Assembly: GCA_030425485.1 (NCBI GenBank)
Contig: JAUIAM010000003.1
Span: 1 to 64,000 of the forward strand
DNA: 64,000 nt
DNA from: Verrucomicrobiia bacterium
GTDB taxonomy: Bacteria; Verrucomicrobiota; Verrucomicrobiia; Opitutales; Cerasicoccaceae
Direction of reading: 5' to 3'
Shown here in pieces: positions 1 through 64,000 of the stretch (within the stretch, counting starts at the first letter, position 1; each line of letters starts with the position of its first letter). A program made the translations under genes and the position numbers. The notes under the pieces were generated by a model. The model was given only the letters and a program-made list of their open reading frames with translations. It was not told the DNA's origin and searched no databases.

Positions 1-3000
1 CGATTGAGCCAACTTCAACGAAGAAATCGTCGATTGCCCATTGGTCGAAGTTGGCGCCGTTATGTGACAACTGCCGCCAGCGAATCTTGACACCTTTTGC
101 TTGGGCCTCCGCCGGGACTGCGATACTGAATGGTGTCCAGGCAGCCAGGTTCGTGTCGGTCGTGTCGATTTCCTGAATGGTGGTCCAGGCATTATCCCCG
201 ATGGAATATTCCAGGACGACATTTTCACCGGGTTCGGAGTTGTTCCAGTAGGTGTCGCCATCTTCGTCCTGGTTCCCCGCACGCATGGTGAAGTAAATGT
301 TAGTCGCATTGCTCAGGTCGATCGGTATCGTCTCGGCACTGCGCGTGCCCGAGGCTCCAAACCAGAGGGCTTTGCTGCCATTAAATCCGGTTGTGCCCTC
401 AATGACGGTGCCCCCCGAAATGGTCTGCCAGAGCGAGTCCTGAATCGTAGGATCAAAATCATCCTCCAGCAGGATGATAATGGGGGCAGGGATGCCGCTG
501 ACTGTGTCGGAGGCGGCGGATTCCCCAGCCGTATTTTCCGCAACGACGCGGTACTCATACTGCACGCCCTCGACCAAATCGGTATCATGGTAGTTCGTGA
601 TGTTCGGGTCGAGATCGGCCAGTATGCTCCACGTGCCCGAGCCGACTCGGCGTTCGAGGCGGTAGCTATCGACATCGGCAACACCTGACCACGAAATCTC
701 CAGCCGGGTGGCGTCAATAACCCACACATGTACACTCCTCGGTGTAGCGGGCGCTGAGCGCATCGGTACGTTTGCACTACGGACAGTGGAATAGGCTGAT
801 GAGAGGGGCAGCTTTACCGCCTTGATGCGGTACAGATAGCTTTCGCCTTCGACGACGGAGGTATCGGTATAGCTGACGTTGTCGGCGGCAATATTGGCAA
901 TGACGGCCCAATCGTCGGTGCCACTCGGAGTACGCTCTACGACATAGCCTGTCTCACCGGAGACATTGGACCAGGTCAGAACGACTTGATTCCACGCAGG
1001 GTTCGTCGAGTAAAAGTTAGGAGTGGGAGGAGGTGTGGCGGTTGTCGTGACCGTTACGGTGTTGCTCCAGTCAGAACTGTAGTCTGTCGAGCCTGCCCGG
1101 ATGCGGAACTCGTATTCCGTCAATTCCGCTAGCCCGGTGACCTGGTATGCGGCTGTGTTCGCCGCGAGGGTGGCGATGTCAATCCAGGTGTCCGTTCTCG
1201 CCACACGTTGTTGCACTTTAAAATCCATCTCCAGTGATTGATCCGACCAGGACAAATCAACTGTCGCGTGGGCGATTGTGCCCGCAGTGAGTACCGGGGT
1301 GGGGAGCGTGATGGGCTCGCCAAAGGAAAAGAACTTTATCTGGTCGCCCACTTGAGCGATGAGTTTGTCCGTGGTGGAATTAAAGCCGCTCACGCGGGTA
1401 TCTGCCGGCATGGCAAGCACCTGGCGACGTACATTGACATCGTAGATTTCAGTATCGGCAAAGGCGTAACGGCCGTCGGGTGTCGTGGAGTAGATCGTCT
1501 CGCCCACGCGCCACTCTGTATTCAACTCCGGGTCGAGTACCACACCTGCCCAAAAGATACGGCTGCCATCTTCGGATACCACGACCGTGCGTGAGCCATA
1601 GTGGCTGGCAATCTCGGCGGGACGGATATCCTTCAACAGTGTGAGCGCATCCCCCGCGATGTCGTACTTCTGTATGGAGGCTCCCGAGGAGTTATTATCA
1701 CCATGGTAGTAGTAGCGCCCGGTCGGGTCGAATGCACCGCCGCCCTCGCGCCCACGTTTACCGTCAAGTGCCTGCTTGTTGATCGTGTCGTAGAGGCTAA
1801 CGTTAATCGACTGGTCTTTTTCTTCCACGATAATCCGCCCGGATACACCTGCTGCGACACGGTAAACATCCCCTTCGGAGTAGACGTTGGCACCTGCAGA
1901 CCTGAAGGAGAGGCTCTGTGTCCATTTGAAAGTATCGCGATCCACAACGAGCAACTTACCGCTTTCCCAGTTGGTGATAAGCAACTGGCTGTCCGGGTAG
2001 CTGATCGTGAAGTCTGTGACAGATGAGCCCACGTGCAGGACGCGACCGATTTCCTCGGTGTCGGAATTGATTTCCAGCAGGTATGCCTTGGGGATGGTGG
2101 CGGTCGTATCTTCGCTGACCGCATACACTGTTTCGCTTTCACGGTCTGAGCGTATGTGGGTCAGTATCAGCGGTTCGACCTGTAGCTGCAACGGGACTTC
2201 GAGCTCACCGGAGGGGAGAGCGATACGGATCGTGGAATAGTGAAAACCGACATCCAGCCCATCGGTGTCGATATTGATAACGAGCGAATCCGGAGTGGTG
2301 CCCGAGGTCGAGGAAAAGCTAACCCAGCTGTCGTCTGTGCTTACCGTCCAGGGTTGCGGGCTGGGGGAATCCAACTCCAGGCTGGTCTTGAAATTGCGAT
2401 GACCTGCGACTGTTTCCACTTCGATTTCCGGGGTATTCAGGGAAATGTCGGTCACGGTAAAGGAATACACCTGGCCGGGGTAGGTGCCTTGTGAGTTGAT
2501 GGGGTCCACACGCCAGTAGTAGGTTTTGCCAACAGCAAGCGGTGTGGAAAATGCATACTCGGTTCCGATTTGTTGTCCCAGGTATTCGGGAGACGCGGTC
2601 GTGGCATTGACGACGGCATCTTCCGAGTCCCCTAAGTAGAGGTCATACAAATCCACCCCGGTAGCACTCGACCAGACCAGTCGTTCCGGTGCCGTGACCA
2701 CGGACCCTGCGATGGGCGTGACTTGGCGTCCGATTTCATCAAGCCCGATTTCATTGACTAAATCCACCGTGAGGAGCTCGCGCGTGGACGGATTGAAATA
2801 CACAAAAAAGCTGTAGTCGGAGGTAAATACCTGGGCGAAACGATAGGTATAGCCACTGCCGGTGTTGGGCATGTTTGGCAGAAAGTACAGCTCCAATCCG
2901 GTTGTGTAGTTATAGAGCCTTGTCGAGGTTGCAACGATGCCGCCGTCATCCGTCATGGACCAGACTGCAGACGGGAACGACTGCTCCTGGATGTCGGTAT

Positions 3001-4030
3001 CTGCCGGGCTGGCCGAAACGGTTTTCATCACTGCGATCTCGTCGTCATCACGCATCAACACCGGGGCTTCAAATGGCGCGCGCTCAAAGCCGTTGACAGA
3101 CGAATCCTTCACATAGGTCACCTTGCCATCAGGGGCGATGGTGTAATGGCCAATGATGGTGGAGTGGGTTCCTGCCGACCAGCCGTACTGCGGCATAGCT
3201 ATCATTTTCGTGCGGTCGTTGGTGACGGCGATGTCCATGAAGCCCGGCGAGTTCGAGGGAGCGGAGCCATCCCACTGCATCGACTGAATGACTGAGCCCG
3301 TTGACCTGTCCAGCACATGCAGAGTCGGTCCCGAGTTGCCATCAAGGTAGTAAATAATGTCGCCGGGTCCGTTTTCGATATTGGCGGTTGTGTCGTCAGC
3401 GTCTCCCCAACTGCTGTAAACGGGGAGTGTGATGCGTTCCTTGAGCGTAAAAGTGGTTAAATCAATGACGTTGATAGTCTTGGCCGCACTGCAGATGACG
3501 AGGAGCTCGGAGCTGTCGTCATTGATGACAAAGTCGGTGGGCCGCTTGTCCACCGTTACGCAGGAGAGCGGGGCCTGATGAGCGGGGTCGTAGGCCACAA
3601 TACAGCCTTTGTTGATGCCGTTAAGCTGGATGCCATAGGTTATCGGGCGTAGCGGGTCATCTATCAGGCGATAGATATTTAGCGGGGATACGGTAGCCGT
3701 CAGGAACAGTTGGGTATTGGCCGTTCCGTCATTCACCGTAATGGTGGCGGTATAGGTTGAGATCATGTCGTCGCTGACGAAGGTGACATCGATGGTGTTA
3801 TCCGCGGTGTTTACTGTGGGCGTGGCCCAGGCCACATCGGATGTCACCGTGATGCCGGATTCGTCAAACGTACCCGGAGAGAGCGTGTAAGGCAGAGAGA
3901 TCGGCACGTGGTTGAAGCCCGGCGCGACAACGATTTCGTATTGGTTCTGAGAAAAAATGACTTCTGCCTGCACGGGGGCTGAAAGGAGCAGAAGGAATGG
4001 TGCGAGTAGGGATAAGCGTTTGTAATTCAT
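1..4030 (-). CDS. Large secreted fibronectin-III protein, 3' end outside the window
   Basis: A single open frame runs from an ATG at 4030 to the window edge, at least 1343 residues, with no stop seen. The first ~22 residues are a signal peptide: a basic start, a Leu/Ala-rich core and a likely cleavage after PVQA. Residues ~130-420 and ~600-850 contain repeated short segments of the type 'VIDLTTFTLKE', which suggests beta-propeller-like blades. At least three FN3-like modules follow at about residues 910-1000, 1003-1090 and 1093-1183, each with the WS...Y.V.R and YEFR/YLYR pattern. The visible C-terminal part resembles a jelly-roll adhesion or carbohydrate-binding module. It is probably a surface or extracellular binding protein. 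The function is unknown and no enzymatic motif was seen. The plus-strand frames here are antisense shadows. Confidence 0.85.
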   Translation of the reverse strand, partial: MNYKRLSLLAPFLLLLSAPVQAEVIFSQNQYEIVVAPGFNHVPISLPYTLSPGTFDESGITVTSDVAWATPTVNTADNTIDVTFVSDDMISTYTATITVNDGTANTQLFLTATVSPLNIYRLIDDPLRPITYGIQLNGINKGCIVAYDPAHQAPLSCVTVDKRPTDFVINDDSSELLVICSAAKTINVIDLTTFTLKERITLPVYSSWGDADDTTANIENGPGDIIYYLDGNSGPTLHVLDRSTGSVIQSMQWDGSAPSNSPGFMDIAVTNDRTKMIAMPQYGWSAGTHSTIIGHYTIAPDGKVTYVKDSSVNGFERAPFEAPVLMRDDDEIAVMKTVSASPADTDIQEQSFPSAVWSMTDDGGIVATSTRLYNYTTGLELYFLPNMPNTGSGYTYRFAQVFTSDYSFFVYFNPSTRELLTVDLVNEIGLDEIGRQVTPIAGSVVTAPERLVWSSATGVDLYDLYLGDSEDAVVNATTASPEYLGQQIGTEYAFSTPLAVGKTYYWRVDPINSQGTYPGQVYSFTVTDISLNTPEIEVETVAGHRNFKTSLELDSPSPQPWTVSTDDSWVSFSSTSGTTPDSLVINIDTDGLDVGFHYSTIRIALPSGELEVPLQLQVEPLILTHIRSDRESETVYAVSEDTTATIPKAYLLEINSDTEEIGRVLHVGSSVTDFTISYPDSQLLITNWESGKLLVVDRDTFKWTQSLSFRSAGANVYSEGDVYRVAAGVSGRIIVEEKDQSINVSLYDTINKQALDGKRGREGGGAFDPTGRYYYHGDNNSSGASIQKYDIAGDALTLLKDIRPAEIASHYGSRTVVVSEDGSRIFWAGVVLDPELNTEWRVGETIYSTTPDGRYAFADTEIYDVNVRRQVLAMPADTRVSGFNSTTDKLIAQVGDQIKFFSFGEPITLPTPVLTAGTIAHATVDLSWSDQSLEMDFKVQQRVARTDTWIDIATLAANTAAYQVTGLAELTEYEFRIRAGSTDYSSDWSNTVTVTTTATPPPTPNFYSTNPAWNQVVLTWSNVSGETGYVVERTPSGTDDWAVIANIAADNVSYTDTSVVEGESYLYRIKAVKLPLSSAYSTVRSANVPMRSAPATPRSVHVWVIDATRLEISWSGVADVDSYRLERRVGSGTWSILADLDPNITNYHDTDLVEGVQYEYRVVAENTAGESAASDTVSGIPAPIIILLEDDFDPTIQDSLWQTISGGTVIEGTTGFNGSKALWFGASGTRSAETIPIDLSNATNIYFTMRAGNQDEDGDTYWNNSEPGENVVLEYSIGDNAWTTIQEIDTTDTNLAAWTPFSIAVPAEAQAKGVKIRWRQLSHNGANFDQWAIDDFFVEVGSI

Positions 4031-4506
4031 GGCCTTATGTGGATCTGGGATCGCATGGGAATAATCTTGTTAATACAATTTTCACATGGCATCAATATGA
4101 TTTATCATTTTTACAGTGTTTCCTTTATGCCTGTGCGCAGGGAAGCCCTGAGATGAAACTATAAAGCTTTCATGTGCCCATGTTCGCCTTACCACGCTAC
4201 GTAGCTTGAGAGTTTCCAAACGCCATATTGCTTGGCCATATTTGGCCTTAACATACCTCTGCACAGTTGTACTTCTGCAACTTAGTGGATGGACGCGGTT
4301 GCCAGCGCTGGATCTGAGAGGTGATGCGACGGCAGAGTGCGACCTTTTTCATATGATTTTTCGGCCATTTCTGAGCGGAAAATCTATCAACAGCAATGGG
4401 CCAGTTTCAGGGGCTCTGCCAGATGGATTTCGTAGCAAGTTCTTATTGAAATCCTGGTTTCAGAATTTGCTTGATTATTCGCAATTCGCGAATAGCGTAT
4501 GGATTC
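4031..4506. other. Intergenic region, no supported gene
   Basis: About 475 bases lie between two divergently oriented genes. Short frames on both strands have no family resemblance and no ribosome-binding site. The region is AT-rich near 4031-4140 and must contain promoters for both flanking units, but I could not assign convincing -35/-10 pairs. Confidence 0.5.
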
Positions 4507-5019
4507 ATGAAGCCGCAGGATGTCGTGGTAGCCTTGAGCATGTTTGTTCCCGACATGCCTTCTAGCTATGCCGACCGGGGTAAATGTCTGGGGATGAGTG
4601 CATCCGAAGTGCATGCGGCAGAGAAGCGGCTGGTTGCGGCTCGATTGCTGGAGTCGCAGTCGAGAGTGATCAATCGCGAGGTATTTATAAAATTTCTGGT
4701 GCATGGGGTTCCTTACGCGTTCGCGGTTTCCCCGGCGGAGATCACGAGGGGGATCCCGACGGCTTGGGCCGCACCGGCGTTGCGTGAGCGGTTTGCCGCG
4801 AGCAATCAGATGCCTCCGGTGTGGCCGGACCCGGAAGGGAATGATCAGGGAAGCGCGGTCAAGCCGCTCTATCGGAGTGTCCCTAAAGTTGCCCGGGCAT
4901 ACCCGGAGCTATACACGCTGTTGGCATTGGTTGACGCCTTGCGTATCGGTCGCGCCCGGGAAAGAAAAATGGCCGAGGAAGCGTTGAAACAACATTTGAA
5001 TCATTATGCCCCAGCTTAA
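4507..5019 (+). CDS. Winged-helix (MarR-like) protein, putative antitoxin
   Basis: 170 residues from the ATG at 4507. An upstream in-frame ATG at 4471 is possible but adds a segment unlike the rest. Residues ~20-60 give a winged-helix pattern, with a helix-turn-helix around 'LGMSASEVHAAEKRLVAARL' typical of MarR-like regulators. The C-terminal half is helical and basic. The stop overlaps the start of the nucleotidyltransferase gene at 5006 by 14 bases, so the two are translationally coupled. The pairing of a winged-helix protein with an NTase resembles AbiEi/AbiEii-type toxin-antitoxin modules. I infer an antitoxin/regulator role from that context, not from a specific antitoxin signature. Confidence 0.65.
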   Translation: MKPQDVVVALSMFVPDMPSSYADRGKCLGMSASEVHAAEKRLVAARLLESQSRVINREVFIKFLVHGVPYAFAVSPAEITRGIPTAWAAPALRERFAASNQMPPVWPDPEGNDQGSAVKPLYRSVPKVARAYPELYTLLALVDALRIGRARERKMAEEALKQHLNHYAPA

Positions 5020-5710
5020 CATCGGCTCTCTGCGCGCTGTTTCCGAGCGGTTGGATCAGACCGGGCTGGACTATGCCTTCACCGGAGGCTCCATCGTCAA
5101 CTTGCTTTTGGACGATCCTGAATTATCGCTGGTTCGCCCGACGGATGATGTTGATGTGATTGTCGAGATTGTCAGTGGCACGCGTTATTCCGATATCGAA
5201 GCCGTTTTTAGGGAAAAAGGCTTTGAGCACGACATGCGGCAGGGAGCCCCGATGTGCCGTTGGCGATTGGGAACGTTGGTCGTGGATATTATGCCAACGG
5301 AAGGGGAGCGGCTTGGCCTGAATACCCAGTGGTTTAAAGAGGTCTTAGCATGTGCGATTGAGACCGAATACGCCCATACCCGGCTCAAGGTGGTTTCGCC
5401 TGTTGGCCTTCTGGTGACCAAGCATTTGACTTTTTCCGAACGCGGAGACGGGGACTACTATGCTAGTCATGATCTGGAGGACTTTGTTACCGTCGTGGAC
5501 GGAAGAAAGGATATTGTTGATGAAGTGGACCAGGCTCTTCCGCCTTTGCGTGCTTATTTGGTAAAAGGTGTCTGCGATTGGCTGGAAACACCTGAATTCA
5601 TTGAGGCGTTGCCGGGACACTTACTTGCCGACAGTGCCAGTCAGCAGCGTCTTCCGCTGTTGAAAGCCAAATTGAAAGGAATCGCAGGGTTGGAGTTGGC
5701 CGATCAGTAG
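5006..5710 (+). CDS. Nucleotidyltransferase, AbiEii/DUF1814-like, putative toxin
   Basis: 234 residues. The N-terminal part carries the polymerase-beta-type nucleotidyltransferase signature: FTGGS at about residue 25, followed by the metal-binding Asp pair in 'RPTDDVDVIVE' and a further acidic strand in 'LVVDIMP'. This is the fold used by AbiEii and MenT-like toxins and by some antibiotic NTases. The C-terminal half is helical and may bind the substrate. The gene overlaps the winged-helix gene upstream by 14 bases. A terminator-bearing repeat follows ~220 bases downstream. The target (tRNA, protein or small molecule) cannot be told from sequence. A housekeeping NTase is possible, but the two-gene arrangement favours a toxin-antitoxin or phage-exclusion role. 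Confidence 0.65.
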   Translation: MPQLNIGSLRAVSERLDQTGLDYAFTGGSIVNLLLDDPELSLVRPTDDVDVIVEIVSGTRYSDIEAVFREKGFEHDMRQGAPMCRWRLGTLVVDIMPTEGERLGLNTQWFKEVLACAIETEYAHTRLKVVSPVGLLVTKHLTFSERGDGDYYASHDLEDFVTVVDGRKDIVDEVDQALPPLRAYLVKGVCDWLETPEFIEALPGHLLADSASQQRLPLLKAKLKGIAGLELADQ

Positions 5711-5756
5711 TGTCTGCTTCGAAAAAGGTGTTTTGAAAGGTGTAAAGATCGCATGC

Positions 5757-6015
5757 TCCAGACCTCCAAAACCGTTGATTTAGCCGGGGTGATTCTGAGG
5801 TGGTTTTCAGAAAAAGGGCCTGGATTTTTGGCGCGGGCGTTGGGTCTGTGAAAAGGGGCGATTCTGGCGGTTGAAACGCAGAATGCGGCTTCTGACCGTT
5901 CGGTTACGTAAGCTTTTGCTGGCAGCCACTTACAAAAAATCCCGCTCGGTGTGCGAAGCGGGATTTTTTGTGGCGGGGTGGGTCGGTGCGCCCGCGACAG
6001 GAAAAAAAATGGGGT
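5757..6015. repeat. Left copy of ~260-bp intergenic direct repeat
   Basis: Bases 5757-6015 align without large gaps to 63376-63633, with about 31 mismatches by eye (~88% identity). A run of about 64 bases centred on the terminator is identical. The right copy ends exactly at the tRNA-His 3' end, while the left copy is followed by unrelated sequence. The two copies bracket ~57.6 kb. They may be the scar of island integration beside tRNA-His or members of a dispersed repeat family. Short minus-strand frames inside both copies look conserved only because the DNA is duplicated. Confidence 0.85.
5934..5969. terminator. Bidirectional rho-independent terminator in the left repeat
   Basis: A perfect 13-bp stem pairs 5934-5946 with 5957-5969 around a 10-base loop. 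The GC core CCCGCT/AGCGGG is flanked by A6 on one side and T6 on the other, so a U-tract forms in either direction. It ends transcription of the NTase pair from the left and of the AraC gene from the right. Confidence 0.85.
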
Positions 6016-6077
6016 CCCTCTGGCAACCCTAATCGTCACGTTTCTTGGGTTTTGTGAGGTATTCTAACTGGATTTTA

Positions 6078-6965
6078 TTAGCGCTTGCCGCGAAATGCCC
6101 TGGGGCTTTTGCCGGTGCCCTGCTTAAACCATGAAGAAAATTCTGACGGGTGGCGAAAAGCTGAAGCGAACGCGATCTCTTTTATTGATAGTGAAGAGGA
6201 TTGCAGGGCGCTACGAGCAAAGGCGAGGCGGCGTTGATTGATATATCGCTTGGGGGTTATTCTAAAGGCAGTGCTGAACAGACGGTTACAGTGTGTTTGG
6301 CTAAGATTAAATGCTTGGGCCAGGTTCTCTTGTCGGAACGGTTCACTGAGCGGCCAGCGGTCGAGCCAGTATTTCATTTCCTGTGCTCTTCCATCCGCAA
6401 AGGGGGGGATGAAAATATTAATGTCCGAGGACTTCGCCATAGCTGTCCATACTAAGGATAGCCAACGCAAGAAACATCCCTGTAATTGCGCGTACAACGG
6501 GTATTCGCCCATGGATTCCCCCAAATGATTCAATGCATGGGGACAGTACTGCTCTACTAACTTGAGCATTGGAGTGGTCGGTGCCAACCATCCTTTGGTT
6601 TGCCGAGGGGAGATGATTCTTGGCTGTGAAAAATCAAACAGCCTCTGCCCCGTTACCCACTTCGCCTCAAACTGAATGGACAGGATTTGTGCGCGAGGGC
6701 TGAATTCGCGCCATGTCGGTATCGGTGGGAAAATAACCCATCTACCCTGAGTAATCTTTGGCGCCTTGGCTTTTGCATCAATACGCAGGTGCCCAGACTT
6801 TAAATACCATGCGGTATAGTGGTTGTTGTAAGAGGTTCCACGAGAAATAACCGGTTTCCCTTCGTAAATCCAAATCAATTGCGCATCCAGATTTCTCCAG
6901 TTTTTAAGCCGCAATGGTGGCAGTGGATGAGATGAAATCATGGTTTGAAACCTTAAGTATTTCAT
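6078..6965 (-). CDS. AraC-family transcriptional regulator
   Basis: 295 residues. The C-terminal ~100 residues hold the two helix-turn-helix motifs of AraC/XylS proteins: 'LAQAFNLSQTHCNRLF' for the first, and 'SIKEIAFASAFRHPSEFSSW' plus the closing 'FKQGTGKSPRAFR' for the second. The N-terminal ~190 residues are a cupin-like sensing region typical of sugar-responsive members. The gene is divergent from the FAD-oxidoreductase gene 46 bases away, so it probably controls that gene and possibly the downstream polysaccharide cluster. The inducer is unknown. Confidence 0.9.
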   Translation of the reverse strand: MKYLRFQTMISSHPLPPLRLKNWRNLDAQLIWIYEGKPVISRGTSYNNHYTAWYLKSGHLRIDAKAKAPKITQGRWVIFPPIPTWREFSPRAQILSIQFEAKWVTGQRLFDFSQPRIISPRQTKGWLAPTTPMLKLVEQYCPHALNHLGESMGEYPLYAQLQGCFLRWLSLVWTAMAKSSDINIFIPPFADGRAQEMKYWLDRWPLSEPFRQENLAQAFNLSQTHCNRLFSTAFRITPKRYINQRRLAFARSALQSSSLSIKEIAFASAFRHPSEFSSWFKQGTGKSPRAFRGKR

Positions 6966-7011
6966 TAATTATGGAAAGTCTTCTTTCTTGGATGGTGGCG
7001 GACTTTGAGGG

Positions 7012-8592
7012 ATGATTCGTCACATGAAATCCATTTCCAGTCACCCCCATTTGAAATACTATTTTTGCCCTATTCAGAGCTTGGACAAAAAGTTAGATGC
7101 GGACATTTGCGTCTATGGTGGCAATTCAGGCGGCGTGATTGCTGCGATTGCTGCGAGGCGTAAGGGGCTGAGTGTAGTCTTGTTGGAGCCGGGGCGCCAT
7201 CTTGGAGGGCTCACAGCAGGTGGTCTTGGTTTTACGGACATTGGCAACAAATTCGCCATTGGCGGATTGTCGCGCGAGTTCTACCGTCGAGTGGGGCGCC
7301 ACTACGGTCAGCATGAGGGCTGGCGTTTCGAGCCCAGCGTAGCTGAGACGGTTTTTCAGCAATGGCTGGAAGAAATGGATATCACTTGTTACTTTGAGAG
7401 CTTCCTGCAGAGTGTGATTATAAATGGTGGTCGTATTCGCTCGATCACTACCGAAAATGGCATTGAGGTACAAGCCCGGCAGTTTATTGACGCGAGCTAC
7501 GAAGGTGACTTGATGGCCAAGGCCGGAGTCAGCTACGCGATTGGGCGGGAAGATAACTGCGTCTATGATGAGACCTGTAACGGTGCCCAGTTGCTGGAAA
7601 AGCATCAGTTTAGTGCAGACGTGGATCCGTATGCTGTTCCCGGTGATCCGTCCAGCGGCCTGCTTGCGGGGATTGATCCAGAGCCGTACGTTCAGGGGCA
7701 AGGAGATAGTCGTATACAGGCCTATAATTTTCGCCTATGCCTGACCGATGATCCCGTGAAACGCCTGCCGATCAGGAAACCTGAAGGCTACGACCGCAGC
7801 GAATATGAACTGCTCGTGCGTTACTGTGAGGCTGGGTATGTTCCGGGGTTCAACAAGTTCGATAGGCTCATAAACGGCAAAATCGACATGAATAATCACG
7901 GCGCGATTTCCACGGACTTCATCGGCCATAATCACGACTTTCCCGAAGCCGGTTACGATCATCGCGAGGCCATATTTCAGCGACATGTGAATTGGATTAA
8001 GGGATTGCTGTGGTTTTGGGCGAGTGATCCTGCGGTTGATCACTCTTTCCAGGAAGAATTCAGGAACTGGGGATGGCCACGAGATGAGTTTATCGAAACC
8101 GGCGGTTTTCCTCATGCGCTCTATGTGCGTGAGGCGAGGCGCCTGGTTGGTGATGTGGTCATGACGGAGCATCACTGCACGGGGCGTGATGTAGCCGTGG
8201 ACGCAGTCGGCTTAGCTGCGTACACCATGGATTCGCACAATTGCCGGCGTGTCGTGGTCGACGGAAAGGTCCGCAATGAGGGCGACGTACAAGTCCACTC
8301 CGGGCCGCCTTATCCGATTTCCTATCGCAGCATCGTTCCCCGCTCGGGCGAATGCCAAAATCTATTTATTCCATTTTGCCTGTCGGCTTCTCACATCGCC
8401 TTTGGCTCGATCCGTATGGAACCTGTGTTCATGATTCTGGCTGAGTCTGCAGTCGAGGCCGCCGCTCTTGCGATAGAGAAAGGCATTCCCGTTCAGCGTG
8501 TGCCATACGATGAGTTACGGGAATGTCTCATCGCTGCCGGACAAGTCATTGATCCTGTCCCTTCTGTAAAGAACGTCCAGGAAGGTGAGTAG
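7012..8592 (+). CDS. FAD-dependent oxidoreductase
   Basis: 526 residues of the FAD_oxidored type often found in polysaccharide loci. A dinucleotide-binding turn 'YGGNSGGVIAAIAARR' at residues ~35-50 is followed by the 'LLEPGRHLGGLTAGGLG' signature, in which the second glycine cluster contacts FAD. The C-terminal 'YPISYRSIVPR' and 'HIAFGSIRMEP' segments are the usual cap of this family. There is no signal peptide, so it is cytoplasmic. It most likely oxidises or isomerises a released sugar. Start choice: the ATG at 7012 has GAGGG immediately before it, which is too close, so the in-frame ATG at 7024 is an alternative. The gene is divergent from the AraC regulator. Confidence 0.85.
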   Translation: MIRHMKSISSHPHLKYYFCPIQSLDKKLDADICVYGGNSGGVIAAIAARRKGLSVVLLEPGRHLGGLTAGGLGFTDIGNKFAIGGLSREFYRRVGRHYGQHEGWRFEPSVAETVFQQWLEEMDITCYFESFLQSVIINGGRIRSITTENGIEVQARQFIDASYEGDLMAKAGVSYAIGREDNCVYDETCNGAQLLEKHQFSADVDPYAVPGDPSSGLLAGIDPEPYVQGQGDSRIQAYNFRLCLTDDPVKRLPIRKPEGYDRSEYELLVRYCEAGYVPGFNKFDRLINGKIDMNNHGAISTDFIGHNHDFPEAGYDHREAIFQRHVNWIKGLLWFWASDPAVDHSFQEEFRNWGWPRDEFIETGGFPHALYVREARRLVGDVVMTEHHCTGRDVAVDAVGLAAYTMDSHNCRRVVVDGKVRNEGDVQVHSGPPYPISYRSIVPRSGECQNLFIPFCLSASHIAFGSIRMEPVFMILAESAVEAAALAIEKGIPVQRVPYDELRECLIAAGQVIDPVPSVKNVQEGE

Positions 8593-8816
8593 GGAGTGCT
8601 TGATGAGTATCTACCCTATAATACTGCTACCGGTGCCGGTATCCATAGCCGTTGGGGCAGAGGCATAATTAAACATAGGATGGATTGCCTTTCGGGATAG
8701 CCTCAGGGCTACTCAATACGCTTTTTTGTATGTGAAATCGGTTGGTGTGTCCTAACCGTGATCGGTCGCCGTTGATATCAAGAAGTGGATAGTTTTAAGC
8801 CCATTAGCGTTACGTT
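8593..8816. other. Intergenic region between FAD oxidoreductase and lacI operators
   Basis: Together with the operator region to 8943 this is ~350 bases without a gene. No open frame, RNA gene or clear terminator was recognised in 8593-8816. The control elements are in the adjoining entry. Confidence 0.5.
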
Positions 8817-8896
8817 TGTAGACAGTTTACATGAATATATGGGCTTATTCTTTTTAAAATAAAGGAATTGACAGCCTGTATGTAAACTGTTTACAT
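8817..8896 (+). promoter_or_regulatory. lacI promoter with two LacI-type operators
   Basis: A perfect 17-base palindrome, ATGTAAACTGTTTACAT (8880-8896), matches the size and symmetry of LacI/GalR operators. An imperfect copy, TGTAGACAGTTTACA, lies at 8817-8831, so the centres are 64 bases apart, which permits looping. A consensus -35 hexamer TTGACA (8868-8873) is followed 17 bases later by a weak -10 (TTACAT, 8891-8896) inside the palindrome. Occupancy would therefore block transcription of the regulator gene starting at 8944, consistent with autoregulation. Confidence 0.75.
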
Positions 8897-8943
8897 TTCC
8901 ACATCATACCTACTTAAAGTCGAAAAATGCTTAAAAATACCCA

Positions 8944-9969
8944 ATGAAACAAATTACTTCCGTTAGAGAATTGGCTAAGATTGCCCAAGTTTCTCCTGCT
9001 ACGATTTCCAAGGTCATTAATGGTCGCTCGGGTGTTCATCAGGATACGGTGGCGCGTGTGCGCAGCCTGATGGATGAGCACGATTTTCATCCCAAGTCGA
9101 AGGCCGTGGATGCAGCACGTATTCTTGTTGTGGTTCCGGGGCACTCGAATGCTCTGACCGATTCCTACGTTTCGGCCATTCTGGCAGGTGTCGCAGAAGC
9201 TTCGTTTTCGGCGGGATTGTCCATCTCCTTAAAAAAGATGGACAAAAGTTGGAATTCTGCGGCCGATTTGCGCCATCTATTACGACAAGAGGGAGCGTCT
9301 GGGATTATTTTGCCGGCTTTGAGCGATGGATATCTTTTTGCTGACAAACTTGGAATTGAGAAACTGGCCCACGTGGTAGTAGGAGCCACCCGTCATGAAC
9401 ACGATGTCTACCAAGTTGTGCTCGATGATGTGGGTTCGGCCCGCCGTGCTGTACGCCACCTCAAGTCCCTTGGGCATGAGAAAATCTCCATAATTACCTG
9501 TGATCGACACGATCTGGCCCAGTCAAATCGCTACGGAGGCTTCTTGGCGGAAACACAAGACCTTGGACTCAGTGCAGACCTAAAGAAGGGTATCGAGGTC
9601 CAGCATGCCTGTCCGGCCAGTGGCGAATACGCACTGAGCAAGCTCATGCAATTACGAACTCCACCAAGCGCGGTCCTGGTGACCAATGAGCACGTGGCCA
9701 TCGGTTTGTCGCGGGCAGCTACCTCCATGGGGTTGAGTGTCCCGGGCGACCTCTCGATTGTATCCTACGAGTCAAAGGATATGCTGGATTTTGTAGACCC
9801 GGCTCTGACTGCTATGGCCAGTCCCGCCTTTGAAATGGGGTTGCAAGCCGTGCAAATGCTGGAAGGGCAGTTGAATCAGGACGAAAACGAACCCTACGCC
9901 GCGTTAAGCATGCTTTTGCAACATTCGCTTGTTGTTCGCAAATCAACCGGTATTCCCACGCCTCAATGA
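8944..9969 (+). CDS. LacI-family transcriptional regulator
   Basis: 341 residues. The N-terminal helix-turn-helix 'SVRELAKIAQVSPATISKVI' continues into the hinge-like 'NGRSGVHQDTVARVRSLM', the classic LacI/GalR DNA-binding domain. The rest is a periplasmic-binding-protein-like effector domain, with 'ILVVVPGHSN' opening it and 'GDLSIVSYESKD' near its end. It sits in front of a same-strand series of glycosidase, sulfatase and transporter genes, and behind a palindromic operator at 8880-8896. It is therefore the likely local repressor, released by a sugar from the degraded polymer. The sugar is not predictable. Confidence 0.92.
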   Translation: MKQITSVRELAKIAQVSPATISKVINGRSGVHQDTVARVRSLMDEHDFHPKSKAVDAARILVVVPGHSNALTDSYVSAILAGVAEASFSAGLSISLKKMDKSWNSAADLRHLLRQEGASGIILPALSDGYLFADKLGIEKLAHVVVGATRHEHDVYQVVLDDVGSARRAVRHLKSLGHEKISIITCDRHDLAQSNRYGGFLAETQDLGLSADLKKGIEVQHACPASGEYALSKLMQLRTPPSAVLVTNEHVAIGLSRAATSMGLSVPGDLSIVSYESKDMLDFVDPALTAMASPAFEMGLQAVQMLEGQLNQDENEPYAALSMLLQHSLVVRKSTGIPTPQ

Positions 9970-10028
9970 TCCAACCCAGTTTCGTTTCAAAAAAATACCC
10001 TCAAACCAAACAACCCTAAGTACAGAAA

Positions 10029-10892
10029 ATGAAAATGCTGAACCCCGTAAAATTACCTGCCGCCCTGTCTGTTGCTATATGCCTCGGAGCCTTGAGTGCG
10101 TCAGCCGATTATTTCGAAGACTTCACCTCTTATGAAGTCAATACAACGCTCTCAAATGGAGACACCCTCGCGTCGGGCAATCTGACCTGGAAGCAGTCCT
10201 CTTTCGGCGGGGACGCAGTTATTGTCGCGGCGGATGATAATCTAACGTTTACCCTGCCCGGCGGTGGAAACAACGTGTATGGCTTTATGCAGGAATCTTC
10301 TGCTATGGTAGTGCCGTCTGGAAGCGATAGCGTCAACCGAACGGTGGATTTGTCTATGCAGGAAATAGCCTCTGGTGTTTCCGGGGCAGATGCATTTGGC
10401 GTGGGCTTCTACGGTGTAGGAACTCTTCCGGCTGCATCAGGTTGGGGATCAACAATTGGCATGACTGTTCAGTTCGCCGATTTTTCCGGAACGAATGCAT
10501 TGGTTATTCGTCGCCGCGGTAGCGATGGTACTATCGATAGTTGGAACGGTTCTGAATGGACTAATGATTTCACTGTCCAGCTCTCGAGCATTTCGCTCAA
10601 TACTACCTATACGGTCGAAGCTATAGTAACCGATTCTATTCTAACTCTGTCGGTGATGGACGGTGAGACTATTGTCGAATCTGCAACTTCTGATTTATCG
10701 GGTATTTTTAGCTACGGCAGTGGCATGCAGTGGACAGTTGGGGATTACAATAGTCAGAACTCAAATGAGCCATATGAATTTACCATCAATGGCCTTAGTA
10801 TGACCAGTATCCCAGAGCCGCAATCGGGTAGCGTTCTTCTTATTGTAGCAGGACTCCTGATGGTGCTGAAGGCACGGTGCTGCCGTCAATAA
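10029..10892 (+). CDS. PEP-CTERM sorting-domain protein
   Basis: 287 residues. A signal peptide (residues 1-26, cleaved near ALSASA) is followed by a beta-rich, Ser/Thr/Gly-rich region of the LamG/jelly-roll kind. The extreme C-terminus is 'SIPEPQSGS', a hydrophobic stretch, then the basic tail KARCCRQ. That is the PEP-CTERM tripartite signal recognised by exosortase. The protein is therefore exported and anchored or processed at the envelope, and may bind polysaccharide. It is the first gene after lacI, 59 bases downstream, probably in the regulated unit. No exosortase gene is in the window. Confidence 0.85.
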   Translation: MKMLNPVKLPAALSVAICLGALSASADYFEDFTSYEVNTTLSNGDTLASGNLTWKQSSFGGDAVIVAADDNLTFTLPGGGNNVYGFMQESSAMVVPSGSDSVNRTVDLSMQEIASGVSGADAFGVGFYGVGTLPAASGWGSTIGMTVQFADFSGTNALVIRRRGSDGTIDSWNGSEWTNDFTVQLSSISLNTTYTVEAIVTDSILTLSVMDGETIVESATSDLSGIFSYGSGMQWTVGDYNSQNSNEPYEFTINGLSMTSIPEPQSGSVLLIVAGLLMVLKARCCRQ

Positions 10893-10920
10893 ACCTTATT
10901 GATCTCTTCCCAGCTCGAAA

Positions 10921-11628
10921 ATGTCAGAGCGTAAGCAAGTACGCGAGAGGGATTGTCGTCGCCGTTTAAGTACAACGGCAGGATCCCAATCGACTCACGG
11001 ATTCAGTCTAATTGAGATACTGTCTGTCATTGCGGTTATATCTATTTTAGCTGGTTTGATTATTGCCGCTTTCGGTAAAGCTCAGTCCAGGGCACGCAAC
11101 ATGGAATGCCTTAGCAATATACGGCAACTGGGATTGGGATGCCTGATGTATGCCAACGATCATGGTGGCCGATTAATGCGAACTGATACCGTCGGAGGTA
11201 CATGGTTGTTCGAGGTCGCGTCCTACCTGGGCGATGAGGACCGTGTACTGAGAGATATTAACAAAGGTGTTTACCGCTGCCCAACCGCAGAGATGGTTTT
11301 TGGTGCGGAGAACATCCCCACAACCTATGCCATCAACAGTACCTATAACTTCGCCCCAGGCGCACTTTTGGAACACGCCACGATGCCGCACGCCACTGTG
11401 TTGCTAGCCGACGGGCGGGCAAAAAGTGGTGGTAACGGTTACAATGTAAAATTCAACAGTCAATCCCATGGCTACTACCATATTACCGAGTCGGTCACCA
11501 ATCAGGATTCGGGGGAGGCATCGGGATTTTTTATGGACGGCCATGTGGCCCTTTTCAGCAGGGAGGATTACCAAACTCATAAAGTCGTAAACGGACTCGA
11601 TCCAAACTTATCGCAAAGCAATGAATAG
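10921..11628 (+). CDS. Type II secretion pseudopilin-like protein (H-X9-DG type)
   Basis: 235 residues. After a basic leader comes the prepilin cleavage/methylation motif 'GFSLIEILSVIAVISILAGL', the class III signal cut before Phe, followed by the single hydrophobic helix. The globular part ends in the aspartate-glycine segment 'GFFMDGHVALF', typical of the H-X9-DG proteins abundant in Verrucomicrobiota, Lentisphaerota and Planctomycetota. It is likely a membrane-anchored minor pseudopilin. Its 3' end overlaps the next glycosidase gene by 8 bases, so it is co-transcribed with the polysaccharide enzymes and may take part in their secretion or display. Confidence 0.85.
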   Translation: MSERKQVRERDCRRRLSTTAGSQSTHGFSLIEILSVIAVISILAGLIIAAFGKAQSRARNMECLSNIRQLGLGCLMYANDHGGRLMRTDTVGGTWLFEVASYLGDEDRVLRDINKGVYRCPTAEMVFGAENIPTTYAINSTYNFAPGALLEHATMPHATVLLADGRAKSGGNGYNVKFNSQSHGYYHITESVTNQDSGEASGFFMDGHVALFSREDYQTHKVVNGLDPNLSQSNE

Positions 11629-13738
11629 AATATCCCATACCTCCAAAACGATCCTAACGTCTGTTTGCATGATTTTTGCAAGCCTTCTACTCGGTGGGAT
11701 GGTTGCAGCAAAGCCCTGGAGCGTAGCATTTGAATTCAGTGACAGCCTGAAGGGCTGGCAGGAAGTGCATAATCCGAAAAATGCCGATGTTTCGCTTCAA
11801 CGTGTGCAGATGCCGGATGGTCAGTGGGCGGCTGACCTGAGCATACCGGATGACGAGAAAGTCATCGCCTCGCTGGTGCGTACCATTAACCTGCCTGAAG
11901 ACAAAGGAGTTGTCTTGGAAATATCGGGACAGTACAGGACGCTCGAACTTAAGGGAGATGTTCAAGCAGTGATCCAACCCCTCGGTGGAAGTAGCCCTGG
12001 CAACGGGAACTGGCAAGTGAATCCGTTGGATACTACCGATGGACAGTGGCGTTCCTTTGAAATGACTTGCGCACTTCCTTCTGATGCGAAAAAGATATCT
12101 CTTCGTCTGATGCTTGTCCGGGGGTCGGGAAGTCTCCAGCTCTCGGGTCTGCGGGTGACTTTCTTAGAAGCATCTGAGCTTGATGACAACCAGGTTGCGG
12201 AATTGGTTTTGGATGATGCCCGACCGGCAGGACACGTGACGCCATTGCATTTGGGCGTGAATACCGCCTTCTGGTTTCCCGGTCTTTACTACGGCACGCT
12301 TCCCACTCATAATCCGGAGAGCCACCGAGAGGCTTTTATCGAGAGCCTTCAACAGGCCGGTATACGTGCTGTCCGGTTTCCTGGCGGTACGACTTCACAC
12401 TTTTACCTGACCGAGGGTAAGGACGTGACCGATGAACTACTGCTTTCTCTTGATGGTGTTGGCAATGTTTCCAGCGCTTGGCCAAAGGGGCACTATCCAC
12501 GCTGGGAAGACTACCGTGAAACCATGCGTGAGGCCGGTATGGCAATCATCTACCAGTTAAACACAAGTTTCTATGTGGACGAGAAGGGAAAGCTGAGACC
12601 TATCTGTGATTCCAAGTTCACCAAGGCATCTGGGCTGGCTGACGGCGAGGAGCATTACGAGGAGGCTGCTTCAGCACTCGCACGCCTTTTCGATAAGGGG
12701 GTCTTTCAACCTGGGGATGTGGACTATTGGGAGATTGGTAACGAGGAATTTGCCAAGATGACGGTCGAGCAATATGCCCGGATAGTGGCTGCATACACTC
12801 GGGTCTTGAAACAGTACGATCCTGAAACGCCGATCTGCTATACCGGGCATTGGGAAATAGAGTCGCTGCTGGAAGAAGAAGGTGTCCTCGACATGCTTAA
12901 GGGTAAAACTTTCCACTATCCTTTTAGCCAGTGGCCCGGTCCTCAGCAGCCACATAATACTGCTGAATATACCTCATTTGCACATACAGATATGGGCATC
13001 ACCCGTAGCCTGGATAGATTTATGGCGAAAGTTAATTCGGGCGAGTTGCCTGCTCATCTGAAGCGTTCCATTTCAGAGACGGGCGTATACAAGTACTGGA
13101 AATACGATCCGTTCCGCATGACGTGTTCTTTCGCTCATGCGTTGGCTTATGCGAACAACTGGCCACAGTTGATGAGCCATCCTATCGTTGACCAAGCTAT
13201 TTATCACGAGTTGGAGTCTCCATTCTTCGGCCAGATCATGTATCATGCGGAGTTTCATCCCGTTCTGCGGGAGTGGGAATGGCTCGATCCCGAGGTGAAG
13301 CCACAGGTCCTTGATACTGATCCCGAGGGCGGAGCTAAGGCCCGTCAGAGGATTCGCAAACCTGAAGATTTCACCTCAATGCCGACCACGCGCGTCATGG
13401 CTATGCTTAGCCAATTTGAAGGTGCAGATGCCTTGCTTATGAAATCTACTTCTGCACATGCGCTTGGCCAAGCGATGATCGGTCGGGATAAAGGTAGGTT
13501 TCTGCTATTCCTGTCATCTCCGGATGATTACCCGGTTGGAGTCCGTATGACATGGCCGGAGGGATGGCCTCAGCCAGAATCAGGATCCTGGCGTTTGCTG
13601 GACGCGGATTCTGTCGCCGCTGCACTTGATACCGAATATCGTGAGCGGGAGATTCCTGCGCCTTTACCTGTCAATGGTCGGCTTGAGGTCGTTCTTCCTC
13701 CCTATTCGGTCAGCTTGTTTGAGTGGAAAGTAGAATAA
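11621..13738 (+). CDS. Secreted clan GH-A-like glycoside hydrolase
   Basis: 705 residues with an N-terminal signal peptide (to about residue 30, AAKPWS). Residues ~35-185 look like a carbohydrate-binding beta-sandwich. A TIM barrel follows: 'GIRAVRFPGGTTSHFY' on an early strand, 'DYWEIGNEEF' with a presumed acid/base Glu near residue 374, and 'SISETGVYK' with a presumed nucleophile near residue 487, in the clan-A arrangement of GH39/GH51/GH79 relatives. The C-terminal ~100 residues form a beta domain. The exact family and substrate cannot be fixed from sequence alone. A paralogue lies at 16368-18200. Flanking sulfatases imply a sulfated polymer. Confidence 0.8.
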   Translation: MNRISHTSKTILTSVCMIFASLLLGGMVAAKPWSVAFEFSDSLKGWQEVHNPKNADVSLQRVQMPDGQWAADLSIPDDEKVIASLVRTINLPEDKGVVLEISGQYRTLELKGDVQAVIQPLGGSSPGNGNWQVNPLDTTDGQWRSFEMTCALPSDAKKISLRLMLVRGSGSLQLSGLRVTFLEASELDDNQVAELVLDDARPAGHVTPLHLGVNTAFWFPGLYYGTLPTHNPESHREAFIESLQQAGIRAVRFPGGTTSHFYLTEGKDVTDELLLSLDGVGNVSSAWPKGHYPRWEDYRETMREAGMAIIYQLNTSFYVDEKGKLRPICDSKFTKASGLADGEEHYEEAASALARLFDKGVFQPGDVDYWEIGNEEFAKMTVEQYARIVAAYTRVLKQYDPETPICYTGHWEIESLLEEEGVLDMLKGKTFHYPFSQWPGPQQPHNTAEYTSFAHTDMGITRSLDRFMAKVNSGELPAHLKRSISETGVYKYWKYDPFRMTCSFAHALAYANNWPQLMSHPIVDQAIYHELESPFFGQIMYHAEFHPVLREWEWLDPEVKPQVLDTDPEGGAKARQRIRKPEDFTSMPTTRVMAMLSQFEGADALLMKSTSAHALGQAMIGRDKGRFLLFLSSPDDYPVGVRMTWPEGWPQPESGSWRLLDADSVAAALDTEYREREIPAPLPVNGRLEVVLPPYSVSLFEWKVE

Positions 13739-13742
13739 AAAT

Positions 13743-15194
13743 ATGAACGAAAAAACAAAGCCAAACATATTGCTCATAACAGCAGATCAGTGGCGCTATG
13801 ATTGTCTTTCATGCGCTGGTCACCCGGTGGTTCATACGCCCTACCTTGACCAACTGGCACTCAACGGCACTCGTTGGAATTGCGCCTATTCAGCCGCGCC
13901 TACGTGCATTCCTGCACGGGCTTCGTTGTACACCGGCTTACGTCCGCGCAGTCACGGTTTCGTTGGGTTCGACCACTCCCAGCCTTGGCCTTATAAAACA
14001 ACAATTGCTTCCGTGTTTTCTGAGGCGGGCTACCAGACCCAGGCTATAGGGAAGATGCATGTCTTTCCTGAGCGCAGTAAAATGGGCTTTGAGAGCGTAA
14101 CCCTGCACTCTTCCGGTGGCATCGTTAAAGGCGCCCAGCAGCGTGGGCAGGCAGCGGACTCTGTAGACGACTATGGCCCGTGGCTGCGTGAACAACTCGG
14201 ACGGAACGCCACCCAGGATGAGCACGGTGTGGATACGAATTCAACTATTGGTCGTCCCTGGGATAAGCCAGAGCATACCCATTATACCAATTTTGTTTCC
14301 AGCGAAACGGTCAATTTCCTGCATGACCGCGATCAGGCGCGCCCGTTCTTCCTCTACATGTCTTTTAACGCACCGCACCCGCCTCTGGATCCGCCGGATT
14401 GGGCGTTTGAGATGTACCGCAATCGCCAAATGCCAGAGCCGCCTGTCGGCGATTGGGTCGAGCGTGTTTACGGACCGCTTTTTCAACCGTACCATCATGC
14501 TCCTAACCATGCAGTCTTGGACGAACATGTGCTCCAGCTAGCTCGCGCTGGTTATTACGGGCACATGACGCACATCGACCACCAGATTAATCGCGTTCTG
14601 CATGAACTAAGCAAGGTGAACCAGTTGGAAAACACGATCGTCCTCTTCACCTCCGACCATGGGGATATGATGGGTGATCATAACTGTTTTCGCAAGGGTG
14701 TGCCATACGAGGGGTCGACACACGTTCCGCTCATTATGATGGGACCGGGCATCGCTAAAGGAGAACAGCGCGAGCAGTTGGTGGAGTTGTCAGACATCAT
14801 GCCGACATTGCTCGAAGCTGCAGGTATTGATGTTCCCTCTTGCGTTGATGGGAAGAGCTTTTTGCGGGACGGTCGCATTCATCAGGATATTCACGGAGAG
14901 CATGTGCTCTGGTCTGCAGGTTCCTTTCAATGGATGACGGATGGACGCGAAAAGTACATTTGGATGAGTAAGGACGGCACCGAGCAGTTGTTTAATCTGG
15001 AGGAGGACCCTCAAGAGATGAGGGATTTGGCGGCGGATTCTTCCCGGCAGGAACGTGTCGCCTTCTGGCGTCGTCGATTGACGGAGACCATGTGCGATTT
15101 TGAAGAAGGTTTTGTAGAAGACGGAAAACTGATCCCGGGGCGGCCCGTCAAGATACTCTTGAACTGTCTGACCAAGAGCAAATCAGCAACATAA
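13743..15194 (+). CDS. Family S1 sulfatase
   Basis: 483 residues. The formylglycine signature C-X-P-X-R is present as CIPAR with Cys at residue 55. This Cys must be oxidised by a maturase that is not encoded in the window. Metal-binding residues are seen in 'LITADQWRYD' near the start and in 'LFTSDHGDMMGDH' in the C-terminal half. No signal peptide is obvious, so action may be cytoplasmic or export non-classical. It begins 4 bases after the glycosidase gene. It would remove sulfate esters from oligosaccharides before hydrolysis. Confidence 0.92.
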   Translation: MNEKTKPNILLITADQWRYDCLSCAGHPVVHTPYLDQLALNGTRWNCAYSAAPTCIPARASLYTGLRPRSHGFVGFDHSQPWPYKTTIASVFSEAGYQTQAIGKMHVFPERSKMGFESVTLHSSGGIVKGAQQRGQAADSVDDYGPWLREQLGRNATQDEHGVDTNSTIGRPWDKPEHTHYTNFVSSETVNFLHDRDQARPFFLYMSFNAPHPPLDPPDWAFEMYRNRQMPEPPVGDWVERVYGPLFQPYHHAPNHAVLDEHVLQLARAGYYGHMTHIDHQINRVLHELSKVNQLENTIVLFTSDHGDMMGDHNCFRKGVPYEGSTHVPLIMMGPGIAKGEQREQLVELSDIMPTLLEAAGIDVPSCVDGKSFLRDGRIHQDIHGEHVLWSAGSFQWMTDGREKYIWMSKDGTEQLFNLEEDPQEMRDLAADSSRQERVAFWRRRLTETMCDFEEGFVEDGKLIPGRPVKILLNCLTKSKSAT

Positions 15195-15227
15195 CACGAG
15201 TCCCATCGAAACTTAACTTTTATACTA

Positions 15228-16166
15228 ATGAATAAACGTATACTTAAAAAACACCCTGAAAACCCCATCATGTCACCAGAGAATGTACCAGGCGATGCTG
15301 CCATGTATGTTTTCAATCCTGGCGCGATTAAATACGGTGACGAGTACATCATGATGATGGATGTCGGGACACTCGCGCAACCGATCGTTCTTTGGATGGC
15401 CAGGAGTAAAGATGGCGTTCACTTCACACCAGACCCGGTACCGGTCAAGTGGCCAGACTCAGATCCTATTCACTACGAAGACTGCGTTTACGATCCCCGT
15501 ATTACACAGATCGGAGACGAGTACTATATCTTATACGCCAGCAGTAACGCCAGCATTGGAGTGCGTATTGGGATTGTTAAGACATTGGACTTCAAGATTT
15601 TTGAGCGTGTGAGTGTTGGCAGCGAACTTGGCAATCGTAACGGTGTCCTTTTTCCGGAAAAAATCAACGGCTTGTATTGCCGGCTGGATCGCCCGTTTGG
15701 TAATCCCCGAGAGCCAAGCGATATATGGGTTAGCTATTCGCCGGATCTGGTGTACTGGGGGCGTTCGCAGCAGGTAATGTCTCCTCGCACAGCACATTGG
15801 GATAACCATAAAATTGGTGCCGGTGCGGTTCCGATCCGCACCGAGAAAGGCTGGCTTATCATTTATCATGGGACCACCACCACGGGCAGTGGCATCATTT
15901 ATCGATTGGGTGTGGCGATGCTTGATATTAACGACCCTTCAAAAGTTATCTCGCGCGGTGACGATGCGGTCCTCTGGCCCGAACATCCGTACGAGCTTTC
16001 TGGTCGGGTCGATAATGTTGTCTTTACCTGTAATGCTATCGTCGAGCCGGACGAGAGCGTAAAGATTTATTATGGAGCGGCAGATACCTGCATCGGTTTG
16101 GCCGAGACTCGACTCTCGGATCTGGTAGACGCCTGCTATCATCAAAATGCCTATATATTGCGATGA
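15228..16166 (+). CDS. GH130-like beta-mannoside phosphorylase or hydrolase
   Basis: 312 residues, five-bladed-propeller type. Features typical of GH130 are 'FNPGAIKYGDEYIMMMDVG' near residue 30, 'YEDCVYDPRITQIGDEYYI' with the proposed catalytic Asp, 'RLDRPFG', and 'WDNHKIGAGAVPIRTEKGW' followed by a 'YHG' loop. Known members phosphorolyse or hydrolyse beta-mannosides (and related sugars) in the cytoplasm, and there is no signal peptide here. It lies between a sulfatase and a second glycosidase on the same strand. I infer a role in processing internalised oligosaccharides. The specificity is open. Confidence 0.85.
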   Translation: MNKRILKKHPENPIMSPENVPGDAAMYVFNPGAIKYGDEYIMMMDVGTLAQPIVLWMARSKDGVHFTPDPVPVKWPDSDPIHYEDCVYDPRITQIGDEYYILYASSNASIGVRIGIVKTLDFKIFERVSVGSELGNRNGVLFPEKINGLYCRLDRPFGNPREPSDIWVSYSPDLVYWGRSQQVMSPRTAHWDNHKIGAGAVPIRTEKGWLIIYHGTTTTGSGIIYRLGVAMLDINDPSKVISRGDDAVLWPEHPYELSGRVDNVVFTCNAIVEPDESVKIYYGAADTCIGLAETRLSDLVDACYHQNAYILR

Positions 16167-16367
16167 ATCATAGAACAGTATTTCAATCGAGTCAGGTGGG
16201 TCTTCCCTGAACCGATTTGTTGGTATTTATAAATATCCGAGTCCACGTCAGTTTCGCGACCAGATTGCTTAACGTTGCTTGACCACGTATCTGGTGGCCG
16301 AGCTCTATACCTATGCTACTTTTCCAGCGTAGGTAGCTTCTCATGAAATAACTCACCCCATGTTGAT

Positions 16368-18200
16368 ATGAAAAAAATACCCTGTCTTCACAAAATGCTA
16401 TGTGTGCTTCTTCTGCTTTTCCTCGTTCAAGAAGTGCCGCCCCTAAACGCCGCGCATCAAGCTTTCACCTTAACTTGGCAAGGTGATCAGGCGAAAGAAG
16501 TTCGGGGGCGGCACTTTATTGCTGGCATTAATTTCTTCACTAAGGCGGCCTATGACGGGATGACCGGATCCGCGCCTAACCGGAAAGTATTCGGTGACTT
16601 TCTCAAGGACATGGGCATTCAAGTTCTAAGATGGCCTGCAGGCACATCGACCCATGTTTATTTGCCCAACGACTTTGAGAACGTCGACGTCGTCGTTGAT
16701 GATTACATACGGACCTTGAGGTCCGCCGGATATGGTTCCGGTTTGTGGCCCGGTTACTATAAGGGCGGTGAGCATAATAGCTTTTATGTTAAAATGGGGG
16801 CATATCTGGCGTTTTGCGAAGAGCAGGATCTGGGTATCTACTATCAGCCAAATCCCTGCTTCTACTATGACGAAACCGAAGGCGAAGTTCGGGCAATTAC
16901 ACTGAATCGCTATGTCTTGCGTCAGGATGCTAACGGCGATGTTCAAATTAACCAGGATTATTACAAAGGCGAGCGCATTACCGAGGCAGCTCAGGCGCTT
17001 GATACTTTGCTCGGAGCTTGGAAAGCGTCCGGCTATTCTATCTTTTATTTTGAATTGGGAAACGAGGACTACGGTAAGTTTGATCTGAACTTTGACGGTA
17101 TCTTTGATTCTGGTGAGGTTGACACCTTTGCTCGTATCATTGGGGCCTACATTCCCATCATTCGACAGCATTACCCCAATGCACTCATTTCTGTAGACAT
17201 CAGTCATTGGGATAGCTGGGGAAGCGTACTGCTTACCAAGCTGCACGAGCTTGGTGTATTGGATGACATTGATTATGGTGGGCGCCACTACGGTTTTGCT
17301 GCATGGCCGTATAATTCACTGGAGTCTTCAGATGACGCTCAGCTATTCATCGATACGGATTACAAGCTCGCGCAGAGCGCTTCTTCAAATCAGGACTTGG
17401 TTGATGCATTGTTGGTATCGCTTGGCTATAGCTCTGGCAGCTTGAAAGTCGGCCAGAGTGAAACGACAACCTGGAGGCTGCCCAATTGGAATTCTGTAAA
17501 ACTCAATGCGACACTCTCTGGGGGATTGCAGTTTGCCCACAATGCAGGGCAGGCTATTTTTGAGTCTAAATGGCAGTTGTTTTCCTATTGGGATGCTGTT
17601 TCTCCTTATTTTGGATTGGGCGTATATGACAGTTGGCGGGATATTCGATCCTACCACCAAATCAATCCAACACGTGATGTTTCCAGTCGCGAAGAGTTCA
17701 GGTCGCCACTGTACAGCTACGTTTCGGAAATACCAGAAGAGGATAAGCTCCCCTACGAGTGCTTTATTTTTTCCAAAGGCTATATCAACTGGGCTTACTC
17801 CCAATGCGTTACTGGAAAAACCTATGCGTTTAGCGTTTCCCCGGGCAGTGAAGACCGTGATTTAATAGTCTTTGCGGCAGGAGCGGATGCGTGGGGTGGG
17901 GTAATATGGCTGTATGTCATCAATACCTCGGGTCAGAATAAATACATTAATATCAATTTGGCCGGTGCTTCCGTTGATGCCGAGGATTTGTATACGGGGA
18001 TTCATATCTTCCCACAAGCGGACTCGACCATTGAAGCGACGATTGCCAAGGAGCCCGGCTACTGTGATGCAAGCGAGTATGTCTTGGCGAGCCCTGCATC
18101 GATAAGCATTCGGTCGGGCACGAACATTTGCGAAGAATTTGCAGTAAAGCCTTATTCATTTCGCTACGTTAAAATCAAAGGCGTTTCTTTCCAACCGTGA
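16368..18200 (+). CDS. Secreted clan GH-A-like glycoside hydrolase, second paralogue
   Basis: 610 residues with a signal peptide (hydrophobic to about residue 28, PLNAAH). The barrel carries 'VLRWPAGTSTHVYLP', 'FYFELGNEDY' with a presumed acid/base Glu near residue 233, and 'LKVGQSETTTW' with a presumed nucleophile near residue 364, paralleling the enzyme at 11621-13738. An Asp-rich stretch 'LNFDGIFDSGEVD' looks like a dockerin/EF-hand type calcium loop inside the barrel. The C-terminus is a beta domain. The stop overlaps the esterase start by 4 bases. A 200-base gap upstream may hold its own promoter. Confidence 0.78.
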   Translation: MKKIPCLHKMLCVLLLLFLVQEVPPLNAAHQAFTLTWQGDQAKEVRGRHFIAGINFFTKAAYDGMTGSAPNRKVFGDFLKDMGIQVLRWPAGTSTHVYLPNDFENVDVVVDDYIRTLRSAGYGSGLWPGYYKGGEHNSFYVKMGAYLAFCEEQDLGIYYQPNPCFYYDETEGEVRAITLNRYVLRQDANGDVQINQDYYKGERITEAAQALDTLLGAWKASGYSIFYFELGNEDYGKFDLNFDGIFDSGEVDTFARIIGAYIPIIRQHYPNALISVDISHWDSWGSVLLTKLHELGVLDDIDYGGRHYGFAAWPYNSLESSDDAQLFIDTDYKLAQSASSNQDLVDALLVSLGYSSGSLKVGQSETTTWRLPNWNSVKLNATLSGGLQFAHNAGQAIFESKWQLFSYWDAVSPYFGLGVYDSWRDIRSYHQINPTRDVSSREEFRSPLYSYVSEIPEEDKLPYECFIFSKGYINWAYSQCVTGKTYAFSVSPGSEDRDLIVFAAGADAWGGVIWLYVINTSGQNKYININLAGASVDAEDLYTGIHIFPQADSTIEATIAKEPGYCDASEYVLASPASISIRSGTNICEEFAVKPYSFRYVKIKGVSFQP

Positions 18201-19204
18201 AAAATACCAGCGACTTAAACAAAGCCCTCGATGTTGAGCCCAGTGCTCAGCGAAAGCTGCATTGGCAGAGTCGTAAACAACTGGGCGACCAAGTTATTGC
18301 AGGCTGGCTTGTTACACTCGTTTTGCTTGCCTGCCAGCTTACAGCCTTTGGAGAACAAAGTATGTCATTGAAAAGTAATATCTCTTATGGCGAATTTTCT
18401 GCGCAAAAACTGGATATTTATCTTCCGCCGGGGGAACCTCCTTTTCCCGTAGCCATGTTCATTCACGGAGGCGGTTGGGTGAATGGAGATAAGGTTGAAC
18501 AACTGGATGTGAACCGGAGAGACCGTCTCCTGTGGAGTGGGGTAGCGGTAGTATCGATCAACTATCGTTACATGGGAGCGGCGAAGCAGGCGGGTGTTTT
18601 TCCGCCAGTATTGCTACCGCTAAATGATAGCAAACGCGCCTTGCAGTTTATCCGGGCTCACGCGCGGGAATGGGGATTGGACCCCGAGCGTGTGGCATTG
18701 TTCGGCGGTTCGGCAGGAGCTTTTACTGCGCTGTGGCTAGGCCTCTCAGATGATATGGCCCAACCGAACGCTGACGATCCGATCCTGCGACAGTCCACCC
18801 GTGTATGTGCGATCGGTGCTTATGCCGCGCAGACAACGCTTGATCCAATACAAATGCGGCAGTGGGTTGGTCCCGAACTAACCTACGGTGCTCATGCGTT
18901 CGGACTAAACTCTTTCGACCGCTTTTTCCAGCGGCGTGATGAGTTCGTGCAGTGGTACCCTCAGATATCACCTGCTGCGATTATCGACGCTGGAGATCCG
19001 CCTGTTTACCTGAGTTACGATCAGGGGTTGAATCCGGAAAGCCCAGACAAGAGCTATTACACGCATTCCCCTCGCTTTGGTATAGGGTTCTTGGGTGTCA
19101 GCCAGGAAGTTGGCGCTACCTGTTTCCTGGATTATCCGGGACATCCAGCTCCTCCGGGGGAAGGGGATCTAATCGATTTTCTTATTCATAATCTCAACCG
19201 CTAA
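18197..19204 (+). CDS. Alpha/beta-hydrolase carbohydrate esterase
   Basis: 335 residues. A hydrophobic segment at ~32-52 is a signal anchor or late signal peptide. The oxyanion-hole motif HGGGW (90-94) and the nucleophile elbow G-G-S-A-G (Ser172) are those of the hormone-sensitive-lipase/BD-FAE group of deacetylases. The catalytic His is probably in 'LDYPGHPAP' near the C-terminus. It overlaps the preceding glycosidase by 4 bases, so it probably removes acyl groups from the same polymer. A Met at residue 56 could be an alternative, cytoplasmic start. Confidence 0.85.
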   Translation: MKNTSDLNKALDVEPSAQRKLHWQSRKQLGDQVIAGWLVTLVLLACQLTAFGEQSMSLKSNISYGEFSAQKLDIYLPPGEPPFPVAMFIHGGGWVNGDKVEQLDVNRRDRLLWSGVAVVSINYRYMGAAKQAGVFPPVLLPLNDSKRALQFIRAHAREWGLDPERVALFGGSAGAFTALWLGLSDDMAQPNADDPILRQSTRVCAIGAYAAQTTLDPIQMRQWVGPELTYGAHAFGLNSFDRFFQRRDEFVQWYPQISPAAIIDAGDPPVYLSYDQGLNPESPDKSYYTHSPRFGIGFLGVSQEVGATCFLDYPGHPAPPGEGDLIDFLIHNLNR

Positions 19205-19232
19205 GCCGTCCATACTTAGCTGTTATTCTATC

Positions 19233-20546
19233 ATGTCTTCAGGTCAAAATGTCATCTGGATTTTTGGTGATCAGCATCGTGCTCAAGCCTTGGGTTGTGC
19301 TGGGGATCCTAATGTAAGTACGCCAAATTTGGACGCCTTTGCGGCAGAGGGACTTCACATTACTCACGCTGTTAGTGGTAGTCCGTTGTGCTGCCCGTTC
19401 CGAGGTTCTTTAATCTCCGGTCAATATGCACACCGCAGTGTTCCTGGGCATGAGTATCATTTGCCCGAGGGACAGGAAACCATAGCGCATGCCTTCAACG
19501 ATGCTGGTTATGATACTGCCTATTTTGGCAAGTGGCACTTGGATGGCTTTCACGAGACCCAGGGGCGAGCCGCCTTTCACGTCATTCCAGAAGAACGTCG
19601 TGGCGGTTTCAAACATTGGGTTGGTTATGAGAATAACAATGCTCCTTTCGACAGCTGGGTTCACGGTTGCGATAACCGTTTCACTATGCCTACACGATTG
19701 CCTGGATTTGAAACAGACTGCCTTACCGATCTATTTATCGAGTACCTGATGAGTCCTTATCGCGAGGAGCGTCCCTTCTTTGGAGTGCTTTCCGTACAGC
19801 CACCGCACAACCCTTATACAGCCCCAGAAGGATGGATGGGGCGCCATACGCCAGCGGATATCGAACTTCGGCCTAATGTGCCGCAATTCTGCCACAAAAA
19901 TGCTCAGCGAGATTTAGCAGGTTATTATGCCATGATCGAAAATCTTGACTGGAATTTTGGACGTATCATTCAGGCACTTGACGAAGCTGGCCTCGCTGAA
20001 AAGACCCATGTGCTTTTCTTCTCCGATCACGGAGATATGCACGGAAGCCACGGGCAGTGGAAGAAGACGACTTTTTATGAAGAGTCAGTGCGCGTTCCTT
20101 GTCTCTACCGTTGCGGACGAAGTCGCTACGGGCATTTGACGGGAAGAACAAATTGGTTATTCAACCATGTCGATTACTCTGCTACCAGCTTGGGACTTTG
20201 TGGCCTTCCAGTTCCAGACGGCATGCAGGGCTTTGACTACAGTCCGCTACTTCGCCAAGAGCAGGCCGATGAGTCTGCTCCCGATTCTGCCTTGATTCAA
20301 ATTGTCCGGGCCTCGGGACACTGGGATAGTGTAGACCGCGAATGGCGTGGCATCATCACACGGGATGGCTGGAAATACGCCACTTTTGTAAATCATCCAT
20401 GGCTGCTTTTTAACCTCAATGACGATCCTTTCGAGCAGGCAAATCTAGCATATAACTCCCGATTTTTCGGCAAACTCGATCAACTTCATAGGAAGCTTTT
20501 ACAGTGGTTGGAGCGTACGGGCGACAACTTTCTGCTACCCATGTGA
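19233..20546 (+). CDS. Family S1 sulfatase, second
   Basis: 437 residues. The formylglycine motif is CCPFR with the modified Cys at residue 53. Metal ligands appear in 'IFGDQHRAQ' (Asp13-Gln14) and in 'LFFSDHGDMHGSHGQW'. It differs clearly from the sulfatase at 13743-15194, so the two probably attack differently placed sulfates. No signal peptide is visible. It sits in the same-strand run of degradative genes, 28 bases after the esterase. Confidence 0.92.
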   Translation: MSSGQNVIWIFGDQHRAQALGCAGDPNVSTPNLDAFAAEGLHITHAVSGSPLCCPFRGSLISGQYAHRSVPGHEYHLPEGQETIAHAFNDAGYDTAYFGKWHLDGFHETQGRAAFHVIPEERRGGFKHWVGYENNNAPFDSWVHGCDNRFTMPTRLPGFETDCLTDLFIEYLMSPYREERPFFGVLSVQPPHNPYTAPEGWMGRHTPADIELRPNVPQFCHKNAQRDLAGYYAMIENLDWNFGRIIQALDEAGLAEKTHVLFFSDHGDMHGSHGQWKKTTFYEESVRVPCLYRCGRSRYGHLTGRTNWLFNHVDYSATSLGLCGLPVPDGMQGFDYSPLLRQEQADESAPDSALIQIVRASGHWDSVDREWRGIITRDGWKYATFVNHPWLLFNLNDDPFEQANLAYNSRFFGKLDQLHRKLLQWLERTGDNFLLPM

Positions 20547-20594
20547 CGGCCTCTCTTCTCGCTATAATAAGCCGTATAAGGCTTGCGCTATATT

Positions 20595-22049
20595 ATGTAC
20601 AAACAAGTCCTTAATAAATTTCTTGGTCGGTTCAAAACACGGGTTCCCGAAAAGGATCGTGTGCCTTTTTGGCAAAAAGTTGCTTATGGCTTAGGGGGTC
20701 CCGTGGAGGGTACCTCAAACTGGATACCAATGCAGAACCTGACGCCGGTCTATAATATCGGACTAGGTCTAAATCCAGCCTTACTCAGTATTATCGCTAT
20801 GCTTTGGCGAGCCTGGGATGCTTTTTCAGACCCAATTATGGGGAATGTTTCTGACAATGCGCGTACTCGCTGGGGGCGTCGTCGTCCTTTTATTGTCGTA
20901 GGGGGCATCTTGGCTGGGATGACTGCACCGCTCATGTGGTGGGCACCATGGGGGATGAGTGAAGCGGCGACATTCCTGTGGTTACTACTCACCGGCATAT
21001 TGTTTTACAGCTGCTTCACGATCTGGTCGATGCCCTACTATAGCCTACATTTGGAGATGACACCTGACTATGATGAGCGTACCAACATTACCGCCTACCG
21101 CGCCTTCTCCCAGCAAATTGTATCGCTCTTGGCAGGTTGGATTCTCGCTGGGGCTTCTTTGACGTTTTTCAGCACGACGCCCGATGGCAGTCCCAATCTT
21201 GTCAACGGAATGCGTTATATCAGCATCGGACTCGGTATTGTAACGATTTGCCTCGGAGTATTACCGGGTATTTTCGTCAAGGAACGTTACTACGAAAAGG
21301 AAACTTCCAAACAAGCTAAGCAGAAGCTCATCCCCTCTTTGAAGCAGACGCTTAAAACCCGACCATTTCTTCTGGTTGTCGCTATCGTCTTTACCAAGAC
21401 CTTTGGATTCAGTTTGGTGGGTACTCTGGGTTTCTACGTCAATGCGTACTATGTATGCAAAGGCGATGTTCAATTGGCTGCCACCATTAACGGTGTTAAA
21501 ACGACTTTGTTGTTTGCCCCTAACCTCGTTGCCATACCTGTGTGCACATGGCTCGCAAGCCGGTATGGAAAGAAGCTGCTTCTCTATTTAGTAGCGATTA
21601 CCGGTATCGTCGGGAATTTATCAATCTTTGTTTTCTACACTCCCGATAACCCGTGGCTGCAGTTGATTCCAGCACTAATGATCGGGCCTTTGAGTATGGG
21701 GATGTGGCTTGTCGTTCCGGCCATGCTGGCTGATGTCAGTGATTACGATGAACTGGTCACTGGTGTACGGAGGGAAGGTAGTTTCTCTGCCGTATTCTCT
21801 TGGACAAACAAGGTTTCTCATACCCTAACCAGTGGCCTGAGTGGCTTCATTCTGGTGTGGACCGGTTTCAATATTAACTTCGGATCAGAACAGCCAGAAC
21901 ATGTACTGCGCAATCTTGAGCTGTGCTACAGCCTGATTCCCGTTACTCTGCTAATACTAAACTTGGTTTGCGTTAGCTGCTATGGCCTGAGCCGTAAGCG
22001 TATGGCTGAAATTCGGACCGAACTCGAAGCACGACGCGGAATAATTTAA
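20595..22049 (+). CDS. GPH-family sugar:cation symporter (MelB-like MFS)
   Basis: 484 residues from the ATG at 20595. A TTG at 20583 would add four residues. About twelve hydrophobic helices are visible. The motif 'WDAFSDPIMGNVSDNARTRW' followed by GRRRPF is the diagnostic GPH/MelB loop between helices 2 and 3, and 'VPAMLADVSDYDEL' matches the loop after helix 10. It would import the mono- or oligosaccharides released outside the cell with Na+ or H+. It follows the second sulfatase by 48 bases. In the absence of a SusC/D pair it is the locus's only visible sugar importer. Confidence 0.92.
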   Translation: MYKQVLNKFLGRFKTRVPEKDRVPFWQKVAYGLGGPVEGTSNWIPMQNLTPVYNIGLGLNPALLSIIAMLWRAWDAFSDPIMGNVSDNARTRWGRRRPFIVVGGILAGMTAPLMWWAPWGMSEAATFLWLLLTGILFYSCFTIWSMPYYSLHLEMTPDYDERTNITAYRAFSQQIVSLLAGWILAGASLTFFSTTPDGSPNLVNGMRYISIGLGIVTICLGVLPGIFVKERYYEKETSKQAKQKLIPSLKQTLKTRPFLLVVAIVFTKTFGFSLVGTLGFYVNAYYVCKGDVQLAATINGVKTTLLFAPNLVAIPVCTWLASRYGKKLLLYLVAITGIVGNLSIFVFYTPDNPWLQLIPALMIGPLSMGMWLVVPAMLADVSDYDELVTGVRREGSFSAVFSWTNKVSHTLTSGLSGFILVWTGFNINFGSEQPEHVLRNLELCYSLIPVTLLILNLVCVSCYGLSRKRMAEIRTELEARRGII

Positions 22050-22077
22050 ATCCGTACACATTAATTGATTCGACAAT

Positions 22078-23583
22078 ATGAACACACAAAACAAACCTAC
22101 CATGAATTCTGAACCGGCTATCAGCGACTATCGTAGCAAAGTGATGGGGTGCTGGCTTGGCAAGGCTGTCGGGGGCACATTGGGTATGCCATATGAAGGG
22201 CACGCTGGACCTTTGGACTTGGACTTTTATCGACCTGTTCCCGAAACGATGATCCCCAACGACGATCTTGATCTCCAGGTTCTCTGGGCATGTCTGCTTG
22301 ATGAGCAGGAGCAGACATGCGTACGTCCCGAGCTTTTCATTAAGGGCTGGCAGGAGCATATCGACTTCCCTTGGGATGAGTATGGCGTCTGCAAGCGTAA
22401 TCTGACAGATGGCATCATGCCTCCGTTGAGCGGCAGCTACGACAACTGGTTCGCTAACGGTATGGGGGCAGCCATTCGCAGTGAGTTGTGGGCATGTTTA
22501 GCTCCGGGAAATCCCGAGCTCGCGGCCGCATATGCCCGTGAGGATGCCTGTCTTGACCATGCCGGGGAAGGACTATGGGCCGAAGTCTGGTTGGCAGCGC
22601 TGCAGAGCGCTGCCTTTGTTGAAACCGATATAAATAAGGTCATCGCTATTGGCTTTAACTACATCCCCGACGGGTCGATTCTGCGTAACGCGATTGAAGA
22701 CACGCAGCGTTGGTGGGATGAGAGTGGAAACTGGAGACAAGTTCGCGCTCAAATACTTGAAAGATACGGGCACGAGAACTTTACCAATGTGACCGAAAAC
22801 CTAGCATTTACATACTTGGCGCTACTGGATGGAGAGGGGGATTTCAGCCGAAGTATTTGCACTGCTGCCAATTGCGGTAAAGACACCGATTGCACCGCTG
22901 CGACCGTCGGTGCTCTGCTGGGAATTATGAACCCAGACTCAATCGGTGAGAATTGGCTTGCTCCTATTGGGCGCAATCTCGTGCTCAGCCCTGAGATCAC
23001 GGGAATCACGCCACCGGATTCGTTGGACACCTTTACGGATCTGGTGATCGACTTGCGGGAACGCCTGGGAGGGAAGATGCCAGTTCGTGCGAATGCCGCT
23101 TCATTGCCCCACGACTTTTCGATTCCGGCTCAAATTGGTTCTGCTGATCTACCATGGTTTGGGCAGGGTTGGGAGACTGGAAAGCATTTAGAATTAATTT
23201 TGCCCTCCATGAAGTCGGTTCGTTTTGACGGTACTTTTGCTACTGTAGATTCTGCGGAATTTGATTGTGATGCTATCTTTGTGGAGTATCGATTTCGCCT
23301 TGATCATGCTACTCGTGTACGCGTGTTCTTCAATACGCATGAAAACTGCCGGGTATTTCTAAATGGGAACTATGCCTTTGGGCGCGAGAGCGGACGGATG
23401 GCTCCGTCTCCCCACCGGGTCCCGTATAACCAATCGATCGATACTCAGTTGGACCCCGGGGAACATACCTTGATCGCCGTTTTGAAAAGGCCAGAGACGC
23501 CAAGGAAAATGGAATGGGTGGCCGGAGTCAGCGATTGCGACGATAACGACCAGTGGATCCCTGATGTCTGGATGCGTTTGTGA
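22078..23583 (+). CDS. ADP-ribosylglycohydrolase-fold protein with C-terminal beta domain
   Basis: 501 residues. The N-terminal ~330 residues follow the ADP-ribosyl-GH (DraG) family: 'VMGCWLGKAVGGTLGMPYEG' at the start, 'PNDDLDLQVLWA' with metal-binding acidic residues, and 'CGKDTDCTAATVGALLGI', the paired-Asp metal site. Residues ~355-500 form a beta-sandwich of the galactose-binding type. Members of this fold inside sugar loci probably act on glycosides and not on ADP-ribosylated proteins, but that is inference. It is the last gene of the cluster. Met9 is an alternative start. Confidence 0.8.
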   Translation: MNTQNKPTMNSEPAISDYRSKVMGCWLGKAVGGTLGMPYEGHAGPLDLDFYRPVPETMIPNDDLDLQVLWACLLDEQEQTCVRPELFIKGWQEHIDFPWDEYGVCKRNLTDGIMPPLSGSYDNWFANGMGAAIRSELWACLAPGNPELAAAYAREDACLDHAGEGLWAEVWLAALQSAAFVETDINKVIAIGFNYIPDGSILRNAIEDTQRWWDESGNWRQVRAQILERYGHENFTNVTENLAFTYLALLDGEGDFSRSICTAANCGKDTDCTAATVGALLGIMNPDSIGENWLAPIGRNLVLSPEITGITPPDSLDTFTDLVIDLRERLGGKMPVRANAASLPHDFSIPAQIGSADLPWFGQGWETGKHLELILPSMKSVRFDGTFATVDSAEFDCDAIFVEYRFRLDHATRVRVFFNTHENCRVFLNGNYAFGRESGRMAPSPHRVPYNQSIDTQLDPGEHTLIAVLKRPETPRKMEWVAGVSDCDDNDQWIPDVWMRL

Positions 23584-23618
23584 GTAAATCTCGAGTCTGC
23601 CTGTCATATAGCTGACCC

Positions 23619-24806
23619 ATGCCATCTTTACGTTTAAGTCGATTCTGTCGGCCCGAGGTTTTGGCGTCGATCCGCCCGGAGCTGCTGCGCTGTTTTCTTG
23701 AGCCTTATCAGTCCTATTTTGAAGGACGTGGCTTTGACCTTGAATGTCTGCGTGAGCATTCCGGGGTTGAGACGCGACGGCACTTGTCGGGTATTCTGAT
23801 GGCGCCGACACCGGAGGTTCCACCGATGCTGGTGGACGCGCTCTATTGCATTCATGAGGTTGCGGTCGATGTGAACACGGATCAGTTGGAGCGCACCGTT
23901 GAGAGCGAAGGTGTGACGCTCGCTACGAATCCGTCCCTGCTGGAAATCGCCCTCTCGCTGTGGATAGCGGCCCCCGAGGCATTGAAAGGGATACACCGGC
24001 GCGGGCTGACCACCCGTCGGCGTTCCTATGTTTACTTCAGTGCGGAGTACTCAGCCGAGGGGGCTTTTTCACTCAATAACGAGCGTGTCCGGCAGTTGGA
24101 GAACTGCCTGGCACTCTACTTCAAGCGAAAAAATCGCGGGGATGGCTGCAAGGTTTACCATTATTCGGATGAGCACGAGCACAGCTTCCTGATCAGCCAC
24201 GGCGAGCTTTACCGGCGGGAAGCGGTTTGGGAGGAAGGGCGTCCTGGGATCATCGCTTTCCGCCCCAAAAAATACGATGCGGTGGTGTACAACAGCTTTA
24301 CCGAAGAGCTGGGGATCAACGCGCCGACCGAGACCCTGCGAGAGCACTACCGCAGGCAGTTCGGCTTTTATCTCTTTGGCCGCGAGAACCATTTCCCGAG
24401 CCGGAGCAAATATACGCTGGAGCCCTTGCTGCGGGATCGGGAGGCGTCGCTCTTTACCGGCGATGTTCCTGAAATCCAATGGGCCCGCTTATCGGAGCTG
24501 AGCTACGCCATCGAAGACAGCACGCCGGAAGTTCGCACGCACAAGGCCAGCGACGTGTTCATCGCATTGGAACGCCACCGTCATGATGTGCCGCGCCGTA
24601 TTCGTCCGGTCAAGGCGACGTTCCGGCTGACGTTTGTCGAGCAGTCCAAGTCGCGCACGCTGACGATAAAACCCACCAATATCGCGCTCTACAGCCGTGG
24701 TGAAGACAGTCCGGTGATTGAGGATTGGCTTCACCGAAGGGGGTTCATCGTGCGCAGCAAAGTCACGGGCCATGAGCAGTGCGAGCATCTTCTGGACATC
24801 GATTGA
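23619..24806 (+). CDS. Unrecognised protein A of the recombinase-linked set
   Basis: 395 residues and no family recognised. It has no signal peptide or membrane segment, is rich in Arg and Glu, and looks cytoplasmic and mixed alpha/beta. Notable parts are a basic 'RRGLTTRRRSYVYFSAEYS' region near 130-150 and a conserved-looking tail 'RTLTIKPTNIALYSRGEDSP' then 'IEDWLHRRGFI'. The gene overlaps the next frame by 35 bases, which indicates one transcript. It begins 36 bases after the sugar locus and is convergent with the serine-recombinase module, so it probably belongs to the integrated element. It could be a regulator, a DNA-binding partner or a defence component. Confidence 0.7.
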   Translation: MPSLRLSRFCRPEVLASIRPELLRCFLEPYQSYFEGRGFDLECLREHSGVETRRHLSGILMAPTPEVPPMLVDALYCIHEVAVDVNTDQLERTVESEGVTLATNPSLLEIALSLWIAAPEALKGIHRRGLTTRRRSYVYFSAEYSAEGAFSLNNERVRQLENCLALYFKRKNRGDGCKVYHYSDEHEHSFLISHGELYRREAVWEEGRPGIIAFRPKKYDAVVYNSFTEELGINAPTETLREHYRRQFGFYLFGRENHFPSRSKYTLEPLLRDREASLFTGDVPEIQWARLSELSYAIEDSTPEVRTHKASDVFIALERHRHDVPRRIRPVKATFRLTFVEQSKSRTLTIKPTNIALYSRGEDSPVIEDWLHRRGFIVRSKVTGHEQCEHLLDID

Positions 24807-25809
24807 GGTGATCGGTTTCGGAGCACGCGACGCGGCGATTCGACATTATCTGAGTGAGGCTTATGATCAGGTACACCCGTATCTTATGCCGTGTCCCGAA
24901 TTAACGGTGCAGATTGCTTGTAAGCGGACGCGTGAAGGTCATGCTTGCATGTATAGGATTGTCGAGGAAGCAGAGCCAGACGGCACTTATGCTGCTGTCT
25001 GCGACGATCACTTTTGTCCGACGAGATTCTATACCCGCGAGGAACTGGTCCGCTACACGATCAACCCGCAGATCCTAGTTCCGGCCATCGCTCGCTGCTT
25101 GGGATTGCACCCACAGGTCAGCTCGGTTGTGGACGATGTCTGGCAGGTCGGAACTCTTCCGGTGGCAACGGAGCACACGCTGGTGCTCTTCACGCGGGTC
25201 AGGTATGAGGATGCGATGCAGCGGGTGCTGGAAGCACTCATCATTAAAGGGAGTAACCGTTTCATACTGGTAACGCCCACGGCCCGATATTTGAACGAGA
25301 CGAGTCGGAGCCTACTGGCACGGGCGGAAAGCCTCTCCTTCCCCTTGGATGAAGTCACTGTCATCAACGACCACGAACCGGTCCTGACCGAGGCCGGGCG
25401 CGTGCGCTGGCAGAAGACGAAAGAATCCATCGGTGGCAGTCGTGTGGTGGAAGCTGTCTTTCCAACGCCACCAGGGGCAATGTGGCAGGACCTGTCGCTG
25501 GTGTTTCGTGACGGACATACGTTGACGGCCTCTATTGGCTCCACTCGGGCTACCTACACGTTCCAGTCGATGGGGATGGTGAACCGGAAGAAGATGACTC
25601 CGGATGAGCAATGGCTATTGCTACGACACTTTGCCGAGGAAATGGGCACCTTCACGTGGCAAAGCAAATACGCCGATCCGCGAAACAAGAAGCGTAAGTC
25701 CCGCTTGAGTTCCGGCCTCCGGGCTGTGTTTGGCATCCCGGGAAGCCCTTTTGTCTACCGCAAGGAGTGCCGAGGGTGGGAATGCGTTTTTAACATTCGT
25801 ATGGACTGA
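24772..25809 (+). CDS. Unrecognised protein B of the recombinase-linked set
   Basis: 345 residues from the ATG at 24772. An upstream ATG at 24718 would lie deep in gene A. No family recognised. The N-terminal half has a Cys/His cluster: 'LMPCPELTVQIACKR', 'EGHACMYR' and 'VCDDHFCPTRFYTREELVRY', possibly a metal site. The middle part 'NRFILVTPTARYLNETSRSL' looks like an alpha/beta core. The C-terminus 'GLRAVFGIPGSPFVYRKECRG' then WECVF is distinctive. It is coupled to gene A by a 35-base overlap and followed 26 bases later by a small coiled-coil gene. Confidence 0.7.
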   Translation: MSSASIFWTSIEVIGFGARDAAIRHYLSEAYDQVHPYLMPCPELTVQIACKRTREGHACMYRIVEEAEPDGTYAAVCDDHFCPTRFYTREELVRYTINPQILVPAIARCLGLHPQVSSVVDDVWQVGTLPVATEHTLVLFTRVRYEDAMQRVLEALIIKGSNRFILVTPTARYLNETSRSLLARAESLSFPLDEVTVINDHEPVLTEAGRVRWQKTKESIGGSRVVEAVFPTPPGAMWQDLSLVFRDGHTLTASIGSTRATYTFQSMGMVNRKKMTPDEQWLLLRHFAEEMGTFTWQSKYADPRNKKRKSRLSSGLRAVFGIPGSPFVYRKECRGWECVFNIRMD

Positions 25810-25835
25810 TTTTATCTATAAACACAAACGTAATA

Positions 25836-26213
25836 ATGAAAATAGACGACGAACTGAAGCGTATCGAGCAAGAGAAGAAAAATCTGCAAAAGCGAAAACA
25901 ACAACTGCTGGAGCAGAAGAAAAAGCGAAAGGCTGCTTTGTCCAAACTTAACTCTCTGGTCAAGCAGAGTGGATTCGATACGCCGAAGGCGCTGGTAGAG
26001 GCGTTGATCGAGACGTATGACATTCGCTTGCATCAAGGCCGTGATACCGCCCCGGCCAAACGGCGCAAGCACACCCGGATGACGCCGGAGCTACGCAATC
26101 GGATCAAGGTCATGCTGAAAGCGCAGTCGATGAGCCGGGTATCGAAGGAGTTGCAGATCAGCTACGCGGTCATCGCCAAGGTGGCCAACGGAGCCTACAA
26201 CAAGCTCAAGTAG
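25836..26213 (+). CDS. Small coiled-coil DNA-binding-like protein
   Basis: 125 residues. Residues 1-45 are a highly charged coiled coil (repeated E/K/Q heptads). After a linker, residues ~75-125 are basic, with a helix-turn-helix-like ending 'MSRVSKELQISYAVIAKVA'. The architecture, oligomerisation helix plus C-terminal DNA-binding unit, resembles nucleoid-type or MerR-like dimers without matching a named family. It ends 5 bases before the convergent recombinase-partner gene. It is probably a regulator of the element. Confidence 0.75.
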   Translation: MKIDDELKRIEQEKKNLQKRKQQLLEQKKKRKAALSKLNSLVKQSGFDTPKALVEALIETYDIRLHQGRDTAPAKRRKHTRMTPELRNRIKVMLKAQSMSRVSKELQISYAVIAKVANGAYNKLK

Positions 26214-26218
26214 CCGCA

Positions 26219-26506
26219 TTAGAGCAAGCGTCGCTCCTGTTCTCTCGGTTCGATCAGGCGGAGGTTCATGATACGGGTGATGGCGGAACGGTCCATGCCG
26301 CTGATGGCGGCCAGTTCAGCGTAGTCGCGGACTTTCCCTTCCGCCAGCCACTCGTCAAAGACGATGGCGAAGGCCATCAGGCGGGTCTCGCGGGGAACGG
26401 GCGGGGGCAGGCGTTTCGCCTGCGGCGGCTCGCCCGGCTTGAGGGTGCGAGCCCCGCGCCTGCCCGCGCCGAAATAAACCTTGCGTGTGATGGTCGGGCC
26501 ACTCAT
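26219..26506 (-). CDS. Small HTH partner of serine recombinase
   Basis: 95 residues from the ATG at 26506, which overlaps the recombinase stop (ATGA). A longer frame upstream is an out-of-frame shadow of the recombinase. The C-terminal half contains a helix-turn-helix, 'YAELAAISGMDRSAITRIMN', like that of small DNA-binding proteins encoded right after recombinases of this type. The N-terminus is basic ('ITRKVYFGAGRRG'). It probably regulates or directs the recombinase. Coupled translation with the recombinase supports a shared role. Confidence 0.8.
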   Translation of the reverse strand: MSGPTITRKVYFGAGRRGARTLKPGEPPQAKRLPPPVPRETRLMAFAIVFDEWLAEGKVRDYAELAAISGMDRSAITRIMNLRLIEPREQERRLL

Positions 26507-28026
26507 GCCATCGCCTCCGTTTCGAGAATCTTGATGCCGCTGGGCCGAAATGTGACGGCGATCTCGCCCCGCTCTCCATCGTAGGTTACCTGCTGTACAA
26601 GGAGCCTCAGCAACCGAATGCGCTCTTGCAAAGTAAGCGATTCCCACGCCGGGAAGAACGCCCGGATAGCGGCGTGCAGGTCATCGGCACTCAATACGTC
26701 TTCCTGCAGCGCGGTGAGCCGAGCATTGAGTTCGGTCAACTTGGATTCGATGTCGCGCTGCTGGCGCTGGCAATCGGCCAGCAATGCGATGTTGCTATCG
26801 GCGGACGCTTTGCGCTGCTCCTTTCCAAGGGACTCCAACTGGCGCTCCAGCTTCCGTCGGACCTTGTCAGCCTCGGCTATCTCGTTTTGGCGATAGGCCT
26901 CATGCTGGGCGATTACCTGTTCGCGCAGATCGGCGTCCTGTCCAATGCGTGCTATCTCATTGACCACAAATTTTTCGACCTCGGCGGCGGGTAGGGAAGG
27001 GGAGGGGCACTTGTTCCAACCCTCCTTGCTGGCCCGGTTGCACACGTAGTAGCGGTAGACCTTGTTCTTGCGCCTGCTGGTGTGCGAATGCGTCATGGGC
27101 GCATTGCAATGCCCGCAACGCAGAATGCCTCCGAGCAGTGCGTGGTGCTTGTTGCGCACGCGTGCCCCGGCGCACTGGCAGTTTTCCTTCAGGCATTGCT
27201 GGACGGACGCGAACAATTCCTTATCCACGATCGCCGGAAACTCGGCCTCCGCGATGTGGCCCTTGTAGTTGACCTGGCCGATGTAGGCCACGTTGGTGAG
27301 CATCCCGTGCAGCGACGATTTGGTAAACGAACTGCCGCCATAGAGGATGCCTTTCTGCGTCACCCATTGCTTCATGGTGATGCCCCGGCGATTCAGTTCC
27401 TCGGCAGTAGCCTGCAAGGACTGCGTGGAAAGGTAGAGCTTGAAGATTTCCCGCACACGCAGAGCCTCCGCTTCGTTGACGACCAGCGCCCCGCCGCCGG
27501 GAGCGATGTCGTAACCGAGGAAGGGCTTACCGCCCACCCATTTGCCTTTGCGGCGGGCAGCACCCATCTTGTCGCGGGTACGCTCGGCAATGGTCTCTCG
27601 CTCGAACTGCGCGAAGGAAAGCAGAATGTTCAGCGTGAGCCGCCCCATCGAAGTCGATGAGTTGAACGCCTGCGTCACCGAAATGAACGCCGCGTTACTG
27701 CGATCTAGAATTTCCATGATGCGGGAGAAGTCCAGCAGGCTGCGCGAGAGGCGATCCACCTTGTAGACTACGACAACATCGACCTTACCCGATTCCACAT
27801 CCTCCATCAGTCGTTTCAGGGCTGGGCGGTCCATGTTCGCGCCGGTGAAGCCGCCATCATCATAGCGATCCGGCAGACATACCCATCCCTCATGGCGCTG
27901 GCTGGCAATGTAGGACTCGGCCGATTCGCGTTGGGCATCGAGGGAGTTGAAATCCTGCTCCAACCCCTCGGTGACTGACTTGCGCGTATAGATCGCGCAA
28001 CGCAGTGTTTTCTTTTCCGATGTCAT
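26503..28026 (-). CDS. Large serine recombinase (integrase/resolvase family)
   Basis: 507 residues. The N-terminal catalytic domain starts 'CAIYTRKSVTEGLEQDFNSL' with the nucleophile at Ser17 and includes the 'VYKVDRLSRSLLDF' helix. The recombinase domain (~160-270) is followed by the zinc ribbon 'LGGILRCGHCNAPMTHSH' with a second Cys pair at 'YYVCNRASKEGWNKCPS'. A coiled coil (~370-440) and a basic tail complete the large-serine-integrase plan. It is in a four-gene overlapping minus-strand unit with a DUF2924 gene upstream. It likely integrates and excises the prophage or the wider element. The att core is not identifiable by eye. Confidence 0.93.
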   Translation of the reverse strand: MTSEKKTLRCAIYTRKSVTEGLEQDFNSLDAQRESAESYIASQRHEGWVCLPDRYDDGGFTGANMDRPALKRLMEDVESGKVDVVVVYKVDRLSRSLLDFSRIMEILDRSNAAFISVTQAFNSSTSMGRLTLNILLSFAQFERETIAERTRDKMGAARRKGKWVGGKPFLGYDIAPGGGALVVNEAEALRVREIFKLYLSTQSLQATAEELNRRGITMKQWVTQKGILYGGSSFTKSSLHGMLTNVAYIGQVNYKGHIAEAEFPAIVDKELFASVQQCLKENCQCAGARVRNKHHALLGGILRCGHCNAPMTHSHTSRRKNKVYRYYVCNRASKEGWNKCPSPSLPAAEVEKFVVNEIARIGQDADLREQVIAQHEAYRQNEIAEADKVRRKLERQLESLGKEQRKASADSNIALLADCQRQQRDIESKLTELNARLTALQEDVLSADDLHAAIRAFFPAWESLTLQERIRLLRLLVQQVTYDGERGEIAVTFRPSGIKILETEAMA

Positions 28027-28556
28027 CGTTCACCTCCCAACGCAAAGAATAAAAATCCGTTCCAACTGGTGCCGGTGATTTCCCGGGCGATGGCCGAGAG
28101 GGAACGGTAACGCTGGTTGTTGTATTCAAAGCCGTTCTCCAGCACCCGGACCTCAAGTCGCTTGCCGTCGTAGTCCTTCGTGATGACGGCTCCGGGCATC
28201 GGCAGGCGCGGGTCGCGGGAGAGTCTGGCGGGTTTGCGCACCACCGTTCCACCTGTGCCTTCGGCGGGTATCGCAATGCTGTTGGACATGCGCACCCGCA
28301 GGAAGCGAAAGTCGGCCAGTTCATGGGCACGAGCCCGGGCTTGCGGAGAAATGTCTCCCCATTCCCGTGCCTGAATCGCCCAGGTCAGCTTGCGGATGAG
28401 GAATTGCCGGTTGCGCGAGCCAGTCACGTAACCGAGCACTTCCCCGAATTTCTCCCGCAGTTCATTCACGGTGAGACCGGGCAATGCGGCGATCTCCTCC
28501 TGCATTTGCGGGGTGAGTCGTTTACCTTTCCAGAAGGGTAGGTTAGTTGCTTTCAT
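28023..28556 (-). CDS. DUF2924 protein
   Basis: 177 residues. The N-terminal 'MQEEIAALPGLTVNELREKF' then 'VTGSRNRQFLIRKLTWAIQA' is the DUF2924 signature. The C-terminal part 'YNNQRYRSLSAIAREITGTSW' is a DNA-interaction-like tail also found with this family. DUF2924 genes are consistently next to large serine recombinases. The molecular role is not established and may be directionality or accessory DNA binding. It overlaps both the recombinase start and the small gene upstream by 4 bases, so the set is one operon. Confidence 0.88.
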   Translation of the reverse strand: MKATNLPFWKGKRLTPQMQEEIAALPGLTVNELREKFGEVLGYVTGSRNRQFLIRKLTWAIQAREWGDISPQARARAHELADFRFLRVRMSNSIAIPAEGTGGTVVRKPARLSRDPRLPMPGAVITKDYDGKRLEVRVLENGFEYNNQRYRSLSAIAREITGTSWNGFLFFALGGER

Positions 28557-28774
28557 CGGATCGCATGCACGCTCTCCGGCGCGTCTTTATCAAGTTGTAT
28601 AAGAGCAACTTTCGCAGATTCTTCATCTGCTTCGCTCACATGGTTCGAACAGGCGGGGAGATCGTCCACATACCGGCCCAGCCCCCGGCTAAGGATGGCA
28701 GTTATCTCGGAAAAGCGCTCCGGCGGCGTCATCACGCCCGGATCCCGGAAATCAAAAAGCGGTGGCACATTCAT
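28553..28774 (-). CDS. Short protein leading the recombinase operon
   Basis: 73 residues, ending with an ATGA overlap into the DUF2924 gene. It contains 'TPPERFSEITAILSRGLGRY', an amphipathic pattern I associate with the small gene that heads DUF2924/recombinase operons. No enzymatic motif. The C-terminal half is acidic. Real coding is supported by the tight overlap and by a composition matching its neighbours. Function unknown. Confidence 0.75.
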   Translation of the reverse strand: MNVPPLFDFRDPGVMTPPERFSEITAILSRGLGRYVDDLPACSNHVSEADEESAKVALIQLDKDAPESVHAIR

Positions 28775-28827
28775 GTCACCGCCCTGTTGTCAAATTGGTC
28801 GCCTGTTCGTGCAGCGTCCAGGTTTTA

Positions 28828-29292
28828 TCAGAACAACCGCGCGCCTGTAGAAACGGCCTTTACGCCGAAGACGAAGCCTGCGACCATGCGGACGGTGCTC
28901 CAAAACTCCGGCCCCTGAACAAAACCCTGAGCCTGCGTGACGATCTTGCCACCGCCAAAGGTGATCAGGCCCCAGAGCATGGAGAAAGGTTCCTCGTCGC
29001 TGACGATCTGTGTCGGCATGTCCATCCAACCGGCGATAAACGGCAACAGGAACGCCGCTACGATCACAATAATCGCCAGCGTGGCGGTGAGCCAAGGCTG
29101 GGTGCGCTTGGCGGCGGCATTGGCGTTCGCGTTGTTCAACTCCGCGTTCTTGCGGGCCTGTTCGTTATTGGAGATCGCCACGTCGCGCAGCGTGGTGATG
29201 AAGCCCTGTCCGAGCTTGAAGACTTCCGAGACTCCCTGAAAGAGTCCGCCTGCGACGGCGCTCGCCGCCATTTCCGTGATGACCGGGTCCAT
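28828..29292 (-). CDS. Holin-like 3TM membrane protein
   Basis: 154 residues from the ATG at 29292, chosen because AAGGA lies 5 bases upstream. An ATG at 29319 overlapping the tail-gene stop is the alternative. Three hydrophobic stretches ('WLTATLAIIVIVAAFLLPFI', 'FSMLWGLITFGGGKIV', 'VRMVAGFVFGVKAV') follow an amphipathic N-terminus. This matches the 3TM holin family known from gene-transfer agents. It is the last gene of the late operon, as expected for lysis functions. No separate endolysin is next to it. Confidence 0.75.
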   Translation of the reverse strand: MDPVITEMAASAVAGGLFQGVSEVFKLGQGFITTLRDVAISNNEQARKNAELNNANANAAAKRTQPWLTATLAIIVIVAAFLLPFIAGWMDMPTQIVSDEEPFSMLWGLITFGGGKIVTQAQGFVQGPEFWSTVRMVAGFVFGVKAVSTGARLF

Positions 29293-29311
29293 AATAATCC
29301 TTGGGTTGAGG

Positions 29312-31288
29312 TTACTCATCGGGATCTGTGTCAACCGGCGGCTCAGGCTCGGGGATCTCCAACGGCAGGACGTGGGCGGTGGAGATGTCCTGCTCTTTGG
29401 CGATAGTATAGGAAGTGCTTTTGAAGTAATGCGTGCTGCTCTGAACAAAGGCGTCCTTACGCAGCACGTGCAGGTGCTCACGGCGGATGAGAAACGCCTG
29501 CTCCCCCGCCTCGTGATCCGCCGCCAGTGTACCAAAGCGCCCCCGCCGCAGGTTGGTCAGAGACACGGTGCCGTCCGCGCCAACCACGTAGCCTTCGACG
29601 GAAAGGATTTCATCACCGAGGAACAGGAGCACGGTGTCGGCGTCGGCCTGTGCTGGGGTCTGCGTGGCCAGCGTGGCCCGGTCAACGGCGTGGGCGTCGA
29701 TCACGGCATCTACCCCGTTTTCCAATAACTCGGCCGTCAGCGTGCCGGTGACGGCGAAGAACCGCGCCTGTGAGAGGAAGGCGTAGTTCAGGTCATCGGT
29801 GGAATGAAAAACGTTGTAGCCGGTGATGAGGCTGTGCTCCCGAGCGCCCAGGTGCGCGAGGGCAACCTCGGGTTCCGCCACACCCGATAACTCGGCGGGC
29901 AGAACGAACACCGCCTCGAAGGGCATGGGGTCGGCGTCGTAGGTCGGCTGCTCAGGCGGTGTATAGGGAGCGGGGGTGACGCCGGAGACCTGATTAGCCA
30001 CATCGAGCACGAACTGAAGCTCCAACTCGGCATCGTCGCTGCGGCGGTGGGCAATGCCCGTCACCCGGCAGTTGAGCAGGTAGTTCGCCTGCGGGAAGGG
30101 ACGCAGCCGGATCGGGTCGCCGGGGTTGAGCCCGATGCCCTTGGAGTAATGCACCATGACCTTGCCGCCGACCTCGGGGAGCGCCGCCCGGCGTCCGGCC
30201 TTGGCCACCTGAGCGTTGGCGACACTTTGCCGGGTTATCCAGCGCCGTTGGAACGTGACCGGCTCCTGCGTCCCGTTCAGCGCATGGGCGGCGGCATCAT
30301 GGTGGATGGCGACCGATTCCTTGAACTCGCGGTCCCGGTCGGTATAGACGAGCCGCGTCTCGCTGTTGACCTGGCTGAAGGCGTCGCTGTCAATCTCAGG
30401 AAAGTCGGTCTGGTCGGCGGTGTCGATGACGGGGGCATCGGTAAAATCCACCGGCAGCGAGGCCGAGCCGAAACGGTACTTGCCGTTTTTCTGATAAAGG
30501 AACCCGTCGAAGTATCCCAACATCTCTGCCAGGGACTGCGGGAGGGATTGAGCGTTGTTGATGAGCGGCGAAATGCCCATGTCGGCCTCCACCAGTTTGG
30601 CGGACGTTTCCTCGCCGCTGCCGTCGAAGTCAGACAGGTAGATGCCCAAGCCGTAACGCGGGTGGGTGGCCAACTCGATGGCGGCATGAATCGGACACAC
30701 GTCGCCGGAAAGGTCCGGGTTGGCGTAGCCGGGAATCACCGTGCGGCGCGAGACCACGAAGTCCACCTGCGGGGCGGATGTGCGGTCACGGCCAAAGATC
30801 AAGGGATCAAAGACGACATAGCACTGCCCCCGGTAGGCCGGATGGCCTAGCGGTTCCAGCAGCGAGTCGGCCAACTGGCTGTCGCTGCCCCAATAGAACC
30901 GGGCCTGCCCGTAATTGGGCAGCGTGATGAACGAGAACTGCCCGGCCACAGCGGTAAGCGGCCCTTCCCAGATCTTTACTGTGTCGATGTAGATGGCGTG
31001 CAGGGTATCGACCGGCCCGCTGCAAATCGCCCCGGCGAGCCCCGCCTGATAGGTGTAGCCCACCGTGGCGGTGGACGTGCTATTCTTGCCGCTCTGGTAA
31101 GTGGTGGTGATGGGGATGGCCTGCGGGTTGATGGCTGACGTGATCCATGTCAGACTCAGGCGCACCGTACCCGCCGCCCACGGGAGCGGACGGGCTTCTT
31201 CGTTGGTGGCGACGCGCTCGGCCTGGACATTGGTCAGGCTCTGGACCGGCGCGGCCACCGCCTGCGTGCTGCGAAACAGAAAGCTCAT
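29312..31288 (-). CDS. Tail tip/baseplate hub protein (Phage-tail_3, GTA megatron-like)
   Basis: 658 residues from the ATG at 31288, which overlaps the NlpC stop (ATGA). The longer frame upstream is a shadow of the NlpC gene. Recognisable parts are a hub-type N-terminal region ('TVIPGYANPDLSGDVCPIHA' then 'YGLGIYLSDFDGSG'), a Phage-tail_3-like middle ('DPIRLRPFPQANYLLNCRVT') and a C-terminal receptor-binding-like beta region. The order DUF2163, NlpC/P60, large hub is that of Rhodobacter-type gene transfer agents and related siphophages. It probably forms the tail tip that contacts the host envelope. Confidence 0.82.
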   Translation of the reverse strand: MSFLFRSTQAVAAPVQSLTNVQAERVATNEEARPLPWAAGTVRLSLTWITSAINPQAIPITTTYQSGKNSTSTATVGYTYQAGLAGAICSGPVDTLHAIYIDTVKIWEGPLTAVAGQFSFITLPNYGQARFYWGSDSQLADSLLEPLGHPAYRGQCYVVFDPLIFGRDRTSAPQVDFVVSRRTVIPGYANPDLSGDVCPIHAAIELATHPRYGLGIYLSDFDGSGEETSAKLVEADMGISPLINNAQSLPQSLAEMLGYFDGFLYQKNGKYRFGSASLPVDFTDAPVIDTADQTDFPEIDSDAFSQVNSETRLVYTDRDREFKESVAIHHDAAAHALNGTQEPVTFQRRWITRQSVANAQVAKAGRRAALPEVGGKVMVHYSKGIGLNPGDPIRLRPFPQANYLLNCRVTGIAHRRSDDAELELQFVLDVANQVSGVTPAPYTPPEQPTYDADPMPFEAVFVLPAELSGVAEPEVALAHLGAREHSLITGYNVFHSTDDLNYAFLSQARFFAVTGTLTAELLENGVDAVIDAHAVDRATLATQTPAQADADTVLLFLGDEILSVEGYVVGADGTVSLTNLRRGRFGTLAADHEAGEQAFLIRREHLHVLRKDAFVQSSTHYFKSTSYTIAKEQDISTAHVLPLEIPEPEPPVDTDPDE

Positions 31289-31740
31289 GACTGCATCAGG
31301 CGGTAAACAGCATCCTTGCGACGGGCATAGGTCGGATCGTCCAACTGGCCAAACGTGGTTCCCAGCCCGCGTATCGAGTGAATGAATACGGGCGGCGTAA
31401 CCAGCATCCCGAGGTGATGCGGAGCACGGCCCATCATAAACGTCACCATATCGCCCGGCATGAGGCGCGTGCCATCTTCCAACCGCTCGCAGTTGGGAAT
31501 ACTCTCCAGGTATTCCCGCAGTCGCGAATCCTCCCGGTGCGCGGTGGCATCGAGCGTGTAGCTCGGCGGCTTCAACTCGTGCGGGAAGCCGCAGGTGGTG
31601 GCAAGTTGATGCACCAGATGGACGCAATCGCAGCCACCCTGACACACACCCTGAAACGGCACGAAGGGCGTGCCAATCCAACGCCGGGCTTCGGCTTCCA
31701 ACATTTTTACTCTTTCAGGATTTTTGAAGAAGGGTCTCAT
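31285..31740 (-). CDS. NlpC/P60 tail-associated peptidoglycan peptidase
   Basis: 151 residues from the ATG at 31740 (MRPFF). The catalytic Cys is in 'CQGGCDCVHLVHQL' (Cys39 in the DC position) and the His in 'APHHLGMLV', after 'LMPGDMVTFM'. This is the NlpC/P60 fold found as the tail-tip cell-wall hydrolase in GTA-like tails, where it cuts peptide bridges during DNA entry. In the absence of another lysozyme-like gene it may also serve at lysis. It overlaps the hub gene by 4 bases. Confidence 0.88.
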   Translation of the reverse strand: MRPFFKNPERVKMLEAEARRWIGTPFVPFQGVCQGGCDCVHLVHQLATTCGFPHELKPPSYTLDATAHREDSRLREYLESIPNCERLEDGTRLMPGDMVTFMMGRAPHHLGMLVTPPVFIHSIRGLGTTFGQLDDPTYARRKDAVYRLMQS

Positions 31741-31816
31741 ATCCAAAAGGGGTAGGCACGCGCAGTGCCGTAGGGGGCTTGCCCCCCTCAATGCGGTGAA
31801 GCTGGCTCAGCTTCAC
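31741..31816. repeat. REP-like palindromic element 1
   Basis: The arms GTGAAGCTG (31796-31804) and CAGCTTCAC (31808-31816) form a 9-bp hairpin with a 3-base loop, overlapping the DUF2163 stop. A second hairpin, GGGGG/CCCCC, lies at ~31773-31788. The block CGCAGTGCC plus the GTGAAGCTG hairpin recurs in opposite orientation at 44682-44756. Confidence 0.7.
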
Positions 31817-33285
31817 TTCTTGCCACCGCCGGAGGCTGTGCTGGCGAGGGGCATGGCCTTGAGGGTCGGGTTTTCGTAGGGGATGAACGGGTGGCCGCCG
31901 TAATTGACGAAGTTGTCAAAGCGCTGTTTGCAGCAATCGGGAGTGCGGTCACAGCCGGGCCAGGCCGAACAGGAGTCCCCGGGTTGAGATGTGCGCAGGG
32001 AGGCGTTGAGGTAGAGCCGATGGCGGGTCTCGGAGAGAATTTCCGCGTAGCGGATGGTGCGGACCTCGACCTGCGGGGCGGTCCCGATTTCGATATAGCC
32101 ACCCGCCAGCCAGTCGGCGGCTTTGTCCGCGAGGGAGGCGGACTCGAAATCGATACTGCCGCCGTCCGTGTCGATAGCTTCAATGGTGCCGGTCAGTCGG
32201 TAGGTGGCCGAGGGCACGCGGCAGGTAGAGCCGTCGAAGAGCTGGTAGTTACAGCGGGTTTGAAGGAAGAAGCGCGGCACGCGCTTTTCACCATAAGAAA
32301 GTGGGCTCACCGCCTTGGCCTTGAGTGTGTAGCCTTGCCGAGTGACGGATTCGATGATACCCCGGAACAGGATAGCCGGAGCTTCCAGCACGAGGCCGGT
32401 CGCTTCATCGACGTGCGCGAGGCTAAGCACGATGCCAGTGGGCTGACCGATGTGGATGGGCAGCCAGTCCTCAAACGGGTTACCCACCCAAGCAAAGAGT
32501 TCGAGGTTCAGCTTGTCGGTGTCGCCCTCGGTCGAGACGGACAGGCCGCTGTGGTCGATGGGGACCGGGTGCCAGGTGACGCCGCTGTTGACCGGTGTGT
32601 CGTGGCTGGTGAGATGGAGCGAATAGATGTCGCGCACGCCATAGCGGCGAGTGATGCGGTAGAGATAGACCGGACGACGGGTGGCGAGCGTATTGGGGGC
32701 CGCGTATTCCCCGGGCAGTTCGATGCCGGTGAAGCGGATGCGTGCGTGGTTGTCGGCCTCGAAGTCGTATTCGATTTCGTCGCTGGAAAGGCGCACGAGA
32801 AGCAGACGCGAGACCTGCCAGCTATCGGCGTTTCCGGGCAAGACTTCATCGAGCGTGATCTTGGAGCGCGTGGTGAAGGCGGTCGTTTCGACGAGCAGAA
32901 TTTTTCTGAAAACGCACCGGCCATCCGGCGAACGAAACGCGAGGTGCTTTCCTTTCAGGTGCGACCAGTCGGAGAAGATGGACGCTTCGATGAACACGGT
33001 GGCCGACGCACTCAGTACCGTCACATCCTCTGCGCCGGTCGCCAGCCAAAAGGCCTTGAAGCGTCCGCTACGGGCCGCGAAGAATGCCTCCACCGCATCA
33101 AGGGCGGCGGCGTCCGGAACCACGGTAACAATTTGCAGGCGCTCCTGTGTGCTGGCCTGCACCGGCATGGCCGGTTGCGCTCCGAAGCCGATGTCGGTGA
33201 CCTCCGGCTCGTAGTTCAGGGTCCGGCGCACCGACTCACCCAAATCAGCCACCAGCGGAAAAACGGGTATATCAAGGTAGGTCAT
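31813..33285 (-). CDS. DUF2163/BR0599-type tail hub protein, fused to a DUF2460-like N-terminus
   Basis: 490 residues. Residues ~1-200 resemble the DUF2460 tail protein ('RLQIVTVVPDAAALDAVEAF', 'GRFKAFWLATG'). The rest is DUF2163 ending in the BR0599 Cys-rich module: 'RCNYQLFDGSTCRVP', then 'DSCSAWPGCDRTPDCCKQRF' and 'FVNYGGHPFIPYENP'. In the Rhodobacter gene transfer agent the corresponding hub binds an iron-sulfur cluster through four Cys, and they are present here. The gene overlaps the von Willebrand-domain gene upstream by 4 bases. A long plus-strand frame over it is a shadow. Confidence 0.85.
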   Translation of the reverse strand: MTYLDIPVFPLVADLGESVRRTLNYEPEVTDIGFGAQPAMPVQASTQERLQIVTVVPDAAALDAVEAFFAARSGRFKAFWLATGAEDVTVLSASATVFIEASIFSDWSHLKGKHLAFRSPDGRCVFRKILLVETTAFTTRSKITLDEVLPGNADSWQVSRLLLVRLSSDEIEYDFEADNHARIRFTGIELPGEYAAPNTLATRRPVYLYRITRRYGVRDIYSLHLTSHDTPVNSGVTWHPVPIDHSGLSVSTEGDTDKLNLELFAWVGNPFEDWLPIHIGQPTGIVLSLAHVDEATGLVLEAPAILFRGIIESVTRQGYTLKAKAVSPLSYGEKRVPRFFLQTRCNYQLFDGSTCRVPSATYRLTGTIEAIDTDGGSIDFESASLADKAADWLAGGYIEIGTAPQVEVRTIRYAEILSETRHRLYLNASLRTSQPGDSCSAWPGCDRTPDCCKQRFDNFVNYGGHPFIPYENPTLKAMPLASTASGGGKK

Positions 33286-34475
33286 CGAAGGCCCAAGAGG
33301 GTAAAGATGTCGTTCAAGTAGGTCTGGGCCGTGCGGCCCGAGGGGATGCCCACTTCGTAGAGGACGTACTGCGTGGACAGCGTCGGGCCGAGAGCGGCGT
33401 AGCTGCCCGCGCCCGAGACGGCGGCGGCCAGGTGAGCGTTGAACGCCTCATTGTCATCTTCCCAACTGCTGGCAGTCGGATCGACCGAATACACCTTGCA
33501 GCGGGAAAACTCGCGCCGGGTAAACTCCGCCTGAAAGTTACTGTAGTCAGTGGAGAACGAATTGGTGGGTTCGTTTTCAGGGTTGCGAGGCACCCGGTGG
33601 TAGCCGCTGCTGGCCTCGTTGATGAAGGCGAGTGAGACGTAGCGGGCGGCTTCCTCTCCGGAAATATGGTAAGCCAGCCGGTCCAGCCAGCGCTCGCTTG
33701 ACCAGTTCTGGACACGGACAAAATGATCGGCCTTCTCCTGGTCGCCCCCGTAAATCATGTCGCGCAGGAGCACCTTTAAATTGTTGGCGGCAGCGGTGAC
33801 GTTGGGCACGTCGGCGTCCATGCTGCCCGAGGTGTCGATGAAGAACAGGAAATAGAGGTTCGCCAGAATCGAAAGCCAGTTGCTTTCGGTGTCCGTTTCG
33901 GTGAAGACAAACTCCGCGCTGACCGCCTCTAGCAGTGTCGCGCCTTTGAAGTTGATTTCAAAGGCCCGGCCACTGCCACCGAGCAATTCTGTATCCACGG
34001 ATTCGATACGTCCCAGATCGAGGGGCACGATCACGTCGCCTGTCACACAAGGGAGCGCTTCCTCTAGTGTGAGCACCGGGCCAAACACGGAAGCGATCTT
34101 GGCGGCAGCGGTAATGTCCCCGAAGGGTCTCGCCGTCCCCACCCATTGCCCGGCAGTCATGTTGGCGGCAGCACGTTCCAGCGTGACGGTATTCCCGGCT
34201 ACTTGGGCAACGATTTGCTCACGACCCCACCGGGGCACAGCGGCTTGGGCCGACTCCTGCGCGGCCCGAATAACGGCCTCCACCGCGAAGGTCCGGGCGG
34301 CGGTGTCGGTGGCGATGGTGTAGTTGCCGCTTCGGCGAGGCTGCGTGAACCACGCGGTCCGTTCCTCCAGACCGGTCACACCCTCGGCCACCGACGAGCG
34401 GTGGGCCTGCCTATGCTTGACCGCGAACGACCAGTCCGGTGCAAAGGGAATGAGCGTGTGGTTGTCGAGGAGCAT
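33282..34475 (-). CDS. Tail protein with a von Willebrand factor A-like insert
   Basis: 397 residues. Residues ~1-200 look like a phage tail component related to DUF2460/DUF2163 neighbours (beta-rich, 'HTLIPFAPDWSFAVKHRQAH'). Residues ~205-390 begin with a hydrophobic strand and the metal-ion-dependent adhesion motif D-T-S-G-S (214-218, within FFIDTSGSMDAD), followed by a helix and the von Willebrand A-type alternation. This domain is uncommon among tail proteins and suggests ligand or protein binding. The gene lies between the tape measure and the DUF2163 hub, the usual place of a distal-tail protein. Confidence 0.72.
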   Translation of the reverse strand: MLLDNHTLIPFAPDWSFAVKHRQAHRSSVAEGVTGLEERTAWFTQPRRSGNYTIATDTAARTFAVEAVIRAAQESAQAAVPRWGREQIVAQVAGNTVTLERAAANMTAGQWVGTARPFGDITAAAKIASVFGPVLTLEEALPCVTGDVIVPLDLGRIESVDTELLGGSGRAFEINFKGATLLEAVSAEFVFTETDTESNWLSILANLYFLFFIDTSGSMDADVPNVTAAANNLKVLLRDMIYGGDQEKADHFVRVQNWSSERWLDRLAYHISGEEAARYVSLAFINEASSGYHRVPRNPENEPTNSFSTDYSNFQAEFTRREFSRCKVYSVDPTASSWEDDNEAFNAHLAAAVSGAGSYAALGPTLSTQYVLYEVGIPSGRTAQTYLNDIFTLLGLR

Positions 34476-34479
34476 GGTG

Positions 34480-36702
34480 TTAGCCAGGGATGCCGAGTCG
34501 GAGTTTGTTGCGGGTCATGATGTCGAGGACGGCGGTTTCGCCCTCGGCAGTTTCGAGGAAGCGGCGCAGGTCGTTGCGGGTGCCGGTCACGGCGATGTTC
34601 ACTTGCCCACTGGTCTGCGATTGCGTGGATGTCGAAATCCCAGTGTCTGCCAGTCCACCTTCGGCAAAACCGGGCAGACTCGGCAGCGTGGGCCGGTTGA
34701 CCCGCAACTGCCCCACGAGGTTGTCAAAGTAAGCCGGTCCCTGACGCGAGACCACGTCAGCGGGCACCACGAATTCGCCTCGGTGGACGATGCCCGCCGG
34801 TTCGTATTTTCCACCAAGACCAGTGTAGCCGCCTTCAGCAAAGCCGCCGACCGAGGCCAATACGGCGGTCAACACCGCCGCCCCGATGATGGCGGCAGCA
34901 CCCCACGAGCCGATGGAGGCCAGCATGGCAGTCGGAGTCATCGCGGTCTGTTTGACCGCCTCCTGCGCCACTGTGCTGGTGGTGTCGGCCTGCTTAAGGG
35001 ATTCGCCCATGACGAACATGCGCAGGCGCTCGGCAATCCAACTAGTTGCCATCTGGGTGAAAGACTGAATCAATGAGCCGCGAATGGTGCCGGTGACGTT
35101 GAGCAGGGCTCCCTGCCAAGTCTGCGTGCGCGTAATCAACCCCTCCATGCTGCTGGACAGGCCCGATTGCAGGGCGCTGTTGATGTTGCTGAAGGTGCTG
35201 GTCGCGGTGGATTCGAGCGCCTCCATTTGCGTGGCAACTTCCTCCGTGGGCGACATGGCCGGTTCCACGCCATCGGGCATGGCCTGGCTTTCACGAAGCG
35301 CGATACGCTCTTCGATCAGCGCGTTCAGCCGTTCGGCAGCGCTCAGGCCGCGCTCAGATTCATCGGCGGACAAGCCGAGGATTTCCCGGCTGGCGTCGAG
35401 GTTGGCATTCAACTGGTCGCGGATGAAGTCGGAGAGTTCCGCCACGCCCTCGCGCTGCTCGGCCAACAGGTCATTAAACTCCCGCGCCGGTTCGACCACA
35501 TTATTGCCCCAATCAACACGACCAAAGCTGACCGTCCCGATCTGCGTGCCGTCCGTGAACGGCAGAGCGGCGGTAATGGCGTTGACCCGCTCGATCACGC
35601 CGTTGAGCAGGTTCTCGAAACCAGCGGTAATGGCGTTGAGGACAGCGGAGAAAGCGCGGCCCAAGAGATTGACGGCTTCCTCAAAGATCACCCGGGCCTC
35701 CGAGCCGATTTTCCGAAACCCCGCAGAAAGCCAGACCACCGGCGTTTCCAATGCATCGATCAAACTGGTGGCCGCTTTCGTCCCGAAGGTCATGACGCCG
35801 TTCAAGACCACCTTCCAGCCTTCGCCATCTTCACCCAGCCACGAGAGCGCATCGTCGATCATGCGCTGGGCCGCATTCGTACCCATCTCGAAACCTGCTT
35901 CGATAGACAGCCCGATGAACTGCGCAAAGGTGCCGTCGCGGAAGGATTCCAGGGCCAGATCAAGGAAGCCCCCGATACGCTGGCCCGCCGCGGTCAGGTC
36001 AATCGAGTTGAGCGCTTCCAACGGGCCGAGCAACTCGTCGGCCAGCATATCCCCGATCCCGGCGAAGAGTTGGCGGGACTTGTTGGGGATGCGGCCCATG
36101 AGGGTGTCGATGCGCTCGAACTGCCGGGCGTTGCGCTCCATCACCTCCGGCATGGCCCCGAGCGAACGGGCCACATCGTCGATGTCGCCGGAGACGAACA
36201 GGCTTTGCAGTTCGGCCCCGGCCCGTCCGAAGATCCGCATGGCAGCAGCCGAGCGTTCAGCCGGATCTTCAATAGCCCGGATGGCGTTGCCGATTTCGCT
36301 GAACTGCTCGGTCGGGCTTTTCTGCAACAGGTCCTCGTAGGAGAGGCCGAGAGCATCGAAGGCCTTGACCGGCTCCTGCAAACCCTCGGACGCTTCCACG
36401 AGGGACTTCTGCATTTTGTTGATCGCAAGCCGGGAGTTGTCGGCGCTGATACCGTTGTCCTCGAAGGCCTGACGCAGAATGATGAGGTCTTTGACCGCCA
36501 CCCCCGTCTGGCTGTGAAGGTGATCCATGTCCGCGCCCAGTTTGATGATGTCACGGGCACCGCTAATGACGGTTCGGGCCGACAGGTAGGCGGCGGCGAA
36601 ACCCGCCACGCCCTTGATCAGCCGTCCGAAGCCCGCCGTGGCCTGTTCCAGCCCGGCGAGCTTGGAGCGGATGTCGATCAGGACACTGACACGGGAATCC
36701 AT
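34480..36702 (-). CDS. Phage tail tape measure protein
   Basis: 740 residues, the longest structural protein. The helical N-terminus has 'FAAAYLSARTVISGARDIIK' and 'DMDHLHSQTGVAVKDLIILR', as in the TP901-like tape measure core. Long amphipathic helices follow, and a hydrophobic Gly/Ala segment ('AAIIGAAVLTAVLASVGGFA') sits near residue 620. The C-terminus has 'GEFVVPADVVSRQGPAYFDN', also usual. It sets tail length and probably reaches the host membrane. The long plus-strand frames over it are shadows. Confidence 0.92.
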   Translation of the reverse strand: MDSRVSVLIDIRSKLAGLEQATAGFGRLIKGVAGFAAAYLSARTVISGARDIIKLGADMDHLHSQTGVAVKDLIILRQAFEDNGISADNSRLAINKMQKSLVEASEGLQEPVKAFDALGLSYEDLLQKSPTEQFSEIGNAIRAIEDPAERSAAAMRIFGRAGAELQSLFVSGDIDDVARSLGAMPEVMERNARQFERIDTLMGRIPNKSRQLFAGIGDMLADELLGPLEALNSIDLTAAGQRIGGFLDLALESFRDGTFAQFIGLSIEAGFEMGTNAAQRMIDDALSWLGEDGEGWKVVLNGVMTFGTKAATSLIDALETPVVWLSAGFRKIGSEARVIFEEAVNLLGRAFSAVLNAITAGFENLLNGVIERVNAITAALPFTDGTQIGTVSFGRVDWGNNVVEPAREFNDLLAEQREGVAELSDFIRDQLNANLDASREILGLSADESERGLSAAERLNALIEERIALRESQAMPDGVEPAMSPTEEVATQMEALESTATSTFSNINSALQSGLSSSMEGLITRTQTWQGALLNVTGTIRGSLIQSFTQMATSWIAERLRMFVMGESLKQADTTSTVAQEAVKQTAMTPTAMLASIGSWGAAAIIGAAVLTAVLASVGGFAEGGYTGLGGKYEPAGIVHRGEFVVPADVVSRQGPAYFDNLVGQLRVNRPTLPSLPGFAEGGLADTGISTSTQSQTSGQVNIAVTGTRNDLRRFLETAEGETAVLDIMTRNKLRLGIPG

Positions 36703-36708
36703 GAGTTA

Positions 36709-36978
36709 TCAGGGCAAGGGTTGAACGGGCACGCCTGCGCCGCCGTAGAGACGTTGCAGGTCGGCGGACTTGCTTTGCGTAGTTGATTTGTCAATCCGCA
36801 GAGAACGCTCGAATCGTCCGAGGGCCTGCGCGGCGGGTTTGCTCCAGATGGCGGATGCGGCCAAGGCGCGGGACTGGGTGTGCCAACGCAGGGATTCCAT
36901 GCGCCGCTCTTGATTCTGCTTTATCAATAAGAGCAACTCCGGCAGCGACAGCGTGGCTGCGACTTCGGCTACGCCTTT
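36709..36978 (-). CDS. Tail chaperone C-terminal extension made by -1 frameshift
   Basis: 89 codons with no start of their own at the 5' end, in the -1 frame relative to the chaperone gene ending at 36969. The overlap carries GGCAAAG (minus strand, 36981-36975), which differs at one base from the lambda G-T slippery GGGAAAG. The product would be a G-T fusion that recruits tape measure and tail tube. The gene order chaperone, extension, tape measure is exactly the one in which this frameshift is known. Frameshifting itself is inferred. Confidence 0.65.
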   Translation of the reverse strand, partial: KGVAEVAATLSLPELLLLIKQNQERRMESLRWHTQSRALAASAIWSKPAAQALGRFERSLRIDKSTTQSKSADLQRLYGGAGVPVQPLP

Positions 36979-37349
36979 GCCGAGGATGCAGGCGCATTCG
37001 GTGCAGAGATCGGCAAGACCGACTGTACCTTCTGCCCGCTGGCGGCGATGGGAAGCAGCGCCTCGTTCACCTGCGCCCGCCGCTCGCCCCAGCGGCAGGC
37101 ATTCTTGAAATTTATTCCGTGACCCTGTTCGCAAATATCCAAGAGCGAATCGACCGTCAACGTCTCTGCCCAGCCCTCGGGCTGATTGCAAAGAAACTCG
37201 GCTAGGCGTTCCTCCTGATCAACCAGGCGCAGGTAATCGGGGAACTCCCGAATCTTCAAAAGACGGACGGTGACCGTTTCTTCAGCACCGGCGTTGGTTT
37301 TTACAGCGAGGTTAATTCCCCCGCCGATGATGGCGTTGTTCGCGTTCAT
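36969..37349 (-). CDS. Tail assembly chaperone (G-like)
   Basis: 126 residues from the ATG at 37349. It overlaps the preceding gene's end by 38 bases, and upstream in-frame starts are shadows. It is mixed alpha/beta, with 'VTVRLLKIREFPDYLRLVDQ' and 'GWAETLTVDSLLDICEQG' typical of lambda-G-type or T5-type tail chaperones. It sits immediately before the tape measure and ends in a slippery region giving a longer product. Family naming is by position and general pattern. Confidence 0.7.
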   Translation of the reverse strand: MNANNAIIGGGINLAVKTNAGAEETVTVRLLKIREFPDYLRLVDQEERLAEFLCNQPEGWAETLTVDSLLDICEQGHGINFKNACRWGERRAQVNEALLPIAASGQKVQSVLPISAPNAPASSAKA

Positions 37350-37596
37350 ATTGAGCTGCTTGTTCGGGGTCGTATTCATCGACCGGGTTGTCGAGGCCGA
37401 GAGCGGCGATGCCCGCCTCCAACTCTTCCTTGGTGTCAAAATCCACGATTTCATGAACCGAGTCGGTCTGCCCGTCGGTCTCGAACGCGCTGAGTACGCG
37501 TTCTCCGTCGTGGATGCAGCGCCATACGATAGTCCCGTTTGCGGGAGCGCTAGCGCGGTTGAAAGTGAGGTCGCCCTCCTGAATAACTTCGATCAT
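37312..37596 (-). CDS. Small tail-cluster protein, unrecognised
   Basis: 94 residues, acidic. The N-terminus 'MIEVIQEGDLTFNRAS' leads into 'GTIVWRCIHDGERVLSAFET', a beta-rich fold, then an acidic helix and a basic tail RHHRRGN encoded inside the next gene's start. It lies between the LRR gene and the tail chaperone. No family recognised. A small structural or decoration protein is plausible. Confidence 0.65.
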   Translation of the reverse strand: MIEVIQEGDLTFNRASAPANGTIVWRCIHDGERVLSAFETDGQTDSVHEIVDFDTKEELEAGIAALGLDNPVDEYDPEQAAQYEREQRHHRRGN

Positions 37597-37598
37597 AA

Positions 37599-38540
37599 CT
37601 AAACGGTGATGGACCAGCCTCTGCCGGTCAGGGTGGTTTTCGCGGCTGCGGCTTCGGTGGAGCGCAGGTTGTTGGCCGAGCCTGGATTGCCGGAGTAATT
37701 GAACTGACCGTTGTTGGTAGTAGTGGTCGCAGCTAACTGGATCAGGGCATTATCAATGGCCTCAGCGGTGAGCTGATTATTGTGCGCCCGGACATAGCGT
37801 ATCTTCTCCAAGTCCGCTAAATCGGGTAGCCCCGTCAACTGGTTGTCGTTGCAAACAAAGTAAAAGAGTTCAGTCATTCCGGCCAGAGCGGGTAATTGGG
37901 CCAACGAGTTCTCATTGCAATAAAGGTAGCGCAGAGACGTCAACCCGGTCAGTTCCGGCAATTCCGTGAGTTGGTTCTTCTGGCAGTGTAGACTGTCCAA
38001 AGTCGTCATGTGACTGAGCGGGGGCAACTCTGTAAGTTGGTTGCCATCCACGGAAAAGGTTTTTAACCCGGTAAGGTTGTCCAGTCTCGGCAATTGCGTG
38101 AGAGCGTTTTTGCTGATGGCCAAGTTTTCAAGACTGGGCACACTCACAATACCGCTGGCATCCTCAAGTTCACTGCTATCCATATAAAATGTCTTAAGAT
38201 TCACAAGAGGGCTCAGGTCAGGAATGACGCGAAAGAGGCTTCCGTAGGAAAACTCCAACGTGACCAGTTCGACCATGTGTGTGATGGTGGGGAAACGTTC
38301 CAGAGGGCAACCGTAGAGAGTTATACTGCGCAGATGAACGAGGTTTTCGAAGTGCAACTCATAGACCTTTGTTCCGTCCAAATATAAAGAGGTCATGGCC
38401 GGATCGCACCACATACGCAGGTGGGGAACACGCTCACCCTCGGGGTGAGAAGCGATGCTGTCCGTCAATTCTGAAAGGCGACGAGGTTCGCCGGTGGGCA
38501 GCCCGGAAGCCGGGCCGAAGAGATCGTTCAGATTACTCAT
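37599..38540 (-). CDS. Leucine-rich-repeat protein in the tail cluster
   Basis: 313 residues. From about residue 75 to 265 there are roughly eight leucine-rich repeats of ~21 residues with the period L-x-x-L-P-x-L and a following N/C-x-L position, such as 'NQLTELPPLSHMTTLDSLHC' and 'NQLTELPELTGLTSLRYLYC'. The C-terminal 50 residues 'NNGQFNYSGNPGSAN' to 'GWSITV' resemble ends of phage or cell-surface LRR proteins. It lies between the tail tube and tail chaperone genes on the late operon. It could be a virion decoration or receptor-contact protein, or acquired cargo. Confidence 0.82.
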   Translation of the reverse strand: MSNLNDLFGPASGLPTGEPRRLSELTDSIASHPEGERVPHLRMWCDPAMTSLYLDGTKVYELHFENLVHLRSITLYGCPLERFPTITHMVELVTLEFSYGSLFRVIPDLSPLVNLKTFYMDSSELEDASGIVSVPSLENLAISKNALTQLPRLDNLTGLKTFSVDGNQLTELPPLSHMTTLDSLHCQKNQLTELPELTGLTSLRYLYCNENSLAQLPALAGMTELFYFVCNDNQLTGLPDLADLEKIRYVRAHNNQLTAEAIDNALIQLAATTTTNNGQFNYSGNPGSANNLRSTEAAAAKTTLTGRGWSITV

Positions 38541-38543
38541 GAC

Positions 38544-39086
38544 TCAAGCGTCCTTTCGCAGATAGACGGTGCCCACGGGCGAGAGTACATCGACTTTCAT
38601 CTCGTAGCCGAACCACTCATCGCCCACTTCGGGCTGGTTGTTCAGGCGCACATTGCACCAGAAATCCTTGTGTATGAGGCGCGGACTCTGAGCGTGTTTG
38701 TCGTCCCACACGCGCAGTCGGGCAAAGCCGTTCAAATTCTGCGGACGCTGGAGCGGGTTGATTTTCCGGTAATCGGGATCGGTCCCGGTCAACTCGCCCG
38801 ACACTCCATAGAACAGTGCCTCCACCGCCCGGTCATCGACCTCTTCCAATTGGAGCAGGTAGCCGAGACGTAGTTGTGTCGTGAATACACGGTCGAGAAT
38901 CTTCACGCTCCGGTAACTGCCGAAGTGATCCTTCGTCTCGGCTTGGTTCTGGAACGAGAAGGTTTTGACGTTGCCAAACATCGCGCTGGCTTCGTCGTAG
39001 GTGGCTTCGCTTTCAGGGACCACCGTGGTGCCGGTGATGAGCGAAAAATCACCGCTGCCGATCAGGAGTAAATTCGGGTTGGGCAT
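38544..39086 (-). CDS. Putative major tail (tube) protein
   Basis: 180 residues from the ATG at 39086 (MPNPNLLLIG). The longer frame is a shadow of the neighbour. Beta-rich; 'LLLIGSGDFSLITGTTVVPE' opens it, and 'EEVDDRAVEALFYGVSG' and 'WFGYEMKVDVLSPVGTVYLR' follow. Size, fold type and location between the tail-terminator-like gene and the tail chaperone fit the tube subunit of a siphovirus. No diagnostic motif, so the call is positional. Confidence 0.65.
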   Translation of the reverse strand: MPNPNLLLIGSGDFSLITGTTVVPESEATYDEASAMFGNVKTFSFQNQAETKDHFGSYRSVKILDRVFTTQLRLGYLLQLEEVDDRAVEALFYGVSGELTGTDPDYRKINPLQRPQNLNGFARLRVWDDKHAQSPRLIHKDFWCNVRLNNQPEVGDEWFGYEMKVDVLSPVGTVYLRKDA

Positions 39087-39090
39087 GGAC

Positions 39091-39525
39091 TTAGGGCTGG
39101 ATGGTTTTGACCTGAAAATTGCAGAAGTAAATGATGAGGCCGCTATCGAGCGGACCGGCTTCATAGGCGGGCGTGTCAACCTGAAGGACGTGGCGCAGAC
39201 CTCGCTCGATCGCCCATGACGCCTGATGCAGTAAGTCCAACACCCGCTCGGCCACTTGCAGGGCGTTCTCGCCGGTCTTGTTCTGGGCGGGGTTTTCCAA
39301 GACGGACACCACCACCTCGTTGTGCAGAAGCAACCGGGGGCTGTCGGCCTTGGGCACAGAACCGGAGGACTGCACCAGCACAAGGCAGAGTCCCTTTTCC
39401 TTCAGTGCCGTCTCCAAGCGCCGGTTGTGGTCAGCGGAAATGTTGGCAATGATTTCCAGTTCGGACAGGAACAGATCGGTACGCAATTGCGCGGTGACAG
39501 CGGGGATGACTTCGGAGAGCTTCAC
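39091..39525 (-). CDS. Putative tail terminator/completion protein
   Basis: 144 residues from a GTG at 39525 placed 13 bases after a GTTGACA element, with no Shine-Dalgarno sequence. Alpha/beta; 'GLCLVLVQSSGSVPKADSPR' then 'LHNEVVVSVLENPAQNK' resembles the Gp37/tail-terminator group that caps the tube at the head-tail joint. It directly precedes the tube gene. Call based on position, size and general pattern. Confidence 0.6.
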   Translation of the reverse strand: MKLSEVIPAVTAQLRTDLFLSELEIIANISADHNRRLETALKEKGLCLVLVQSSGSVPKADSPRLLLHNEVVVSVLENPAQNKTGENALQVAERVLDLLHQASWAIERGLRHVLQVDTPAYEAGPLDSGLIIYFCNFQVKTIQP

Positions 39526-39545
39526 AAGGGAAGCGTCCTGTCAAC

Positions 39546-39815
39546 TTACTCTCCGAAAATGACTGGGAAAGCTGAGATCGCAGCAAATATTGCAGCCAAA
39601 AGAGTCACCCAAAATATCGGATCACGATACCAGATTCTGGGTTTCAAATCAGTATGCCTTCTCCGTGCGACCTCAATTTCAGCAATCTTACAGTGTGCTG
39701 ACCTTGTATTGGGATTTATGTGATCAAGAGCACCTTGCAATTCTTCATCGGAACACGTCTTTATCCATTTCCTAAACTCAGTTTTTGAGGACGAAGCTGC
39801 TTCTTCGGGAGACAT
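39546..39815 (-). CDS. Cargo (moron) membrane protein, unrecognised
   Basis: 89 residues. The N-terminal 65 are charged and helical, and the last ~20 form one transmembrane helix ('DPIFWVTLLAAIFAAISAFP'). The DNA is markedly richer in A+T than the flanking tail genes. Its stop codon directly abuts the GTTGACA element of the next gene. It is likely an independently acquired lysogenic-conversion gene, such as a superinfection-exclusion protein, but no family is recognised. Confidence 0.7.
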   Translation of the reverse strand: MSPEEAASSSKTEFRKWIKTCSDEELQGALDHINPNTRSAHCKIAEIEVARRRHTDLKPRIWYRDPIFWVTLLAAIFAAISAFPVIFGE

Positions 39816-39848
39816 AGATAAATTTCCTGAACTGAAGTATATTGTTTT

Positions 39849-40430
39849 TCAAGCTTTTCGAATACTGCCTAATGTTTTGAGCAATGCTTCCTGCTGTTTG
39901 CGCCGGACATAAGTTTTCATGTCGGAGGCCTGAGAACGGAGCGCCTTGTCTACGAGACCGCGCTGACGGTTCTGGACCATAACCCCTTCGAGAAAGCTGC
40001 TGATGTGCACGGAGGGATGGCGCTGGCCCTTGGCCGTGCGGATGAGGGCTTCACCGATCTTGCGGTTGCGCCGGGAGGTGGCACTGTGGCGGGCGTTCTG
40101 CCCGTCGCGGTTGGCCCGCCAGGCCCGGAACAGGTAGCTCACGGACAGGTAACGGATCGACCGCTTGCGCAGGGCGAGTTCCTGCTTCACGGAGAGGGAC
40201 TTGCCGTCCGTGCCCTTACGGCGGCGAATGGCGTAGCCCCGGGCGGCGGCTTCCTGCTCGATCTTGCCTCGGGTCGGAGCAATGGACTTGAACTGCCGGT
40301 ACAGTTCCCATTGCACCTTCTTGGCCCGGTTCTCGATCAGGGGACCGGCCTCGCGCTGATTGTACCGCAGGTACTCGCGCAAGGCCCGGTCAAACTGCTT
40401 CAGAGACCGACTGGATGCCGCTTCGGCCAT
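39849..40430 (-). CDS. Basic helical head-tail region protein
   Basis: 193 residues, very rich in Arg/Lys/Gln and helical, with 'FDRALREYLRYNQREAGPLI' at the start and 'LEGVMVQNRQRGLVDKALRS' near the end. It lies in the head-tail connector interval, where siphophages encode an HK97-gp10-like minor protein, but the similarity is not firm. It overlaps the lipoprotein gene by an ATGA. The plus-strand frame over it is a shadow. Confidence 0.65.
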   Translation of the reverse strand: MAEAASSRSLKQFDRALREYLRYNQREAGPLIENRAKKVQWELYRQFKSIAPTRGKIEQEAAARGYAIRRRKGTDGKSLSVKQELALRKRSIRYLSVSYLFRAWRANRDGQNARHSATSRRNRKIGEALIRTAKGQRHPSVHISSFLEGVMVQNRQRGLVDKALRSQASDMKTYVRRKQQEALLKTLGSIRKA

Positions 40431-40645
40431 CAGCGCCCCTCGAAGTAACGGGTGGACAAGCTGACAAACTCGGCGCGGACCTCGATGGGCCAGTCGCGTT
40501 CGTTGTCGCCGTACTGTGCCTTGGCGTCTTCGACGAAGGCGTGCAACTCATCACGGGTAACGCGCTCGGAGGCGCGGGAATGGACACAGGCCCCCACGCA
40601 CAGTGCGCAGACGCCGAGGATCGCAATGAGGAAGGTTTTGTTCAT
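40430..40645 (-). CDS. Small phage lipoprotein
   Basis: 71 residues. A lipoprotein signal peptide (MNKTFLIAILGVCALCVGAC) ends in a lipobox-like L-C-V-G-A-C with the acceptor Cys at residue 20. A short helical, acidic mature part follows. Size and lipidation recall outer-membrane spanin (Rz1-like) subunits. The neighbouring coiled-coil membrane protein strengthens a lysis-related reading, but it could also be an exclusion lipoprotein. Confidence 0.7.
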   Translation of the reverse strand: MNKTFLIAILGVCALCVGACVHSRASERVTRDELHAFVEDAKAQYGDNERDWPIEVRAEFVSLSTRYFEGR

Positions 40646-40668
40646 ACCGCTAACGCGGTGTCAAAACC

Positions 40669-40902
40669 TCACAACTTCCCCAGGAACCGCAGCACCCCAA
40701 GCACTGCCACCACCAGCGGCGGGATGGCCGTCGTCACCCAGAAGAATTTCAGGAGCATATCCATTTTCGATTTGAGGTCACGGATGTCCGAGCGTAGACC
40801 GTTTTCGCCGGTCTGCCCCCACAGCGTCACCTCCAGTACGGTGAGGCGCTTTTCAATCTCGCGCAGGCGGTCAAAGACTTCGGTTTCTTCGTGCTCGTTC
40901 AT
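40669..40902 (-). CDS. XhlA-like coiled-coil membrane protein
   Basis: 77 residues from the ATG at 40902 (MNEHEE). Residues ~5-50 form a coiled coil ('VFDRLREIEKRLTVLEVTLW'), followed by one transmembrane helix ('FFWVTTAIPPLVVAVLGVL'). This is the architecture of haemolysin XhlA-type holin-associated proteins. Its start overlaps the stop of the preceding connector-like gene. With the adjacent lipoprotein it may make a small lysis cassette within the late operon. Confidence 0.7.
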   Translation of the reverse strand: MNEHEETEVFDRLREIEKRLTVLEVTLWGQTGENGLRSDIRDLKSKMDMLLKFFWVTTAIPPLVVAVLGVLRFLGKL

Positions 40903-41216
40903 GCGTAGGAAACCTCGCATTCAAAGGTTACGGTGAGATCGCCCGGCGTGCGGACGATGCGCGTCACCCGGTAACGGGTCCCCTGTTCATCCTCGAAGCC
41001 GTCTCCCACAACGGGTAGCCCATCGGGAAACGTCGAAATAAAAGCCCGGACGCCCACGGCGTTGTCGTCACCGGGAGTGAGATCGAAGCCCTCCGCTTTC
41101 GACTGAAGCGTGCGGAACAGGCCCGTGAAGGGGTGATCGTTCCAACTCAGAGAGGAACCGGTCACCTCTAGTAGCTCAGCAAAGCCCTCAGACTGATCGT
41201 GCTGTTTTGGAGTCAT
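40899..41216 (-). CDS. Head-tail connector-like small protein
   Basis: 105 residues from the ATG at 41216, 14 bases after GTTGACA. An in-frame ATG at 41243 overlaps that element. Beta-rich; 'GVRAFISTFPDGLPVVGDGF' and 'RYRVTRIVRTPGDLTVTFEC' fit a small head-tail joining protein. The frame's further upstream extension is antisense to the plus-strand cargo gene and is rejected. No family recognised with certainty. Confidence 0.65.
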   Translation of the reverse strand: MTPKQHDQSEGFAELLEVTGSSLSWNDHPFTGLFRTLQSKAEGFDLTPGDDNAVGVRAFISTFPDGLPVVGDGFEDEQGTRYRVTRIVRTPGDLTVTFECEVSYA

Positions 41217-41265
41217 CCCAAACAGAGGCTTGTCAACGGGCATCCATATCTCAGTATTTGATACA

Positions 41266-42423
41266 ATGAAATGGTTATCCAAGTTGCTCGGATTTTTGGG
41301 AAAGGATGATCCTGAAAAACCTAAACCCACAGTCATTGAGAAACCATGCCCGGCAAAGGTCATAATGCAGGTTCAAGAGACTGTTCCTCCAACACCCAAG
41401 AAAATGGCCAACGTTCAAGTATCCAAGCCGACGCCATTTTCAGAATTATGTGAACAGTTTTCTCCCCTTTCACACAATGAACACCTGTTCCTCGACCCAA
41501 ACTATTCTCCAGGATCGTTGATGCCGTGTGCTGATTTCTCGCAGTGGATATCTGGTCGCCTGGCTGCTAATGATTGGCCGTCCATAAAAAAGCTTCTCAA
41601 TGAAATTGCCTACGAAAACACGATCACGGCTCTTCAGAAGACCTTTACTAGCTACTCCTACGACCATCTCATCATTGGGCCGATAGAACTGCTTTTTGAG
41701 CTAAAGGCTATATCAATGCTGATCTATCGCATTCCATGGACTGGGCACAAAGACTCTCAAATCTCGCTACATGCCGAGCTTATCAAGCAATCACTCGGTT
41801 CATACGATTTTTCCGTTGATGAAACCAAAATAGAGCATCTCCAGCGTGGTGCTAATGCGTTGATTCGAAAGCGAAACAAAGAGATGGAGGCGAGCGGAAG
41901 CACCATCAAACAGGAAACGATTAAAATCAACGAATTGAGGGAACTCAAGAAACACGAAGCTACCGACTTCGGTAAGCAGCTATCGACAAAACCAGTAACC
42001 TTTCGAGCCAGCTTATTGTACAGCGTAGAAAGAGGCTCTCCTGTACCCGGCACAGTAAAACCTCAACTTCAAGGGCACTATGGTCTCCGGCAATTTGGCC
42101 TTTCAGATCAGATCAATCGCGAGTGTTTTTCCGATGAATCGTTATTCTCTCCGCCCTCGGACATTTCAGAACTCGCCAAGAGACTAACCAAAGACGAGCT
42201 GTTTGGAATAGGTTCAGAAGTTGGGTTTGAGGTGAAGAAATCATGGAAAAAAGATGCATTGATCAACGCGATAATGGAGTCCAGGCAAGCAGTAGAGCGA
42301 TTAAAGCAGTTTGCATCCCGCGATCTTGTGCAGATTCATCCCGATATCCAGGAGTCATTCGGCATGTGGCTTGAGGACGTAAAACTACTCAGCAACTTGT
42401 CTCTCTGCCTTGCGACGGCATAG
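41266..42423 (+). CDS. Cargo (moron) protein with C-terminal SAP-like segment
   Basis: 385 residues from the ATG at 41266, on the strand opposite to the phage operon and A+T-richer than its surroundings. The N-terminus is hydrophobic/basic (MKWLSKLLGFLGK). The middle part is helical, and ~320-360 ('ISELAKRLTKDELFGIGSEV' then 'WKKDALINAIM') resembles a SAP-type helix-extended-loop-helix DNA-binding unit. No family recognised overall. It is inserted between the capsid terminator and the first connector gene, beside a GTTGACA element. Candidate lysogenic-conversion or anti-phage gene. Confidence 0.8.
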   Translation: MKWLSKLLGFLGKDDPEKPKPTVIEKPCPAKVIMQVQETVPPTPKKMANVQVSKPTPFSELCEQFSPLSHNEHLFLDPNYSPGSLMPCADFSQWISGRLAANDWPSIKKLLNEIAYENTITALQKTFTSYSYDHLIIGPIELLFELKAISMLIYRIPWTGHKDSQISLHAELIKQSLGSYDFSVDETKIEHLQRGANALIRKRNKEMEASGSTIKQETIKINELRELKKHEATDFGKQLSTKPVTFRASLLYSVERGSPVPGTVKPQLQGHYGLRQFGLSDQINRECFSDESLFSPPSDISELAKRLTKDELFGIGSEVGFEVKKSWKKDALINAIMESRQAVERLKQFASRDLVQIHPDIQESFGMWLEDVKLLSNLSLCLATA

Positions 42424-42458
42424 CATCAGAGTCTTCCGAAAGTCACATGATGAAGATA

Positions 42459-42488
42459 AAAAGAGGCCCCATCGTTTCCGATGGAGCC
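42459..42488 (-). terminator. Rho-independent terminator after the capsid gene
   Basis: On the minus strand, 42488-42479 pairs with 42474-42465 around a 4-base loop (one C-A mismatch in a 10-bp GC-rich stem), followed by T5. It ends the head operon 33 bases after the capsid stop and separates head from tail genes, where the plus-strand cargo gene sits. Confidence 0.75.
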
Positions 42489-42521
42489 CCCGAGTCATGA
42501 ACGACGGACGGTTATCCCAAA

Positions 42522-43430
42522 TTACTCAGCCGGGCCGACGATACGCTTGATGCCAGCGGCGATGGCGGTGACGAAGCCGTAGAGGCATTCGAAGGCGACG
42601 ATTTCCTTGCCCGAGTCGTTGTCGTAGAAACGGCGGTAGCCGAAGGTGATCCCGGTCTCGGGATCGCTGACGGGGCCGGACTCCAGGTAGGACTCGGGCC
42701 GGAGCGGAGCGAGGTAGCGCATGGCGACCGCGAGCCCCGCCGGGTGGGCGGCGAAGCCGACCAAGTCCTCGCCGTTGTCGGGCAGGACGATGGTGTCGTA
42801 AACATCGAAGCCGTAGATGCGCGGGATGCGGGCCTCCATGAGGGACGGCTGGCTCATCTGCATCAGGTAGCTGTGGCTGATCTTGTCGTCGCCCAGGAGC
42901 GCGGTGTAGTAGGAGTCGTCGAGGATGAGCGAACGCTCCGTGGTAGGCATCTTGGCCTGAGCGCAGGCCCCGCGAATCCCCAGCACGCTGGCGGCGTTGA
43001 AAGCCTCGGCGGCGACGGCGGCGATGGCGGGAGCACCGTAGTTGGCCAGGGTGATGACGGAGAAGATGTCCTGCAGCACGTCCTGCGCGAGTTGCTTGGC
43101 CTCGGAACCGGCCAGCCGCTCCAGCTTGATGAAACTCGACTCGGCGGCTTCCTTGTCGGTCAGGTGAAAGGAGCGCACCTTGTGCCGGTTGCACACGACG
43201 GGGATGGTGGTGACCGTGCGGTCGGCGTTCTGCGAGTAGCTGCCCGCGAAGTCTGAACTGACCGGCAGCGCGTTGCCGACGACGGGCACGTTGACGGTCT
43301 TGCCGCGCTCCAGAAACTCCGACGAAAAATCGGTGGAGAACGCGCGGAGGGGCTGTAGGGCGGCGCGGAAGGCTTCCAGAAACGCCTGCGAGATGCGGAT
43401 GTCCTGTAGATTGGTGAGGGTGTTGGCCAT
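42522..43430 (-). CDS. Major capsid protein
   Basis: 302 residues. N-terminal helix 'LTNLQDIRISQAFLEAFRAA', then beta-rich 'VNVPVVGNALPVSSDFAGSY' and 'FHLTDKEAAESSFIKLERLA', and the C-terminal 'GYRRFYDNDSGKEIVAFECL'. It lacks a fused protease and follows the S49 protease and coiled-coil scaffold genes, as expected for an HK97-fold coat protein of the P22/lambda-E kind. A long Arg/Pro-rich frame in another register is an artefact of its GC-rich codons. Confidence 0.85.
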   Translation of the reverse strand: MANTLTNLQDIRISQAFLEAFRAALQPLRAFSTDFSSEFLERGKTVNVPVVGNALPVSSDFAGSYSQNADRTVTTIPVVCNRHKVRSFHLTDKEAAESSFIKLERLAGSEAKQLAQDVLQDIFSVITLANYGAPAIAAVAAEAFNAASVLGIRGACAQAKMPTTERSLILDDSYYTALLGDDKISHSYLMQMSQPSLMEARIPRIYGFDVYDTIVLPDNGEDLVGFAAHPAGLAVAMRYLAPLRPESYLESGPVSDPETGITFGYRRFYDNDSGKEIVAFECLYGFVTAIAAGIKRIVGPAE

Positions 43431-43477
43431 AAAAAGTGTGGTTGGGTGCTATTGGTCGGTGGTGGCATAAAGTGAAC

Positions 43478-43888
43478 TCAGTGCCCGAGGATCTTGTCCT
43501 TGTATTTGCGCCAGAAGGCGGTCTGCTCGGCGGGCGTCTTCTGCGCCTTGAGCTGCTCGGTGAGGTCGCCGGTCTCGGGCGCTCCCTGCGCGGTGACGGG
43601 CTGCGGCTCGACCCCGACGCTGGCGCAAATCTCGGCGGCGCGGGCCTCGGCGGTTTTCGCCTCGGACTGCAAACGCTCGACGGTGGCCTGCGCGTCCTGA
43701 TGCTGCTGACGGGCCTGCTTGAGGTCGCCCTGCAACTGCGTGACCAGCGCCGATTCCTCGGCTTGGGAGGTTTCGGCCTGCGTGACTTGCTCGCGCAGCG
43801 TGGTGACAGTGGCACGTTCGGCTTCGAGCTGGGTTTCCAGCTCCGCGATTCGCGCCTCGGCGGCGGTGAGTTTTTCTTCGAGGGTCAT
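43478..43888 (-). CDS. Coiled-coil scaffold-like protein
   Basis: 136 residues from the ATG at 43888, overlapping the S49 stop (ATGA). Residues 1-85 are one long coiled coil (Ala/Glu/Gln heptads, 'LEEKLTAAEARIAELETQLE'). The C-terminus 'PAEQTAFWRKYKDKILGH' is typical of capsid scaffold or head-protein tails. Position between protease and coat supports a scaffolding role. The upstream extension of the frame is a shadow of the protease gene. Confidence 0.8.
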   Translation of the reverse strand: MTLEEKLTAAEARIAELETQLEAERATVTTLREQVTQAETSQAEESALVTQLQGDLKQARQQHQDAQATVERLQSEAKTAEARAAEICASVGVEPQPVTAQGAPETGDLTEQLKAQKTPAEQTAFWRKYKDKILGH

Positions 43889-44682
43889 GATTGCATGAGG
43901 GTGCTTGTCAACTTGGCGAGCAGCGCGGCGCGGCTGGGAACGATGCCGGTGACGAGGTTCTGCTTCGCGGCCTCCGTCCCGTAAAAGGTTTGGCCCTCCA
44001 GCGATGAGGCCGACACGTAGCGACGCTTGGCACTGACCGCGTCCTTGAACATCCCGTGAATCTGGTTCACGCGTTCCTGCAGGAGCGCCCGCTGGTCGTC
44101 GGTCAGGCTGGTGCCGGGGAAGCCCGCCGCCTTGTAGGTGCCCGCCTTGATCAGGTCCACAAACAGCCCGCGCTGGGCGAAGGCGTCCGAGGCATCGAGC
44201 ACTGCCAGATAAACGCCCACGGAACCCACCGTGGCGCTCTGGGTGCAAAGGAACTCGGTGGCCTGGCTCCCGAGCCAGTAGGCGGCGGAACACGCTTCGC
44301 TCGCGGTAAAGGCATAGGTGGGCTTCGGGAAGGCGGCGATTTGCGCGGCCAGTTCGGGGATGCCGGTCACAGTGCCCCCGGGCGAATCGATATCCAGCAG
44401 CAAGGCGTGGACATCCGGATCGGCGGCGAAGGCATCGAGCGTGGCCGAGAGGTCCCCCGTGTCGGAGGCCCCGAGCAGTTTTTCGATGGGCATTAGCCCC
44501 TGGCCAAGGATACCGCTAATGGGTACAATCCCGATGCCGTTTTCCACCCGGGCCTGCGGGGCCTCGCCAAACAGTTCCTTGATCGTATCGGAGAATCCGC
44601 CACAGCGTTCGACGAAAGCCGTCAGCAGACGCGGTTCGATCAGCAGCGGATCGTGACGAAGGATGGCGTTGGCGAAGGGCAT
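43885..44682 (-). CDS. S49 (SppA/ClpP-like) capsid maturation protease
   Basis: 265 residues. The catalytic Ser is in 'TASEACSAAYWLGS' (Ser132), the general-base Lys in 'FVDLIKAGTYKAAGFPG' (Lys179 or Lys184), and the oxyanion strand 'LLLDIDSPGGTVTG' precedes them. This is the S49 protease C type found between portal and scaffold in lambdoid phages, which cuts the scaffold. Its start codon lies right after a 8-bp hairpin (44682-44700) that could hinder ribosome access. Confidence 0.92.
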   Translation of the reverse strand: MPFANAILRHDPLLIEPRLLTAFVERCGGFSDTIKELFGEAPQARVENGIGIVPISGILGQGLMPIEKLLGASDTGDLSATLDAFAADPDVHALLLDIDSPGGTVTGIPELAAQIAAFPKPTYAFTASEACSAAYWLGSQATEFLCTQSATVGSVGVYLAVLDASDAFAQRGLFVDLIKAGTYKAAGFPGTSLTDDQRALLQERVNQIHGMFKDAVSAKRRYVSASSLEGQTFYGTEAAKQNLVTGIVPSRAALLAKLTSTLMQS

Positions 44683-44756
44683 GAAGCTGAGGCAGCTTCA
44701 CCCCATGTGGTCGTGCGGCTAGCGCACGCCCAAGCGGTGAGGCACTGCGGGTTGGT
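44682..44756. repeat. REP-like palindromic element 2
   Basis: The arms TGAAGCTG (44682-44689) and CAGCTTCA (44693-44700) form a hairpin, a second arm pair GTGCG/CGCAC lies at ~44713-44727, and GGCACTGCG lies at ~44741-44749. The order is the mirror image of the element at 31741-31816. It fills the whole portal-protease gap. Confidence 0.65.
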
Positions 44757-46178
44757 TTATTCCTCCGTATCTTTGTCAACCTGCCGCTCGGTTTGGGCCA
44801 CCATCTGCGTGCCGCTCGGTTTCCAGAGCATGCTCACGGGCACGCCATACTTCTCGGCGGCGTCCATGATAGCCTTGGCGTCCTGCGCCCGGCGCTCCAG
44901 TTCCTCGCGGAAGTCCATGCCCAGTTCGGAGTAATGATCGGAAAGGGTTTTGAGCCCGGTCTCCACATCGGCCCGGTTCTGCTGGGCCTCGCGTCCGGCA
45001 TCGACCGTCACCCGGCGCGGGCACACCCAGCCTACACGGTTCCAGTTCTTGGCAGTGGCGAGTTCGCCCCGGTCAATGGCGTCCCCGATGACGTAGCCCC
45101 AGGTCGGGCGCAGCAACCGCTGGATCAGAATCATCTGGCGGTAGCTGAAACGCCGGTCGGCCTTGGCCACGATCAGTCGCACGCCTGCACCACCGATCTT
45201 CCCGGCATCGAGCACAAACTCGTAGGGCAGCATCCCGGCTGCTGAATCACGCTTCAAATGCTCAAGAAACCCGGTGAAGACGGGGCTGGGACGGTTGGAC
45301 TGGAAACTCTCCAGCGACTCGCCGGGTTGCAGGGAAACGATCTTGCCGCCCACGATCCGTTGCAGGCTGACCGGATCGCTCGGGGGAGGGGCATCCTCCA
45401 CGCCTGTATCGACCGAGAAGTCGGAAAGCTCCTCCAGCCCGCCGTTCTCACGTTTGAGGATGCGGGCGATGTCGGCATTGTCCTTCACCGCGTGCTTCTC
45501 CAGCGCGAGCATTTCCATCTCGTCGAGGATGTGGTTGATCGAGTGCTGCAAGGTCGGGGGCTGGCGCACCCCGCTGGCCGACTCCGGCTCGAAGATATGC
45601 ATGACGGCGTGGGCCGGGATGTCGCGGGTGGTGTTGTCATCGAGAATCAGCCGGTAGGCAACGGGAGCCCCGTAGGCATCGAGCCGGATGCCATCGGCAG
45701 TTTCCGAGGAGGCAAATCCTTCCCCGATGCGGTGCGCCTCGATCAGTTGCAGGCGCGGACGCCCGAAGCGGTCACGAACTTTGATACAGAAGTATTCGCC
45801 ATCGACGTCGAGCCCCCGGCAGACCAGGTGCTGGCACTCCTCGAAGCTGAAGCGCTGGGTGATCTCGGCCCGCTTGGCCCAGCGCGAGAAATAATCTTCG
45901 GCGTCTTTATTCCACTCCAGATCATCGGTCAGGGCCTGCGGCTGGATGCCGTCGCCCGTGGAGTAGATCGCCATGTCCGCCACCATCTCCCGGGCAAAGC
46001 CCGAGTTCTTGTTCAGATAGCGGGAGCGGCGCACCAGTTCGCGCCGGGTATGGCTGCTCAGTTCCTTCTTCGCATCCGTGGGTGCAGCCCCCGGCACCTG
46101 GCTGCGCCGCCGCGAGGCGTTGGCGTTTTCATAGGAACTGGAACCAAAGAGGCGACCGAGACGTTCGAGGAGCTTCAC
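44757..46178 (-). CDS. Portal protein, lambda family
   Basis: 473 residues from a GTG at 46178, 13 bases after GTTGACA. N-terminal 'SRYLNKNSGFAREMVADMAI' and the 'SFEECQHLVCRGLDVDGEYF' / 'LQLIEAHRIGEGFASSETAD' segments are those of the lambda-B-type portal (Phage_portal_2). The C-terminus is helical with a Gln-rich tail. It forms the dodecameric DNA gate of the head. The start overlaps the stop of the small gene upstream. Long plus-strand frames here are shadows. Confidence 0.92.
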   Translation of the reverse strand: MKLLERLGRLFGSSSYENANASRRRSQVPGAAPTDAKKELSSHTRRELVRRSRYLNKNSGFAREMVADMAIYSTGDGIQPQALTDDLEWNKDAEDYFSRWAKRAEITQRFSFEECQHLVCRGLDVDGEYFCIKVRDRFGRPRLQLIEAHRIGEGFASSETADGIRLDAYGAPVAYRLILDDNTTRDIPAHAVMHIFEPESASGVRQPPTLQHSINHILDEMEMLALEKHAVKDNADIARILKRENGGLEELSDFSVDTGVEDAPPPSDPVSLQRIVGGKIVSLQPGESLESFQSNRPSPVFTGFLEHLKRDSAAGMLPYEFVLDAGKIGGAGVRLIVAKADRRFSYRQMILIQRLLRPTWGYVIGDAIDRGELATAKNWNRVGWVCPRRVTVDAGREAQQNRADVETGLKTLSDHYSELGMDFREELERRAQDAKAIMDAAEKYGVPVSMLWKPSGTQMVAQTERQVDKDTEE

Positions 46179-46426
46179 AGCTCCAGCTTGCTGTCAACAT
46201 ACGAGGCTTCCATCCGTACCGTGGGCGGGTACTTCGCGGGGTCGAGCTTTTGCAGAGCACGCTGGCAGGCGGCGATCACGGCGTGAATCTCATTAATGCG
46301 CCGCTTGGTCACGCTGGACCCGTTGTCCGCGTAGGCCGATAGCGTCTTCTTCAGTTCAGCCTTCTGGATGGCGAGGATTTCCTCGACCTCGGCGGCAGTG
46401 AAGCCTATGGAGTAATCAACTAGCAC
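46175..46426 (-). CDS. Small head protein, gpW/DUF6148-like
   Basis: 83 residues, helical: 'FTAAEVEEILAIQKAELKKT' and 'INEIHAVIAACQRALQKLDP'. Small proteins of this size between terminase and portal are head-completion (gpW) or DUF6148 proteins. The GTTGACA element lies within its last codons (YVDS), 13 bases ahead of the portal start. Confidence 0.75.
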   Translation of the reverse strand: MLVDYSIGFTAAEVEEILAIQKAELKKTLSAYADNGSSVTKRRINEIHAVIAACQRALQKLDPAKYPPTVRMEASYVDSKLEL

Positions 46427-46443
46427 TTACTTTACCTTTTACT

Positions 46444-46983
46444 ATGAAAACGAGGGTACCAAAGAAAATTGAGCCCCATGTAAGACAATTCTGTGGATCT
46501 ATTGTCAAAGGTGGCCTTCCAGCATTCGTCGATGTCAAAACAGAAGAGTGGCCGCATTTATTGGATTGCTACCAAGTAGTAGACTCCAAGGTAAGGAAGG
46601 AAGGTGGAAAGAAAATTCATGGATGGGCAATATGGGAATGGCCTCGCGTTATGATTGACGCAGAATTTCATTGTGTCTGGGAGTCACCAGACGGAAAACT
46701 CGTCGACATATCTCCTCGGCAGTTTGCATTTAAAAAGATACTTTTCTTGAGGGACCCAAATTATGAATACGAAGGCTTCCAAGTTGATAATCGTCGCCAG
46801 CCCCTAAGGAAGGACCCCTTGATTGAGTCTTTCATCAACATTCACAATCAGATATTCGAAGAGCAAAATAGAGGTTCACTCAAGTTTAAGCATGGAGCAA
46901 TACCGGTTACCCCGAAGCTTGAAATGCTTATGCATAGTGCAGTCACTATTCAAAACCAACTCGTGAAACGATACGGGGCATAG
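46444..46983 (+). CDS. Cargo (moron) protein, unrecognised
   Basis: 179 residues, plus strand, A+T-rich compared with flanks. It contains 'KKIHGWAIWEWPRVMIDAEF' and 'CVWESPDGKLVDISPRQF', a pattern I associate with small cytoplasmic proteins of unknown function scattered through bacteria. There is no membrane segment. It is placed between the methyltransferase and the portal region, against the phage transcription direction, so it is probably expressed from its own promoter in the lysogen. Confidence 0.75.
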   Translation: MKTRVPKKIEPHVRQFCGSIVKGGLPAFVDVKTEEWPHLLDCYQVVDSKVRKEGGKKIHGWAIWEWPRVMIDAEFHCVWESPDGKLVDISPRQFAFKKILFLRDPNYEYEGFQVDNRRQPLRKDPLIESFINIHNQIFEEQNRGSLKFKHGAIPVTPKLEMLMHSAVTIQNQLVKRYGA

Positions 46984-46988
46984 AGTAG

Positions 46989-48302
46989 TTATTCTTCAAT
47001 TTGACTCCTATTGAAAAAGCCCTGCTCAGTCACGTCTTCACCGTTGCGTATAATTCGGCGACCTTCCCCGAGAGCGAGGTAGCGGCTCACGATGACATCG
47101 CAATAGGCCGGACTGATCTCCATACCATAGACGTGCCGCCCGAGTTGCTCCCCGGCGATCAACTGGCTGCCGGACCCGCTGAAGGGCTCATAGCAGAGTT
47201 CACCCCGCAGGGTGTGCTGACGCATGGGGATGGCGAAGCATTCCAGCGGCTTGGGAGTGGGATGATCAGGGCGCTCATCGTTGTTGAGCCCTTCGATGTC
47301 CCATACCGAGCGCAGGTATTCCTTGTCGGCGCGGGGCGGCTTCTGGCCTTTTACCCAGCCAAAGAAGCAGGGCTCGTGAGCCCACAGGTACCATGAGCGG
47401 GTGAGGATCGGGCGGTTGGGCTTGTGCCAGATAATCTGCTGGTGGACGAACGCGCCGTTCTTTTCCCAGGCCTGTTCAACCATCATTTGGCGGCGACTGG
47501 CGTGCCAGCAGTACCAGGCGGCATGGGGTTCGATGGCGTGCTCGATAGCAACCTTTATGAAACGGTCATAGAGGTCGTTGTTGCGCTCAAGGTCGGCCTC
47601 ATCCCACGTGGGACCATAGGTTTCCGACCAGTCGGTATTGGTTTTCGGACGGGTGCCGGGGTGATTGGTGCCGTCGTAGCCCACCAAGTAAGGCGGGTCG
47701 GTGGCGAAGAGGATGGCGCGTTCGCCATTCATGAGGAGCTTCACCTGCTCGGGGTCGGTCGAATCGCCGCAGAGCAGGCGGTGAGGGCCGAGTTCATAGA
47801 GGTCGCCGGGCTGCGTGACAGGATCGACCGGCGGCGTAGGGATAGTGTTCGTATCGTCTTCCGTGGTCTCCAACCGGTCGAGGATGTCGTCGAGGGAATC
47901 CTCGTCGAAGCCGGTCAGGTCCAAATCGATCTGGCCATCGAGTTCCTTGAGCAATGCCTTGAGGGCGTCGTCATCGGTCTCGGCCAGTTCCGCAATGCGG
48001 TTGTCCGCGATCATGTCAGCCCATTCCGCCGCTTCGGACTCGTAGTCCTGATAGTCCACGGGCACGCGGAGCATCTGCAATAACCGCGCTGCCGCCAGTC
48101 GCCCATGCCCCTTCGTGATGAAGCCCGAGCGCTTCGAAACAACCACTGGATTACGGAAGCCCTGTGACCGGATGATCTTCGCCAAGAGCGCGATCTGCGC
48201 CTCGGGGTGCTGGTTCGGATTGCGGGGGTTTTCGACGAGCTTATCGATATCGACCAACTCGGTGTGGGCGCAGTATATGGCAACGGCAGGCGTATCGCTC
48301 AT
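46989..48302 (-). CDS. ParB-like nuclease/DNA adenine- or cytosine-N4 methyltransferase fusion
   Basis: 437 residues from the ATG at 48302, 14 bases after GTTGACA and without a Shine-Dalgarno sequence. Residues ~12-110 are a ParB-N domain ('GHGRLAAARLLQMLRVPVDY'). From ~165 follows an amino-methyltransferase with the catalytic D-P-P-Y (202-205) and a C-terminal SAM motif 'YEPFSGSGSQLIAGEQLGRH', the beta-type order. Phages commonly use such fusions to modify their own DNA against host restriction. No cognate endonuclease is present. Target sequence unknown. Confidence 0.92.
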   Translation of the reverse strand: MSDTPAVAIYCAHTELVDIDKLVENPRNPNQHPEAQIALLAKIIRSQGFRNPVVVSKRSGFITKGHGRLAAARLLQMLRVPVDYQDYESEAAEWADMIADNRIAELAETDDDALKALLKELDGQIDLDLTGFDEDSLDDILDRLETTEDDTNTIPTPPVDPVTQPGDLYELGPHRLLCGDSTDPEQVKLLMNGERAILFATDPPYLVGYDGTNHPGTRPKTNTDWSETYGPTWDEADLERNNDLYDRFIKVAIEHAIEPHAAWYCWHASRRQMMVEQAWEKNGAFVHQQIIWHKPNRPILTRSWYLWAHEPCFFGWVKGQKPPRADKEYLRSVWDIEGLNNDERPDHPTPKPLECFAIPMRQHTLRGELCYEPFSGSGSQLIAGEQLGRHVYGMEISPAYCDVIVSRYLALGEGRRIIRNGEDVTEQGFFNRSQIEE

Positions 48303-48327
48303 GCCGTTGCTGGTGATGTCAACAAGC

Positions 48328-48606
48328 CTAAGACTGAATCTCGTGTTCTATCATGTCCGTCGGCTCGTTTTCACTTTCCCATGCTCTGACAAAATACGTT
48401 TTCTCGTCATTAGTGGGTTGAGTCTTCCACGTAACGGTAAGGAGCCCTTTATGATCATGCAACTCAGCCACCTTTGAGGAAAAATCGCGATTGCCGACAA
48501 GATCAGCAATCGCCCTTGCATAGCCAAAAACTTCGTGGAGCCTGCTAATCCGTGAAGGCTCCTCGTCTTGGCGATTGGCCGAAAATATAGGGGAATCGAT
48601 TGGCAT
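48328..48606 (-). CDS. Small cargo protein, unrecognised
   Basis: 92 residues on the phage strand, A+T-rich, ending 5 bases before the GTTGACA element of the methyltransferase gene. The sequence is acidic, with 'LLTVTWKTQPTNDEKTYFVR' near the end suggesting a beta sheet. I prefer this frame over the overlapping 48351-48644 frame because it is balanced in amino-acid composition. No family recognised. Confidence 0.6.
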   Translation of the reverse strand: MPIDSPIFSANRQDEEPSRISRLHEVFGYARAIADLVGNRDFSSKVAELHDHKGLLTVTWKTQPTNDEKTYFVRAWESENEPTDMIEHEIQS

Positions 48607-48630
48607 ATGTTGATCAATTTGTCGCTAGAC

Positions 48631-49095
48631 CTATCTGGTTTCAATATCTTTGTCGGTTAGTTCCTCGAGTTGCTCCGGCGTGAGCGGAGCGGGCTGGCCG
48701 TGGCGCTGCCATGTGTGTTCGTTGCGCCCGAAGCCCAACTGGACACTGACGCTGGCCTTGGGCATTTCGATGCCGTGGCGCTTGAGGATGGCGTCGGCCT
48801 CGGGGTATTTGACCCCGGCCTGTCCGAGGGTTTTCAGGATCGCGCAGGCCGAGAAGCCGAGGATCTTCGGGTGGACGGAACCGCCGTCACTTTTGCGTTC
48901 ACGCTTCGGGGCGAGCGGTTTGCGCTGGTCAATAATGAAGGCAGCGTGCGCCTTGGCGGCGTCCGCGTCGGTAAAAGTCCCGCGCATCTTGCCGGACTCG
49001 CGCAACTGCTGGCGTCCGTTTTTGCAGGGGATGATGCTGAAGTCCCCGCTGACGAGCACTTCGCGTTTGTTGATGGTTTTCGTGGTCCAGTTCAT
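48631..49095 (-). CDS. Unrecognised phage protein
   Basis: 154 residues. 'KREVLVSGDFSIIPCKNGRQ' at the start, a Lys/Arg linker near 65-72, then helical 'ILGFSACAILKTLGQAGVKY' with a helix-turn-helix-like 'YPEADAILKRHGIEMPKASV'. It may bind DNA. It sits in the block between TerL and methyltransferase with two other small genes. No family recognised. Confidence 0.7.
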   Translation of the reverse strand: MNWTTKTINKREVLVSGDFSIIPCKNGRQQLRESGKMRGTFTDADAAKAHAAFIIDQRKPLAPKRERKSDGGSVHPKILGFSACAILKTLGQAGVKYPEADAILKRHGIEMPKASVSVQLGFGRNEHTWQRHGQPAPLTPEQLEELTDKDIETR

Positions 49096-49125
49096 GATCT
49101 TGATTGATGTTGATGGTTGATGGTC

Positions 49126-49482
49126 TCAGGCGATGTCGTCGTCTTCGAAAAGTTCGGTGTCGAAGCCCTGCCGGGCGAGTTCTGCGAATTCCTGCGCGAC
49201 CCACTTTTCGCCCGAAGCCTGCTGGATGCGGCTTTTGAGCGAACCGTCGTAGAAGCTGGTGGAGTCGGCAAAGTGGCGTCCCCAGCGGCTGCGCAGGAAG
49301 TTACGGATGGCGATGTCGGTCGGCTGCCAAGGAGCGCTGCGGAAAATTTCAAAGGCGTCGTTCCAGGCTTCGATGCTTTCCCGCAATCCGAGGCGTTCGT
49401 TCATGTCGAGGGTGCCGAAGAAGCCCCAGCTGTCATCGGTCGGGGCGGCGGCGTAGTTGGTGCTGTTCATGGTCGTATTCAT
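49126..49482 (-). CDS. Unrecognised phage protein
   Basis: 118 residues, acidic at the C-terminus (FEDDDIA). 'WGFFGTLDMNERLGLRESIE' opens the helical core, and 'FLRSRWGRHFADSTSFYDGS' and 'KWVAQEFAELARQGFDTELF' follow. No motif identified. It lies between two small genes of the same strand in what looks like a short accessory unit upstream of the methyltransferase. Confidence 0.7.
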   Translation of the reverse strand: MNTTMNSTNYAAAPTDDSWGFFGTLDMNERLGLRESIEAWNDAFEIFRSAPWQPTDIAIRNFLRSRWGRHFADSTSFYDGSLKSRIQQASGEKWVAQEFAELARQGFDTELFEDDDIA

Positions 49483-49491
49483 CGCTTGGGA

Positions 49492-49707
49492 TTAAAGGTG
49501 CTTTCCGAGATGGTTGAGGGCTTCGAAGGCGCGGCTCAGGTTGCGGATGGCTTCCTGTTCCTGCGGGCCAAGGTGGCTGGCGCTGTCGACCAGGCTCAAA
49601 ATCCCTTCGCCCGTTTTGTAGTAGGCGTCGCGTATTTCGATCAGCGCTTCGGCGGGCAGGGCGTGGAGGGCTTCGCGGGTCATGGGGGTGTTCGAATTCT
49701 GCTTCAT
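49492..49707 (-). CDS. Small helical phage protein
   Basis: 71 residues from the ATG at 49707, which has GGAGA five bases upstream and is preferred to the ATG at 49746. Helical: 'TREALHALPAEALIEIRDAY' and 'QEQEAIRNLSRAFEALNHLG'. No family recognised. It ends 10 bases before the start of the next gene. Confidence 0.7.
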   Translation of the reverse strand: MKQNSNTPMTREALHALPAEALIEIRDAYYKTGEGILSLVDSASHLGPQEQEAIRNLSRAFEALNHLGKHL

Positions 49708-49782
49708 CTTGTTCTCCAATGGTTTGTGGTTTCTGAACGCATACACGCTCTGATAGCAGAAGCTATCAAGGCTATTACTCGT

Positions 49783-51594
49783 TTATATTGAAGTATTTGC
49801 AGATTTATCTTCGCCCTCCACGGCTACCGCTTCGCGCCCGATAATCTTGAGCATAACGGCGGCAACGACGCTCATAGCCTCACAGTCGAACAGGTGGTTG
49901 GGGCGACTGCCGACCTGCTCCCAAATCCACTTGCTGTTCTTCTTGATGCGCTGCTCGGACTCCATGTGCTGGAGGTAGTCCTCGGGGATGTCGCCGGGGA
50001 CCTGCCACAGCGGAGAGCCATCTGCCGCATGCTCCCGGCGCAGACGGGCGAGCACATCTTTGATCTGGAGGTTGCTCCAGTAATGCATGCGGCAGACCAG
50101 TCCCCGCGACACCGCGATCCGGCGCACCGGGGAGTAGAACCGCTGGACCGGCCCCTGCGGCGTTTTGTGAACGAAGGTGCTGTGAGCGTTGCCCATCAGG
50201 GCGGTCCAGCCGTGACGGGCACACTGGCGGTAAACCTCATAGCTGTTGTAACCGGCATCGACAAACACCAGGCTGTCGTGAACGCGGAAACGCTGCTGGA
50301 TGGATTCCAACTCTTCCCACGTGACCACGCGTTCGCACCAGAGCAGGCGCGAGGCTCCCTCGTCGGACCACGAACGCACCACGAGGAAGAAGTGGTCCAT
50401 CTGCACGTCCACTGTGAGGAAGCGCAGAGGCACCAGCGTGACGCCATCGGGGAAGGGGGCCGCGATCACTTTGCCACGCGAGCCGAGCGCGGCCTCGTCG
50501 GACCAGTCCTCGCCCAAGTGATAGGCGCTGGTGGCGATCTCAACCTTGAAATCCTCCACGAACTCTCTCCACGCCAACGCGAGACGCTTCTGATAAAATT
50601 GCTGGAGGAGAGAGGTGTCGCCCTTACGGGCGGCAAGCTTCGCCCGCAGGTACAACTCCGCGAGCTTGCCCCACGACATGGAGGCCAGGCTGTTCCAATG
50701 AAAGCCGATGTTTTCCCGGGCGGCATTGGGGTTCTGCGCAACGAACTGCCCGGTGGCATTGAGCTTGCGGCGGTGCTCATCGGAGTCGGCAATCTCATGC
50801 TGGCAATGGTGGCAACGCAGCACCGTGGTGGCCCGGACCTTTTCAAAGTCATACTGCTCCTGCGCATCCTTGCAGTCCTTCGCCCACTCGACGTTTTCCC
50901 ACAGGAAGGGCTGGCAGGTCCCACACGAGGGACAGGCAAAAGTCCACTCGCGCATGTCGGTGGTTTCAAATTTGCGGTGGGTGTCGTCGTCTTCTTCCCC
51001 ACCCTGACTGAGGAAGATGCACTTGCCCAACCAGCCAAAGGCCGTCACACGAGCCTCGGCTTCGGCCATGTGACCCTGCGGCCAGCGCCAGGTCTCATCA
51101 CCAATCAGCCAGCGGATGGAGCGGCGCTGCAGGTTGGTTTTGTTGTGCGCCCCCAGCACCCAGAGCGTCATGCCATTGGCGAAGTGGATCGTGGTGTTGC
51201 GACGCTTGTGGCGGTCAGCAGGAAAGAGCGCCTTCACCGGCTCGCATTCATCGAACAGCTTCTGAAGGCGTGACTCGGACTGGTCCTTGGCGTCCTCGTC
51301 GGTCTGGTCCAGCCAGAGTGTGGGGCCGGGCAGGTTGGCGATGATGTAGCAAAGAGTCAGTTCCGGCCCTGTCGTCTTCGAGGACTGGATAGAAGCGAGG
51401 ATAGAGACCACCCGCACCTGCGGATCGACGATGGCCTCCATCACTGCCCGTAGCCAGGGGGAGTTGTCGGAGCGGAACCGGCCTGGCATGGGCGAATACG
51501 GGATGGCCGGGATGTGCTCCTCGCACCATTGCCAAGGAGGACGGCGGTCAGGGGAACGCCAGGCATTGCGCCAGATACTTGAAAGAGGCTCCAC
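49783..51594 (-). CDS. Terminase large subunit, GpA family
   Basis: 603 residues from a GTG at 51594, 13 bases after a GTTGACG element; a TTG at 51600 is the alternative. N-terminal ATPase: 'PWQWCEEHIPAIPYSPMPGR', a degenerate Walker A (SIQSSKTT, 68-75), and 'LPGPTLWLDQTDEDAKDQSE'. Zinc-ribbon Cys pairs occur in 'FACPSCGTCQPF' and 'LRCHHCQHEI'. The C-terminal nuclease includes 'RFLTVDVQMDHFFLVVRSW' and 'SLVFVDAGYNSYEVYRQC'. It packages DNA with the small subunit at 52024-52668. The plus-strand frame of 459 codons is a shadow. Confidence 0.92.
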   Translation of the reverse strand: MEPLSSIWRNAWRSPDRRPPWQWCEEHIPAIPYSPMPGRFRSDNSPWLRAVMEAIVDPQVRVVSILASIQSSKTTGPELTLCYIIANLPGPTLWLDQTDEDAKDQSESRLQKLFDECEPVKALFPADRHKRRNTTIHFANGMTLWVLGAHNKTNLQRRSIRWLIGDETWRWPQGHMAEAEARVTAFGWLGKCIFLSQGGEEDDDTHRKFETTDMREWTFACPSCGTCQPFLWENVEWAKDCKDAQEQYDFEKVRATTVLRCHHCQHEIADSDEHRRKLNATGQFVAQNPNAARENIGFHWNSLASMSWGKLAELYLRAKLAARKGDTSLLQQFYQKRLALAWREFVEDFKVEIATSAYHLGEDWSDEAALGSRGKVIAAPFPDGVTLVPLRFLTVDVQMDHFFLVVRSWSDEGASRLLWCERVVTWEELESIQQRFRVHDSLVFVDAGYNSYEVYRQCARHGWTALMGNAHSTFVHKTPQGPVQRFYSPVRRIAVSRGLVCRMHYWSNLQIKDVLARLRREHAADGSPLWQVPGDIPEDYLQHMESEQRIKKNSKWIWEQVGSRPNHLFDCEAMSVVAAVMLKIIGREAVAVEGEDKSANTSI

Positions 51595-51657
51595 GTACAA
51601 GGCAGGGCGTCAACGCAAGCTTGATAAGGAAACCGCGATTATATTCTATTAAAGAAG

Positions 51658-52020
51658 ATGTCCGCTTCCGCCATCAATTCATACGAAGACTTGGATAAGG
51701 TTATCGCAAAAGCGTTTCCAGATGCTGACATACGTTCCCGAGCCATCGCGCTTCTCGGTAAATACGGAACAGAAGATTTTCACCGAGAAATACCCCGTGT
51801 ACGAGCCGCAATAATCAAGGTAGCTCAGGCTGACATCGAAAAACTACAGGGATTCGTAGATTTTGCCTGCAGTGACTATCGAGACCTTTTAGTGATGGCC
51901 GAGTATGAACAGCAGTCTCGAAATTATAGCTTAAAGAAAAAAGATCCGCAGAAACATCAGAGGCTGGTAGAGAAAGACGAGCGTGAGTATTCCAACTGGG
52001 TCAAGAAGATGACTGAATAG
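51658..52020 (+). CDS. Small cargo (moron) protein, unrecognised
   Basis: 120 residues, plus strand, A+T-rich, inserted between the two terminase genes with 3 bases to the convergent TerS stop. Acidic N-terminus, helical 'VRAAIIKVAQADIEKLQGFV', and a Lys/Glu-rich C-terminal coil. AAGA precedes the ATG. A weak TTGATA / TCTATT promoter pair lies just upstream. No family recognised. Interrupting a normally contiguous terminase pair marks it as inserted. Confidence 0.75.
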   Translation: MSASAINSYEDLDKVIAKAFPDADIRSRAIALLGKYGTEDFHREIPRVRAAIIKVAQADIEKLQGFVDFACSDYRDLLVMAEYEQQSRNYSLKKKDPQKHQRLVEKDEREYSNWVKKMTE

Positions 52021-52023
52021 ATA

Positions 52024-52668
52024 CTACGGCGTACAGCTTCCACCGCTGTGCAGGGTCTCACAGACCTCATCGATGGCGGCGGCGCACTCGCGCTGGATGG
52101 CGATGGCGTCCAGCCCGGACAGGATGGGCGGCAGTTCGGATTCAAACTTCGCCCGCATAAGCGCGATGGCCTTGCCCACCTGCGTCGTCCAGGTCAGACG
52201 GACTTCATCGAGAGAAACATATTCGCCCTTCAAGATGGCGGTGCGGATTTCCCGTTGCTCCACCTCGGCCAGAAGCTTGCGGGCCTTCAGGGCCTCATGG
52301 CGTTCGACCGTGAGTTTTCCGCTGCTACCATGCAGATCGCTCTGCCGGATGAACTGCCGCCACGCGATCACCGAGTGGGTGCCATTGGACGCGGGGGCAG
52401 GGGCCCCCTCCAGCTTGCGCCAGGCATACAAGGTCTGGCGGCTGACGCCAAGGATGCTGGCCAGTTCGGTGACGTCTTTGGCGATGGTGATCGAAGTGTC
52501 CGCGACCGATTCGGCCTTCGCCTGAATCAATTCGCGTTCGGCTTTGGAGAGCGGTTTGCCCTCCGTGACTTTCTTCACGATGTTGGTGTAGTCCTTGGCG
52601 AGGATGCGTTCGGCCACTTCGGGGGTAATCCCGTTGGCAGGTTTGGCTGGTATGTCGGGTGTCTCCAT
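52024..52668 (-). CDS. Terminase small subunit, Nu1-like
   Basis: 214 residues from the ATG at 52668, 13 bases after GTTGACA and without a Shine-Dalgarno sequence. A helix-turn-helix, 'VTELASILGVSRQTLYAWRK', lies near residue 75, preceded by a helical arm. The C-terminal part 'LTVERHEALKARKLLAEVEQ' is the self-assembly/TerL-contact helix of the Nu1 group. It recognises the packaging site, perhaps close to the repeat region just upstream (52711-52877). Confidence 0.88.
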   Translation of the reverse strand: METPDIPAKPANGITPEVAERILAKDYTNIVKKVTEGKPLSKAERELIQAKAESVADTSITIAKDVTELASILGVSRQTLYAWRKLEGAPAPASNGTHSVIAWRQFIRQSDLHGSSGKLTVERHEALKARKLLAEVEQREIRTAILKGEYVSLDEVRLTWTTQVGKAIALMRAKFESELPPILSGLDAIAIQRECAAAIDEVCETLHSGGSCTP

Positions 52669-52710
52669 GCCGTATGGAGAGTGTCAACGCCCCCAACACT
52701 GCCGCAGGGC

Positions 52711-52877
52711 ACTTTACACCCCAAAGTGTCCAAATCTGTCGCGCTTTACACTTTGCCTTTACACCCTTGACACTTTCTTTGTGGCCTCAATGCCGGGCTC
52801 TCACCCTGCATCCCTCATCAACAAAAGGCGGGAGGCTTTCGGGGCCTCCCGCCTTTTGCGTGAAAGTGTAAAGCGCG
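52711..52877. promoter_or_regulatory. TTTACAC repeat cluster between early and late genes
   Basis: The 242-base gap 52689-52930 holds no gene. It carries TTTACAC at 52713-52719, 52745-52751 and 52759-52765, and the inverse GTGTAAA at 52866-52872. The outer pair extends to a perfect 15-base inverted repeat, CGCGCTTTACACTTT (52740-52754) and AAAGTGTAAAGCGCG (52863-52877), around the terminator. Possible roles are late-gene operator, packaging (cos/pac) site or origin. Confidence 0.65.
52823..52857. terminator. Strong bidirectional terminator after the early operon
   Basis: A perfect 14-bp stem pairs 52823-52836 (AAAAGGCGGGAGGC) with 52844-52857 around a 7-base loop, with four A/T pairs at the base giving a short U-run in both directions. 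It separates the replication operon from the terminase-led late operon. Confidence 0.8.
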
Positions 52878-52930
52878 AAAAAAGGGGTCTCTCTCTACTT
52901 CGCGGCGCTGCTGGCGGACCCCATCGCGCA

Positions 52931-53689
52931 TCAATCGATATGGGACCCCGCAGGACCACCCCCTCTGCGCTGGGCGAGTGCATGCTGCAATTCCTCAATG
53001 ATCTTCACCACCGGCATGAGGTCTTCGATCATGGTTGTGATCTGTTCGGTCTCGGCGTTGTCGATAAAACCTGAATGCTTCATCTTTGCCCAGAAGGCGA
53101 TGAGGCGATTGACGTGCGGATGGACGTTGTCAATTCCCCGGTCGCCCTTGGGGGTGCTGACTTCATCGGGTCTGGCCACGCGACCAAGGATGATGGACTT
53201 GGCCAGACGGCGCACGGACATAGGTTTGTTCTTCTGCTTGTTCTGCTCCTGCGCAGCGATTCGCAGCCACTTCTGCTTTTCCTCATCCGTTTTGAGGTAA
53301 GCGATCTTCTGGTGATGTCCGAAGCTCAAATTTTCCATTCGAATGGAAAATTTCACTTTGCGGGCGACGCAGGAGTACTCGGCCAGAGTTTTGTACTCCA
53401 GTCCGGTGATCTTCATGGCCGGAGTGTAGATGGTGTCTTTCTCGCCCGTTTCATCATCCTTCGCACCGTAGAAGCGCGGCCCTTTACCCTCGCCATAGTT
53501 GAGCCAGTCACCAATCAGGAAGCCCAGTGTGCGTCCGGCTTTGCCAAGCTGCGTGCCGAGTTCTTTCCATTCCTCGGGACTGACATCGCCGGTGAAGACG
53601 ATGCCTTCGGGACGGATTTGGTAATTCCGCTCAACCGTGTTCAACTCAAGATATTTTTCGGTCATGGTGCTTTCTTGCTCGTTGCCCAT
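52931..53689 (-). CDS. LmbU-like DNA-binding protein
   Basis: 252 residues. The ATG at 53689 is chosen because it lies 13 bases after GTTGACA; ATGs at 53665 and 53698 are possible. The core 'GKAGRTLGFLIGDWLNYGEG', 'ITGLEYKTLAEYSCVARKVK' and 'RMENLSFGHHQKIAYLKTDE' follows the LmbU pattern (GDWL..GE...Y...A, TGL...TL..Y..VA, LS..HH). LmbU-type proteins are DNA-binding regulators best known in actinobacteria. Last gene of the early operon, so it could control the switch to late expression. Confidence 0.75.
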   Translation of the reverse strand: MGNEQESTMTEKYLELNTVERNYQIRPEGIVFTGDVSPEEWKELGTQLGKAGRTLGFLIGDWLNYGEGKGPRFYGAKDDETGEKDTIYTPAMKITGLEYKTLAEYSCVARKVKFSIRMENLSFGHHQKIAYLKTDEEKQKWLRIAAQEQNKQKNKPMSVRRLAKSIILGRVARPDEVSTPKGDRGIDNVHPHVNRLIAFWAKMKHSGFIDNAETEQITTMIEDLMPVVKIIEELQHALAQRRGGGPAGSHID

Positions 53690-54176
53690 ACGTGGCACGC
53701 GCTGTCAACCGACGCATGGCGCGGGACGGCGGCAGGTTCATGGCGTTGGAGACGTCCACGCATCGTTTGCTGACGGCGGCACGGGTGACGCCACAGCGTT
53801 GTCCGATGGCGGTCATGGTCGAGCCGTCGTAAGAGATGTTGGTGACCAGACAGAGGCACTCGATGGTGAGGCGGGCGTTGTCGCGGGCGAGCAGTTCGCC
53901 AACCAGTCGTCGGATGGCAGCCTGCGTTTCGTCTGAGACTGCCGTATCGCTAGCCGATGACGTAACGGGCTCATCTGTCGTGGTCACCACCGAGGATACG
54001 CAGCGATCCAGCAACAAGTCCTGATCGTGCTTGCCAGTGTGGTAAACGGGCAGGTCCGGGCCGGCGATCCCCATCTTGGCCAATTGGCGTTGTTCCTTCG
54101 CGGAGAGCTTGGCCCAGGCATCGGCGTACTCACGGTCGCGCTCACGTTGGCGATCTTCGTAATCACCACGGCTCAT
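53646..54176 (-). CDS. HTH protein with sigma-region-4-like motif
   Basis: 176 residues. The N-terminus is charged (MSRGDYEDRQRERDREY). Near residue 130 a helix-turn-helix, 'MTAIGQRCGVTRAAVSKRCV', is followed by a helical Arg-rich tail. The motif resembles sigma-factor region 4 or small phage transcription factors. The start overlaps the primase stop by 14 bases and has AGG/AGG-like pairing upstream. A role in late-gene activation is plausible but unproven. Confidence 0.72.
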   Translation of the reverse strand: MSRGDYEDRQRERDREYADAWAKLSAKEQRQLAKMGIAGPDLPVYHTGKHDQDLLLDRCVSSVVTTTDEPVTSSASDTAVSDETQAAIRRLVGELLARDNARLTIECLCLVTNISYDGSTMTAIGQRCGVTRAAVSKRCVDVSNAMNLPPSRAMRRLTARATYGQRARKHHDRKIS

Positions 54177-56328
54177 GACGCACCTGCCTTTCCGGTTTTT
54201 CCTCGCTGTCAGAATTGACCGCCGCTATCACCAAGGGGTCAGGGGATTGTCTGCCGTCATAATCATCCCCAATACTCTCCCCCTTAGGGGGAGTATTGGG
54301 TTTTGACGGCGGCGGTGAAAAAAGAGAATCCGGTTGTGACGGCGAGTTTTGATGACGGGCCGAATTGGCCTGTTGGTACTCACGCCAGCGGCGGCGGATG
54401 GTGGAGGTGGAGATGCCGTATTGCGCGGACAATTTGGCCTCCCGTTCACGGGTGAGGCGGGTCAGGCGTTCGAATTCCACGATGGGCGTTTCGAGGGCCT
54501 TGGGACGCCCACCACGCGGAGATTTCCCGCCGACCGTATACTTACCGGTGGATTCCTCCTGTTTCGGCTCCGGGCATTGCTGCCAGCAGATTCCGGTCTG
54601 GCCGTGGCGAACGAAGATGACTTCCGAGGGATTGCCCTGGGTGTCGGCCATCCCGGCCCGGCGACGGCGTTTGCAAAGTTCGAAGCGAAACGTGGGCGGC
54701 TGGCCATCGGGCGTCTTGGCCCGCATAAGCACGGCCACTTCACGCGCCCAGTTGGTGAGCGCGGAGGAGCCGAGGCCGCTATAGGCGTAGTCCGATCCGG
54801 TCCAATGACTGCGGGCCTTCGAGTCCGAGGGTGGCTTGCCAGTATGGTGCATGAAGCACCAGATGATGCCGGTGCGCTCCGAGATCGGATTCAACTGCCG
54901 CCCGCAGAATTCGGAAATCACCTTCTGCTGGCTGGCGTCATCCCCGATGTAGTTGAGGAGCGGGTCTCCCCATACGAGGTCAGGCTTATGGCGCTGAATC
55001 AGGATGTCAGCGGTCTTGGCGAAGTCCGCACCGCTGTGAATCGTGTCGCGGTAAAAGATGACGTTCTCTTCCAGCAAGTGGCTGTGATCGTCGTCCAGGC
55101 CCATGCCGATGCGCACGCCCTGATACATCTCGGCCAAGTCGCCGATGTCGTTCTCGGCCTGGATGATGAGGCTCTTGAGCGGGCGCACGGGCCGGATGTT
55201 GAACACGGGCAATCCCAGCGCCCACATGACGGCGAGCTGCATGGAGAAGGAAGATTTGCCGATGCCCGATTGCCCGACGATGACGAGACTCCCGCCCCGG
55301 CAGAGCCAGCGGTTGCCGAGCACGTTGTTGGGGTCATTGGCAGTGTCGTAGTCCCCGAGTTGCGACACCCGTAGGGGATCGGCCAGGCCCAGACCGTCCC
55401 CCTCGCGTTCCCACGCCTCGAAGGACGGTGGGCCGAGGTTGACGGCAAGGAGTTTCTGGATCACATCGCCACGACGCCCGCCCGGGCAGCGGGAGAAGCG
55501 TGAAGGATTACGGTTCTGGCCGTCGATAACAAAGCCCTCGGGCAGCGACTGCCACAGACGTTCACGACGGGCGTGGTATTCGTCGCGTGAGTTGGCCTCC
55601 ACGCGCACCCAGGCATGGATGCTGTGCCCGCCGGAGTCGATCAGTGCGGCAATCGGTAATCCGCTGTCGCGCAGGATGCGTTCCTGTTCGGCCTTGGGGA
55701 TGCGGTCACTCTCGATCAGCGTGTGCCGGAAGGCCGTCACGTCCTTGTCTGAGCCATTGGATTTCGGAGTGACCGGGTTGATGCGGATGTAGAGACCATG
55801 CCGCGTGGAGAACAGCCGTTCGATACCACCCTTGGCGCTGACCTTCTCCAGCCATTGATCGCGGGTGAAGACATTGATCCCGCCGTGCTCGGGAATGGGC
55901 CGGGGCTCTCCATCGGGTAAGGTGCCCGGCGCGAGCGAGAGGATGTCATCCGCTTCGAAGCACGCCTTGAGGAAGGTTTCGAAGGGACGCTGTTCGCAGT
56001 CAGAAGGGTTTTGACGGCGGGTGAACTCGTGATGATCGCCCGCCCGGAACGCGACTTTGCCGAGGGAGGAACGCAGCGCAAAGTTGGCGGCGGCGACTTC
56101 CTCCTGGCAACTGTCATGAAAGCAGTGGACGGTGGGCGCGTGGCCGTTGTCGGCATCCAGATAGACCCGGCAATCGCGTTCGCGGGAGGGCGTGGTGTGC
56201 CGGTGGGCACCCGGGCACGCACAGTACCCGGAATGCTCATCGATCCAATCCACCGGGCCGAGCACGGACTCGGCCACTTGCCGGAAGTCTGTAGGAATAG
56301 CCGGAGCGGAGGTGTAGCGCAGAGCCAT
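54163..56328 (-). CDS. Primase-helicase with RepA-like ATPase
   Basis: 721 residues. A Cys/His cluster at 36-74 ('YCACPGAHRHTT', 'VHCFHDSCQEE') is a primase zinc site. Residues ~150-290 contain 'HTLIESDRIPKAEQERILRD' and 'SGLPIAALIDSGGHSIHAWV', an archaeo-eukaryotic-primase-like core. An AAA_25/RepA-type ATPase follows with Walker A GQSGIGKSS (352-360) and Walker B-like 'KPDLVWGDPLLNYIGDDA'. The C-terminus has a helix-turn-helix ('REAKLSAQYGISTSTIRRRW') and a disordered Pro-rich tail. It primes and unwinds at the phage replication fork. Confidence 0.85.
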   Translation of the reverse strand: MALRYTSAPAIPTDFRQVAESVLGPVDWIDEHSGYCACPGAHRHTTPSRERDCRVYLDADNGHAPTVHCFHDSCQEEVAAANFALRSSLGKVAFRAGDHHEFTRRQNPSDCEQRPFETFLKACFEADDILSLAPGTLPDGEPRPIPEHGGINVFTRDQWLEKVSAKGGIERLFSTRHGLYIRINPVTPKSNGSDKDVTAFRHTLIESDRIPKAEQERILRDSGLPIAALIDSGGHSIHAWVRVEANSRDEYHARRERLWQSLPEGFVIDGQNRNPSRFSRCPGGRRGDVIQKLLAVNLGPPSFEAWEREGDGLGLADPLRVSQLGDYDTANDPNNVLGNRWLCRGGSLVIVGQSGIGKSSFSMQLAVMWALGLPVFNIRPVRPLKSLIIQAENDIGDLAEMYQGVRIGMGLDDDHSHLLEENVIFYRDTIHSGADFAKTADILIQRHKPDLVWGDPLLNYIGDDASQQKVISEFCGRQLNPISERTGIIWCFMHHTGKPPSDSKARSHWTGSDYAYSGLGSSALTNWAREVAVLMRAKTPDGQPPTFRFELCKRRRRAGMADTQGNPSEVIFVRHGQTGICWQQCPEPKQEESTGKYTVGGKSPRGGRPKALETPIVEFERLTRLTREREAKLSAQYGISTSTIRRRWREYQQANSARHQNSPSQPDSLFSPPPSKPNTPPKGESIGDDYDGRQSPDPLVIAAVNSDSEEKPERQVRHEPW

Positions 56329-57839
56329 CAGACAGCCCTCCCTTCACCGAAACAGCCCGAGAGCCATTCGCTAGCCTCGTCGAAGGTCGCCGTCTCTGGG
56401 CTGGGATGCCCGGTCTTGCGCAGCCAAGCCAGTTGCTTCGGGGTTGCCAGCTTCATGTTTCGGCGGGTGATGAGCAGGTCGAGTATCTTTGAGGCATGCC
56501 CCCGATACACGATGCTATCAGTATCAAACCCGGCGCGGGCGAGCGTTTCCAACTGTCGGTCACTGGGTGGCTTGCACTCCCACGACAGTTCCGGTTCGTA
56601 ATCCGCCGCATCCAGCGCGTGCAGGCTGAGACAGAACTCGATGGCATCAACCGTGCGGGCCTTCCGCTTCGCAGTCAGACGCAGCTTTTCAGCGAGTTTG
56701 GACTCTCGTTCCTCCACCACGCTTTCCTCCGCGTCGAGGAGGTCGATCTCGCCACCGCCGGACAGGAGTTCGCTCAGGTCGGCGGCATCGGACTGCGAAC
56801 GGGCAATCAGCCGGGCCGGTTTGATCAAGGAATGATCGTCGGTCAGGAAGAGTGGATCGAGTAACAGGAGGTTTTCCTTTCCTTCCGCGATTCGCGTGCC
56901 GCGCCCGACCATCTGCTGGAACAGCGACAGGCTTTTCGTGGGACGCAGGATGAAGACGCAATCGGTGGGCGGGTGGTCCCAGCCGGTGGACAGCAGCGAG
57001 GCATTGGAAACGAGATCGAACTCGCCGCGTTCATAGGCCCGCAGGCCTTCGCGGTCGTTACCATCAACGTGGACGGCCCGGATGCCTTCCTCGTTGCAGG
57101 CTTGCACAAAAGCCTGGCTGGTGGCGATGAGGGGCAGGAAAGCGACGGTGCGACGGCCACGGGCGTGCTCGGCAATCAGCCGCGCCGCCTGCCGAAGGTG
57201 GGGCACGATGGCCGCGCCCAAGTCGCCCTCGTTGTAATCGCCCGCCGTGGTGCGCACCTGCGTGAGGTCCACCGGCAATGGGACGCTCTTGATAACGATG
57301 CGCGAGAGCCAGCCTTCCTTGATCAGCCGGGCCAGCCCGATCTCCACTGAAATCTTCTCATAGAAGCTGCCCAACTGGCGGCGGTCGGAACGGAACGGGG
57401 TGGCCGTCACCCCGAGCACCTTGGCCGATTCAAAGTGCAACAGCACCTGCGCGGCCATCGAGCCCAGCGTGTTGCGGTGGGCCTCGTCCACAATGACGAG
57501 ACCGAAGTAATCGCGTGGCCACTTGTCCAGACGACGGCAGATACTCTGCGTAGTGGCGACAACGACACGGTCCCCAAGGAGGGCTTTCGAGTCGGCCATT
57601 TCCACCCCGGCGAATTCCCCGGAGTAGCGGAAGAACTTGTCGGCGTTCTGGTGAACCAGTTCCTGCGCGTCCGCAAGAAACAGGCAGTTGCCGTTCCACC
57701 CGCGCATCAGTTCGGAGGCGAGGATCGTCTTCCCTGATCCTGTGGCAGCAACCCCGAGGAGATGATCGTGCTCGCGGAAGTCCCGGCGCACGGCGGCGAG
57801 GAACTCTTGTTGGTAGGGACGCAGGTCAAAACGGGACAT
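56328..57839 (-). CDS. SF2 DEAH-box helicase
   Basis: 503 residues. The start at ATG 57839 is decided by GGAGG six bases upstream. It lies inside the end of the SSB-like gene, and the 92 codons further upstream are that gene's shadow. Motif I GSGKT (34-38), motif II DEAH (118-121), motif III 'GVTATPFR' and motif VI 'QMVGRGTRIAEGK' are all intact, so it should be an active RecG/UvrB-like translocase of the phage type III-restriction-helicase group. It overlaps the primase gene by one base and works in replication or recombination. Confidence 0.92.
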   Translation of the reverse strand: MSRFDLRPYQQEFLAAVRRDFREHDHLLGVAATGSGKTILASELMRGWNGNCLFLADAQELVHQNADKFFRYSGEFAGVEMADSKALLGDRVVVATTQSICRRLDKWPRDYFGLVIVDEAHRNTLGSMAAQVLLHFESAKVLGVTATPFRSDRRQLGSFYEKISVEIGLARLIKEGWLSRIVIKSVPLPVDLTQVRTTAGDYNEGDLGAAIVPHLRQAARLIAEHARGRRTVAFLPLIATSQAFVQACNEEGIRAVHVDGNDREGLRAYERGEFDLVSNASLLSTGWDHPPTDCVFILRPTKSLSLFQQMVGRGTRIAEGKENLLLLDPLFLTDDHSLIKPARLIARSQSDAADLSELLSGGGEIDLLDAEESVVEERESKLAEKLRLTAKRKARTVDAIEFCLSLHALDAADYEPELSWECKPPSDRQLETLARAGFDTDSIVYRGHASKILDLLITRRNMKLATPKQLAWLRKTGHPSPETATFDEASEWLSGCFGEGRAV

Positions 57840-58257
57840 CGTCATCCTCCGGTTGAGCCTGCACGGGCGGGTTGCTGGGGGCGGTGGTGGCATTCGGAGC
57901 ACGGTCCGTGATCCACATCTCCACCTTGTTGTTTTTCTTGCCCTGGTATTCCTCGATGCGGAGCCGGGCATACCCCTGACGGCCCTCGATGGCGGTGGAG
58001 GTGAGGTTGACTTCCTCGCCTTCGACCACTCGGTCGCCAATGGCCTTGCGGAAGGTGTCGATCTTCCAGAAGCTCGACTCGGTGGCGACGAGATAGTCGT
58101 AGAGATGAACGCCATGGCCCTCCACCTCGAGCTTGAGTTTGATCATTTCATCTCCGGCCTTGGAGAAGGTCTCGGAGGCCTCGACCACGGTGACCAAGTA
58201 GTCGCCGTTGTGAACGAAGCGCGGGAAATTATCGGCGTTTTGAGACGTGTATTTCAT
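57826..58257 (-). CDS. Single-stranded-DNA-binding-like protein (DUF669 type)
   Basis: 143 residues. Beta-rich N-terminal 110 residues ('NGDYLVTVVEASETFSKAGD', 'VHLYDYLVATESSFWKIDTF'), then a Pro/Ala linker and the acidic tail EDDDVPF, the kind of C-terminus by which SSB proteins recruit partners. DUF669 proteins accompany Sak4-type ATPases in phage recombination modules, as here. Its last codons contain the SD and start of the helicase gene. Confidence 0.82.
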   Translation of the reverse strand: MKYTSQNADNFPRFVHNGDYLVTVVEASETFSKAGDEMIKLKLEVEGHGVHLYDYLVATESSFWKIDTFRKAIGDRVVEGEEVNLTSTAIEGRQGYARLRIEEYQGKKNNKVEMWITDRAPNATTAPSNPPVQAQPEDDDVPF

Positions 58258-58454
58258 AATTTTGAAGAGGGGGTGTTGTTGGTGGAGGACGGCGGGTTGG
58301 CCGGTTCGTTTGCCTTCGCTCCCATCTGGGATGCCCCAGAACCATGGGCCTCGAAGCGGGCCTGCATCAGCGCACTGGCCTCACTGAGGTCGGGGTTGTA
58401 ATCGCGGAGACGCTCGGCCCGCTGCTCATAGGCGTAAAAGTCTTCCTCCATCAT
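58254..58454 (-). CDS. Small phage protein in the recombination module
   Basis: 66 residues from the ATG at 58454, with AAGGAGG seven bases upstream and an ATGA overlap with the ATPase stop. The longer frame is rejected. Sequence 'YAYEQRAERLRDYNPDLSEA' is helical, and the tail is Pro/Asn/Ser-rich and disordered. No family recognised. Tight coupling on both sides (overlap with the SSB-like gene too) supports real expression. Confidence 0.75.
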   Translation of the reverse strand: MMEEDFYAYEQRAERLRDYNPDLSEASALMQARFEAHGSGASQMGAKANEPANPPSSTNNTPSSKL

Positions 58455-59434
58455 GACGCACCTCCTTCGGAAGCCTTCTTGGAGAGGAAACTGATGGCCC
58501 GGGCGGCCTGTTCCATGGTCAGGTCTTCCCAATTCTCCGCGCCTTTCAGCGCCTCGGCCTCAAGCCACTGGAAGAGCTTTTCCATTTGCTCCTGTCCGCA
58601 GCCGAGTTGCTTCCAGAGGGTCTGGAGGTTCTTGACCTGTTGTTGGGTAGCAGGCTTGCCGCTATCAACAGGGGCCGCTTTCGGGGCAGATTGCTGACCC
58701 GTGGCCGGGAAGACATGGGCGATGGCCGCAAACTCCATCGGGAGCACATCGTCGAGACCGTGGCGGTTTTTGGCGTCGAAGGCCGCGCAGTGGGCGGTGT
58801 AGATGCGGCGTTCCTTGCCGCCGACCGCCTTTTTGCGACCATCCGTTTCCGTAACCTTCGTGAAGTAGTTCACGAACAGGAGCAGGTCGCACCATTCCTT
58901 GAGCAGAGGGGCGCACTGCTTCGAAAGCTTCAATTCGTAGCGGTCATAGGCCCCGGCAGCATCCGGTTGTTCAAACTTGCGGATCGTGGAGTGCGCCACC
59001 ATGACCAGGTGCATGCCCCGGTTGCGGAGAGGCTCCAGCGACTGCAGGAAGCGCGAGAATTCCTCGGCCAGGTAGGTATAGCCCTTGCCGTAGCCGAAGT
59101 CCTCGATTCCGTCTTTGTGAGCTTTCCGGCAGATATGCTCGATGAGCAGGCGCTCCAGCCAGTCCACCGTGTCGATGACCAGCGTCTGGAAGTTGTGCTC
59201 GCTCTGGCCGAGTTGGGCGATCAGGCCCAGAATCTCCTCCCAACCCTCAGGTTGAGGGAAGCGGGTGATGTTCAGGTGAATGGTGCCGCCTTCGGTGTCG
59301 AGGAAGACAGGCGCGGGGAAGGCGGAAGCGAGGGTGCTTTTGCCGATGCCTTCGGGGCCGTAGATGACGACCCGTTGAGGTTTTTCGACCTTGCCGGTGA
59401 TGAGCGGCAGGCCCGTTGCAGAGTTCTCTTGCAT
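58451..59434 (-). CDS. Sak4-like RecA-fold ATPase (AAA_24)
   Basis: 327 residues. Walker A 'IYGPEGIGKST' (24-34), Walker B 'TLVIDTVDWLE' near 85 and sensor-like 'GMHLVMVAHSTIRKFE' fit the phage Sak4/AAA_24 single-strand annealing ATPases, which work with an SSB. The C-terminal ~70 residues are helical and may contact partners. Neighbouring VRR-NUC and SSB-like genes complete a recombination/replication set. Confidence 0.88.
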   Translation of the reverse strand: MQENSATGLPLITGKVEKPQRVVIYGPEGIGKSTLASAFPAPVFLDTEGGTIHLNITRFPQPEGWEEILGLIAQLGQSEHNFQTLVIDTVDWLERLLIEHICRKAHKDGIEDFGYGKGYTYLAEEFSRFLQSLEPLRNRGMHLVMVAHSTIRKFEQPDAAGAYDRYELKLSKQCAPLLKEWCDLLLFVNYFTKVTETDGRKKAVGGKERRIYTAHCAAFDAKNRHGLDDVLPMEFAAIAHVFPATGQQSAPKAAPVDSGKPATQQQVKNLQTLWKQLGCGQEQMEKLFQWLEAEALKGAENWEDLTMEQAARAISFLSKKASEGGAS

Positions 59435-59436
59435 GG

Positions 59437-59892
59437 TTACTGGTGGTTGGAATTCCGGTTGAGCCCGGTGTCCTCGGGCAGAAGTTGGCCCGCGACATAG
59501 CGGGTGAGCGTGTCAACCGCCGCATCGAGTCCCTGGCACAGGACGGCGGCGTAACCGCGATGGCGCAGGCGCATCAGCCACTCCCGCTGCTCGGGGGAGG
59601 GACGTCCCTGCGCCGTCTTCAACTCGATAAAGAGGCCGTGGTAACCGCCCGCCGGTAACGGCAGGAAGATGTCGGGGACGCCCGCCTTCACACCCTCGGC
59701 CTTCAGCATGGCCCCGGTGACCGCGTCGCGGGCCCCACCGTTGGGGATGGCGAACATCAGTTTCAAGCCCGGATGCCGGGCACTGGCGTAGGCCGCCCAC
59801 TTGAAAAGGGCCACCTGAAGGCGGTGTTCCTCGTTATGGCGTCCCGGCCTGCCGGGCTTCGCCTCGAATCGGGTTCGTGTCGCGTTGCTCAC
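59437..59892 (-). CDS. VRR-NUC domain nuclease
   Basis: 151 residues. The PD-(D/E)XK-type VRR-NUC motif is seen as 'LKLMFAIPNGGARDAVTGAM', 'VKAGVPDIFLPLP' with the metal Asp, and 'HGLFIELKTAQGRPSPEQRE' with the E-x-K pair. It probably resolves branched DNA or acts as a flap nuclease. First gene of the early operon; its start codon adjoins the GTCCCTC repeat cluster, so it is likely under that control. Confidence 0.92.
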   Translation of the reverse strand: MSNATRTRFEAKPGRPGRHNEEHRLQVALFKWAAYASARHPGLKLMFAIPNGGARDAVTGAMLKAEGVKAGVPDIFLPLPAGGYHGLFIELKTAQGRPSPEQREWLMRLRHRGYAAVLCQGLDAAVDTLTRYVAGQLLPEDTGLNRNSNHQ

Positions 59893-59902
59893 GTCCCCCT
59901 AT

Positions 59903-60030
59903 GAGGGACATGTCCTTTTGTCCCTCCATTTGTCCCTCGTCAATTTTACGTCAAGTCGTTGTTATTTATTGGCTTGAGGGATTTGAAATTTCTCAAAAAA
60001 GCTTGGAGGGACAAATCGATTTGTCTCTCC
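59903..60030. promoter_or_regulatory. GTCCCTC repeat/palindrome cluster at the early-operon 5' end
   Basis: The motif TTTGTCCCTC occurs at 59917-59926 and 59929-59938. The inverse core GAGGGACA occurs at 59903-59910. A near-perfect 26-base palindrome at 60005-60030 is built of GGAGGGACAAATC and GATTTGTCTCTCC. Five half-sites within 130 bases, directly upstream of the first early gene, look like binding sites for a phage repressor or replication initiator. Confidence 0.7.
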
Positions 60031-60061
60031 TACGCCCCCGAAGACCCCGAAATTTGGGCAC

Positions 60062-60093
60062 AAAAAAAGCCCCTTCGTCTATGCGAAGAAGCT
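60062..60093 (-). terminator. Possible minus-strand terminator
   Basis: On the minus strand, AGC-CTTCG pairs with CGAAG-GCT around a 6-base loop, with a 2x2 internal loop, followed by T7. No minus-strand gene lies upstream, so it may insulate the phage early promoter region from antisense transcription. Confidence 0.4.
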
Positions 60094-60257
60094 ATTCTTT
60101 CAAAGGTACTGTTGGGGACAAGATATAGCAAGAGTCAGTCATCAGAAGCGTCAGGGAAATTGTTCATTGCCTATTTTTATGGAATCATTCAATAATTTTG
60201 TAAAATACTGTCCAATGGCGGTTTTGAACGCTGGGTATCGAGCATTCGCCTCTCACG

Positions 60258-62174
60258 ATGAAAGATTACAAAATAGAATTATCTTTTTTAGGCTACGGCC
60301 AAGGGTTGCCTCTCTTTACAGTATACAGACAGCCCCGTTCTCCCTCATCGTCATTGGATGACCGATCTATCCGTGGATACTCATTGCCTGTTGAGGATGA
60401 TAAGGAGGACAGGAAAGATTATTGGATTTCATTTGAGCCTCGCGAAGGATTTGACGCCTTTTCAGTTCACCCAGATTACAACCGCCATTTGACAATTCAG
60501 GCGCTGAGCCTTGCTTTGAAAAAAAGTGCTAAACGCAATTTAGCGCCCAATGATTTTGATGACTCCAAGTCTTTTTATCGGGAAGTATGCTTGAATTTTA
60601 CTGATTACTTAGAGGGTACTGAACAACTAGTTTGTGAACCATATTACCTGAGAGATTTGGATCAATACGGGTGGTTATTGGATTTTCATTTTAAGCTTAA
60701 GCCGGGCGTTGCATTTTCGAGGAAAGTTCAGCAACTAAGTCTAAGCTTGGATAAAAATTATAAGAGAAATCTTAATGCCTATATAGATAGAAAGCGTAGA
60801 ATTCTTAAATTCTACGAGGCTAGGAAAGAAATCTTTGATAATTGCCGACTAGAAGGGCAAAGCGATAGTCTTATCTTAAATGATGAATTTTCGGAATTGG
60901 ATTCATCGGTTCTTCAATCTAAGCTTTACTTTTTCTCAAACAATAAGACAAGCCGGGGGCAGTATATTGGGCTTAAGGATTATGGTCCTTTGCGCCCTAT
61001 AAAACTCATTCCTAAATTAATATTTATATTTGAGGAGCGATATCGTTATTCAGCACGAAAATTAGCGACAGCAATATTGGGGACAAAAGATCAAGTTAGT
61101 TCTACGTTCCCGGGTTTTTCCAAGCTTTTTAAAGCCAATCCTTTCATTGATTCTAATCCGATAGTAATTCAAGACAGTTCCTTGGAGTCCTTTCAGGGAG
61201 CTCTTGAATTGGTGAAAGAAAAAAATGAAGATGGCTATGCTCTGATTCCGATACTTGTCCTTCCGCATGATGGGGATAATGGATATTTGGAGCATAAGGC
61301 AATATTTGCAAATGCCGGTATACCATCACAGGTGTGTACCTTGCGCATTATTGATGATCAGAACTCACTTAAATGGTCTATTGCGAATATCGCTCTTCAA
61401 GTTTTCTGTAAGTGCGGTGGAAGCCCTTGGAAGGTTCGACCTACATCTGTGGATTCGCTGATTATTGGAATCGGGCAATCTCATCGACGGATGCCTAATG
61501 CAGATGGAGATGGTATTGAACGTTTTTTTGCCTTCTCAGTTATGACTGATAATAGTGGCTTGTTTAAAGAGATTGAAGTTTTGGCAGACCACAAAAATGA
61601 GAAAGATTACTTGACAGGTCTTAGGAGTTCATTGAGCGCTATTCTAAAAAAGTCATCAGGCTCGTATAGACGCGTTGTCTTACATACCTCGTTTAGACTC
61701 AAGAAGAAAGAAATTCAGGCAATTCAGGACACCGTGAATTCTGTGTCTAGTCAGAAAACAGATGGAACATGCCAATTCGCGGTTGTAAAAATTAACCAGA
61801 AAAATCGCTTTTTTGGATTTAATCCTGAAACGAATAATCTCGTTCCTTATGAAGGCTCATACGTCAAGCTTGGTGCTGGTGAATATCTGATGTGGTTCGA
61901 AGGAATCTACCAAGATCGTTCAACTGTAAATAAAGCATTTCCAGGGCCGACACATGTGCATATCCTGAAAACGGAGGGAGATCGACACATCCCTGAGAAT
62001 GAGCTTCTGCAAGATTTGTTAAACTTATCAGGTGCAAATTGGCGAGGGTTCAACGCCAAAAGTGTTCCTGTTTCTGTCTTCTACTGTCATTTAATTGCAG
62101 AGATGGTACGTGATTTTCAAGAGAAAGGGCTTCCGATGCCTGCCGTGACAGATTTAAAACCTTGGTTCCTTTGA
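60258..62174 (+). CDS. Catalytically inactive long (type B) prokaryotic Argonaute
   Basis: 638 residues. The MID pocket that holds a guide 5'-phosphate is intact with RsAgo-like spacing: Tyr343, Lys347, Gln358 and Lys385 ('YLEHKAIFANAGIPSQ', 'CKCGGSPWKVRP'). The PIWI domain starts 'LIIGIGQSHRR', where the first catalytic Asp is Gly406, and the next site reads 'VVLHTSFRLKKKE' in place of a D-containing motif, so target cleavage is not expected. 'NWRGFNAKSVPVSVFYCHLI' closes PIWI. The ~240-residue N/PAZ part is short. A SIR2 gene follows after 3 bases. Guide-directed detection of invader nucleic acid with SIR2 as effector is inferred. DNA is far more A+T-rich than the prophage. Confidence 0.93.
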   Translation: MKDYKIELSFLGYGQGLPLFTVYRQPRSPSSSLDDRSIRGYSLPVEDDKEDRKDYWISFEPREGFDAFSVHPDYNRHLTIQALSLALKKSAKRNLAPNDFDDSKSFYREVCLNFTDYLEGTEQLVCEPYYLRDLDQYGWLLDFHFKLKPGVAFSRKVQQLSLSLDKNYKRNLNAYIDRKRRILKFYEARKEIFDNCRLEGQSDSLILNDEFSELDSSVLQSKLYFFSNNKTSRGQYIGLKDYGPLRPIKLIPKLIFIFEERYRYSARKLATAILGTKDQVSSTFPGFSKLFKANPFIDSNPIVIQDSSLESFQGALELVKEKNEDGYALIPILVLPHDGDNGYLEHKAIFANAGIPSQVCTLRIIDDQNSLKWSIANIALQVFCKCGGSPWKVRPTSVDSLIIGIGQSHRRMPNADGDGIERFFAFSVMTDNSGLFKEIEVLADHKNEKDYLTGLRSSLSAILKKSSGSYRRVVLHTSFRLKKKEIQAIQDTVNSVSSQKTDGTCQFAVVKINQKNRFFGFNPETNNLVPYEGSYVKLGAGEYLMWFEGIYQDRSTVNKAFPGPTHVHILKTEGDRHIPENELLQDLLNLSGANWRGFNAKSVPVSVFYCHLIAEMVRDFQEKGLPMPAVTDLKPWFL

Positions 62175-62177
62175 GCT

Positions 62178-63266
62178 ATGAGCACGCGTTCTACCGATAT
62201 TATATTATTGTTGGGTGCTGGGGCTAGTGTTGAGGCAGAAATACCAGCATCTGCAAGTATGATTTCTAAAATCGAAAAAAAGCTCCACGAGCATGACGAT
62301 TGGAAATGCCACTTGGGGTTATACAACCATGTTAAGAGTGCCATATTCTACTCTTGTGGCTTGAAGGGGGTGTTTGATGCTGATGTACAATTTAATATTG
62401 AGACATTGGTCAATACTCTGTACGAGCTTGAACGGAACGAGGAACATCCGCTATATCCCTTTATTGCATCATGGAATTCTAGGTTCGTTAGTTTGGCGGA
62501 TAACGACTTTGGAAAGGTTCGTGCATTTAGGCGGTTAATTCTGAATGAATTGAAAAAGTGGATATGCCCTGAAAGTAGTTCAAAACGCGATTATTTTGCT
62601 GGATTGAAGAACCTCCAAGAAGGACTAGGATTTCCTCTCAATATTTTTTCACTCAATTACGATCTCTGTGTTGAGAGCCTTCATTCGAGTGAGTTCCGGG
62701 TCGAAACTGGGTTCGATGGATATGGGCCTGAACACTATTGGAGTTGGGAGCGATTTGATCCTACTGATGGCGCTGCAATCAGTGATCGAGAAGCCTTTCT
62801 CTATAAGCTTCATGGATCAATAAATTGGAAGCGCGACGATGATAAAAATTTGTTTTCTGTGGAGCAAGTGGAGGCGGTCGATGCCGACAAAATGGACATT
62901 ATATTTGGCCGTGACTTCAAGCTGGATGCAGCAGACCCATACCTGTTTTATGCATACCAATTCCGGCGATTGACGATGGATGCTAAATTAATTCTTGCCA
63001 TCGGATATAGCTTTGCCGATGCGCACATCAACAAGATGATTACGCAGGGGTTGCGATTAAACGAGAAGAAGAAAATTCACATCGTTACTTATTTTCTTGA
63101 AAAACCGGAATGTGACAAACTGAGGCAAGAAGTAGCCGGTAAGCTGGATGTAAAAGAATCACAAATTTCTGTTGAGCATTGTGGAGCAAGCGCGTTTTTG
63201 ATGAATGCCGATATTGCCGAGATCGTTACTGGACTCGTGCCAAATACTGAGGATGCACCGTTCTAA
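62178..63266 (+). CDS. SIR2-domain effector of the Argonaute system
   Basis: 362 residues. NAD-binding G-A-G-A-S (13-17) in 'IILLLGAGASVEAEIP', the N-x-D strand 'FSLNYD' (Asn160, Asp162), the catalytic-type His212 in 'YKLHGSINW', and a closing 'ILAIGYSFADAHINKM' (~283-298) identify the SIR2 fold used by bacterial defence NADases (ThsA-, DSR- and Argonaute-associated). There is no APAZ domain, in contrast to short-Argonaute SIR2-APAZ partners, which fits the long-B Argonaute beside it. Expected action is NAD+ depletion and growth arrest once the Argonaute senses its target. Confidence 0.92.
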   Translation: MSTRSTDIILLLGAGASVEAEIPASASMISKIEKKLHEHDDWKCHLGLYNHVKSAIFYSCGLKGVFDADVQFNIETLVNTLYELERNEEHPLYPFIASWNSRFVSLADNDFGKVRAFRRLILNELKKWICPESSSKRDYFAGLKNLQEGLGFPLNIFSLNYDLCVESLHSSEFRVETGFDGYGPEHYWSWERFDPTDGAAISDREAFLYKLHGSINWKRDDDKNLFSVEQVEAVDADKMDIIFGRDFKLDAADPYLFYAYQFRRLTMDAKLILAIGYSFADAHINKMITQGLRLNEKKKIHIVTYFLEKPECDKLRQEVAGKLDVKESQISVEHCGASAFLMNADIAEIVTGLVPNTEDAPF

Positions 63267-63375
63267 GGAATGTCCACGATCTTCTTCCTCAAAACTCTCC
63301 CTCGCTGTATCTGATAGCTTTGCTCCATTTGTTGCATTGCTACTGGGTAGTTCCGTGAGAGTACACCCAGCATAC

Positions 63376-63633
63376 CCCAGACCTCCAAAACTGTTGATTT
63401 AGCTGGGGCGATTCTGAGGGCGTTTTCAGAAAAAGGGCCTGGATTTTTGGCGGGGGCGTCGGGTCTGCGGAAGGGGCCGATTCTGGTGGTTGGAACTCAG
63501 AAAACGGCCATTCACGGCGGGGTTGCGTAACCTTTTGCTGGCAGCCACTTACAAAAAATCCCGCTCGGTGTGCGAAGCGGGATTTTTTGTGGCGGGACGG
63601 GGCGGTGCGCCCGCGACAGGGAAAAAATGGGGT
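63376..63633. repeat. Right copy of ~260-bp intergenic direct repeat
   Basis: Colinear with 5757-6015 (about 88% identity by eye, with one ~64-base identical stretch). Similarity stops exactly at the tRNA-His 3' end, so this copy is the natural trailer of the tRNA. The SIR2 gene ends 109 bases to the left. The gap 63267-63375 shows nothing recognisable. Confidence 0.85.
63553..63588. terminator. Bidirectional terminator in the right repeat
   Basis: The same 13-bp stem as at 5934-5969: 63553-63565 pairs with 63576-63588 with A6/T6 ends. On the minus strand it lies ~43 bases after tRNA-His and should terminate it. On the plus strand it ends the Argonaute-SIR2 transcript. Confidence 0.85.
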
Positions 63634-63705
63634 GGCTAACCGGATTCGAACCGGCGACCCTCGGTACCACAAACCGATGCTCTAACCAACTGAGCTATAG
63701 CCACC
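63631..63705 (-). tRNA. tRNA-His (GTG anticodon)
   Basis: On the minus strand the cloverleaf reads acceptor GTGGCTA/TAGCCAC, D-arm GCTC...GAGC, anticodon arm TCGGT/ACCGA with loop TTGTGGT (anticodon GTG at 63670-63668) and T-arm with TTCGAAT. The His-specific extra G(-1) (63705) and the opposing discriminator C (63631) are both present. CCA is not encoded. Confidence 0.95.
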
Positions 63706-63833
63706 ACTTGTAGAAGCGGATAAGGAAGCCAATGCTGGGCGGTCTTGTCAATCTTTTGCCGCGAGAAAAAAACGAAAATTCCTGCGTCTCCTACCCGTGT
63801 GTGTCACTCACCTAAGCTTAGTACACACACTGC

Positions 63834-64000
63834 CTAGAGGCTGCGCACGACGGCCTTGGCTATACCCTGGATGACCAGTTCCGAGACGGGGTTGAGCTCC
63901 GGGTAGTCGGGGTTTTCCGCCTTGAGGTAAGGTGGGTGGCCGGGGCGCTGCATGAAGCGCTTGAGGGTGGTTTCGTTGTCGATGAGCGCGGCCACGACAT
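63834..64000 (-). CDS. lexA: LexA repressor, C-terminal part
   Basis: The last 55 codons are visible and the gene continues beyond the window. 'VVAALIDNETTLKRFMQRPG' matches the S24 self-cleavage domain, with the catalytic Lys in T-L-K-R-F. 'NPDYPELNPVSELVIQGIAK' then AVVRSL is the LexA end. It controls the SOS regulon and may couple DNA damage to prophage induction. A GTGTGTG/CACACAC inverted pair (~63798-63830) flanking CTAAGCTTAG just after the stop may be its terminator. Confidence 0.92.
   Translation of the reverse strand, partial: VVAALIDNETTLKRFMQRPGHPPYLKAENPDYPELNPVSELVIQGIAKAVVRSL

Follow-up and report, generated by a model that had tools for sequence, protein, structure and literature searches.

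A conserved pair of overlapping genes from prophage-like loci: a predicted RexA/RdgC-type fold and a possible role in phage switch control

Two published accounts describe the closest characterized systems. In PMC11077077, RexA is presented as a DNA-binding protein with an RdgC-related two-domain fold and a role in the phage switch, and RdgC and Iml3/Chl4 are named as its structural relatives. PMC12894663 reports that Pseudomonas putida has a RexAB-type pair which confers protection against phages.

The window, i.e. the whole 64,000-nt stretch analysed here, carries three plus-strand genes, A, B, and C, inside a 57-kb island (Table 1). An earlier note on this DNA, made from the letters alone, had described them as coupled or nearly so and as ending 5 bases before a recombinase operon. 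Both statements are correct: A and B overlap by 35 nt, a 26-nt gap separates B from C, and five bases lie between the end of C and the stop of the small minus-strand gene. The gene starts are consistent with those of homologues. Since pN/pS ratios against homologues from the same genus are low (0.31-0.36 for A and B in six comparisons; 0.23-0.37 for C in three), these genes are real beyond chance; neither gene of the A-B pair is broken, and purifying selection acts on both. In line with the earlier note, neither A nor B matches a known sequence family: searches of Pfam, PHROGs, NCBIfam, and PADLOC gave no family match. With PADLOC-DB profiles, A and B had no match at E 1, and C had weak matches to PDC-S06 models alone (E 0.012 and 0.032). 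PDB sequence profiles returned weak rows only (annexin at E 0.07 for A; E 0.22 for B). In the window, no repressor gene stands beside A and no early genes occur within 9 kb of it; four promoter-like sites were counted, which is not clearly above the number in shuffled sequences (mean 2.3, sd 1.6).

Table 1. Positions of genes A, B, and C and of the surrounding island features in the window.
Feature	Position	Strand	Description
Left direct repeat of island	5751..6015	+	265 bp
Gene A	23619..24806	+	395 aa; helical N-terminal region (about 1-132), predicted RdgC/RexA/CENP-N-L-type fold (132-384)
Gene B	24772..25809	+	345 aa; N-terminal Cys cluster, predicted nuclease-like-fold middle (97-222), predicted winged-helix-like C-terminus (239-341)
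Gene C	25836..26213	+	125 aa; coiled coil, HTH-like tail (read by eye)
Small gene after recombinase	26219..26507	-	internal ATG 26507; weak match to PHROG 14161 'recombinase', E 3e-5
Large serine recombinase	26503..28026	-	507 aa; Resolvase + Recombinase + zinc ribbon; PHROG_95 integrase
DUF2924 protein	28023..28556	-	177 aa
Prophage structural genes	29312..51600	-	tail, tape measure, protease, portal, terminase
Prophage early genes	52931..59892	-	DNA primase 54163-56328; Sak4-like annealing protein 58451-59434
Right direct repeat	63370..63633	+	88% identical; runs 6 nt into the tRNA-His 3' end
tRNA-His	63628..63704	-	

Of 288 genomes from the phylum, 22 carry homologues of A, at 30 places in all; five viral contigs of IMG/VR carry them too. 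Merging five duplicates and leaving out three partial matches (L073, L074, and L075) gave a set of 50 non-redundant A loci. A B-like gene follows A in 43 of these, and in 41 of the 43 its first possible start lies within A. Four loci (L055, L061, L081, and L091) have no recognizable B despite downstream room; the downstream gene of L081 was excluded from the folding alignment as a non-homologue. Single-protein scans revealed no relative of A or B in the viral contigs and no relative of B in the genome contigs, and tblastn of both proteins against 50,697 phage records gave no match.

The widely conserved unit is A-B. Gene C is an order-level family of its own, with chromosomal copies; it is found by itself too, in some cases flanked by conserved chromosomal genes, and its homology to relatives stops near its stop codon. 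The idea of one three-gene set tied to DUF2924 was not borne out. DUF2924 genes were found within a few kb of at least four of the 30 A places in the 288 genomes (a lower bound among the 74 DUF2924 places listed, as many contigs are short), and four of the 50 loci have a tyrosine-integrase-like family nearby instead.

Membership of A-B in a mobile element, also proposed earlier, is supported. Phage early genes occur within 9 kb of A in 36 of the 50 loci and a recognized integrase is near A in 16, to which the IMG/VR contigs and the island repeat at tRNA-His can be added. Neighbours include genes for Sak4/AAA_24 ATPases, nucleases, helicases, and polymerase-like proteins, and early-type families (from a slightly wider list) lie downstream on the strand of A in 34 loci. 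Because of the early genes near A, we rejected a metabolic or sugar-locus function. In eight of the 50 loci, a LexA-like repressor directly precedes A on the same strand, ending between 86 bases inside and 51 bases before the A reading frame. Both of the two repressors scanned with Pfam have LexA DNA-binding and Peptidase_S24 domains; palindromes lie near sigma70-like promoters, read by eye, before some of the eight. Restriction or defence genes were present upstream of A in all five loci scanned for them (L047, L051, L053, L054, and L061).

Profile searches and structure prediction, which the earlier note had proposed, assigned neither protein to a sequence family and yielded an RdgC-type fold for A and nuclease-like and winged-helix-like parts for B, all as models. 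Protein A is predicted to fold like phage lambda RexA and the bacterial RdgC DNA-binding proteins. Its model (pLDDT 85) has RdgC as best structural match (Z 10.1 over 225 residues, rmsd 5.6); Foldseek gave E 4e-4 and probability 1.00 for RdgC, with a low TM-score of about 0.33-0.41. The best viral match in BFVD is a phage protein named RdgC (E 1.7e-5), and RdgC-type names stand on four of the ten viral match rows. CENP-N (6eqt_B) was matched at Z 8.7, little above the values of 7-8 that are common with this tool for models without a clear match; 182 of 205 residues align in the same order to model residues 69-375, which takes in part of the helical region of A. CENP-L (Z 8.6) and Iml3/Chl4 were also matched. 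No RexA structure was among the 50 structure-match rows listed, and Pfam RdgC (PF04381) matched neither A nor any of the 20 members of alignment A1. Comparison of two A alignments (A6 and A1) with RexA and RdgC profiles by hhalign gave probabilities of at most 0.3%, with the two-sequence RexA profile scoring 0.1-0.3%; this comparison has low power, since the control pair RexA-RdgC reached 0.1%. A set of chromosomal RdgC-like sequences included in it probably contained some misread frames, and no conclusion is drawn from that set.

The Cys/His cluster of B that had been read from the window sequence (C50, H57, C59, C77, H80, and C82) is real: cysteine is mostly kept among aligned homologues at columns 50 (23/24), 59 (20/24), 77 (16/21), and 82 (17/22). 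A structural superposition places residues 97-222 of the model on the Can2 C-terminal domain (Z 7.3, 2.8 A, 109 residues), although a Z below 8 may reflect only a common arrangement. Only three columns of this region carry the same charge in 60% of rows or more: basic 101 (16/24), basic 104 (15/24), and acidic 146 (18/24). An active nuclease was rejected because no D/E-K pattern is conserved there. Residues 239-341 resemble the PrrA winged helix weakly (Z 5.1); matches to Argonaute, receiver domains, and other proteins scored under Z 5 and were left uninterpreted. The C-terminus of B is exchanged between loci: A proteins of L099 and L088/L089 are 86-88% identical, whereas their B proteins align at 57-63% over the first ~210 residues only. 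B looks like a DNA reader rather than an effector. No transmembrane-like segment was detected in any of 11 B proteins tested, that of the window included, and a hydrophobic-segment sweep of alignments A2 and A7 (19 + 25 rows) flagged L064 and L076 alone; lambda RexB has five segments by the same measure.

Our leading explanation, put forward tentatively and at slightly less than even chances, is that temperate phages of Verrucomicrobiota/Planctomycetota-type bacteria use A-B as a RexA-like module for switch or early control, with soluble B in place of RexB. Protein A, given its predicted RexA/RdgC/CENP-N-L fold, would probably dimerize and hold duplex DNA as a clamp, with no strong preference for particular sequences. 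Coupled to A in translation, the cytosolic partner B would recognize DNA sequence by means of a C-terminal domain, helix-turn-helix or winged-helix, that is exchangeable; in contact with A, it would place A at phage operators. Together they would adjust the switch between repressor and early genes, much as lambda RexA biases the choice between lysis and lysogeny; the family probably helps integrated viruses choose between dormancy and replication. Of the roles named in the earlier note, immunity or regulation fits this fold and the repressor-A-B order; as to defence, PADLOC profiles matched neither A nor B. The repressor is adjacent in only eight loci, and in many others early genes follow A-B, an arrangement that is also in keeping with control of recombination or replication.

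For the window locus itself, it is possible, though rather unlikely, that A-B-C is a remnant of an older related prophage, or a set of resident genes that transcription reaches by readthrough from the sugar locus, and that the present prophage integrated behind C. This concerns the window alone and is compatible with any family-wide reading of A-B. Compared with the two closest prophages, the phage body here has the opposite orientation with respect to C, so A-B-C could be left from such an older element. Gene A begins 35 bases past the sugar gene, the homology of C ends near its stop, and a 17-kb stretch of G225 contig 14 has sugar-locus homologues together with A, B, and C and no match to other proteins of this phage. 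Conversely, all three genes are undamaged and evolve under purifying selection, in L042 the A-B pair precedes relatives of the primase and terminase regions of this phage, and A-B-C, the recombinase operon, and the prophage all lie within one repeat pair at tRNA-His. No short att cores were evident among the 20 repeat families listed, out of 51, for 19-64 kb. An empty site was not established: lexA could be aligned in three genus relatives, the tRNA-His flank in G288, and the left flank in none. The G225 contig also bears a 190-aa tyrosine-integrase-like fragment 6 kb after A.

Two further readings concern the family as a whole, and we regard each as unlikely. A-B might act primarily in Rex-type superinfection exclusion (abortive infection), A sensing replication intermediates of foreign phages and B being the effector. 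The fold of A together with the repressor-A-B order mirrors cI-rexA-rexB, and the phage-protective P. putida pair and the restriction and defence genes upstream of A point the same way. Against this stand the lack of transmembrane-like segments in the B proteins tested, the resemblance of B to a DNA reader, the lack of PADLOC matches for A and B, and the early-type genes that follow on the same strand. Alternatively, and with a similarly small chance, A-B could be an RdgC-like recombination or replication modulator of the phage early module, with A closing around DNA to dampen RecA or Sak4-type annealing and B as loading factor. The structural and viral matches of A to RdgC and the Sak4/AAA_24, nuclease, helicase, and polymerase-like neighbours agree with such a modulator; the Pfam RdgC model matches neither A nor A1 members, and chromosomal RdgC-like genes of the same phylum are located elsewhere. 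The swap of the DNA-reading domains of B also speaks against it, as it suggests sequence-specific targeting, which RdgC is not known to need.

These results give a testable identity to an overlapping pair that recurs in prophage-like loci across several bacterial phyla and has no entry in four annotation libraries. If switch control by A-B is correct, RexA-type proteins would be part of a broad class of phage control modules beyond lambda and the actinophages, a soluble, addressable partner would stand in for a membrane protein, and the fold shared with kinetochore CENP-N and CENP-L would acquire new bacterial relatives. A bolder extension, which we consider quite improbable, is a new phage decision device: a non-specific A clamp loaded at chosen operators by B, whose phage-exchanged DNA-reading domain gives each phage its own addressing. 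The helical-then-sheet order of A, closer to CENP-N than that of RdgC is, would in this case point to a mobile-element origin of the CENP-N/L pair.

Among known systems, the CRISPR ancillary nuclease Can2 and other PD-(D/E)XK-like proteins resemble the middle part of B by superposition, but no conserved D, E, K active-site pattern was seen in B. CENP-N (Chl4) and CENP-L (Iml3) match A at Z 8-9, CENP-N in the same order; these are eukaryotic centromere proteins, and the likeness is a structural one, in which helical matches can arise by chance. RdgC is the best structural match of A, and its genes likewise occur in phages (E. coli RdgC was matched by 430 of the 50,697 phage records), but A lacks a Pfam RdgC match, carries additional helices at its N-terminus, and has a coupled partner in gene B. 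The same helical region distinguishes A from RexA, to which the low-power profile comparison detected no sequence match. The window B is a soluble protein of 345 aa with an exchangeable putative DNA-reading domain, whereas RexB is small, lies in the membrane, and has four predicted helices. In most loci the A-B pair is found among early genes and not after a repressor. A-B resembles the RexAB-type systems in its carriage by prophages, in a predicted A fold that would fall within the RdgC-related class published for RexA and, in the eight loci outside the window, in its location immediately after a phage-type repressor encoded on the same strand, as in lambda cI-rexA-rexB.

The three plus-strand genes described in the earlier note were found where it placed them, and the last of these, C, stops 5 bases short of the recombinase operon, as also stated there. 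Judged by low pN/pS values of the window genes versus genus homologues (three comparisons each: 0.35-0.36 for A, 0.31-0.33 for B, and 0.23-0.37 for C), all three are genuine genes under constraint. As in the note, neither A nor B could be assigned to a family: Pfam, PHROGs, NCBIfam and PADLOC gave no significant match to either. For 20 A rows, Pfam scans yielded only weak single matches, and for 19 B rows four families with one member apiece (best DUF6197, E 0.00017).

Coordinates and strands of the features in the window
Feature	Position	Strand	Remarks
Two genes resembling PADLOC candidate defence pair PDC-M21A/B	4471-5710	+	E 5e-41, 3e-43; just outside left repeat
Direct repeat, left copy	5751-6015		265 bp
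A	23619-24806	+	start agrees with homologues
B	24772-25809	+	overlaps A by 35 nt; start agrees with homologues
C	25836-26213	+	start agrees with homologues
Operon DUF2924 - serine recombinase - small gene	last gene's end at 26219	-	
Argonaute, then SIR2 partner	60258-63266	+	PADLOC pAgo_II, E 2e-197; Aga_SIR2, E 4e-122
Direct repeat, right copy	63370-63633		enters 3' end of tRNA-His

Of 288 genomes of the phylum, 22 have A, at 30 places in all; it was also present in 13 of 273 genomes of the order (profile search) and on 5 IMG/VR viral contigs. The 23 A loci in genome_contigs are labelled Verrucomicrobia, Kiritimatiellales/Pontiellaceae, Planctomycetota, Gemmatales, Elusimicrobia, Fibrobacter and others; they come mostly from metagenome bins, whose taxon labels may be wrong, and their sampling is biased toward the query. 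A single-sequence search with B retrieved 8 of the 288 genomes, probably because B diverges faster than A. The A matches on G288 contig 124 and G441 contig 9 are broken by a stop codon and look like decayed copies.

The A-locus set comprised 55 loci, three partial matches being left out, and 50 once duplicates were merged. A B-family gene lies 3' of A in 43 of the 50, and its first possible start falls within A in 41 of these (exceptions: L089 and L099). Three of the seven loci without B reach a contig edge after A (L049/L090, L051, L098); the other four have room downstream but no recognisable B (L055, L061, L081, L091). A 709-aa reading frame in L055 (9152-11278) starts with A, lacks a separate B, and is possibly a fusion of A with another domain. 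The conserved unit is the pair A-B and not the three-gene set proposed earlier. C also occurs without A-B in the genus. C was found in 8 of the 288 genomes, all within the window's order. Its copies without A-B are flanked by one constant pair of conserved chromosomal genes (L068, L069, L071, L072; the same two genes in 4 of 4 genus genomes searched); C may thus be a regulatory protein that is ancestral or was domesticated.

DUF2924 occurs in 47 of the 288 genomes (74 listed places). At least 4 of the 30 A places have one of these no more than a few kb away (G000, G127 twice, G247), many contigs being short. The tie to DUF2924 for which a co-occurrence survey had been proposed was not borne out: A-B clearly has no fixed link with that gene, and the integrase type varies while A-B persists. 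An early or replication family lies within 9 kb of A in 36 of 50 loci. Counted singly over that distance were HTH_17 type (14), AAA_24/Sak4-type ATPase (14), SF2 helicase (13), serine recombinase (12), DUF2924 (10), LexA-like repressor (8), and a tyrosine-integrase-like family (4) whose representative scored under Pfam's cut-off. Families were obtained with a simple ORF caller and blastp clustering and named from one representative each (two for LexA), some by eye. Adding HTH_17 and a nuclease family widened the list slightly. Early-type genes on this list lay downstream of A on its own strand in 34 loci; 3 loci had them only upstream and divergent, and in the remaining 13, which include the window, none was found within 9 kb. 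Restriction or defence genes stand just upstream of A in L047, L051, L053, L054 and L061 (type III, type I restriction, type I methylase, HmaC, type IIG), a possible cargo hotspot.

The window's prophage lies on the minus strand, with recognised terminase, portal, protease, tape measure, tail, primase and Sak4-like genes; 8 of 10 proteins tested had a named function. The direct repeat, with two copies in the genome, encloses the sugar locus, A-B-C, the prophage, and the pAgo/SIR2 pair, about 57 kb in all. The 88% identity of the copies suggests that this putative island at tRNA-His brought its own copy, or grew by tandem accretion. The Argonaute and SIR2 genes lie just within the right repeat, where GC is about 40%, and probably form an island-borne pAgo-SIR2 defence pair. 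Two genes of the sugar locus, so named in the earlier note, match the sulfatase family; sulfatase matches number 36 in the whole genome, including two in the window. Within the genus, genes that look, partly by eye, as if they serve sugar use and transport repeatedly stand directly before A-B-C or C at prophage ends (window 7012-23583, L043, L044, L067, L070), which suggests that phages of the genus carry such cargo.

Two related prophages reside on G000 contig 34 and on contig 11 of G225. In both, three early proteins are 81-89% identical to those of the window, as are most tail proteins of the second at 87-93%. C directly precedes the Sak4-like gene in both relatives, whereas in the window it adjoins the recombinase end; with respect to C, the phage body of the window is thus in the opposite orientation. 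In L042, A-B stands ahead of relatives of the window phage's primase region. The window's A-B-C may belong to the present phage or to an older related one.

The AlphaFold2 model of A (28 sequences; pLDDT 85, pTM 0.66) had E. coli RdgC as its top Foldseek match in the PDB (E 4e-4, probability 1.00). Two chains, both RdgC, were alone in scoring below E 0.001; CENP-N/Chl4 chains followed from E 0.002. VIA-align gave Z 10.1 for RdgC (rmsd 5.6, 225 residues, model 132-384), 8.9 for Chl4, 8.7 for CENP-N (rmsd 3.9, 182/205 residues, model 69-375), 8.6 for CENP-L and 6.7 for Iml3, with unrelated folds from 6.6 downward. Ten viral models matched A at E <=0.001; four bore RdgC or recombination-associated names, three exonuclease names, and three uninformative ones. 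TM-scores were low (about 0.33), so the predicted domain arrangement may differ from that of the matches. RdgC-like recombination control by A-B, with which the top match is consistent, seems a less likely reading. A has no PF04381 match in Pfam, and chromosomal RdgC-like genes occur in 31 of 59 genomes of the phylum at places other than A. No sequence link of A to RdgC was found with hhalign, whose positive control failed likewise.

The model of B (pLDDT 88.5, pTM 0.65; 24 rows, six of window type reaching the C-terminus) gave nothing below E 0.001 in Foldseek. In this predicted structure, the stretch 97-222 is similar to the nuclease Can2 in its C-terminal domain (Z 7.3, rmsd 2.8, 109 residues), weaker rows being several restriction-enzyme-like structures and Argonaute or receiver domains. 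For residues 239-341 the superposition is on the response regulator PrrA, at its winged helix (Z 5.1, 84 residues). Cysteines 50, 59, 77 and 82 are widely conserved, and a conserved D/E-K active-site pattern was not seen in the aligned B sequences. By eye, the family has at least four kinds of C-terminus, that of L094 resembling sigma region 4 (E 0.003, under Pfam's cut-off). The clearest exchange involves L099, whose A is 86-88% identical to those of L088 and L089; the first ~210 residues of its B are 57-63% identical and the remainder is unalignable. No transmembrane-like segment was detected in 11 of 11 B proteins tested, against five in lambda RexB by the same measure; a sweep of the B alignments A2 and A7 flagged two rows (L064, L076).

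The repressor is codirectional with A in all eight loci that have one (L065, L066, L077, L078, L081, L083, L100, L101) and its end falls anywhere from 86 bases within the A reading frame to 51 bases ahead of it. Both repressors scanned in Pfam (L100, L101) carry LexA_DNA_bind and Peptidase_S24. An automatic search of the eight regions preceding these repressors revealed notable inverted repeats in some, such as a perfect 18-base palindrome in L083 and one with 8-base arms in L078, and none in L081, L100 and L101. Sigma70-like hexamers, assigned by eye, surround the inverted repeats.

Among the matches listed, we found no literature on A-B in these phyla. Those from searches on RdgC with CENP-N/kinetochore, CENP-N/L with prokaryotic/pyrin, and RexA with Chl4/Iml3 likewise described no bacterial protein whose two domains follow the order of CENP-N. 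The likeness of Chl4/Iml3 to RdgC had been noted earlier (PMC4080450). Lambda RexA is reported to have an RdgC fold with domain homology to Iml3/Chl4; its DNA binding is described as non-specific, and it reportedly tips the lambda switch toward the lytic state (2024; PMC11077077). A RexAB-type defence pair, its RexB described as a membrane protein, is reported from Pseudomonas putida (2026; PMC12894663). A primary role of A-B in Rex-type exclusion of other phages, for which that pair offers a precedent, is unlikely in our estimation. A is predicted to share the fold class of RexA, and the order repressor-A-B recurs in 8 of the 50 A loci, whereas B is predicted to be soluble with a DNA-reading domain and RexB is a membrane protein. 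From these three features we tentatively read A-B, at somewhat under an even chance, as a RexA-like control module to which B would supply sequence addressing.
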